Source of the DNA: a virus
Virus record (IMG/VR): IMGVR_UViG_3300017917_004240
Location: 1 to 32,709 of that record
Strand: one strand, 5' to 3'
DNA length: 32,709 nt
Part shown: one piece after another, positions 1-32,709 of the stretch
Layout of the letters: every line of letters begins with the position of its first letter
Numbering within the stretch: position 1 is the stretch's first letter
Notes under the pieces: model-generated
Databases searched by the model: none
What the model saw: the letters and a program-made list of their open reading frames with translations, nothing else
What the model was told of the DNA's origin: nothing
Program-made: the position numbers and the translations under genes

Positions 1-1
1 A

Positions 2-883
2 TCCTATTCACAATGGTCATTGTATGAACGATGTCCTCTTTCTTGGAAACTTAATTACATTGACGGATTAGCTCCATTTCAAGTCTCAATTGAAACATGT
101 TTTGGTACAGCATTTCATGAAACATTTCAACATTTCTTAACTGTATTATATACAGATTCAGTTAAAAAGGCAGAAGCAATAAATTTGCGCGAAGTATTAA
201 CAGCAAAGCTTAAAACAGAATATGTTCGTTGTGTTGCTGAGAATAAAGGTGAACATTTTTCCAACCCTTTACAATTAGCAGAATATCTTGAAGATGGTGT
301 TGCTATATTAGATTGGTTTGCGAAACGACGTTCACAATACTTTTCAACTAAGAATTGGGAATTAGCTGGTATTGAAATGGAATTGTGTGTACAAGCATCA
401 GATGCAAATCCTTCAGTATATTGGTACGGTTTCATGGATGTTGTTTTGCGACATGTTCCAACTAATAAGATCTTAATACTTGATATTAAAACTAGCCGCA
501 ATGGTTGGAATAAAAATGCTAAATCAGATTCACTTAAATTAGCACAGCTTATAACATATAAAAATTATTTTGCAAAGCAATATGGTATTCCTAAAGAAAA
601 TATTGATGTTGAATTTTTTGTAGTTAAACGCAAAATAATGGAAGAATCAATGTTTCCGCAGAAACGCATTCAAAATATCAAACCTGCTGCAGGTAGTGTT
701 ACTCAAAAGCGTGTTCAACGTAGTATTGATTTATTTGTTGAGCAATGTTTTGATTTAGAAGGTAACAAGAATGCAGATAGAACATATTTAGCAACGGCAG
801 GCAAAGGTGCTGCAAATTGTAAGTATTGTCCATTTAAAACAGATTACGAAAGATGTCCGAAAGAGAACAGAATACGCGAGTAA
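2..883 (+). CDS. Cas4/RecB-like PD-(D/E)XK nuclease with Fe-S cysteines (5' partial)
   Basis: The reading frame is open to the left edge of the window, so the true start is upstream. The visible N-terminus (SYSQWSLYERCPLSWK) is the usual start region of Cas4/AddB-type nucleases: a serine/glutamine-rich opening and a CP cysteine. Then follow a GTAFH motif (RecB motif I), YGFMD (motif II, G-x-x-D), ILDIKTS (motif III, D-x-K) and AQLITY (the QhxxY motif). The C-terminus has CKYCPF and a final CP, giving the four cysteines that hold a 4Fe-4S cluster in this family. Inferred role: a single-strand exonuclease or end-processing nuclease in phage DNA replication or recombination. The nuclease class is well supported; the exact role is not. 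The frame overlaps the next gene by 31 bases. Confidence 0.88.
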   Translation, partial: SYSQWSLYERCPLSWKLNYIDGLAPFQVSIETCFGTAFHETFQHFLTVLYTDSVKKAEAINLREVLTAKLKTEYVRCVAENKGEHFSNPLQLAEYLEDGVAILDWFAKRRSQYFSTKNWELAGIEMELCVQASDANPSVYWYGFMDVVLRHVPTNKILILDIKTSRNGWNKNAKSDSLKLAQLITYKNYFAKQYGIPKENIDVEFFVVKRKIMEESMFPQKRIQNIKPAAGSVTQKRVQRSIDLFVEQCFDLEGNKNADRTYLATAGKGAANCKYCPFKTDYERCPKENRIRE

Positions 884-1095
884 AATATACTCATGAACAC
901 ATATATGTGTATCAATTTCAAATTGAAAATCATCCTACTTATCCAGGAACACGCTGGACTAATGTTGAATATGCATTATGTACGAATCATGATAATCCAA
1001 ACGGTAAAGAAAATAGAACGTTATTAGAATCCATGTTGCGTTTAGTTTATGGACATTATCCTAAAGGTGTTAAATTTTTAAAAGAGAAAGTATGA
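853..1095 (+). CDS. Small hypothetical protein (80 aa)
   Basis: I do not recognise this protein. It is hydrophilic, with aromatic residues spread through a probable small alpha/beta fold (HEHIYVYQFQ, TRWTNVEYAL). There is no signal peptide, membrane segment or cysteine pair. It starts inside the end of the nuclease gene and its stop overlaps the next start by 4 bases (ATGA), so it is translationally coupled on both sides. The coupling and the codon use like its neighbours support a real gene. Function unknown. Confidence 0.7.
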   Translation: MSEREQNTRVKYTHEHIYVYQFQIENHPTYPGTRWTNVEYALCTNHDNPNGKENRTLLESMLRLVYGHYPKGVKFLKEKV

Positions 1096-1496
1096 CACGA
1101 GTAGCAGTTATTGGTAATACTAGTTGGCAAAATAAACGAAAAGTGCAAGAAACACTTCAAATGCTTAAACGCAAATTTGGAGAAGAATTAATAGTTGTCG
1201 GCGCTGGGGGCAATGAAGGTGCTAATAGTATGGTTAGAAAATACGCATTAGAATTTGGATTACAATATGAAGAATACAACCCTAGCTTTTCTGGTTATAA
1301 CATATACTCCGCAATGCCAGAATCTTATTATGGAAAACCTTATCATTTTAGTCAACTTCATCATCGCATGAAACTGATTGCAGAACGATGCGATTACATG
1401 ATGATATTAACTAACGAAATGCAATTAGATCCGGTATTACAAACAGCGTGGACAAAAACAAAAAAACTTAATAAACCGGTTGTTATTCTCGGTTAA
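1092..1496 (+). CDS. SLOG-superfamily (DUF2493/YpsA-like) nucleotide-binding protein
   Basis: This is a compact Rossmann-like protein of 134 aa. A first beta strand TRVAVIGNTSW is followed by a glycine-rich loop VVGAGGNEGANSMVRKYA, which matches the GGxxGAD...A pattern of SLOG-type proteins (DUF2493, YpsA). It has ERCDYMMILT before the last helix and ends in a beta strand (KPVVILG). The SLOG fold binds nucleotides or nucleotide-sugar-like ligands, and phage and bacterial members are often linked to DNA metabolism or defence signalling. The gene is coupled by ATGA to the preceding one and is followed by a 31-base gap holding a promoter-like ATATTTAT element, so it probably ends the unit that starts with the nuclease. 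The fold assignment is fair; the ligand is unknown. Confidence 0.6.
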   Translation: MTRVAVIGNTSWQNKRKVQETLQMLKRKFGEELIVVGAGGNEGANSMVRKYALEFGLQYEEYNPSFSGYNIYSAMPESYYGKPYHFSQLHHRMKLIAERCDYMMILTNEMQLDPVLQTAWTKTKKLNKPVVILG

Positions 1497-1497
1497 T

Positions 1498-1505
1498 ATA
1501 TTTAT
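1498..1505 (+). promoter_or_regulatory. Candidate late promoter element ATATTTAT before the glycan operon
   Basis: ATATTTAT lies 22 bases before the ATG at 1528, in the only gap between the first gene block and the 15-gene glycan operon. An AAGGA ribosome site (1518-1522) stands 5 bases before the ATG. The same octamer is found in seven other inter-gene gaps of this window. Confidence 0.5.
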
Positions 1506-1527
1506 ATTAAAGTTATAAAGGAAAAGA

Positions 1528-3018
1528 ATGGAGTTACCAAAGTTACAAAAGATTGACCCTAACAAGCCAAAGAAAAAGAAGATTTTACTATTAGCAGATG
1601 ATTTTCGTTTGCCTTCTGGTATTGGAACAATCAGCAAAGAAATTATTTTAAACACAGTAAAGCATTACGATTGGGTTCAATTAGGTGCTGCACTGCAACA
1701 CCCAGATGCAGGTAAAGGATATGATTTATCTGCAGACATTGCACGAGAAACGGGTGTAGAAGATGCGTCAGTTAAATTGATTGCATGGAATGGTTATGGA
1801 GATCGAAATATTTTATTCTCGATGCTTCAACAAGAACGTCCTGATGCAATATTTCATTTTACCGATCCTAGATATTGGACATGGTTATATGCATTAGAAC
1901 ACGAAATCAAAACAACTTATGGAATTCCATTAATTTATTATTCTATTTGGGATGATTTACCATATCCAATGTGGAATGCGCCATTTTACGGTAGTTGCGA
2001 TTTAATTATGGGTATTAGTAAGCAATCTGATAATATTCATAGAGAAGTTCTTACACAGAATGGATTTAAGGTTGTAGATTATGATGAAAATGAAGAAGTC
2101 CCTGGTACTGTTGCATCAGATGAAATCATCACAGGTTTTGTTCCGCATGGATTAGATCATAAAGTATTTAAACCATTAGATAAAAAAGATGCATTATATG
2201 TTTCAATGCATGACAAAATTAAAAAAGCAAATGATGTTGATTTTGTAGTATTTTGGAATAATCGAAATATCAGAAGAAAACAACCAGGAGATGTAATTTT
2301 AGCATTCAAACACTTTGTAGATGGATTGCCAGAAGAACAAAGATCCCGAGTTGCACTTTTAATGCATACACAAATTGTTGATGGTAATGGAACAGATTTA
2401 CGTGCAGTATGGAAAGCAGTAGCTCCAGATTGTAAAGTATTATTTTCAGAAGCAAAGGTTACGGGACAAGAACTTAATGCAATGTATAATGTTGCAGATG
2501 TAGTAGTTAATATTGCTAGCAATGAAGGCTGGGGACTAAGTTCCACTGAAGCAATATTGGCAGGGACTCCGATTGTTAATAACGTTACTGGCGGATTACA
2601 AGATCAATGTGGTTTTACAGATGAAGATGATAACTGGATTAGATTCAATGGTGAGTTTGCAACTAATCATACCGGAAAGTATAAAAAACACGGAAGATGG
2701 GCTAAACCAGTATTTCCAAGTAATAGAAGTCTTCAAGGGTCACCACAGACTCCATATATCTTCGATGACCGAGTAAATTTTGAAGATGTTGCCAATGCAA
2801 TTCGTTATTGGTGGGATATGGAACCAATTGTTCGACAAGATGCTGGAGAACACGGTAGAGAATGGGCTTTACGTAATGGATTAACTGCAGAACAAATGGG
2901 TAACAAAATGATCCATATGATTGATTATTTATTTAACTCGAAACAAATGGCAAGAAAACGTTATATATTAACGCCAGTTACAGAAACAAAATATGAAAAA
3001 ATAGGAATAGTACAATGA
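1528..3018 (+). CDS. GT4-family (GT-B) glycosyltransferase
   Basis: A 496-aa protein of GT-B fold. The N-terminal Rossmann domain starts at KKILLLADDF and has the glycine-rich loop PSGIGTIS, where retaining GT4 enzymes bind the acceptor or phosphate. The C-terminal donor domain holds the EGWGLSSTE motif (E-x7-E, Glu333 and Glu341), typical of GT4 enzymes that use nucleotide sugars. It is expected to act in the cytoplasm. The start is well defined: AAGGA lies 5 bases upstream. It is the first gene of the glycan operon and overlaps the next GT4 gene by ATGA. The N-terminus (ELPKLQKI) matches the extreme C-terminus of the next protein, which is odd. Donor and acceptor cannot be read from sequence. 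Confidence 0.88.
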   Translation: MELPKLQKIDPNKPKKKKILLLADDFRLPSGIGTISKEIILNTVKHYDWVQLGAALQHPDAGKGYDLSADIARETGVEDASVKLIAWNGYGDRNILFSMLQQERPDAIFHFTDPRYWTWLYALEHEIKTTYGIPLIYYSIWDDLPYPMWNAPFYGSCDLIMGISKQSDNIHREVLTQNGFKVVDYDENEEVPGTVASDEIITGFVPHGLDHKVFKPLDKKDALYVSMHDKIKKANDVDFVVFWNNRNIRRKQPGDVILAFKHFVDGLPEEQRSRVALLMHTQIVDGNGTDLRAVWKAVAPDCKVLFSEAKVTGQELNAMYNVADVVVNIASNEGWGLSSTEAILAGTPIVNNVTGGLQDQCGFTDEDDNWIRFNGEFATNHTGKYKKHGRWAKPVFPSNRSLQGSPQTPYIFDDRVNFEDVANAIRYWWDMEPIVRQDAGEHGREWALRNGLTAEQMGNKMIHMIDYLFNSKQMARKRYILTPVTETKYEKIGIVQ

Positions 3019-4250
3019 GAACAGCAGTTATATCATCTCCAGTAGCAACACAATCAGGTTACGGACATCATGCTCGAGAAATAATCAAACAATTTATAGA
3101 TAAACGCGGAACTGAATGGGATATTAAATTACTTTCAATGCCATGGGGACATACACCGTTTACATATCCAATTCCGTTAGATTGGCAAAGAAGAATAATT
3201 CCATTACCATTGACAGCACAACCAGACATTTGGGTACAAATTACAGTACCAAATGAATTTCAACCTATAGGTAAATACAATATCGGTGTTACGGCAGGAA
3301 CAGAAGGAGATGTTTGTCCAGCAGATTGGATTGCAAAAATCAATCAAATGCAAGTTACTATTGTTCCTAGCGAATTTACCAAAACGGTATTTGAAGAAAC
3401 AGCAAAACGTCACAACATACAAATAACTACAAATTTGCAAGTTGTACCAGAATATTTTGATGATGTTGCATATAATAATAAGAATGTAACCGTAAAAGTT
3501 GCTGGATTAGATGAAATTAAAGAATCAGACGCGTTTTTAAGTGTAGGACATTGGCTGCAAGGTCAATTAGGAGAAGATAGAAAAAATGTAGGAGGATTAG
3601 TACATTGTTTCTTTAATACATTTAAAAATAAAAAAGATGCACCCGCACTTATTTTAAAAACTAGTGGTGCAACATATTCTGTAACAGATCGTTTTGAAAT
3701 GCAAGATCGTATCAATCAAGTAGCATCATTATTTCCCGGAGAACGATTGCCATCGGTTTATTTATTGCACGGTGATTTAACTACCGCAGAAATGAATGCA
3801 ATGTATAATCATCCTAAAATAAAAGCATTAGTTTCATTTACAAAAGCAGAAGGATTCGGAAGGCCATTATTAGAATTTGCATCAACCGGCAAACCTATCA
3901 TAGCTCCCCATTATTCCGGCCAAGCAGATTTCTTAAAGAAAGATTTTATTTGTGCACTGCCAGGCCAAATGACATCAATTCATCCTACAGCTCAAAATGA
4001 ATTTTTAATTGGAGATGCAAAATGGTTTACTGTAGATTATGGATATGCAGCGGCCATGATGAAGGATGTTTTGAAAAACTATAAAAAATGGATAGAATTA
4101 GCCAAACGTCAAAGATACTTTGTTAATTCAACATTTACAGAATCAGCTGTTGCGGAAACATATGACAAAGTATTAGAAATTATAGATGCTGGTATTGATA
4201 AGTTACCAAAAGCTGTAGAATTAAAATTACCAAAACTGCAAAAGATTTAA
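3015..4250 (+). CDS. GT4-family (GT-B) glycosyltransferase
   Basis: A second GT-B enzyme, 411 aa. It has an N-terminal SSPVATQSGYGHHARE loop like the glycine-rich loop of GT4 enzymes and a donor-site EGFGRPLLE motif (E-x7-E, Glu279 and Glu287) followed by STGKPIIAP. It overlaps the preceding GT4 gene by 4 bases and is separated from the next gene by 1 base. The two GT4 proteins differ clearly along their length and are not a recent tandem duplication. The last eleven residues, VELKLPKLQKI, repeat the peptide found at the start of the upstream GT. It probably adds one sugar in the same glycan. Confidence 0.87.
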   Translation: MRTAVISSPVATQSGYGHHAREIIKQFIDKRGTEWDIKLLSMPWGHTPFTYPIPLDWQRRIIPLPLTAQPDIWVQITVPNEFQPIGKYNIGVTAGTEGDVCPADWIAKINQMQVTIVPSEFTKTVFEETAKRHNIQITTNLQVVPEYFDDVAYNNKNVTVKVAGLDEIKESDAFLSVGHWLQGQLGEDRKNVGGLVHCFFNTFKNKKDAPALILKTSGATYSVTDRFEMQDRINQVASLFPGERLPSVYLLHGDLTTAEMNAMYNHPKIKALVSFTKAEGFGRPLLEFASTGKPIIAPHYSGQADFLKKDFICALPGQMTSIHPTAQNEFLIGDAKWFTVDYGYAAAMMKDVLKNYKKWIELAKRQRYFVNSTFTESAVAETYDKVLEIIDAGIDKLPKAVELKLPKLQKI

Positions 4251-4251
4251 C

Positions 4252-4875
4252 ATGAAAATAACATACGCAATTACCGTTTGTAATGAATTCTTAGAAATTC
4301 AACGACTTTTGAATTTTTTATTGCAAAATAAAAGAATTGAAGATAATGTTGTAGTATTATTTGATTCAAAAAACGGCGATCCGGAAATTGAAGCATTTTT
4401 GCGAGCTAGATCAGTTAACAAATCATTTTTCTGGCATAAAGCAGAATTTCAAGGACATTTTGCAGATTGGAAAAATCATTTAACAAAATTATGTATAGGA
4501 GATTATATTTTTCAAATTGATGCAGATGAAATACCACATGAAAAACTAATAGAACTTCTCCCGGAAATTTTACAAGAAAATATTGAATGTGATGTAATTA
4601 TGGTACCGCGAGTTAATACGGTAGATGGTTTAACTCAAGAACATATTCAAAAATGGGGATGGCGTGTAGATGAAAAAGGTTGGATTAATTGGCCCGATGA
4701 GCAATGGAGAATATACAAAAACAATTCAGAAATTAAATGGATAAACAAAGTTCATGAGCGACTAGAAGGCTATAAAGTTTGGACGCATTTACCAACAATT
4801 GAAGAGTTTGCATTATATCATGCAAAAACAATTAAACGTCAAGAAAAACAAAATACATATTACGAGACATTATGA
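4252..4875 (+). CDS. GT2-type (GT-A) glycosyltransferase
   Basis: A 207-aa GT-A domain. The protein opens with ITYAITVCNEFLEIQRLL, the usual first strand and helix of family 2 enzymes, and carries the metal and nucleotide-sugar binding motif DADE (Asp90-Asp92). HKAEFQGHFADWKNH is the region that positions the acceptor in relatives. The protein is short (GT2 enzymes are often 240-330 aa) and holds only the catalytic domain, with no membrane segment. It lies 1 base after one glycosyltransferase and overlaps the following epimerase gene by ATGA. Confidence 0.85.
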   Translation: MKITYAITVCNEFLEIQRLLNFLLQNKRIEDNVVVLFDSKNGDPEIEAFLRARSVNKSFFWHKAEFQGHFADWKNHLTKLCIGDYIFQIDADEIPHEKLIELLPEILQENIECDVIMVPRVNTVDGLTQEHIQKWGWRVDEKGWINWPDEQWRIYKNNSEIKWINKVHERLEGYKVWTHLPTIEEFALYHAKTIKRQEKQNTYYETL

Positions 4876-5729
4876 GAAAACGAGCTTTAGTTACCGGCGG
4901 TGCTGGATTCATTGGAACTAATTTAATTAAATTATTACTTCAAAATAACTTCGATGTTGTATCAATTGATAATTATTTTACGGGATTTGAAAGTAATCAC
5001 ATCGATGGAGCTTTTTATATTAAACGAGACTTATTAAACATATCTGATTTTCATGAATATGGATCTTTTGATGTAATATTTCATTTAGCTGCAATTGCTA
5101 GAATTCAACCATCATTTAGTTTACCAGTAGAATATTTTGAAAATAATGCAGTAGCTACTATGAAAATTGCAAAATTTTGTGTAGATACTAATACTCCATT
5201 AATTTATGCTGGTTCTAGTTCACACCATTCCGGAAAATTTAAGAATCCATATACATTTAGCAAAGATATAGGTGAAGAAATAATCAATTTATTTCAACAA
5301 CATTATAATTTAAATGCATCTATATCTAGATTTTATAATGTATATGGGCCACATCATCTTAAAGAAGGTGGATACTGTACCGTTATTGGAAAATGGGAAC
5401 GTGCTATAGAAACTAAACATCCTATAGTAATATATGGCACTGGAACTAAACGTAGAGATTTTACGCACGTTAATGATATTGTTTCTGCATTACTATTAAT
5501 TTTTTTAAAAAATGCATGGGGACATATTTTTGAACTAGGTACTGGTAAAAATTATTCTATACAAGAGATTGCAAATATGTTTGAATATGATTCAATTGTA
5601 TATGAAGATGATAAACCCGGTGAAGCGATTGATACACTTTGCGATTCTAGTTTAGCTAAAAATGTATTGAATTGGGAATGTAAATTTAATATTAAAGATT
5701 ATATTTTAAACTATATAGGATCTATATGA
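4872..5729 (+). CDS. NAD-dependent nucleotide-sugar epimerase/dehydratase (extended SDR)
   Basis: A 285-aa extended short-chain dehydrogenase/reductase. The cofactor loop GGAGFIGTNL is at the N-terminus, with an acidic residue ending strand 2 (SIDNYF), which indicates NAD. The catalytic Tyr-x3-Lys is YTFSK, preceded by AGSSSHHSG, which supplies the serine. TKRRDFTHVNDI matches the sugar-binding C-terminal region of GalE and UDP-glucuronate decarboxylase relatives. It acts on a nucleotide-bound sugar in the cytoplasm and supplies donors to the glycosyltransferases around it. Which sugar it acts on cannot be told. ATGA overlaps at both ends fix the start and stop. Confidence 0.88.
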   Translation: MRKRALVTGGAGFIGTNLIKLLLQNNFDVVSIDNYFTGFESNHIDGAFYIKRDLLNISDFHEYGSFDVIFHLAAIARIQPSFSLPVEYFENNAVATMKIAKFCVDTNTPLIYAGSSSHHSGKFKNPYTFSKDIGEEIINLFQQHYNLNASISRFYNVYGPHHLKEGGYCTVIGKWERAIETKHPIVIYGTGTKRRDFTHVNDIVSALLLIFLKNAWGHIFELGTGKNYSIQEIANMFEYDSIVYEDDKPGEAIDTLCDSSLAKNVLNWECKFNIKDYILNYIGSI

Positions 5730-6682
5730 ATGATAATTTAATTATATACATATCTTCGCGAAATAATTATGATATGCTTAAAGGCGAAGTATTTAAAAAT
5801 ATCGACACTGAAGGATTTGAATTAATTAATGTAGATGACAATTCATCATTAGAAGAAGTCGAAAAGGGAAAACAATATTGTTCTGAGAACAACATAGTTT
5901 TTTTAGAGAATAAAGATCGCGGGGTACAAATGGCAACGCAAACATTGATTGATTTTATTAAAGAAAATCGACCAAATTGTAAATGGATAATTTGTTTTCA
6001 ACATGATATATACCCGATATCTAAAAATTTCTTTAAAACATTATCTAGATATATTTTAGAACAAAAATTAAATGAATTTGGTATTGTTGGATTTAATGTT
6101 TTAGATAATGGCGATTATACTAATGATTCTTTAGATAGATTTAATAATGGCGAAATGCCATTAGGGATGATTGGTATGGCACATTTATCAATTCGATCAA
6201 ATTCTGGAAGATGGTTATGTCCTAAACAACAAAACGAATTAATTAATTCTGGAAACTGGAATCAACCATTCATTTCAGAATTTCCTATGTGGGCAGCAGT
6301 TGGCATCAATGTTTTGTTATGGAACGAACACATTAAACCAACAAACGAATATCATTTTCATTTATGGTTGCCGGATATTGCAATGCAGTTTAATTACTTA
6401 AATTTTCCGTGTTTAACATTAACAAAATTATATTGTTTAAATAATCAACGTTTAAAAGAAAAATATAATATTAATGCTAATTCTGCCACCGGTGCTAAAT
6501 CAGGAAATGAATATCATTTTGGTAAATATTCAAATTTCGAAGCTTGGAATTCTAGATGGGGTTGGGACTATGAAAATACAAATACATTTGAATCAATTAA
6601 ACAAAATTATGATAATACTTTAATTGGAGAATATTATAAACACGATATACAAACAGGACCATTAAGAAAATATAAATTATGA
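5726..6682 (+). CDS. Glycosyltransferase-like protein (GT-A)
   Basis: A 318-aa protein with a GT2-like start (LIIYISSRNNYDMLK), a second strand ending in VDDNSS and a later metal-site candidate WIICFQHDIYPI (HD in place of DxD). The second half is rich in Trp and Asn (MWAAVGINVLLW, WNSRWGWDYEN). The architecture suggests a glycosyltransferase, but motif agreement is weaker than in the neighbours. ATGA overlaps on both sides bind it to two sugar epimerase genes, which supports a role in glycan assembly. Confidence 0.65.
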   Translation: MNDNLIIYISSRNNYDMLKGEVFKNIDTEGFELINVDDNSSLEEVEKGKQYCSENNIVFLENKDRGVQMATQTLIDFIKENRPNCKWIICFQHDIYPISKNFFKTLSRYILEQKLNEFGIVGFNVLDNGDYTNDSLDRFNNGEMPLGMIGMAHLSIRSNSGRWLCPKQQNELINSGNWNQPFISEFPMWAAVGINVLLWNEHIKPTNEYHFHLWLPDIAMQFNYLNFPCLTLTKLYCLNNQRLKEKYNINANSATGAKSGNEYHFGKYSNFEAWNSRWGWDYENTNTFESIKQNYDNTLIGEYYKHDIQTGPLRKYKL

Positions 6683-7659
6683 AAATATTAGTAACAGGTG
6701 CAGCGGGTTTAATTGCAAGTCATTTAGTAGATTTTTTATTAGACCAAGGACACAGCGTAGTAGGCGTAGATGATATGTCATATGGAAATATTGAAAATTT
6801 AAAAAATGCCATTCAACATAAAAATTTTAAATTTAAGAAAACGAAACTACAATTCTTAAATCTTTGGAAAGAAGAATTTGATGCAATCTATCACTTAGCG
6901 TCAATGAAAAAACCATCAAATGGTATTATAAAGTCAGTTGATGTTTTAAAAGAAAATTATCAAATGATTGAAACAGTTGTATCGGATGCAGTAAAAAATG
7001 GCTCATTTTTAATATTTACATCGACATCTGATGTATATGGTAATTCTCCGACATTTTTAGAATCTGAAGAAATTACTATCGGTCCTCCTACTAATGAACG
7101 ATATTCATATGCATTATCAAAATTACATGGCGAACAATTTATTTTTAATGAAATTCAACAATCGAATTTAAAAGGATGTGTGATTAGAGTATTCGGTTGT
7201 GCATCATGGAGGTCTAACAAAAGTTGGTCAGGCGGTCACATTCCAATGTTTATAGATAAAGCTTTGAGAGGCGAATCGATTCATATTCACGGAGATGGAA
7301 TGCAAACTAGATCAATTAGTCATGCATTAGATATTGCATATGGTTTAAGTAAATTAATACAACACATGGATTCAGTTAATAGACAAATTATTAATTTGGG
7401 TACTGATGAACAAACTACAGTACGAGAAGTTGCTGAATATATTATATCTAAAACTAATTCAAAATCTGAATTAATTTTTGATGATCGAAAACAAATATTT
7501 GGAAATTATAAAGAAATTATGAAACGATTTGCAAATACAACTAAAGCAAAAGAATTAATTAATTTTAAAATAAATTATTCAACATATCAAGTTATAGATG
7601 AAATAATTAAGGTATATAGTGATGAAAATAGCGGTTATTACTCCAGTTCGGCATATTGA
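6679..7659 (+). CDS. NAD-dependent epimerase/dehydratase (extended SDR)
   Basis: The second extended SDR of the island, 326 aa. GAAGLIASHL is the cofactor loop and GVDDMSYGN ends strand 2 with an acidic residue, as in NAD-dependent GalE-like enzymes. The active site is STSDVYGN followed by YSYALSK (Tyr-x3-Lys). GMQTRSISHALDIAYGL is the substrate-side segment. It differs strongly from the SDR at 4872, so it probably performs a different step. The coding region runs 38 bases into the next gene, the longest overlap in the operon. The C-terminal tail (SGYYSSSAY) is therefore encoded by shared DNA. Confidence 0.88.
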   Translation: MKILVTGAAGLIASHLVDFLLDQGHSVVGVDDMSYGNIENLKNAIQHKNFKFKKTKLQFLNLWKEEFDAIYHLASMKKPSNGIIKSVDVLKENYQMIETVVSDAVKNGSFLIFTSTSDVYGNSPTFLESEEITIGPPTNERYSYALSKLHGEQFIFNEIQQSNLKGCVIRVFGCASWRSNKSWSGGHIPMFIDKALRGESIHIHGDGMQTRSISHALDIAYGLSKLIQHMDSVNRQIINLGTDEQTTVREVAEYIISKTNSKSELIFDDRKQIFGNYKEIMKRFANTTKAKELINFKINYSTYQVIDEIIKVYSDENSGYYSSSAY

Positions 7660-8566
7660 TGGCGTATTAGATTTATTACATACAAAAGGGGATGTATTTT
7701 TACAAGAAACTGCATCAAAATTTGAAGTTAGAAAACTTTTATTAAAAGAAAATATTGATACTATAATTTGTAATCCAAATCAACAAACGTATATAATTGA
7801 TCGAGAATTATTAAATGGTACTAATGTAACATTAATTAATACATGTTCAACTGGCATGAATCATATTGATCAAGAGTATTGTAATTCTAATAACATTAAG
7901 ATCTATTCTTTAACTAAAGATTATGAATTGATAAAACAATTGCCTTCCACATCTGAATTAGCATTTGGATTGATGTTATCATTATTAAGAATTATTCCGG
8001 CTGCAAAACAACATGTTTCTGAATATAAATGGGACTATACTAATTTTGTAGGAAGGCAAGTTAAAGATTTGAATATTGGTATAATTGGATATGGACGATT
8101 AGGAAAAATGATGTTCGATTATTGTAATGCATTTGGTGCTAAAGTAAAGGTTTATGATCCATATGAAAAACAAAATTTTTCAGATTCATTTTTATTAAAT
8201 CATTATTCATCATTAGAACAAATATTTGAAACATCAGATGTAATTTCATTACATGTACATGTTACTAAAGAGACTAAATATTTAGTAAATCATAATCTTC
8301 TTGGATTATGCAAAAATAGTCCTTATATTATAAATACATCAAGAGGTGAAATTGTACGAGAACACGATATTGTTGAAGCGTTAGATAAAAATTTAATAGC
8401 TGGTTATGGAACTGATGTCATAGAAAATGAATTTGATGATTTAACTATGTCACCAATAATTAATGCAATGAATGATAAAAAAAATATAATAGTTACTCCA
8501 CATATCGGAGGAATGACGTTAGAAGGACAAAAAAAGGCATATATATGGGCAGTAAACAAACTTTAA
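7622..8566 (+). CDS. D-isomer-specific 2-hydroxyacid dehydrogenase
   Basis: A 314-aa protein of the PGDH/formate-dehydrogenase-like family, which oxidises or reduces 2-hydroxy acids with NAD(H). The NAD-binding loop is GIIGYGRLGKMM, followed by an acidic residue at KVYDPYE. The catalytic residues are in place: Arg in INTSRGE, Glu in DVIENEFDD and His in TPHIGG. I chose the ATG at 7622 over the adjacent GTG at 7619. The gene begins inside the preceding SDR and overlaps the CMP-sugar synthetase-like gene by 22 bases. In this position it may make or reduce a keto-acid precursor of an unusual acidic sugar (inference). Confidence 0.88.
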   Translation: MKIAVITPVRHIDGVLDLLHTKGDVFLQETASKFEVRKLLLKENIDTIICNPNQQTYIIDRELLNGTNVTLINTCSTGMNHIDQEYCNSNNIKIYSLTKDYELIKQLPSTSELAFGLMLSLLRIIPAAKQHVSEYKWDYTNFVGRQVKDLNIGIIGYGRLGKMMFDYCNAFGAKVKVYDPYEKQNFSDSFLLNHYSSLEQIFETSDVISLHVHVTKETKYLVNHNLLGLCKNSPYIINTSRGEIVREHDIVEALDKNLIAGYGTDVIENEFDDLTMSPIINAMNDKKNIIVTPHIGGMTLEGQKKAYIWAVNKL

Positions 8567-9108
8567 GGGTATTAGTAATAATACCGGCAAAATTGGATTC
8601 GATGAGACTTCAAAACAAAAATATTCAACAAATTAATGGAAGACCGATGATTGAATATTCAATTGAATATGCAAAAATAAGTAAGTATAATCCTACAATT
8701 GTAGTTTCGTCAGAAAATCCAGATGTATGGGATATTGCGTTAAAAAATAATGTATCATGGACAGCTCGTCCAGATCACCTTTTAAAGGATGCTGAAGTTA
8801 CCGATGTATACATTGATTTTTGCAGTAAAATTGAAGATGGAAAGTATGATTTAGTTGTAGCATTACAGCCAGATAATCCAAATCGTTCACATACACTAGA
8901 CGAATGTATTGATTATATGATTTCAAATAATTATGATGATTTAATTACTGTTAATCCTTCATATAAACGAAGCGGATCAGTTAGAATTTTTAAATTTAAA
9001 TATTTAAAAAATTCAATGGTTAGTAAAAGAATTGGTTGTATACAAGATGCTGCAATTGATATTCATTATTTAGATGATTTAAAACAAGTAGAACAAAAAA
9101 TAGGTTAA
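8545..9108 (+). CDS. CMP-sugar synthetase-like cytidylyltransferase (NeuA/SpsF type)
   Basis: A 187-aa nucleotidyltransferase of the acylneuraminate cytidylyltransferase fold. The N-terminal signature is VIIPAKLDSMRLQNKNI, matching the IPAR-x-S-x-R-L-x-x-KN pattern that binds CTP. GRPMIEYSIEYAK follows as in NeuA, and VALQPDNPNR stands where the family has LQPTSP. The protein is shorter than bacterial NeuA (about 220-230 aa). With the NeuB-type gene two places downstream, it probably activates a nonulosonic-acid-like sugar as a CMP derivative. Confidence 0.8.
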   Translation: MGSKQTLRVLVIIPAKLDSMRLQNKNIQQINGRPMIEYSIEYAKISKYNPTIVVSSENPDVWDIALKNNVSWTARPDHLLKDAEVTDVYIDFCSKIEDGKYDLVVALQPDNPNRSHTLDECIDYMISNNYDDLITVNPSYKRSGSVRIFKFKYLKNSMVSKRIGCIQDAAIDIHYLDDLKQVEQKIG

Positions 9109-9109
9109 T

Positions 9110-9697
9110 ATGGCAAAATTTGGAAAAGAACGATTTCCGTCTGATTATCAAAATGCAGTAGGAATGAATGCAAGTTCAATATTACACGAAAATTCAAAAG
9201 AATTAGTTAAATTGCTTAAACGGTATAATATTTTAAATTCTGATTCAAAAATCTTTGAGTTAGGAGCCGGTCCCGCTAGAAATTTGCATTATATCAATGA
9301 AGAATTTAACACTAATAACATTTATTGTAGCGATCTGTTTGCAGAAGCTTCTAAGAATAATATGTCTGAGTCAATAAAGAATATTATTACATTTTATGAA
9401 GGAGATTCGCAAGATATTATTGATAATAATATTATTAAAGATTTAGATTTGTTTTTAGTTTCAGATCATTTTATGCATTTACAATATGAAAAAGCTGATT
9501 ATGTTATCAAAATGATTTTAAAAAATTGGAATCCTAAATATATAATGTTGCGTGAACTAAAAAAAGAATTTGAAACGCCAGAACACCCTAGATTATTTCA
9601 TAATTATGATCAGTTTTTACAAAAATATGATTTAATTTTAGAAACAACTAGTAAACAAACTGATGCTTATTTTATTTGGTTATTAAAAAGAAAATAA
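9110..9697 (+). CDS. Class I SAM-dependent methyltransferase-like protein
   Basis: A 195-aa protein with the class I methyltransferase motif I (IFELGAGPARN, Glu50 onward), a following acidic strand (IYCSDLF) and an LDLFLVSDHFMHL segment at the position of the catalytic motif. The rest fits a seven-strand methyltransferase fold. It lies 1 base from each neighbour, between the CMP-sugar synthetase-like and NeuB-like genes. A sugar O- or N-methyltransferase is the natural guess. The motif is clear but the substrate is not known. Confidence 0.68.
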   Translation: MAKFGKERFPSDYQNAVGMNASSILHENSKELVKLLKRYNILNSDSKIFELGAGPARNLHYINEEFNTNNIYCSDLFAEASKNNMSESIKNIITFYEGDSQDIIDNNIIKDLDLFLVSDHFMHLQYEKADYVIKMILKNWNPKYIMLRELKKEFETPEHPRLFHNYDQFLQKYDLILETTSKQTDAYFIWLLKRK

Positions 9698-9698
9698 T

Positions 9699-10496
9699 AT
9701 GAGAATAATAGCAGAAATTGGTTGGAATCATTGCGGTGATATGAATCTAGCAAAAGAAATGATTAAAGCAGCTGCAGATAGCGGAGCTGATTATGCTAAA
9801 TTTCAAACTTGGTCTGTTTCTAGATTAAAAACAGGCGATTGGGATGTCGACGGCCGCAGGGAGATTTACGAGCAAGCTGAATTAACAAAAGAACGTCATG
9901 AAGAATTAATTTCATATTGTAAAGAAATGAATATTTCTTTTTTGTCATCAGTTTTTAGTATCGAAGATGCTAAACTATTAGTAGAACTAAAATGCAATTC
10001 AGTTAAAATACCTAGTTTTGAATCTAGAAATACTGAATTAATTAAATATTGCAATGATCATTTTGAAACAGTATTTATGTCAACAGGTACGTCGACATTA
10101 GAAGAAATTAAATACAGTATAAGTTTTTTTAATAAAGCAACATTATATTTAATGCATTGCGTTTCAGTATATCCAGGAAAATATGAAATTGCAAATCTTC
10201 CAAAAATGATTGCGTTAAAGCAAGTACATGATTTAGTTGGGTATAGTGATCATATTGAAGGAATTGAATCTGCTAAAATTGCATTAGGATTAGGTGCAGT
10301 TGTTATTGAAAAACATTTTACAATCGATAATAATCTGCCAGGCAGAGATAATAAGTTTGCAATACTTCCAAATGAATTATTTGGATTACGTAAATATATT
10401 AATTATATTCATGATATGATGATAGATCATGGAACTGATTACAATGAATTAGAACTTGATTCTAGAACAAATTATGCAGGTAGATTTAATGGATAA
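9699..10496 (+). CDS. NeuB-family nonulosonate synthase, TIM-barrel only
   Basis: A 265-aa protein with all main features of the N-acetylneuraminate synthase barrel: RIIAEIGWNHCGDMNLAKE at the start, GADYAKFQTW, FMSTGTSTLEEI, YLMHCVSVYP, GYSDHIEGIESA and VVIEKHFTIDNNLPGRDNKF. Enzymes of this family condense phosphoenolpyruvate with an N-acyl hexosamine or related sugar to form a nine-carbon acid. The usual C-terminal SAF (antifreeze-like) domain, which helps close the site in bacterial NeuB (about 340-350 aa), is absent: the stop follows the barrel, overlapped by 8 bases with the next ATG. It may form a minimal synthase or use a different substrate. Confidence 0.9.
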   Translation: MRIIAEIGWNHCGDMNLAKEMIKAAADSGADYAKFQTWSVSRLKTGDWDVDGRREIYEQAELTKERHEELISYCKEMNISFLSSVFSIEDAKLLVELKCNSVKIPSFESRNTELIKYCNDHFETVFMSTGTSTLEEIKYSISFFNKATLYLMHCVSVYPGKYEIANLPKMIALKQVHDLVGYSDHIEGIESAKIALGLGAVVIEKHFTIDNNLPGRDNKFAILPNELFGLRKYINYIHDMMIDHGTDYNELELDSRTNYAGRFNG

Positions 10497-11130
10497 AATT
10501 TCAGTTATAATTAGAAATCGCAATGAATCTGAATATATAGGTTTTGCAATTCAATCAGTTATTGATCATTTTAAAGATCCGGAAATTATTATTATGGATA
10601 ATAATTCTAATGATGATTCTATAGAAATTGTAAATTTATTTTCGATTAAAACGAATATACAAATATTCAATATTGATAATTATAGTCCCGGCAGATCTAT
10701 TAATGAAGCAGTAAAACGATGTAGTAATGATATTATTTTAATTTTATCTGCACATTCTCAGATTTATAAAATGGATTATGAATATGTTCAGTCTTGTTTA
10801 AAAAATCATGTAGCAGTATTCGGAAAACAAACTCCTATATATAGAGGTAAAAAAATAACACCTAGATATATTTGGAGTCATTTTGGATCTAAAGAAGTTA
10901 CTAATTTATTTTCAACTATTGAAGATAGATACTTTTTACACAATGCATTTTGTTTTTATACTAAAGAACATTTATTAAAGTATCCATTTAATGAAAAATT
11001 AATAGGTAAAGAAGATAGATATTGGGCTATTGATCAAGTTGAACTCGGATATTCATTTTTTTATACACCGAAAATAGAAATTAATCATTATTGGACTAGT
11101 AATGGTGCAACTTGGAAAGGCTTAGCATGA
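10489..11130 (+). CDS. GT2-type glycosyltransferase
   Basis: A 213-aa GT-A protein. ISVIIRNRNESEYIGFAIQS is the family 2 opening, EIIIMDNNSNDDS is the second strand with the acidic residues that bind the nucleotide, and SPGRSINEAVKRC is the usual loop before the donor site. ILILSAHSQI stands where relatives have a DxD motif, so the metal site is not classical. I chose the ATG at 10489, which overlaps the NeuB stop by 8 bases, over the in-frame ATGs at 10456 and 10474, which lie deeper in the neb-type gene. It ends in an ATGA overlap. Confidence 0.83.
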   Translation: MDKISVIIRNRNESEYIGFAIQSVIDHFKDPEIIIMDNNSNDDSIEIVNLFSIKTNIQIFNIDNYSPGRSINEAVKRCSNDIILILSAHSQIYKMDYEYVQSCLKNHVAVFGKQTPIYRGKKITPRYIWSHFGSKEVTNLFSTIEDRYFLHNAFCFYTKEHLLKYPFNEKLIGKEDRYWAIDQVELGYSFFYTPKIEINHYWTSNGATWKGLA

Positions 11131-11840
11131 AATTAGCAGTTTATACAGCATTATTTACAGATCATCCAGATTATTTATATGGAGATCTTATACCATATGT
11201 ACACGACAAAGATGGAATAGATTATATTGCGTTTACTAATAGTGATTATTTAGAATCTGATTTTTGGGATGTACGTAAAATGGATATATGGAGATCTGGG
11301 CGTTGGACTGCTAGAAAATGTAAAACATCTCCAGAAGAATTATTACCTGAATATGATGCATGGTTATGGATGGATAATGAAATTTATTTTACATATGATC
11401 CGCATGATTTATTTTCATTACATTTAAATGATTTTGATTTAGCAGTTCATCTTCATTGTGATCGAACGTGCTTATATCAAGAAGTAAATGAAACTATCAA
11501 TAGAAACCCGTTGCGAGATCCTAAGGAGATGATTATTAATCAAGGTTTAGATTATCAACAACGAGGATATCCAGAAAACAATGGATTATATGAAAATGGT
11601 ATATTATATCGAAGAAATAACGAATTAATTCGAAATTTTAATAAAACATGGTTTGATGAGACGTCAAAATGGAATACGGAAGATCAAATTTCAATGATGT
11701 ATTCATTATGGAAACATCCAGATGTTAAAGTTAATGGATTAAAACAAACATTTGTTTCACACAATTATAGAAATACATATTTGCCATTAACAGATCAATT
11801 TAAATGTTTACCTAGATCCAATCGATATGTCAAAAAGTAA
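11127..11840 (+). CDS. DUF616 (TOD1/MUCI70-like) glycosyltransferase-like protein
   Basis: A 237-aa protein that follows the DUF616 pattern closely: a YTALFTDHPDYL opening, IDYIAFTNSD, RWTARKCK, YDAWLWMDNEIYF (the DxD-like site), then LHCDRTCLYQEVNE, GLYENGILYRRNN and WNTEDQISMMYSLW. The family is best known from plant wall and pectin enzymes and from bacterial surface-glycan loci. The ATG at 11127 makes an ATGA overlap with the previous stop and is preferred to the TTG at 11112. It overlaps the next gene by 14 bases. I am fairly sure of the family and unsure of the sugar. Confidence 0.8.
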   Translation: MKLAVYTALFTDHPDYLYGDLIPYVHDKDGIDYIAFTNSDYLESDFWDVRKMDIWRSGRWTARKCKTSPEELLPEYDAWLWMDNEIYFTYDPHDLFSLHLNDFDLAVHLHCDRTCLYQEVNETINRNPLRDPKEMIINQGLDYQQRGYPENNGLYENGILYRRNNELIRNFNKTWFDETSKWNTEDQISMMYSLWKHPDVKVNGLKQTFVSHNYRNTYLPLTDQFKCLPRSNRYVKK

Positions 11841-12843
11841 AATATTATTATTATTTACAAATCATAGAGTTGCTGAAAAGCTATGGCCTATAATACCATT
11901 ATTATCAATTGAATATGAAATTGATTTATTTTGCGTTGGGTTATTTAGTTTAAATACACCATGGGTTGGTGATATTGATGAGCGTCTCGTTGCAATTAAT
12001 AAATACAATCAATATCTTAGTAATGTAATACAAGGGCCTGGAATTAAATTCCATGGAGATAGTATTCGCGAATCGTTGTTAAATTTTATTAACATAAATT
12101 CATATAAATTTGTAATTTATGATGATAACCGAGAAATGCAAGAATTTAATATTCCGCATTTTTATAATGAATGTAAGTATAGAAATATCAAAGTAATTGG
12201 CAATGTCCACGGAAATGAAGATATCACAAAAGATGCATCAGGCATTAGTTATGATTTTAAAATGGAATTTTATAATGGCGGCATTCCTGCAAATGACACA
12301 TTAGCTAATGTAGTAGTTCAACCCCAACATATATTAGTTATAACTAATTTCCTAGGTAACCGCGGATCTATATTTCCTATTAATTTTGATCAACGATTTG
12401 TACATGAATCTGGAATATTAGAATTATCTAAACAATTTAACTTACCGATAAAAATAAAAATAAAAACAAGACTAGATAAACCAGATTATCTTAATGATAT
12501 TTCATATATAAATAGTTTATTAGAATGTGATGTTATAACTAATTCAGAAAATATCGATGAATTAATAGCAAATTCTGCAGTAGTTATATCAGCTCCATCT
12601 ACATTATCATTTAAATCAATTCAACTAGGAATTCCTACGGTATTAATTAAAGGTTGCGGTCAAATCGGTAAATTCGAGCATTACCCGGGTCTTGTTGATT
12701 TAAACAAACAACAAATATTTGATTCTATTCAATATCAAATCGATCATGGTAAATTTAATGAATACATACAAACAACAATATCTGGAGGTGATGTATTTCA
12801 GTCATCTCAAAATTATGTTAACTATATAAAAACAATATTATGA
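11827..12843 (+). CDS. GT-B-type surface polysaccharide transferase-like protein
   Basis: A 338-aa protein with an N-terminal Rossmann start (KILLLFTNHRVAEKLWPII), a central VIGNVHGNED loop and a C-terminal segment ANSAVVISAPSTLSFKSIQLGIPTVLI. The last resembles the donor-binding region of capsule and CDP-glycerol-type GT-B transferases, where a serine-rich loop precedes an exposed helix. It has no membrane segment. Glycosyltransferase is the best reading from fold and context; UDP-GlcNAc 2-epimerase-like folds share the same pattern and are the main alternative. Confidence 0.62.
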   Translation: MSKSKILLLFTNHRVAEKLWPIIPLLSIEYEIDLFCVGLFSLNTPWVGDIDERLVAINKYNQYLSNVIQGPGIKFHGDSIRESLLNFININSYKFVIYDDNREMQEFNIPHFYNECKYRNIKVIGNVHGNEDITKDASGISYDFKMEFYNGGIPANDTLANVVVQPQHILVITNFLGNRGSIFPINFDQRFVHESGILELSKQFNLPIKIKIKTRLDKPDYLNDISYINSLLECDVITNSENIDELIANSAVVISAPSTLSFKSIQLGIPTVLIKGCGQIGKFEHYPGLVDLNKQQIFDSIQYQIDHGKFNEYIQTTISGGDVFQSSQNYVNYIKTIL

Positions 12844-13535
12844 AAATAATCTATAGAATATCAGATACAGGTTACAATAAAATAAAACCAGATTACATTA
12901 ATAATGAAGCATGTTTAAGCAATTTTTGCAACATATTTTTTGAACATATATGGGATATTCACGTTATAGCTGACAATTGTAGTGAAGATACTATTAAGAT
13001 GATTAAAAAGTACATTGACCCTATTAACATAGAAAAAGTATCTGTAGGCCATGGAGCCGGAACGTTTAATTTAGCATTAGATAAAGCAATTAAATGGGCT
13101 GATGATGAAATAGTTTATTTTGTAGAAAATGATTATTTACATAAACCATATGCTGATAAAATCATACAAGAAGGCTTTGATTTAGGAGCATCATTTGTAT
13201 CATTATATGATCATCCAGATAAATATTTAGATCCAAGTCGTGGTGGTAATCCATATTGTGAAGGCGGTGCTGAAGATACGAGAGTCTATTTATCTAAATC
13301 ATCTCATTGGAAAATTACTAATTCAACTACAATGACATTTGCTAGCAAAGTTTCAACACTTAAACGTGTTGAATCTATTCTAAGAAAACATACAATAGGT
13401 TCATATCCAAATGATTTTAAAATGTTTTTAGAACTTCGAGAACAAAATGAATTATTAATAACATCTATTCCTGGATATTCAACTCATGGTGAAACCGCGT
13501 GGCTAGCGCCATTAACAGATTGGAGTAAAATATGA
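12840..13535 (+). CDS. GT-A-type glycosyltransferase-like protein
   Basis: A 231-aa protein that starts MKIIYRISDTGYNKIK and has HVIADNCSEDTIKMIKK (nucleotide-binding strand), GHGAGTFNLALDKAI and IVYFVENDYLH, where END replaces DxD. The C-terminus has HGETAWLAPLTDW. This order agrees with a small GT2-like enzyme, although the entry strand is not the textbook sequence. ATGA overlaps on both sides. Confidence 0.68.
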   Translation: MKIIYRISDTGYNKIKPDYINNEACLSNFCNIFFEHIWDIHVIADNCSEDTIKMIKKYIDPINIEKVSVGHGAGTFNLALDKAIKWADDEIVYFVENDYLHKPYADKIIQEGFDLGASFVSLYDHPDKYLDPSRGGNPYCEGGAEDTRVYLSKSSHWKITNSTTMTFASKVSTLKRVESILRKHTIGSYPNDFKMFLELREQNELLITSIPGYSTHGETAWLAPLTDWSKI

Positions 13536-14287
13536 TATCGGTAATAATACCAACTTATAAAAGTCCTGCAATGTTAGATTTATGTTTACGTTCTGCAATT
13601 ACAGGACAGCAAAATAAAAATCAAATAATAGTTGTTGTCGATGGCTTCTATGACTTAAATAAAGATGTCTTAGAAACATGGAAAGATTCAATTGATATCT
13701 TGAACTTAGAATCTAATTTAGGTCTTTGTCGCGCCACGAATTTAGGAGTATACAATGCTAAACATGATAAGATACTAATAGTTAATGATGATAACGTATT
13801 TCCTAGATTTTGGGATACTACGTTATTAGATGATTGGAAAGATGGTACCGTTGTAACGCCCAATCAAGTCGAACCATATCCATCGATGTTTAAACAGTTT
13901 CATATTGAAGATTTAGGAACTACTACGGAATCATTTGATTTAGAAAAATTTTGGTTGTTTGACTATCATTATGCATCAGGAGATAAAAAAGAAGAAAGCG
14001 GATCAACGTTGCCTATATTTATGAACAAACTAGATTTTATACGAATCGGAGGGTGGGATGAAAATTTTGAAATGGGAATGGTAGCAGATTGGGACTTCTT
14101 TTTAAAATGTCAGTTAAGCGGATTACGAATGATTCGAACATGGAATTGCCATTTTTATCATTTTACATCTGTTTCTACTAATGGCGAAAGTCGACAACGA
14201 GCAGAACAAAACGGACATGAATATGCACGATATAAATGGGGAACTTACATAAAACATGATCCTACAACAAATTTAAAACATTTATAA
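13532..14287 (+). CDS. GT2-family glycosyltransferase
   Basis: A 251-aa family 2 enzyme with clear motifs: ISVIIPTYKSPAMLDLCLRS at the start, IIVVVDGFYD, NLGLCRATNLGV, the metal-binding segment VNDDN (Asp86-Asp87) and the acceptor-side GGWDENFEMGMVADWDFF, where the ED/DxD-like WD is typical. It is the last gene of the operon: a 32-base gap with a promoter-like element follows and the next genes are for lysis. No terminator hairpin is visible after the stop. Confidence 0.9.
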   Translation: MISVIIPTYKSPAMLDLCLRSAITGQQNKNQIIVVVDGFYDLNKDVLETWKDSIDILNLESNLGLCRATNLGVYNAKHDKILIVNDDNVFPRFWDTTLLDDWKDGTVVTPNQVEPYPSMFKQFHIEDLGTTTESFDLEKFWLFDYHYASGDKKEESGSTLPIFMNKLDFIRIGGWDENFEMGMVADWDFFLKCQLSGLRMIRTWNCHFYHFTSVSTNGESRQRAEQNGHEYARYKWGTYIKHDPTTNLKHL

Positions 14288-14309
14288 CCAATTAATCTAA
14301 ACCAACAAC

Positions 14310-14317
14310 ATATTTAT
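14310..14317 (+). promoter_or_regulatory. Candidate late promoter element ATATTTAT before the lysis genes
   Basis: The octamer lies in the 32-base gap after the glycan operon, only 2 bases before the ATG at 14320. If transcription starts several bases downstream of it, translation would have to start at the later in-frame ATG at 14335 or 14359. Confidence 0.4.
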
Positions 14318-14319
14318 CT

Positions 14320-14634
14320 ATGAAACGAAAACGAATGTTATTAAGAATAAGGATTGCAATGCGTCAAACCAAAAGTTTCCTGCAACGTTTACTGTCAGAT
14401 TCCAGATCTGGCGATGTATCATCTAAGCGCGTTATCGGCGTATTTGGATTTTTGGCGTTAACAGCTATGATGTTTATTAATGCATTATATCCAAAGTCAA
14501 TTGCTCCGTCACATGAATTAATCTCTGCTATTGAATATATTGTTATTGCTGCATTGTTTAGTGCTTCTGTTGATAAATTTTCGTATAAGAATGATATCAA
14601 GGAAATCGCTCAAGAAAAAACACCGAAACAATAA
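14320..14634 (+). CDS. Small membrane protein, possible holin or lysis accessory
   Basis: A protein of up to 104 aa with a strongly basic N-terminus (MKRKRMLLRIRIAMRQ), two predicted membrane segments (IGVFGFLALTAMMFI and EYIVIAALFSA) and a charged C-terminus. Size, topology and position directly before a holin and an endolysin suggest a lysis or holin-related role. I do not recognise a named family. In-frame ATGs at 14335 and 14359 are alternative starts and would fit the position of the upstream promoter-like element better. Confidence 0.65.
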   Translation: MKRKRMLLRIRIAMRQTKSFLQRLLSDSRSGDVSSKRVIGVFGFLALTAMMFINALYPKSIAPSHELISAIEYIVIAALFSASVDKFSYKNDIKEIAQEKTPKQ

Positions 14635-14639
14635 GGACT

Positions 14640-15071
14640 ATGATAAGAATGAAAACTATACCATTATTAGCTCTAACATTTACAACCACAGTAACATTTA
14701 TTTGTTCATATTTTTATAATTTAACGTTAGATAATTTTGAACAATACTTAGCACTTACTGCAGTTGTGATGATCGATGGATTTTTTGGCGTTTTAGCTGG
14801 AATAAAACGAGAAGGTTTTAAAACGTTTAAAGCAATCAAAGTATTACGAACTGCAATAGTTTGGACATTGTTTTTAACGGTACTTCTTTTAGTAGAAAAA
14901 GGTTTTGCAGGAACAGCATGGTTAAGTGAAACAATCATCATTCCATTTATCATATTTCAATTGATAAGTGCACTTAAAAATGCTTCAATGATAGGTTGGA
15001 TTCCTTCTAGCTTATTGAATCAAATATTAGATAAAATAGATTTACATAAAGGTCATAGAGACGAAAAATAA
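14640..15071 (+). CDS. Phage holin, holin_4 (Cph1/Phage_holin_4_1) type
   Basis: A 143-aa membrane protein: an N-terminal hydrophobic segment, then AVVMIDGFFGVLAGIKREG, a second pair of segments (AIVWTLFLTVLLLVE, IIIPFIIFQLISALKN) and a short charged tail. The MIDGFFGVLAGIKREGFKT and ISALKNASMIGW segments match the class II holin family common in Firmicutes and Bacteroidota phages (conserved D-x-x-x-G and late NA/E-x-x-x). It would form the pore that releases or activates the endolysin, whose gene follows after 9 bases. AAGGA lies just before the ATG at 14640; the ATG at 14649 is an alternative start. Confidence 0.82.
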   Translation: MIRMKTIPLLALTFTTTVTFICSYFYNLTLDNFEQYLALTAVVMIDGFFGVLAGIKREGFKTFKAIKVLRTAIVWTLFLTVLLLVEKGFAGTAWLSETIIIPFIIFQLISALKNASMIGWIPSSLLNQILDKIDLHKGHRDEK

Positions 15072-15080
15072 AGGAAAGTT

Positions 15081-15956
15081 ATGGTATTGAAAAAAGGTAG
15101 TAAAGGCGAATCAGTAAAAACATTACAAGAATTTTTAAAATTAACAGCAGATGGCGATTTCGGTCCTAAAACAGAAGCAGCTGTTAGAGAATGGCAAAAA
15201 ACGCACGGTTTAATGGTTGATGGTGTTGTAGGTCCAAAAACATGGGCTGCAATGGGTATTTTAAATACTGATAATGCAGAGAATTTAGAAGTAGCAAATG
15301 CTTTGCAAATTAAAAAGTATTGGATGCCGGAAGGAACATATTTTAAAGGCCCTGTTCCGAAAGATTGGATATTCTTACATCACACAGCAGGAGGAGATAA
15401 TCCTTACCAAGTAGCTGATATGTGGGCTAGAGATAATCGCGGAAATGTTGCAACAGAATATATTTTGGGTGGGCAAAACGTATCAAATAAAAATACAAAA
15501 TTTGATGGTGAATTGATTCAATGTTTTCCTGATGGAGGTTATGGCTGGCATACTGGTACAGGTAATTCCGTAATGCATCGCAATTCAGTTGCAATTGAAG
15601 TATGTTGTATGGGTCAAATTGTTAATGGTAAAACATATGTTAACACTCCAGCCGATTCATCTCAAGTAATCAAATTAGCAAAACCTTTTAGAGGATTTCA
15701 ATTCTGGCATAATTATTCAGATGCACAAATTACAGCATTGAAAAATTGGATTTTGTTTGTAGCAAATAAATATAGCATTGATCCACGCGTGGGACTAGTA
15801 GAATATGTACGAGCTAAAGGTGCTGATGGATTTGATGTATTAGATGTTCGCAAAGCAGAATCAACTCCAGGAATGTATTCACATACTAATGTTATACGCG
15901 GAAAAGTAGATATGTATCCACATCCTGATCTAATTGATATGTTATTATCACTTTGA
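15081..15956 (+). CDS. Endolysin: N-acetylmuramoyl-L-alanine amidase with peptidoglycan-binding domain
   Basis: A 291-aa lysin. Residues 3-58 form a PG_binding_1 domain (GSKGESVKTLQEFL, DGDFGPKTEAAVREWQ, DGVVGPKTW). The rest is an Amidase_2/PGRP domain: FLHHTAGG (His100-His101), YGWHTGTG (His157) and SHTNVIRGKVDMYP (His268 with the following Asp) supply the zinc site. It cleaves the bond between muramic acid and the peptide stem at the end of infection. There is no signal peptide, so release depends on the holin. AAGGA 5 bases upstream fixes the start. PG-binding at the N-terminus is a common arrangement for lysins of Gram-negative hosts. Confidence 0.93.
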   Translation: MVLKKGSKGESVKTLQEFLKLTADGDFGPKTEAAVREWQKTHGLMVDGVVGPKTWAAMGILNTDNAENLEVANALQIKKYWMPEGTYFKGPVPKDWIFLHHTAGGDNPYQVADMWARDNRGNVATEYILGGQNVSNKNTKFDGELIQCFPDGGYGWHTGTGNSVMHRNSVAIEVCCMGQIVNGKTYVNTPADSSQVIKLAKPFRGFQFWHNYSDAQITALKNWILFVANKYSIDPRVGLVEYVRAKGADGFDVLDVRKAESTPGMYSHTNVIRGKVDMYPHPDLIDMLLSL

Positions 15957-15980
15957 TTCGATATTCTTTTTAAAACAATC

Positions 15981-15988
15981 ATATTTAT
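15981..15988 (+). promoter_or_regulatory. Candidate late promoter element ATATTTAT
   Basis: The octamer lies in the 37-base gap after the endolysin gene, 5 bases before the ATG at 15994. The distance to the start codon would make the transcript nearly leaderless. Confidence 0.45.
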
Positions 15989-15993
15989 ATGTG

Positions 15994-17046
15994 ATGATAA
16001 ACGAATACGAAACACAAAGTACACTTAATCCAAAACTTTGGGACGGAACACGTCTCAAGTCAAATTTGGACAAAAAGTTTATTCGTATTGCAAAAGCATT
16101 TTATGATTTCCTAGAAATCGAAGCACCTATACTTGATATTATTCTTATAGGAAGTAATGCAAATTATAATTGGACAGAACATAGTGATATAGATTTACAT
16201 GTTGTTATAGATTATCAAGCAGTAAATAAAAATTTGCATCTTGTTAAAAATTACATGATGGCAAAAAAATCACTTTGGAATGCAAATTATCCGTTAACAT
16301 ATCAAGGAATGGCAATTGAATTATATGCTCAGGATTGGAATGACAAATTGCATTCAACAGTAGGACAATATTCATTGACAAAAGGTAAATGGATAAAACA
16401 ACCATCTGCAGATACAGTTTCTATAGATGATGATATCATTGATGAAAAAGCTCGACCTATAGAATATCAAATTGATAAACTTGAATCAACAGATCCAAAA
16501 CTACGAGTTAAGATAGAAAATATTTTATTGCATCTTCGTAGAATGCGGCAAACAGGATTAGAAGCCGAAGGTGAATACTCTGTGGAAAATTTAGCATATA
16601 AGAAACTACGCAATAGTGGATATTTAACGCGTTTAAAAGAATTGTTACGTAAAAGTACTATGACATCTTTAGCAGTAGAAAATGCAGCACACGCACACAA
16701 ACCTAAGTTATATGTTGAAATGTTAGCTAACCATGTTACAAAGAAACACATAATGACAGAAACGGATTGGCAACATGTAATGCAAGAAACAGATGCTGTG
16801 GAAGATGCAATGGGTCAATGGAAACATCCGGGACGGTGCACAATGATTCCTAGTAACAACATAACAATGCAACGAGTGACATATCCGGTATTAGGAATTG
16901 ATGATACAGGTCATGCCATTGTGATGCACCCGGAACAAGAATACGTATATCCAGGTAAACGAGTGTTTGAAATACCAATGAATGGACAACAACAAACATT
17001 ACTAATGCAAATGCGCAATGCTTTAACAGATTGGAATAGTTTATGA
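15994..17046 (+). CDS. Nucleotidyltransferase-domain protein
   Basis: A 350-aa protein with a pol-beta/MNT-type nucleotidyltransferase domain: LIGSNANYNWTEHSDIDL gives the GS loop (Gly53-Ser54) and the D-x-D pair (Asp65, Asp67); AIELYAQD supplies a third acidic residue. The remainder (helical, about residues 150-350) is unknown, with a final GYKR-like basic part and PVLGIDDTGHAIV. Similar proteins occur in marine T4-like phages. The ATG at 15994 follows the promoter element; an upstream in-frame TTG at 15934 lies inside the endolysin gene and is rejected. The substrate (tRNA, protein or small molecule) is not known. Confidence 0.72.
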   Translation: MINEYETQSTLNPKLWDGTRLKSNLDKKFIRIAKAFYDFLEIEAPILDIILIGSNANYNWTEHSDIDLHVVIDYQAVNKNLHLVKNYMMAKKSLWNANYPLTYQGMAIELYAQDWNDKLHSTVGQYSLTKGKWIKQPSADTVSIDDDIIDEKARPIEYQIDKLESTDPKLRVKIENILLHLRRMRQTGLEAEGEYSVENLAYKKLRNSGYLTRLKELLRKSTMTSLAVENAAHAHKPKLYVEMLANHVTKKHIMTETDWQHVMQETDAVEDAMGQWKHPGRCTMIPSNNITMQRVTYPVLGIDDTGHAIVMHPEQEYVYPGKRVFEIPMNGQQQTLLMQMRNALTDWNSL

Positions 17047-17231
17047 GTAGAGGCCTAGGAGATGATATTAAAAAAATAACTAGTGCAACGGGTTTAGATC
17101 AACTTGCAAAACAAATTGCACGTATACTTGATGAAGATTGCGGATGTGATGATCGTCAAGAATGGTTGAATGAAAAAACAAAACATTGGCCGATATATAA
17201 GAAAAGGAATGTAAATGGCAATAATAAATAA
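17043..17231 (+). CDS. Small conserved-type phage protein with CGCD motif (62 aa)
   Basis: A 62-aa protein. GLGDDIKKITSATGLDQLAK is followed by DEDCGCDDRQEWLN and a basic tail. Small proteins with this GLGD...TG(L/I)...CGC-x-x-R-x-x-x-LN arrangement recur in phages of Bacteroidota near structural and lysis genes, as far as I recall; their function is not known. It overlaps the preceding gene by ATGA and the next by 17 bases. Confidence 0.72.
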   Translation: MSRGLGDDIKKITSATGLDQLAKQIARILDEDCGCDDRQEWLNEKTKHWPIYKKRNVNGNNK

Positions 17232-17706
17232 AACAGGTATTACATCAGGCGGTACAATACAAGCTGAACATGTTACGAGAGCTATAGATGCGTTAAGTGG
17301 CGGTTCGACTGATACCGTAGTAGCAACAGGATCTTTCTCTGGTTCATTAACTGGTATAGCAACAAGTGCATCTTTTGCATCAACGGCATCATTTGCATTA
17401 AACGCAAGTACTGGTGCTGGATTTCCATTTACGGGTTCAGCAATTATAAGTGGATCGTTATCAATAACCGGTACGAGTAATTTTACAACGAATAATGTAA
17501 GTATCGGATCTGGTAAGTTAACGATAATAGCTGATTCCGATTCATCAATTAATTTTGAGCAAGCCGGCAAAGTGACAGGCACTGGATTAATTATTCCTTT
17601 GTTTCCACCAGCATCGCCACAAACAGGCTCTATGTATTTTGATTATACAGGACCAACCTTATTGATATATGATGGCGCTAATTGGACAGCTGTTAATTTA
17701 TCGTAA
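17215..17706 (+). CDS. Fibre-like virion protein with C-terminal tip motif
   Basis: A 163-aa protein rich in Ser, Thr, Ala and Gly, with low-complexity stretches (SASFASTASFALNA, TGSFSGSLTG) typical of phage fibre shafts and beta-helical head or tail decorations. The C-terminus PQTGSMYFDYTGPTLLIYDG followed by ANW matches the PxxGSLYFD...YIYNGxxW element that ends many tail-fibre proteins. Inferred to be a virion surface protein, a fibre or tip. There is no signal peptide. AAGGA lies 6 bases before the ATG. The protein is short for a main tail fibre, so it may be an accessory fibre. Confidence 0.72.
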   Translation: MAIINKTGITSGGTIQAEHVTRAIDALSGGSTDTVVATGSFSGSLTGIATSASFASTASFALNASTGAGFPFTGSAIISGSLSITGTSNFTTNNVSIGSGKLTIIADSDSSINFEQAGKVTGTGLIIPLFPPASPQTGSMYFDYTGPTLLIYDGANWTAVNLS

Positions 17707-17707
17707 C

Positions 17708-17715
17708 ATATTTAT
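17708..17715 (+). promoter_or_regulatory. Candidate late promoter element ATATTTAT
   Basis: The octamer starts 2 bases after the stop of the fibre-like gene and 15 bases before the next ATG; AAGGA (17720-17724) follows it 6 bases ahead of that ATG. This is the best-shaped example of promoter element plus ribosome site in the window. Confidence 0.5.
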
Positions 17716-17730
17716 ATAAAAGGAATAATT

Positions 17731-17898
17731 ATGAAACTAACAAAAGAACAAGTAATGGGTATCATTCGTCATACCTTAACTTTCGTAGGTGGTATTGTTG
17801 TTGCTAAAGGTCTAGTAGATGAAACAACAGTAACTGAAATCATTGGTGGTGTACTTACACTTACTGGTGCAATTTGGTCTATCGTAGCAAAGGCTTAA
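17731..17898 (+). CDS. Small holin-type membrane protein (Pam3-gp28-like, 55 aa)
   Basis: A 55-aa frame with a very short N-terminal cytoplasmic part (MKLTKEQVMG), two hydrophobic segments (IIRHTLTFVGGIVVAKGLV and IIGGVLTLTGAIWSIVA) joined by a charged turn with DETT, and a Lys at the end. The pattern RxxLxxxGGxxVxKGxxD...xxGxxxTxxxxxWSIxxK agrees with the small Pam3-gp28-type putative holins. It is the third membrane protein near the endolysin, so holin and antiholin or second-membrane roles are possible. The start is supported by AAGGA 6 bases upstream. Only 1 base separates it from the next gene. Confidence 0.78.
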   Translation: MKLTKEQVMGIIRHTLTFVGGIVVAKGLVDETTVTEIIGGVLTLTGAIWSIVAKA

Positions 17899-17899
17899 A

Positions 17900-18361
17900 A
17901 TGAAAAAACGGCTTAATGAATGTGGTTGCGGATGCGGTGGAGCTCGAGGTGGGTGTCAAAAACCAGAGGGAAGCATGGCTAAACATGATGCAATGGAATG
18001 TGCAGAAGATGCTCAAGCCGTTGCGGATATGATTTCTGAAACAGATAATTTGCCAGAATGGTTAGAAGCTAAAATAACATTGGCTGCTGATTATATGAAT
18101 CGCGTTAAAGATTATCTAACACATTACAAGCAACATGGTGATACACAACCAGGTTTTGGAGGTAACACGTCACAACCACAATTCGTTCCCGTTAATTTTG
18201 CAAGACAGCTTAAACAAGCTATGAATGAAAAAATTCAAAAAGTTGAAGATGGTTGGGCAGTTTATCCTAGTAAAGGAGGAAAACGTTTAGGAACGCACCC
18301 TACAAAAAAAGCAGCACTTAAACAATTAGCAGCAATAGAAATTGCAAAACATAGAAAATAA
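17900..18361 (+). CDS. Phage protein with Cys/Gly-rich N-terminus and basic C-terminal module, possible internal head protein
   Basis: A 153-aa protein. The N-terminus (MKKRLNECGCGCGG) is rich in Cys and Gly; the centre (DMISETDNLPEWLEAKITLA, YMNRVKDYL) resembles a helical segment common in marine phage proteins. The C-terminus (DGWAVYPSKGGKRLG followed by THPTKKAALKQLAAIE) is a small lysine-rich module that recurs in phage virion-associated proteins. MKKRLNE could be a short version of the LxE peptide seen on the following genes, but the match is weak. A packaged or structural role is inferred from context and composition. Confidence 0.65.
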   Translation: MKKRLNECGCGCGGARGGCQKPEGSMAKHDAMECAEDAQAVADMISETDNLPEWLEAKITLAADYMNRVKDYLTHYKQHGDTQPGFGGNTSQPQFVPVNFARQLKQAMNEKIQKVEDGWAVYPSKGGKRLGTHPTKKAALKQLAAIEIAKHRK

Positions 18362-18780
18362 TGGAAAAACTTAAACATCTTTTAATTGAAGCTAAAACGG
18401 GTTGTCCGGTAGCAACTCAAGATATTCATGTTAACTTAAAAAATAGACAGCATGCAATTGATGAGTATTTCTACGGACCAGCAAATCCAGATAAACCTGA
18501 TTCATATTGGAAAGATGCAGCTAAACGTTGGAAAATTGATGAAGCAACGGCAAAGACTATGAAATGCGGTAATTGTGCAGCTTTTGATGTTTCAGATAAG
18601 ATGTGGGCATGCATGGCTAAAGGCATAGAAGGCGATGAAAAAAATATTGATGCAATGGCTACAATTGAAAAAGCTGACTTAGGATATTGCAATTTTCTTC
18701 ATTTCAAATGTGCAGGAACAAGATCTTGCACAGCTTGGGTTACAGGTGGAGCTCTAGATGATAAGGATTTAACAAAATGA
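18361..18780 (+). CDS. Cysteine-rich protein with predicted capsid-targeting N-terminus
   Basis: A 139-aa protein opening MEKLKHLLIEA. The first ten residues fit the T4 internal-protein targeting peptide pattern, and I-E followed by Ala fits the T4 prohead protease rule (I/L-x-E before A/G/S). The body carries seven cysteines: GCP, KCGNC, WACM, GYCNF, FKC and RSCTAW. The CxxC followed by later GYC...CTAW recalls small iron-sulphur or zinc-binding folds (a HiPIP-like arrangement is one possibility, low confidence). It starts at the last base of the preceding stop codon and its own stop overlaps the next start. Function unknown; packaging in the head is inferred from the N-terminus only. Confidence 0.72.
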   Translation: MEKLKHLLIEAKTGCPVATQDIHVNLKNRQHAIDEYFYGPANPDKPDSYWKDAAKRWKIDEATAKTMKCGNCAAFDVSDKMWACMAKGIEGDEKNIDAMATIEKADLGYCNFLHFKCAGTRSCTAWVTGGALDDKDLTK

Positions 18781-19175
18781 TGAAACTTAAACACATATTA
18801 TCAGAAGGAGACGTTGTTGATCCAAAACAATTGGCAAAACCTTTCTTTAAAGAATTTTCCAAACAAATGAAAACATCTCCTAAATTTTCTTATTTAGGAT
18901 TAAAAAATAAAGAATACATATTTAATGCACCTATAAATGATTTAGGAACATTGAAATTGATATTTTCAAAAGCAGAATTCGTAGCAAAAGTATGCGATAA
19001 ATATGCATACTTTGGTATTGTTTATTTACTTAACGGTTTAGAACAATTTGATGCTACAGTTTGCTTGATTCAAAAAACAAATAAAGGTTATGAAACAAAG
19101 TTATTTGATGATTCAGATTCTGAGTTTAATAATTCAAAAACAAATTTTTCTAATATCATAAAAAACATGATGTAA
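18777..19175 (+). CDS. Unknown protein with predicted capsid-targeting N-terminus
   Basis: A 132-aa protein opening MMKLKHILSEG: ten residues ending L-S-E, then Gly, the same shape as the neighbours. The mature part (DVVDPKQLAKPFFKEFSK onward) is a mixed alpha/beta protein with VCDKYAYFGIVYLL and DATVCLIQK, and resembles small domains often annotated only as hypothetical in phages. I recognise no family. The start overlaps the previous stop (ATGA; a second ATG at 18780 is equally usable). The next gene starts on the last base of its stop codon. Confidence 0.7.
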   Translation: MMKLKHILSEGDVVDPKQLAKPFFKEFSKQMKTSPKFSYLGLKNKEYIFNAPINDLGTLKLIFSKAEFVAKVCDKYAYFGIVYLLNGLEQFDATVCLIQKTNKGYETKLFDDSDSEFNNSKTNFSNIIKNMM

Positions 19176-19837
19176 TGTTAAGTTATAATGTAATAAGACC
19201 AACCTATCATGATATTCAAATTTCAAAACCATTACCAGACGACATTGCAGAACATGTATTATTAAATTATACGTGTCATGTAGATCACGAAGGATTTGAC
19301 TTAAATGAAATTGAACAAACATATTATGCACATAATGACGTTTCTTTAGAACATGATACTACCTGGTATAAAGACGGAGAAGCTAAGAAGGGAGCTCATG
19401 CAATAATTTTACCATGGATTCGACAAAATGAACAAACACCGCTAGTAATAGATCATAGTCAATTTGTTTTTCGGCATCCTATCTCCGGAGATGCAGCAGA
19501 ACAGATAAAACAATATGCAAAGCAACGTCCTGAATTACTGCGCATTCTTAGTACAGAGTTTAAGTGCGGTTTAGATTTATGCATTGACTATATTGCAACA
19601 GATCGAGTACATCCCGTAGTTCATATTGAATGGGATTATCGTAACGTATCAGATATGTTAGGTGATATTGAACATGTAGAATCATGTTTACGAGATACAG
19701 ACTGGGAACAAATTTTACCAATACTTACTAGATTTAATTACATGTCAAAATATTCATTAGATGCATTTCAACAAGCTGATTTTAGATCCATGTTATTATT
19801 TGGAAGAAAATCATATAAATTGATTCCTACGTTGTAA
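19175..19837 (+). CDS. Hypothetical protein (220 aa)
   Basis: I do not recognise this protein. It is acidic and contains many His and Asp residues (HVLLNYTCHVDHEGFDLNE, HNDVSLEHDTTWY, HVEWDYRNVSDML-type segments) and a WYKDGEAKKGAHAIILPWI stretch. It has no targeting peptide of the type on its neighbours, no signal peptide and no membrane segment. The TAATG overlap with the preceding gene shows translational coupling. It is followed by a gap with an ATATTTAT element. Its place in the run of putative head-cargo genes suggests a virion or cargo-related role, but this is only positional. Confidence 0.6.
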   Translation: MLSYNVIRPTYHDIQISKPLPDDIAEHVLLNYTCHVDHEGFDLNEIEQTYYAHNDVSLEHDTTWYKDGEAKKGAHAIILPWIRQNEQTPLVIDHSQFVFRHPISGDAAEQIKQYAKQRPELLRILSTEFKCGLDLCIDYIATDRVHPVVHIEWDYRNVSDMLGDIEHVESCLRDTDWEQILPILTRFNYMSKYSLDAFQQADFRSMLLFGRKSYKLIPTL

Positions 19838-19844
19838 TATTTAT
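19837..19844 (+). promoter_or_regulatory. Candidate late promoter element ATATTTAT
   Basis: The octamer overlaps the stop codon of the preceding gene and stands 13 bases before the ATG of the lysozyme-domain gene at 19858. Confidence 0.42.
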
Positions 19845-19857
19845 TATAAAAAATAAT

Positions 19858-20418
19858 ATGATACGATTAAAACAATTATTACAAGAAGATATTGAAAATA
19901 TAGCACCTGCAACTCCAGAAGAATTAGGAGGCGATTATCAATTATTACATGATGGTTGGGAAACTAGAGGTGTTGCTGCAGCAAATTATTTAGTTGGAAA
20001 AGGTTTTAGTAAAATTATCGCAGCTGCATTTATTGGAAATTTTGCTGTAGAAAGCGGTGTACGTGCAAATGTTAGTCAAAATCGCGTAAAAGGATTAAAA
20101 GCTGGTACTGGTTTTAAACCTACACCACCCGATGTTGCAAAAAAACAACCGGGATGGGCCGGCTATGGTTTAGCTCAATGGACTCAAGAACGAAGAGCAA
20201 GCTTGATATCTGCAGGAGCAGCAACCGTTAATCAACAATTAAATTTTGTTATATCGGAACTTAATTCTAGTGAATCATCAGCATGGAAAAAAATTAAATC
20301 TACAAAAACATTATCTGATGCAACTGCTGCAGTAGTTAAATTTTATGAAAGAGCTGGAACACCGGCGTTATCTGAAAGAATAACCAAAGCTACAACTATA
20401 TACAATAGAATAAAATAA
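19858..20418 (+). CDS. Phage tail-lysozyme domain protein with predicted capsid-targeting N-terminus
   Basis: A 186-aa protein. Residues 1-10 (MIRLKQLLQE, then Asp) form the common targeting-type peptide. The body is a lysozyme-like domain of the phage tail lysozyme family: NYLVGKGFSKIIAAAFIGNF followed by AVESG, with Glu65 as the likely catalytic acid, then GYGLAQWTQERRASL, the GxxQWTxxR element of the family. It would cut the glycan strand of peptidoglycan. Unlike the endolysin at 15081 it has no wall-binding domain. A lysozyme placed in the head and delivered at infection, or an early cell-wall entry enzyme, fits the N-terminus; a tail-associated enzyme is the alternative. Confidence 0.82.
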   Translation: MIRLKQLLQEDIENIAPATPEELGGDYQLLHDGWETRGVAAANYLVGKGFSKIIAAAFIGNFAVESGVRANVSQNRVKGLKAGTGFKPTPPDVAKKQPGWAGYGLAQWTQERRASLISAGAATVNQQLNFVISELNSSESSAWKKIKSTKTLSDATAAVVKFYERAGTPALSERITKATTIYNRIK

Positions 20419-20419
20419 T

Positions 20420-20448
20420 TTGGATTACGTATTCAAATTACATATAAT
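20420..20448 (+). promoter_or_regulatory. Sigma70-like promoter TTGGAT-N17-TATAAT (clpS operon)
   Basis: TTGGAT at 20420-20425 and TATAAT at 20443-20448 are separated by exactly 17 bases. The ATG at 20454 follows only 5 bases after TATAAT, so the transcript would be leaderless or begin at the start codon. The same element precedes 27517 and 28793, and the 10-base core CATATAATAT is identical in all three. Confidence 0.72.
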
Positions 20449-20453
20449 ATGTT

Positions 20454-20660
20454 ATGAACAATGAAAATTTTATACTTAGTTTATTCAAAGAATCAGTAAA
20501 TGCTATGCGCGGTACTGATTGGATGTGGCCCGAACAATGGGATGCAGACAGAAGAATAAAGTTTTTAGATGAAGCATTAAGTTATGGAGAAAAAAATGAA
20601 TTGTATGAGCAGTGCAGTATTATTAGAGATGTCAAAAAACAAATCCAAACGAACAACTAA
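20454..20660 (+). CDS. Small hypothetical protein (68 aa)
   Basis: A helical 68-aa protein with two Trp-rich turns (RGTDWMWPEQWDADRRIKFL) and no known family. It directly follows a strong promoter and opens a small operon with clpS and an HNH gene. The ORF overlaps the clpS coding region by 32 bases. Because the first transcribed base probably lies at or next to the ATG, this gene could be read from a leaderless mRNA. Confidence 0.65.
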   Translation: MNNENFILSLFKESVNAMRGTDWMWPEQWDADRRIKFLDEALSYGEKNELYEQCSIIRDVKKQIQTNN

Positions 20661-20904
20661 ACGTGGCACATGGCGCGTAATATTACATGATGATTCAGTA
20701 AATACATTTGAACATGTAATAGATTGTTTGATTGATATATGCGGACACAATCAATTTCAAGCACATCAATGTGCACTAGTAACACATAATAAAAAGCGTT
20801 GTGCAGTATATAAAGATACATGGGCAGGATGTGACAATGTTAAAAAAATGTTGCATTCAGAAGGTTTAACGGTTACTGTTGAAAAGTATGAAGAAACTAA
20901 TTAA
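20629..20904 (+). CDS. clpS: ClpS-like ATP-dependent protease adaptor
   Basis: A 91-aa protein with the ClpS fold signature: WRVILHDDSVNTFEHVIDCL at the first strand and helix, HNQFQAHQCALVTHNKKRC in the middle and GLTVTVE at the last strand. The VNTF...VI...CGH...QA.QC pattern is that of flavobacterial ClpS. In bacteria ClpS hands N-end-rule substrates to ClpA or ClpC for degradation by ClpP. The binding-pocket His is present (His53), but the NDD motif reads DDS (Asp21-Asp22-Ser23), so degron preference may differ. I chose the ATG at 20629 because the frame upstream of it (from 20584) lies in the previous gene and adds no ClpS sequence. It overlaps the genes on both sides. Confidence 0.83.
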   Translation: MSKNKSKRTTKRGTWRVILHDDSVNTFEHVIDCLIDICGHNQFQAHQCALVTHNKKRCAVYKDTWAGCDNVKKMLHSEGLTVTVEKYEETN

Positions 20905-21073
20905 TTGGTATTATCGAATTCGTATTGCTGTGTATCATGCAGCATATCATCGCAATTTAAAACGAGCACAAGAAGCTCGTGTCAAGCAAGACATAATTGC
21001 ATTTAAACGTTATGTATATCGTGCCGAAGATGCATGGCGTAAAGTAGTTGTATTAACAGAAAAAACAAAATAA
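20888..21073 (+). CDS. Small basic hypothetical protein (61 aa)
   Basis: A 61-aa strongly basic and aromatic helical protein (MKKLINWYYRIRIAVYHAAY, then many Arg and Lys). No domain is recognised. The ATG at 20888 lies within the end of clpS (17-base overlap), and the stop is directly followed by the next ATG. Coupling on both sides supports a real gene of the clpS operon. A small nucleic-acid-binding role would fit its charge but is not shown. Confidence 0.6.
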   Translation: MKKLINWYYRIRIAVYHAAYHRNLKRAQEARVKQDIIAFKRYVYRAEDAWRKVVVLTEKTK

Positions 21074-21460
21074 ATGGGAAGAAAATCAGCTCACACCGGA
21101 GAATCTCCGAAGGATCGTTCTATTAACATCATGGACAAATTTATTGCACGTAGCAATAAAAAAGAAGCACATAAGACTTTATTACCAGCACGTAGAAAAG
21201 ATCCAAACGTTCCTTTAGATTTATGGCCATTAAAAGATCAATTAGAATATTGGGCTAGTAGAACAGATGCAGATCGTTTCAATGAAACATATCCGGCATA
21301 TTCATATTGGATTGCAGAAGTTCAACAATCTGCAGGAGTTCATCCTTCATTTTTTACGGATTGTGCAATAAAATTAAAATCAGAGTTGCTTGAAATGTTT
21401 GAAAAGAAAACTAATATAAAAGAAACCGTACGAGAATTGAGAAAATTAGGCGTATATTAA
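21074..21460 (+). CDS. Hypothetical protein (128 aa)
   Basis: A 128-aa protein with a flexible charged N-terminus (GRKSAHTGESPKDRSI) and a helical rest. No family is recognised. DLWPLKDQLEYWASRT and YPAYSYWIAEVQ are the most distinct stretches. The start follows the preceding stop directly and the stop is directly followed by the ATG of the HNH gene, so it belongs to the clpS operon. Confidence 0.6.
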   Translation: MGRKSAHTGESPKDRSINIMDKFIARSNKKEAHKTLLPARRKDPNVPLDLWPLKDQLEYWASRTDADRFNETYPAYSYWIAEVQQSAGVHPSFFTDCAIKLKSELLEMFEKKTNIKETVRELRKLGVY

Positions 21461-22015
21461 ATGGCAGAAAAAGAGTACAAATATGTTTATGGCATTGGTA
21501 AAACTGCCTTAGACATTCCAGAAAGTGAGATACGTTATGCAATGGAAAATACAAAATCTAATGCAGAGGCAGCTCGCTTTCTGAAAGTCTCTTTTACGAC
21601 CTATAAAAAATATGCTCGGATGTATACGGATAGAGACACGGGAAAGACTCTATATGAACTGCATAAAAATCAATTTGGCGTTGGAATACCTAAAGATGTT
21701 CAAAAAGCCAACAAAGGTATATACAGCATAACAAATATACTCGAAGGTAAGCATCCTAATTATCCAACCTGGAAGCTTCGAAACAGACTGTTAGCATTAG
21801 GTATATTTCGAGAAGAATGTGCTAGTTGCGGATATGCAGAACGCAGAGTAACAGATGACACAGTACCTTTATTGTTGGATCACGTTGATGGCGATGAAAC
21901 AAATCATGTTGTAGATAACTTGCAAATGCTTTGTATGAATTGCTATTATCAACAAACAGGTAATCCTTTTAATCAAGACAAAGAACGTTATTGGAATTAC
22001 AATTTGCTTGAATGA
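21461..22015 (+). CDS. HNH endonuclease with N-terminal helix-turn-helix
   Basis: A 184-aa protein. Residues about 20-60 (SNAEAARFLKVSFTTYKKYA) look like a helix-turn-helix of the type seen in phage HNH proteins. The C-terminal half is a zinc-supported HNH nuclease: ECASCGY (Cys120, Cys123), LLLDHVDGDETNH (Asp140, His141 and the Asn of the HNH triad) and LCMNCY (Cys158, Cys161). It may be a free-standing homing endonuclease, or a DNA-processing enzyme of the phage. It ends the clpS operon; the gap that follows opens with a late-type element. Confidence 0.83.
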   Translation: MAEKEYKYVYGIGKTALDIPESEIRYAMENTKSNAEAARFLKVSFTTYKKYARMYTDRDTGKTLYELHKNQFGVGIPKDVQKANKGIYSITNILEGKHPNYPTWKLRNRLLALGIFREECASCGYAERRVTDDTVPLLLDHVDGDETNHVVDNLQMLCMNCYYQQTGNPFNQDKERYWNYNLLE

Positions 22016-22022
22016 TATTTAT
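22015..22022 (+). promoter_or_regulatory. Candidate late promoter element ATATTTAT
   Basis: The octamer begins on the last base of the HNH stop codon and lies 5 bases before the ATG at 22028 and 14 bases before a second in-frame ATG at 22037. Confidence 0.42.
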
Positions 22023-22027
22023 TATAG

Positions 22028-22777
22028 ATGATATCAATGAAAGCACTTTTAATTGAAGGAAGATATGACAGTTTAGTAACTGCATTATCAAACAAACTAC
22101 TTGGCATCATTAAAGACAGTTGGAAGTCAACACAAGATGCAGAAGGTAAATTCTCCGGACAAAAGATTTATTTCAAATCAGGAGAAACTGTTCCTAATAT
22201 TGACAACGATGAAGAGTTTAAGCACATTTACTTTGAAGAAGTAGAGAACACAGAAATACCTTTAGAATTTTATTTATCACTCAAAGTAATGTGGGTTGAA
22301 GGACTTGATGATTTTAAATATGGAGGAGATGCTTACAATGCAACTAGCCGTAATTCTGCAGAACCTCCATTAATAGAAATACGTTTTGAATTAGATCCTG
22401 CAGACTATCCTAGATTGCTTAGCAATGTAGCAATGCATCTTCGAGATACTTTGCGACATGAAATTGAACATACAACTCAAAGTGGTTGGAATACAATTGC
22501 CAGCAAGTATATTGGATCAGATCAAGCATTGCGTACCAAAATAGAATCTGGCAAGTTACCACCAGCACGTTACTTTACATTGCCAAAAGAAATAGATGCC
22601 ATGATTCAAGGTTTATATTTCAAAGCCAAAAAATCAAAACAACCATTTGCACAAGTAGTAGATAATTATTTAAGTGGATGGGTCAATAACGGAACTATCA
22701 CAGAAAAAGATAAAAAACAAATAACGGCAACTTGGAGAACGCGTCTTCCTAAGTTAGCAATACGGCAGGAGTTGTAA
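22028..22777 (+). CDS. HExxH metalloprotease-like protein with predicted capsid-targeting N-terminus
   Basis: A 249-aa protein. MISMKALLIEG again shows ten residues ending in L-I-E before Gly. The body contains LRDTLRHEIEHTTQSGW, a zinc-type HExxH motif in a helix, followed by a helical C-terminal half that has a candidate third ligand but no sure one. A metalloprotease is the natural reading, but no wider family is recognised. If the second ATG (22037) were used, the peptide would be MKALLIEG, seven residues to the Glu, so the first start fits the neighbours better. It ends on the first base of the next start codon. Confidence 0.7.
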   Translation: MISMKALLIEGRYDSLVTALSNKLLGIIKDSWKSTQDAEGKFSGQKIYFKSGETVPNIDNDEEFKHIYFEEVENTEIPLEFYLSLKVMWVEGLDDFKYGGDAYNATSRNSAEPPLIEIRFELDPADYPRLLSNVAMHLRDTLRHEIEHTTQSGWNTIASKYIGSDQALRTKIESGKLPPARYFTLPKEIDAMIQGLYFKAKKSKQPFAQVVDNYLSGWVNNGTITEKDKKQITATWRTRLPKLAIRQEL

Positions 22778-23523
22778 TGATAAAATTACACGATTTAATG
22801 AATGAAGATCTGCGCCGCTGGGTGAAAGAAAAATGGACAGATCAACATGGTCGACCTTGCGGTAATGCAGAAACTAAAGGTGTTAAAAAATGTCGTCCTT
22901 CTCGTAAAGTATCTAAAGACACCCCTAAAACATGGAAATCATTTGATAAAGATGAAAAGAAGTCATTGGTAGCTCAAAAGCAAAGAGTTGGAATGGGTAA
23001 ACGAACTCCAAAAGCGGAAGCTGTTATCGACGAAGAAAAAAAAGCAAAACGCGATGCATGTTACCACAAAGTAAAAGCTCGTTATACCCGTAACGGCGGT
23101 ACATGGCCATCTGCATATGGTTCATTAGCACTTGCAGCTTGTAGAAAGCGCGGGGCTAAGAATTGGGGTAACAAATCAAAAAATGAAGAGTTAGTAAAGG
23201 AAATCATGGAAGAAATAACAATTTGTAATGGATGTGCTATTGATATGTTAGAAGATATCAAAGCAGGAAAACATGTAATTACAGAAGCCGAATATCAGGG
23301 TCGCAAAGTTCAATTAGGTAAACCAATGCGAGGTGATGTTAAAAAATTCAAAGTCTATGTTAAAAATGACAAAGGCAACGTTGTAAAAGTTAACTTCGGA
23401 GACCCTAATATGCGAATCCGTAAGAGCAATCCTGCACGTAGGCGTTCATTTAGAGCTAGGCATCGTTGTGAAACTCCTGGACCACGTTGGAAAGCACGTT
23501 ATTGGTCTTGTCGTAAATGGTGA
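22777..23523 (+). CDS. Basic three-module protein with predicted capsid-targeting N-terminus
   Basis: A 248-aa, very basic protein opening MIKLHDLMNE before Asp. It has three recurring phage modules: (1) residues about 12-75, WVKEKWTDQHGRPCG and KKCRPSRKVS; (2) about 90-135, CYHKVKARYTRNGGTWPSAY and ACRKRGAKNWG; (3) about 171-248, YQGRKVQLGKPMRGDVKKFK and a C-terminus with CETPGPRWKARYWSCRKW. Residues 167-171 read VITEA, which fits the T4 prohead protease rule, and cutting there would release module 3. Modules 1 and 3 look like those seen in proteins of T4-like marine phages. A DNA-associated internal head protein is inferred. Function of the modules is unknown. Confidence 0.72.
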   Translation: MIKLHDLMNEDLRRWVKEKWTDQHGRPCGNAETKGVKKCRPSRKVSKDTPKTWKSFDKDEKKSLVAQKQRVGMGKRTPKAEAVIDEEKKAKRDACYHKVKARYTRNGGTWPSAYGSLALAACRKRGAKNWGNKSKNEELVKEIMEEITICNGCAIDMLEDIKAGKHVITEAEYQGRKVQLGKPMRGDVKKFKVYVKNDKGNVVKVNFGDPNMRIRKSNPARRRSFRARHRCETPGPRWKARYWSCRKW

Positions 23524-23547
23524 TTTGAATTTTGAAATGTTTTTCAT

Positions 23548-23555
23548 ATATTTAT
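23548..23555 (+). promoter_or_regulatory. Candidate late promoter element ATATTTAT
   Basis: The octamer is 4 bases before the ATG of a 40-aa ORF at 23560, in the gap after the basic head-cargo-like gene. Confidence 0.4.
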
Positions 23556-23559
23556 TTGT

Positions 23560-23682
23560 ATGGAAACAATTCAAGTAACTCAGCAAGAACTTTGGCAGGC
23601 TACACGACCTGTAATTCAACGCAATCGCAAGAAGTATACTAGAAAATCAAAGCATAAAGCACAAAATAATAATTTAGATTAA
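23560..23682 (+). CDS. Small basic protein (40 aa)
   Basis: A short ORF with a plausible start (ATG) directly after a late-type element. The first half is METIQVTQQELWQATRPVIQ and the second half is rich in Arg, Lys, Asn and Tyr. The protein is strongly basic and may bind nucleic acid. No family recognised. Support is only position, coding-like composition and the upstream element, so it may be a chance frame. Confidence 0.45.
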   Translation: METIQVTQQELWQATRPVIQRNRKKYTRKSKHKAQNNNLD

Positions 23683-23722
23683 AGAAATAATAATCTACGC
23701 GGCCATTTGACTGTTTTTTTAT

Positions 23723-23761
23723 ATTCGACTAGGTATATTATAATATAAAGGCCAGTCGAAT
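23723..23761 (+). promoter_or_regulatory. Promoter-operator region with nested inverted repeats before the CUB/GEVED gene
   Basis: Perfect 8-base arms ATTCGACT (23723-23730) and AGTCGAAT (23754-23761) enclose a perfect 14-base palindrome TATATTATAATATA (23734-23747) that contains a TATAAT box (23739-23744). A further half-site TTGACTG lies at 23707-23713. The right arm ends 2 bases before the ATG at 23764. This would suit a repressor operator over a promoter, or an mRNA hairpin covering the start. No TTGGAT is found at the standard 17-base distance, unlike the other three promoters. Confidence 0.5.
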
Positions 23762-23763
23762 TT

Positions 23764-25782
23764 ATGAAAAAATTATTACTAACGCTTATCTGCGTAATCG
23801 GGATGATTACCATAAGTATCTCTCAATGTAGCTTGTATCAAATTTACGAAAGTTTTACTAGTACATTACCTACCCAAGGTGGAACTTGGGCTCAAACTTC
23901 AATCACTTATAACACTGCATCCTTAAGAACGGGAACGCATAACCTATCTTTTAATGCAGCGGGTGATATTATCAGAACACCTCAAATTTCAAACCCCGGT
24001 GTAGTATCATTTTGGTTTAGAAGAAGTAACAGCAGTGCAACCCATGGATTTGTTGTAGAGACATCCCCAGATGGTACAACATGGACAACTAGAAATACTT
24101 ATTCAGGCACAATGTCAACTACATATGTGCAAAGAGTAGTTGATTTAACTAGTTTGGGTTTAACTAATGTATTTATTCGAGTTAGAGATACTAGAGCCTC
24201 CGGTACAACTGTATGGTATTTGGATGATTTAAGTGTTACTTCAACATCTGCATCTATTAATAAATTACTCCCAATACTAGGTGCGTGTAGCCAAACACTA
24301 AACTCAACATTAACATATACGCTATCAGATGATGGTGGACCAGCCGGACCTATGTCGACAGGTTATAGTAATAGTGTAAATAGAACAATTACATTAACAC
24401 CTTCTGATAATACAAAGAAATTGCAATTAAGTTTTAGTCAAATGGACTTGGAAACAAGTTATGATTATCTATACATCTACGACGGAGCAAATACCTCAGC
24501 ACCATTACTCGCAACACTTAATGGCACAACAATACCTAGTGCAATAACTGCAGAAAATGCTTCAGGTCAACTAACAATAAGATGGACAACTGATATATCA
24601 AATGTTGGTGCATGGGGTGGATTTTTAGCAACAATAACATCTGTTGCTGCATGTACAACTCCTACGGTTGGTGGTACTTTGGCATCCTCAAAAACAATTA
24701 CAACAGTAAATGATGCTACACTGTTAACTACATCTGGAAATGATGGTACTATTACTAAATTAGAATGGTCATATGATAACTTTACAAGTATTGCAGGAAC
24801 TATTTCAAATCCAGCTAATCCATATACAATCACAATGAATGTACAACAATCAAACATATATTTTAGAACAACATCAAAAAACGGTACTTGTCCTTCCGGT
24901 GTTTCTAATATTGTAAATGTTACATTGAAAAATGCACCAGCATATTCTTCCGGCGTTGTTGATGGCGATCACATTACGAATGTTACGTTTAGTGATATAA
25001 ATAATACTACCACAAATGATGGTGACGCATATTCTGATTTTACTTCAATAATTGGGAATGTTACAAAAGGTGAACCTTACAATTTATCAGTAACTGCAAC
25101 AAATACACTCTCACCAGGACAAGGATATGCTGCTTGGATTGATTGGAATGGTGATGCTATATTTCAAACTAGCGAAAATGTTCTATTAAAACCTACAGCA
25201 AATTCCACATCGCAATTAATTATAATACCATCTGATGCTGTTACAGGTGATGTTGTTATGCGAGTTTTATCGGTATGGAATAGTACACCTGATATTGATG
25301 CATATTATTCGTTAGGCTATGGTTATGGAGAAATAGAAGAATATACAATAAGAATTTCAGACCCAATTTCATTGCCAGTTGAACTTACTCAATTTGAAGC
25401 TGTTGCATATCCACAATGGAATGTTGTTAAATGGAATACTGCTAGTGAAAATAATTCTAGTCATTTTGATTTACAATCTAGTATAGATGGCGAAATGTGG
25501 AGAACGATAACAACAAAATTAGCAGCTGGCAACAGTACAGAGGAAATTAAATATTCTTGGATTGATTATAATAAAAACGAACTAATTTATTATAAATTAA
25601 TTCAATTTGATATTGATGGAAAATCTACCGAATATGGCCCCATTATGGTTCAAAGGGGATCTATAGATAAAGTAATTGTTAAGTATATAAATTTAATGGG
25701 GCAAGAAATAAATCCTCTAACTACGACTGGCCTTGTAATAGAAGTTTATGATGATGGATCTATAAGAAAAGTGATTCGATAA
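23764..25782 (+). CDS. Secreted CUB/GEVED-domain protein with T9SS-type C-terminus
   Basis: A 672-aa protein. A classical signal peptide (MKKLLLTLICVIGMITISIS, ending SQ) is followed by an N-terminal sandwich region (FTSTLPTQGGTWAQ, WYLDDLSVTS), a CUB-like domain with LETSYDYLYIYDGANTSAP (about residues 165-295), a GEVED domain (YAAWIDWNGDAIF, GYGEIEEYTIRI, about 385-540) and a Bacteroidota-style end: LPVELTQFEAVAYPQWNVVK, then SEN and WRTI, and a last strand set INLMGQEINPL...LVIEVYDDGSIRKVIR. The ending resembles the type A sorting domain that routes cargo through the type IX system. Expected location is the host cell surface or outside. Unusual in a phage; a host-acquired moron is likely. 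Confidence 0.75.
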   Translation: MKKLLLTLICVIGMITISISQCSLYQIYESFTSTLPTQGGTWAQTSITYNTASLRTGTHNLSFNAAGDIIRTPQISNPGVVSFWFRRSNSSATHGFVVETSPDGTTWTTRNTYSGTMSTTYVQRVVDLTSLGLTNVFIRVRDTRASGTTVWYLDDLSVTSTSASINKLLPILGACSQTLNSTLTYTLSDDGGPAGPMSTGYSNSVNRTITLTPSDNTKKLQLSFSQMDLETSYDYLYIYDGANTSAPLLATLNGTTIPSAITAENASGQLTIRWTTDISNVGAWGGFLATITSVAACTTPTVGGTLASSKTITTVNDATLLTTSGNDGTITKLEWSYDNFTSIAGTISNPANPYTITMNVQQSNIYFRTTSKNGTCPSGVSNIVNVTLKNAPAYSSGVVDGDHITNVTFSDINNTTTNDGDAYSDFTSIIGNVTKGEPYNLSVTATNTLSPGQGYAAWIDWNGDAIFQTSENVLLKPTANSTSQLIIIPSDAVTGDVVMRVLSVWNSTPDIDAYYSLGYGYGEIEEYTIRISDPISLPVELTQFEAVAYPQWNVVKWNTASENNSSHFDLQSSIDGEMWRTITTKLAAGNSTEEIKYSWIDYNKNELIYYKLIQFDIDGKSTEYGPIMVQRGSIDKVIVKYINLMGQEINPLTTTGLVIEVYDDGSIRKVIR

Positions 25783-25810
25783 TCAAAAATCTTACCCCGT
25801 TCATGAATGC

Positions 25811-25833
25811 GAGCGCTGTTAATATCAGCGCTC
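25811..25833. terminator. Hairpin between convergent genes
   Basis: Perfect 8-base arms GAGCGCTG and CAGCGCTC with a 7-base AT-rich loop, between the converging stops of the CUB/GEVED gene and the subtilisin gene. The arms are unusually G+C-rich for this window. No run of T follows directly on either strand, so it is a candidate bidirectional terminator or RNA-end stabiliser, not a textbook intrinsic terminator. Confidence 0.55.
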
Positions 25834-25880
25834 CCATTAATTTTAAATCTTCTATTTTGGCCTTGCGATTTGATTTCATC

Positions 25881-27284
25881 TTATTTTACAATCTTAGTTA
25901 TTAATACTCCGTTATCAACTACTAAATACATTCCTGCAGGTGCATATTCAATATTAATCAATTTACCTGATAAATCATATATTTGATAATTGTTTATGTT
26001 GATTGATTTTTTATTTGGTTTGCCATTATTGCCATTAACATGTCCTTGTCCTGGATTTGAATCATCAACACCATCAGCATCATTACCATGTCCGTTGTTA
26101 CCATCATCTTCTACTGGTAATCCCATTTCATATGCTATTCTAACAGCTTCTGCAGAATTCAATCTACCAGCACCAATTTTACCAATATAAGCTGTATTAA
26201 GCGAATCGATATTTGTTGCAGATATTCTTAATACAGAATCAATTTCATTGGTAGTAAGATTTGGATTAACAGATAACATCAATGCAACAGTACCGGTAAC
26301 ATAAGGAGCTGCAAATGAAGTTCCCGATGAATTAATATACCAACCAGGTGCGGCAGTTAAAGGAACATTGTGACCTGGAGCACAAATATCAACTGAAGAA
26401 TTTGTTTGGTGTCTTGTATTTGGATTGCCAATTGTTTTTTCGATATTGTCTTGAGCACCGACACTTGTTACAGCAAATACATGATTATATGCTGCAGGAT
26501 AAACCAAATTATTTGCACCACCACAAGTTGTTCCATTACCTGCAGATGCAACAATAAATGTTCCGTTTGCATACACTTCATCAATTATTAATTGCGCATA
26601 TTGATTGTAAGTGCATCCTGATGTCCAACTCAAGTTAATTACCCGAGCTCCATTGTATGAAGCTATTAATATGTCGTTATAATTCATTCTAAACAATGAA
26701 AGAGATGAATTATATCCAATAGAAGCAAGTCCTACGTTGTTGTTTGTATTACCTGCTGCTATTGTTGCCACGGCCGTACCGTGTGTGCGCGTTGCTGTGT
26801 TTGTGTTGTCATAATAAATAACCTTTCCTGTTAATTCTTCGTGATTAATATAATAATTTTGATCTGATATCGCAATATTGATTGCCGAATCGCCGGTTGT
26901 ATATGTCCAAGCTGTTTGAGCTCCAATCAAATCCAAAGCCCAATTGCCGGCAAATACTGAAGTATAATCATTAGGTAATTCCAATGTCTCATACTTAGGA
27001 GCATATTCAATACCCGATATTCCAGGCACTTTATGCATTGCTGCATATAATTCTGTTTCATTGCATGTACATTCAAATTCATATACATTTCGCAAACGTC
27101 GTTGTTTAGAATTTGGAAATGCTTTGTAAAAAACCAAATCGGCATGCAAATTTTTAATAGTTGTTTGAAATTCATTGCTCTCTCTTATTTTATCAACGTT
27201 TTCTACTGTTGCCCAAACGGCGTTTTGACTAAATGCAGCTACATTCAAAATTGCTGCTAAACTTGTTATTAAAAACTTTTTCAT
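25881..27284 (-). CDS. Subtilisin-like S8 serine protease with signal peptide and T9SS-type C-terminus
   Basis: A 467-aa secreted protease, the only gene on the minus strand. A signal peptide (KKFLITSLAAILNVAAF, ending SQ) is followed by a probable prodomain (about residues 21-105). The S8 catalytic triad is complete: IAISDQNY (Asp141), THGTAVATIAAG (His168) and SSGTSFAAPYVTG (Ser323), with ASAGNGTT (Asn250) for the oxyanion hole. A Gly/Asn/Asp-rich linker (DDGNNGHGNDADG) leads to a C-terminal beta domain: INNYQIYDLSGKLINIEYAP, then AGMYLVV and LITKIVK, typical of T9SS sorting domains. The protease would act at the cell surface or in the medium. It faces the CUB/GEVED gene, and the two probably entered together. 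Confidence 0.87.
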   Translation of the reverse strand: MKKFLITSLAAILNVAAFSQNAVWATVENVDKIRESNEFQTTIKNLHADLVFYKAFPNSKQRRLRNVYEFECTCNETELYAAMHKVPGISGIEYAPKYETLELPNDYTSVFAGNWALDLIGAQTAWTYTTGDSAINIAISDQNYYINHEELTGKVIYYDNTNTATRTHGTAVATIAAGNTNNNVGLASIGYNSSLSLFRMNYNDILIASYNGARVINLSWTSGCTYNQYAQLIIDEVYANGTFIVASAGNGTTCGGANNLVYPAAYNHVFAVTSVGAQDNIEKTIGNPNTRHQTNSSVDICAPGHNVPLTAAPGWYINSSGTSFAAPYVTGTVALMLSVNPNLTTNEIDSVLRISATNIDSLNTAYIGKIGAGRLNSAEAVRIAYEMGLPVEDDGNNGHGNDADGVDDSNPGQGHVNGNNGKPNKKSININNYQIYDLSGKLINIEYAPAGMYLVVDNGVLITKIVK

Positions 27285-27468
27285 TTTAAAACTTTTTTAT
27301 TTGTGTTACTTGTTAAAATTAAACTTATTACACGTATAATAATTTAATAAGCAATACAAATACGCCGGTTTTGTATATGTATATCAGTACAATCTATGTA
27401 TCATATTAAATGCATCTAATGGTTTACATGGATGAGCTAGGTGGAAATCTATTATTTACTAATTTTGG

Positions 27469-27497
27469 TTGGATTTTTAATGTTTATTTCATATAAT
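27469..27497 (+). promoter_or_regulatory. Sigma70-like promoter TTGGAT-N17-TATAAT (cobS-like gene)
   Basis: TTGGAT at 27469-27474 and TATAAT at 27492-27497, exact 17-base spacer. TTTCATATAATATA is identical to the promoter at 28748. The transcript leader before the ATG at 27517 would be about 10-15 bases. The rest of the 27285-27468 gap is AT-rich with no gene that I can support; it must also hold the promoter of the minus-strand protease, which I could not identify. Confidence 0.75.
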
Positions 27498-27516
27498 ATA
27501 GAAAATAAAAAGAGCT

Positions 27517-28686
27517 ATGAAAAAAACAAAATCAATTGGCGTAGTAAAGTATACGCATTTCGGAAAACCTTACATTTCCGAATTAGGAACTGGCGATGAC
27601 ATTACCGATTTGTTCCGGCCCATTATGGTTAAACATGCAATAGAAAATGATGAAGCATTGGTATTTGATCATGAAACGGGTCGTGCTAAAAGAATTGCAT
27701 TAGATCAAATTAATCAAGAAGAAGTAATATCAACCACAGACCCACAACCAATGCCTAAACAAGAAATAGATCCAGTATTAGCATTAATTCAAAATGCACA
27801 TAAGATTAAACCTGCTAACTTGGAAATGTCTGATATCAAATGGAAGTATTTGGTTCGTTCGGCTGTTAGAGGTAAAAACATCATGATGGTTGGACCTGCA
27901 GGTTGTGGTAAGACTCAAGCCGCAAAGGAATTGCCTAAAGCAACTAATCGTCCTTTCTTTTATTTTAACTTGGGCGCAACTCAAGATCCAAGAGCAACTC
28001 TTATTGGTAATACTCATTTCAAGGATGGCGAAACTAGTTTTGATGAATCAGCATTTGTCAAAGCAATTCAAACAGAGAATGCCGTTATACTATTAGATGA
28101 GTTATCAAGAGCACATCCAGAAGCATGGAACATATTAATGACAGTTCTAGATGAGGGTCAAAGATATTTGCGTTTGGATGAAGATGTTAATTCACCAACA
28201 ATTCGCGTGGCGGCAAATGTATCCTTTATTGCTACAGCAAACATCGGTACAGAGTACACATCAACTCGAGTATTAGATAGAGCCTTAATGGATCGTTTTG
28301 AAATCATTGAAGTTGATATTTTGTCTTTATCTCAAGAAGAAGAATTGCTAACAAAACGATTTGGTGGCAAAGTATCAGGAGGATTGATTCATGCAGTAGC
28401 AGACATTGCAGATGCAACACGTAAAGAATGGAGGTCAGAAGAAGGCAAATTATCCACGATGATATCAACTCGTATGACTGTTAGGTTATGTGAATTGTTA
28501 GCAGATGGCTTTTCATTGTCAGAAGCCGCTGAGGTATCTGTATTGCCTTTCTTTGATGCATCAGGTGGTGCTGACTCAGAAAGAACTTTTGTAAAACAAA
28601 TCATCCAGAAACATATTGGAACTGAGATGCAAGATATATTCAATACGGGACAAGAAGATGCTTCTAATGAAGCAATACCGTTTTAA
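27517..28686 (+). CDS. MoxR/CobS-like AAA+ ATPase
   Basis: A 389-aa ATPase. The N-terminal 100 residues are unknown and acidic, with LGTGDDITDLF. The AAA+ module has Walker A GPAGCGKT (residues 126-133), Walker B AVILLDELSRA (Asp194, Glu195), sensor 1 SFIATANIG and an arginine finger region DRALMDRFEII. The C-terminal part with STRMTVRLCELLADG fits the MoxR/CobS lid. In bacteria CobS works with CobT to insert cobalt; in T4-like marine phages a CobS-like gene is common without cobalt metabolism, more likely as a chaperone-like ATPase for a partner VWA protein. It forms a pair with the VWA gene downstream. Confidence 0.88.
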   Translation: MKKTKSIGVVKYTHFGKPYISELGTGDDITDLFRPIMVKHAIENDEALVFDHETGRAKRIALDQINQEEVISTTDPQPMPKQEIDPVLALIQNAHKIKPANLEMSDIKWKYLVRSAVRGKNIMMVGPAGCGKTQAAKELPKATNRPFFYFNLGATQDPRATLIGNTHFKDGETSFDESAFVKAIQTENAVILLDELSRAHPEAWNILMTVLDEGQRYLRLDEDVNSPTIRVAANVSFIATANIGTEYTSTRVLDRALMDRFEIIEVDILSLSQEEELLTKRFGGKVSGGLIHAVADIADATRKEWRSEEGKLSTMISTRMTVRLCELLADGFSLSEAAEVSVLPFFDASGGADSERTFVKQIIQKHIGTEMQDIFNTGQEDASNEAIPF

Positions 28687-28698
28687 TTTTTCATAGCT

Positions 28699-28736
28699 CA
28701 AAGAAGGGGTAGTAACAATTGTTCTACCTCTTTTTT
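28699..28736 (+). terminator. Intrinsic terminator after the cobS-like gene
   Basis: The stem arms GGTAG and CTACC are joined by a short AACAATTGTT palindrome and extended outward by A-T and G-T pairs (an AAAGAAGG-type left side), then a run of six T. This is the best intrinsic terminator in the window. It separates the cobS-like unit from the promoter of the cobT-like gene 12 bases downstream. Confidence 0.8.
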
Positions 28737-28747
28737 ACATTATTCGG

Positions 28748-28776
28748 TTGGATATTACTGAATATTTTCATATAAT
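28748..28776 (+). promoter_or_regulatory. Sigma70-like promoter TTGGAT-N17-TATAAT (cobT-like gene)
   Basis: TTGGAT at 28748-28753, TATAAT at 28771-28776, spacer 17. The leader before the ATG at 28793 would be about 8-12 bases. An in-frame TTG that opens the reading frame at 28748 is part of the -35 box itself, which is why the ATG at 28793 is taken as the start. Confidence 0.75.
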
Positions 28777-28792
28777 ATATAAAAATAAAGAG

Positions 28793-30919
28793 ATGAAAGA
28801 TCCTAAAGACACCCGCAAAACATATTCATTACCGCGAGCATCTAGCTTTTGGTTAGATAAAGACTTTGATGTTAATTTTAAACGCGAAGATGGCGGCGTT
28901 GATTTAATGAAATTAGCGGCAGCACAAAGAGCTATAGGCAATTTTGTTAATATTGTTACAGGTAAACAAATTCCAGTTATATTTCAAAGTGCTGATAATA
29001 GTTATACCGATGGTGAGCGTGTTGTTATTGGAACTAAATTAGATGGTAAACATTTTGATCCGGCAGTAGGATTGGCTTTACATGAAGGTTCACATATTGC
29101 ATTAACGGATTTTAAATTATTTAAAGCGCCTAATGGTAGTTATACTACTTATATAGAAAATACCGAGTTTGCAAACATCATAAGAATGCAAGGCATCGAT
29201 CCGGAAATGAAAATGAAGCATGACGATTTCATGTTGATCAAAGATTTATTGAATTGGATCGAAGATCGTCGCATCGACTTTCATATTTATACAACCGCAC
29301 CAGGTTACCGAAATTATTATGAAGCTATGTATAATCAATACTTTAATGATAAAGTTATTGACAAAGCATTGTTGTCAGGAGAAAAATGCAATGAGCTTCG
29401 TGATGATTATATGTTTCATATTATTAATTTTACTAATCCTAATAGAAAATTAGATTCCTTGAAGGAGTTGAAACATATATGGTCAGTAATTGATTTAAAA
29501 AATATTAACAGATTAAAAAATACAACAGATGCTTTAATAGTAGCGTGTCAAGTTTATAAAATTATTGATACGGCTACAGCAGCAGCAGAACAAGCTAAAC
29601 AAGATGAAGAGGATGAAACTAATTCGGATGATACTAAACCAGGTGCTGAAGGGCAAGGTAAAGGACAAGGTGGAGGTGGTGGCGAAGGCAAAGGTAGTAG
29701 TCCTGGCGATGGCGAGTTTGAAGATTCAGAATCCGATAATGAAGATGAAGAATCAAATAGTGAAGATGCCGATTCAGAATCAGAATCAGGATTATCTGAT
29801 AAAGAATTAGAAAAATTACAAAAAGCAATTGATAAGCAACGTGAATTCTTAAATGGTGATTTAAAGAAAACAGGTCGTGTAACAAAAGCTCAAGCATCAA
29901 CCATTAATGCATTGCGAGAATCGGGTACGGAAGTTAGAACAATTTCAATGGATCCGACAGCAGGACTAATGAATAATTTAGATACAATTGTTATTAAAAA
30001 ATTGACACCTGGTATTATTTGTTCGCTACCTAGATTGTTTGAACAAGAAGCTGATAAATTCATTAATGGTACAAGAAATTATCATAATGAATTAGACCGC
30101 GGAACTTCTTATGCTAGAAATATTGCAACAAATGATGCTGCAGTTACAAAAGGTATCATTTTAGGCAAACAATTGGGTCGCAAATTGCAAATACGAGATG
30201 CCGAAAAGACTCTTAAAACAACACGTTTGCAAACAGGTAAAATTGATAAGCGTTTGATTTCACAATTAGGATATGATAATGCAAATGTATTTCATAGAAT
30301 TGTTACGGATAGGTTTAAGAATTATTTTATTCACATTTCAATTGACGCATCTGGTTCAATGTCAGGTACTAAATTTGCAAATGCAATAACATCTGCAGTA
30401 GCGGTAGCACAAGCCGCATCAATGACTACCGGTATACGCGTACAAATATCTTTGCGTGGCACTTCAACATTGAGTGGCGGTACTGATAAAACCGTAACTC
30501 TATATGTATATGATTCAGCTCAGGATAAAATGAGTAAAATCAAATCATTGTTCAAATATTTAAGAGTATTTGGAGTTACGCCAGAAGGATTAGCATTTAA
30601 AAGTATTGAAAAGGATATGAAGAAGGATGCTAAAGGAGATGAATGCATTTTTATAAATTATTCAGATGGCGAACCAAGTGGTATAGATGGTGCTGGATAT
30701 CGATATGATGGTGTAGAATATACAAGAAAGGTTGTAAATGACTTCAAAGCTATGGGTATCAATGTTATTTCATATTTTATCTATCAAGGTTATATGTATG
30801 AAAGCACGCGAGAAAACTTTAGAAGAATGTATGGACCTGATGCTCAATTCATTGATCCAACCAACATGAATCAAGTATCCAAAACTGTTAATCAGAAATT
30901 TTTGGAATTAGCGGAATGA
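28793..30919 (+). CDS. CobT-like von Willebrand factor A protein with HExxH site
   Basis: A 708-aa protein, partner type of the ATPase upstream. The N-terminal region has LALHEGSHIAL (HEGSH, residues 97-101), an HExxH motif like that seen in some VWA/CobT-like proteins. A long acidic, Gly- and Ser-rich linker (GQGKGQGGGGGEGKG, SESDNEDEE, ESESG) is typical of CobT. The C-terminal VWA domain carries the metal-ion-dependent site DASGSMS (518-524) and a later INYSDGEPSG. The likely role is a cofactor-dependent chaperone or remodelling complex with the AAA+ protein; whether the HExxH site is proteolytic is not known. Confidence 0.85.
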   Translation: MKDPKDTRKTYSLPRASSFWLDKDFDVNFKREDGGVDLMKLAAAQRAIGNFVNIVTGKQIPVIFQSADNSYTDGERVVIGTKLDGKHFDPAVGLALHEGSHIALTDFKLFKAPNGSYTTYIENTEFANIIRMQGIDPEMKMKHDDFMLIKDLLNWIEDRRIDFHIYTTAPGYRNYYEAMYNQYFNDKVIDKALLSGEKCNELRDDYMFHIINFTNPNRKLDSLKELKHIWSVIDLKNINRLKNTTDALIVACQVYKIIDTATAAAEQAKQDEEDETNSDDTKPGAEGQGKGQGGGGGEGKGSSPGDGEFEDSESDNEDEESNSEDADSESESGLSDKELEKLQKAIDKQREFLNGDLKKTGRVTKAQASTINALRESGTEVRTISMDPTAGLMNNLDTIVIKKLTPGIICSLPRLFEQEADKFINGTRNYHNELDRGTSYARNIATNDAAVTKGIILGKQLGRKLQIRDAEKTLKTTRLQTGKIDKRLISQLGYDNANVFHRIVTDRFKNYFIHISIDASGSMSGTKFANAITSAVAVAQAASMTTGIRVQISLRGTSTLSGGTDKTVTLYVYDSAQDKMSKIKSLFKYLRVFGVTPEGLAFKSIEKDMKKDAKGDECIFINYSDGEPSGIDGAGYRYDGVEYTRKVVNDFKAMGINVISYFIYQGYMYESTRENFRRMYGPDAQFIDPTNMNQVSKTVNQKFLELAE

Positions 30920-30971
30920 TTTATTATATTAAAATTATAACATATATGATGCCGTAAAAGTTACATTGTAT

Positions 30972-30979
30972 ATATTTAT
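30972..30979 (+). promoter_or_regulatory. Candidate late promoter element ATATTTAT
   Basis: The octamer lies in the 77-base gap after the cobT-like gene, 17 bases before the ATG of the GIY-YIG gene at 30997. Confidence 0.42.
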
Positions 30980-30996
30980 ATAAAATAGGTAATGTT

Positions 30997-31659
30997 ATGA
31001 TAGTATATATGACAGAAAATTTAATCAATGGTAAACGATATATCGGTAGAGATATGTTTAATAATCCAGACTATTTAGGTAGTGGAAAACTTTTACAAAA
31101 AGCAATTACAAAATATGGTAGAGAAAATTTTAAAAAAAATATATTACAATATTGTAATTCAATTGAGGAATTGAAAGAAGCCGAAAATAATTGGATACAA
31201 AAATTTAATGCAGCGCACGATACTATGTTTTATAATATATTAGATGGTAGTTCCGGAGGCGATAGTTTGTCAAATCATCCCGATTTAGAAAATATTAAAA
31301 CTAAAATTCGTACAGCTAGAAGTAAACAAAATATTTGCCATTCTGAAGAAACAAAAAGAAAAATTAGTGAATCGCAAAAAGGCGAGTTATCATATTGGTA
31401 TAAAAAAGAAAGACCTGCAGAATTAAATCAGCGAGTGTCACAAACTATGAAAGGAGTTTCAAAAAAAATTATTAGTTGCCCACACTGTGGTAAATCTGGA
31501 GGTAATTCTCAAATGAAAAGATGGCATTTTGATCAATGTTCGACTGTTACAGGAAAAAAACATAAACCAACTAATAAACAACCATGGAATAAAGGATTAA
31601 AAAATCCATATTCAGCTGAAACGATAAAAAAAATGTCAGAGTCACATAAAAATAAATAA
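30997..31659 (+). CDS. GIY-YIG homing endonuclease with NUMOD3 motifs
   Basis: A 220-aa protein. The N-terminus [20 protein letters not shown] is the two-strand GIY-YIG core (VY and YIG, slightly variant), with [12 protein letters not shown] and YGRENF as the usual following elements, an acidic ENNWI helix and NILDGSSGG. The C-terminal half contains two NUMOD3-type DNA-binding motifs ([27 protein letters not shown]) and a zinc-finger-like CPHCG...C. Such free-standing enzymes spread copies of themselves between phage genomes. It sits directly before groEL, a normal intergenic insertion point for mobile endonucleases. Confidence 0.87.
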
Positions 31660-31678
31660 ACAAAAAAAAAAGGTTATA

Positions 31679-32709
31679 ATGAAAAAAGAAATCATTTTAG
31701 GCGCTGAAGGCCGTTTAAAATTAAAAAATGGAATTGATATTTTAGCTCGAGCAGTTGCATCAACATTAGGTCCAAAGGGAAGAAATGTAGTAATTGGTAA
31801 AGCATTCGGGTCACCCCATGTTACCAAAGATGGGGTGTCTGTTGCTAAACAAGTTGAGTTGAAAGATCCAATTGAAAACCTAGGTGCTCAAATGGTAAAA
31901 GAAGTTGCATCTAAAACAGCGGATAATGCCGGAGATGGTACAACCACAGCAACAGTATTAGCACAAGCTCTTGTAACTGCAGGACTTAAAAATGTTGCAG
32001 CAGGATCTAATCCAATTGATTTGAAACGAGGAATGGATAAAGCGGTAGGAGTTGTAGTTGATGAATTGAAAAACATGTCTCAAGAAGTTGGTAATGATTA
32101 TGACAAAATCAAACAAGTAGGATCTATCTCTGCTAACAATGATGAAACCATCGGGGGCTTAATTGCTGAAGCAATGAAAGTGGTTGGTAAAGATGGAGTA
32201 ATTACAGTTGAAGAAGCAAAAGGTACTGAAACAGAAATCAAGACTGTTGAAGGTATGCAATTTGATAGAGGTTATCTATCTCCATATTTTGTAACCAATT
32301 CAGAAAAGTTAACTTGTGAAATGGATAATCCATTGATTCTTATTGTGGATAAGAAAATATCTTCAATGAAAGAGTTGCTACCCGTATTAGAACAAGTAGT
32401 TCAGACTGGACAGTCATTGGTAATCATTGCAGAAGATGTTGATGGAGATGCTCTAGGAACTCTAGTAGTGAATCGCATCAGAGGTGCATTGAAAATTGTT
32501 GCAGTGAAGGCCCCGGGATTCGGTGATAAACGCAAAGAAATGTTGGAAGACATTGCAGTATTAACCGGCGGTGAAGTTATTTCAGATGAGCGTGGTACTA
32601 AATTATCAGAAGCAACATTGGATTCATTGGGTAGTGCCGAGAAGATTGAAATTAGCAAAGACAAGACTACTATTATTGGTGGACATGGCGAAGTCGCAGA
32701 GATTCAAAC
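31679..32709 (+). CDS. groEL: GroEL chaperonin (3' partial)
   Basis: The gene runs off the window after 343 codons (bacterial GroEL has about 545). The protein begins [20 protein letters not shown] and follows type I chaperonins throughout: [12 protein letters not shown] and [12 protein letters not shown] (ATP site), [33 protein letters not shown] (catalytic-site Asp), [13 protein letters not shown], then [29 protein letters not shown] and [20 protein letters not shown]. It is nearest to Bacteroidota GroEL by eye. No groES lies in front of it; the gene immediately upstream encodes a GIY-YIG endonuclease. It would fold phage proteins, perhaps with host GroES. Some jumbo phages carry such genes. 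Confidence 0.93.

Follow-up and report, generated by a model that had tools for sequence, protein, structure and literature searches.

A phage-encoded CUB/GEVED protein and a linked S8 protease as probable cargo of the type IX secretion system of a Bacteroidota host

Introduction

Phage-encoded cargo of the type IX secretion system (T9SS) is itself already known (Cryophage 2020, PMC7468147). The Cryophage cargo is of type A, it is highly variable between near-identical phages and a role in exclusion has been proposed for it (PMC7468147). Similarly, in crAss-like phages, T9SS-tagged open reading frames (ORFs) lie beside BACON proteins (PMC6949934). As for the sorting signal, the last 22 residues of the type A domain (motifs D and E) suffice for GFP export in P. 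gingivalis (PMC10202324, PMC5445135), and later structural work has stressed the intact fold and the loop beta3-beta4 (PMC11285876).

Here we describe two genes, P1 and P2, that both lie within a 32,709-base virus record (the window, i.e., the whole stretch of DNA that was analysed). The source is a large virus whose hosts are aquatic bacteria. An initial annotation had proposed that P1, a CUB/GEVED protein, and P2, an S8 protease, are routed through the T9SS of the host. What this locus adds is a minimal tag, a swappable slot and a linked protease; in the open-access literature, outside which most subscription papers fall, we found no description of a minimal tag, its restriction to one family, a slot at gp23 or the linkage to a protease.

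Results

Two secreted proteins in convergent orientation

P1 consists of a signal peptide, a beta domain, CUB, GEVED, an Ig-like 'LPVEL' domain and a short tag, in that order:

23764..25782, plus strand: P1, modular secreted protein of 672 aa (ORF, Pfam, tail model)
23764..23823, plus strand: P1 signal peptide of 20 aa, then Gln (Q-rule; from the sequence)
24409..24603, plus strand: P1 CUB match, residues 216-280 (Pfam, E=1.1e-6)
25126..25350, plus strand: P1 GEVED match, residues 455-529 (Pfam, E=8.6e-13)
25372..25653, plus strand: P1 Ig-like 'LPVEL' domain, starting LPVELTQF, directly before the sorting signal
25663..25779, plus strand: P1 short C-terminal tag DKVIVKYINLMGQEINPLTTTGLVIEVYDDGSIRKVIR, a conserved C-terminus

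The ORF, its strand, the Pfam domains and the Gln after the cleavage site all agree with the initial description of a CUB/GEVED protein with a Bacteroidota-type signal peptide. The 'LPVEL' Ig-like domain is common to phage and host cargo, in which it is immediately N-terminal of the sorting signal. In an AlphaFold model of a P1 tail construct (pLDDT 89) the tail strands are contiguous with the Ig-like domain, and the full-length P1 model was too weak for use (pLDDT 68). A PDB sequence search with the tail profile gave a best E of 0.17, a PDB fold search of the tail returned nothing beyond generic Ig/FnIII-like folds, all with E above 0.001, and no solved sorting domain was among the structure matches listed. 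The GenBank phage search with P1 retrieved two ~640-kb uncultured phages only, the match being limited to the tail region. In these phages, L280 (LR745206.1, 634,780 bases) and LR756502.1 (642,428 bases), the proteins related to the Ig-like domain and tail of P1 are 35-36% identical, and huge phages of more than 630 kb may therefore carry cargo of this kind as well.

P2 is a subtilase encoded on the opposite strand:

25881..27284, minus strand: P2, S8 (subtilase) protease of 467 aa (ORF; Pfam Peptidase_S8, E=1.6e-28)
27228..27284, minus strand: P2 signal peptide of 19 aa, then Gln (from the sequence)
26208..26882, minus strand: P2 S8 catalytic domain, with motifs SDQN (D141), HGT (H168), AGNG (N250) and GTSFAAP (S323)
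26016..26111, minus strand: P2 Gly/Asn-rich linker DGNNGHGND..., common to phage relatives and the host homologue L253
25884..26003, minus strand: P2 short tag at the C-terminus (residues 428-467), which contains PAGMYLVV and KIVK and aligns with the C-terminal half of type A domains in hosts

The catalytic triad is intact, and the Asp, His, Asn and Ser motifs of peptidase family S8 are all present. The GenBank phage search with P2 returned distant Bacillus phage subtilases. Chromosomal homologues in Crocinitomicaceae are 49-59% identical over the prodomain and catalytic domain, and those scored have complete type A domains (TIGR04183, 42-67 bits). Phage P2 copies form a single group in the tree (91/97), which adjoins the host proteins L240/L241/L246 under midpoint rooting and with modest support. 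Host homologues had been suggested as a means of dating a transfer; with the phage copies grouping apart from the host copies, a recent host-to-phage transfer of the protease is unsupported and was rejected. As judged from the tree, P2 has long been a phage lineage and is not a gene newly taken from a host.

Two further features lie between and in front of these genes:

25811..25833, no strand assigned: GC-rich hairpin between convergent P1 and P2 (-17.7 kcal/mol; z -4.0 to -5.1)
23723..23761, no strand assigned: perfect inverted repeat with 8-bp arms ATTCGACT...AGTCGAAT and an A/T core, just 5' of P1

The convergent arrangement of P1 and P2 around a G+C-rich hairpin was thus as first described, and the hairpin is probably a terminator. 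The repeat in front of P1 is also real (chance expectation 0), but the promoter role given to it was not upheld: promoter-like matches in the scan were at the shuffled level (24 vs 22.9) and in L027, a syntenic relative, no such repeat was seen 5' of its P1 homologue, so the palindrome was rejected as a conserved promoter. A different motif, TATTTATTA, is found ~24-26 nt 5' of cargo starts in 40/50 cases, against 88/405 controls. Within the window it occurs at 19838 and 22016, ahead of the tail lysozyme gene and gene 22028, and since ordinary window genes are preceded by the same motif it was rejected as cargo-specific. A more general function, as a late promoter in these phages, is possible.

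Genomic context

P1 and P2 are surrounded by phage-type genes, namely exonuclease, endolysin, tail lysozyme, HNH, CobS/CobT, GIY-YIG endonuclease and GroEL, of which HNH and GIY-YIG are homing endonucleases. P1 in the window lineage has DUF5872 on one side and CobS on the other, and the order DUF5872-P1-CobS is common to L027/L154, L026, L157 and L189, all of which are without P2; P2 is therefore an addition in the window lineage. It is also the only convincing minus-strand gene in the window, as first noted, the remaining minus-strand ORFs lying opposite plus-strand genes. The proposal that the protease is an acquired moron stands locally, in that P1 is followed by CobS with no protease in four syntenic contigs, but not more broadly, as P2 belongs to an old phage lineage and its relatives, wherever a flank exists, adjoin a tagged protein in tandem, convergent or divergent orientation. 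This constant association suggests that P2 and the tagged protein are functionally linked.

Several neighbouring genes deserve a brief description. The C-terminus of the DUF5872 protein (23350-23523) is Arg-rich (NPARRRSFRARHRC...), a feature common to cyanophage, Pelagibacter phage and Roseobacter phage proteins. At 27517-30919 there is an AAA and VWA pair that is CobS/CobT-like, whose CobS shares 55% identity with the CobS of Microcystis phage Mel-JY01, and a phage-encoded GroEL gene (31679-32707), ~60% identical to the GroEL of Bacteroides phages, ends at the record end. The region 1528-14287 (~12.8 kb) contains glycosyltransferase, nucleotide-sugar epimerase and methyltransferase-type genes, and its G+C is mostly 0.25-0.30 compared with 0.31-0.38 elsewhere in the window. 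The G+C drop together with these gene types suggests an imported glycan gene cluster in the phage. Surface glycan is often the anchor of T9SS cargo, and a link of this cluster to P1 and P2 is thus possible.

A payload position behind the capsid gene in T4-like relatives

The 32.7-kb window fragment has no Gp23-type major capsid gene, which is found on contig G006 of the syntenic relative L026 (E=8.6e-74). Among the related contigs, terminase was found on 10/16 and Gp23 above cut-off on 8/13 of those searched, with Gp23 E-values down to 8.6e-74 and TerL also present, and cargo-like genes are therefore encoded on contigs with phage hallmark genes. In a large group of T4-like relatives, a tagged gene, or a P2 homologue and then a tagged gene, is located just downstream of gp23, and the neighbourhood of the cargo in these phages is one of late genes. 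The distance between cargo and gp23 was at most 1.5 kb for 68/79 gp23 ORFs, the cargo being on the downstream side every time, in a count that includes redundant contigs and loci selected for carrying cargo. When reading started from gp23 and took in the best 80 gp23 loci, 11 of the 68 loci that extended 700 bases or more downstream had a complete tag ORF within 3 kb, and at least four further loci had truncated or protease cargo; the cargo is thus an optional occupant of the position behind gp23.

Three pairs of phages illustrate that bodies and tails recombine. L023 and L182 have gp23 that is 99.3% identical and tails at 71%, with undetectable similarity between the bodies; L160 and L180 have tails that are 99.3% identical on unrelated bodies; and L119 and L005 share bodies at 97.5% identity with tails at 65%. 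Bodies are exchanged between phages with near-identical capsids, and the tail is retained.

Short C-terminal tags and curated T9SS models

At ~40 residues, the P1 and P2 tails are half of a normal T9SS sorting domain. The tag was C-terminal in 112/112 ORFs of the first set, and the tail motifs NxxGQ...G...DG are nearly invariant. When compared with motifs D and E, the P1 tag has G-L-V-I-E-V and RKVIR and no PxGxY, and the P2 tag has PAGMYLVV, which is PxGxYVV-like, and a terminal KIVK that is KxxxK in relatives (KKIYK).

The search with sorting-domain profiles proposed in the initial annotation failed as worded: PF18962 had no match in the window, TIGR04183 scored P2 at 7.6 bits vs a cut-off of 23 and gave nothing for P1, the type C model NF033708 matched neither P1, P2 nor any of 57 short-tag tails, and overall the curated T9SS models matched 0/57 of these tails. 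The likeness of the C-termini to a T9SS sorting domain is therefore partial, as both tails are of half length with no curated match, but the P2 tail aligns with the C-terminal half of the host type A domain (hhalign 93%, E 3e-7). The P1 tail was not significant in hhalign against the canonical type A domain or against the P2 tail.

Full-length relatives of P1 and P2, tails included, are present in many viral contigs. In one of these phage relatives, L021, the P1 homologue (65% identical) and the P2 homologue (64% identical) both end in type A domains, with PF18962 scores of 25.7 and 27.8 bits respectively (cut-off 27), and the protease is type A by the curated model TIGR04183 (26 bits). Following the Ig-like domain, phage proteins had 59 short tags and 1 canonical domain, and host proteins had 57 canonical domains, 44 short tags and 42 other tails; among the examples listed of the latter, many look like divergent sorting domains. 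Phage Ig-tag tails cluster apart from host Ig-tag tails in the tree, and both these and the phage protease look like long-standing phage genes and not like recent transfers.

Signal peptides and host range of the tag

The N-termini of P1 (MKKLLLTLICVIGMITISIS, then Q) and P2 (MKKFLITSLAAILNVAAFS, then Q) are consistent with the Bacteroidetes Q-rule, so the signal peptides were as annotated, ending before Gln, and both proteins have the Sec signal peptide expected of T9SS type A cargo. Using a simple hydrophobicity rule of our own, signal peptides were called in 90/93 phage tag proteins, all with Q after the hydrophobic stretch, compared with 21/357 other long ORFs on the same contigs, of which 19 are the P2 protease. 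In the family to which L038 belongs, 64/120 genomes had the P1 tag, compared with 1/296 across the phylum, namely the query genome itself. PorU was above cut-off in 12/12 host genomes searched, and the tag was present in 11 of these. As the tag is restricted to one host family, its distribution suggests that the host is most likely a Crocinitomicaceae-type (Fluviicola-like) bacterium.

Discussion

The overall best explanation, and one that we consider probable on the sequences compared here, is that P1 and P2 are phage payloads exported by the T9SS of a Bacteroidota host. This routing is supported by the same bodies ending in canonical type A domains in relatives (L021), by tail replacement after a shared Ig-like domain, by a family-restricted tag in T9SS-positive hosts and by the signal peptides, and the initial proposal of it stands on these grounds but not on the model test that it had named. 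P1 and P2 would enter the periplasm through Sec, the signal peptide being cut before Gln, after which the tag would present the equivalent of the last type A strands (motifs D and E) to the host T9SS. The system would then take both proteins through the outer membrane, presumably with processing by PorU, and release them at the surface or into the medium, where P2 would act as a protease outside the cell and P1 as a multi-domain binding protein (CUB, GEVED, Ig-like). We consider export to the surface likely and infer its purpose. Outside the cell, the proteins might remodel the surface, exclude rival phages or free progeny from debris, each of which would fit, and remodelling of the surface late in infection, for rival-phage exclusion or progeny release from debris, is the most likely reading, if a tentative one. 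It is somewhat more credible, although still short of an even chance, that T4-like phages of Crocinitomicaceae-type bacteria reserve a slot behind the capsid gene for payloads, where unrelated secreted bodies replace one another on a constant minimal tag, and that this tag is a distinct family-specific T9SS class, common to phage and host, missed by annotation.

The nearest competing explanation, which we regard as unlikely, is that the tag, instead of being a reduced type A signal, is a separate lineage-specific T9SS signal class with its own shuttle or adaptor. The P1 tag does have its own motif and no significant type A profile match, it is limited to a single host family in which canonical domains are in use as well, and PMC12618676 reports different shuttles reading different signals; however, the P2 tail is clearly derived from type A and P1 and P2 switch jointly to canonical tails in L021. 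Rather less likely still is secretion by Sec alone, whereby P1 and P2 stay periplasmic or leave at lysis and the tails are functionless decayed domains or Ig-like caps. This reading would agree with the tail strands being contiguous with the Ig-like domain in the AlphaFold model, with no T9SS model scoring on the tails and with the non-significant match of the P1 tail to the canonical domain, but near-invariant NxxGQ...G...DG motifs are unexpected from decay, and the tail is both highly conserved across phages with unrelated bodies and kept in host genomes as a family-specific C-terminus.

It is very improbable that P1 and its relatives are Hoc-like decorations of the capsid, i.e., Ig-like proteins encoded beside gp23 that coat the virion. 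The position of the gene just downstream of gp23 in many relatives, and the Ig-like and carbohydrate-binding-like domains, would suit this role, yet 90/93 of the proteins have signal peptides that would divert them from capsid assembly, cellular secreted proteins also contain this Ig-like domain and tag, and the window lineage has the gene flanked by DUF5872 and CobS. A phage contig is an unusual place for secreted genes of Bacteroidota type, and it had been asked whether this stretch is host DNA. A host origin is contradicted by the phage genes in the window (endolysin, tail lysozyme, CobS/CobT, exonuclease and the HNH and GIY-YIG homing endonucleases), by viral contigs that are syntenic on either side of P1 and by Gp23 (to E=8.6e-74) and TerL on related contigs, so host DNA mis-binned as viral is scarcely conceivable.

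If export through the host T9SS is correct, many T4-like phages would reprogramme the surface of the infected Bacteroidota cell, and the payloads would be changing more rapidly than the gene for the capsid. As natural examples, the short tags would provide a direct test of whether the last two sorting-domain strands suffice for T9SS export, and they would reveal phage and host cargo that escapes annotation by models.

With regard to known systems, the tags share the C-terminal position of the type A domain (PF18962/TIGR04183), and the P2 tag aligns to its C-terminal half, with PxGxY-like and terminal basic residues, but they are half the length, are without the YPNP half, fall below the model cut-offs and are without the intact fold and loop beta3-beta4 of sorting domains (PMC11285876). 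Crocinitomicaceae S8 proteases (e.g., L240, L241) are 49-59% identical to P2 and have the same prodomain and catalytic domain, but are longer (565-781 aa), carrying additional repeats as well as a full type A domain. P. gingivalis phages also encode proteins with Bacteroidota-type signal peptides ending before Gln, whereas T9SS is absent from that account (PMC10367356). In crAss-like phages, T9SS sorting domains are likewise encoded by ORFs close to the head genes (PMC6949934), but these ORFs belong to another phage group, have other bodies and recognisable domains, and were described with no family-level analysis. The Cryophage is similar in that phage proteins are proposed to use the host T9SS and superinfection exclusion is suggested in both cases (PMC7468147). 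However, the Cryophage is a 76-kb Bacteroidetes phage whose cargo has recognisable type A domains and enzyme bodies, whereas here the relatives are T4-like, the ~40-residue tags are below the curated models, an S8 protease is linked and the slot is behind gp23.
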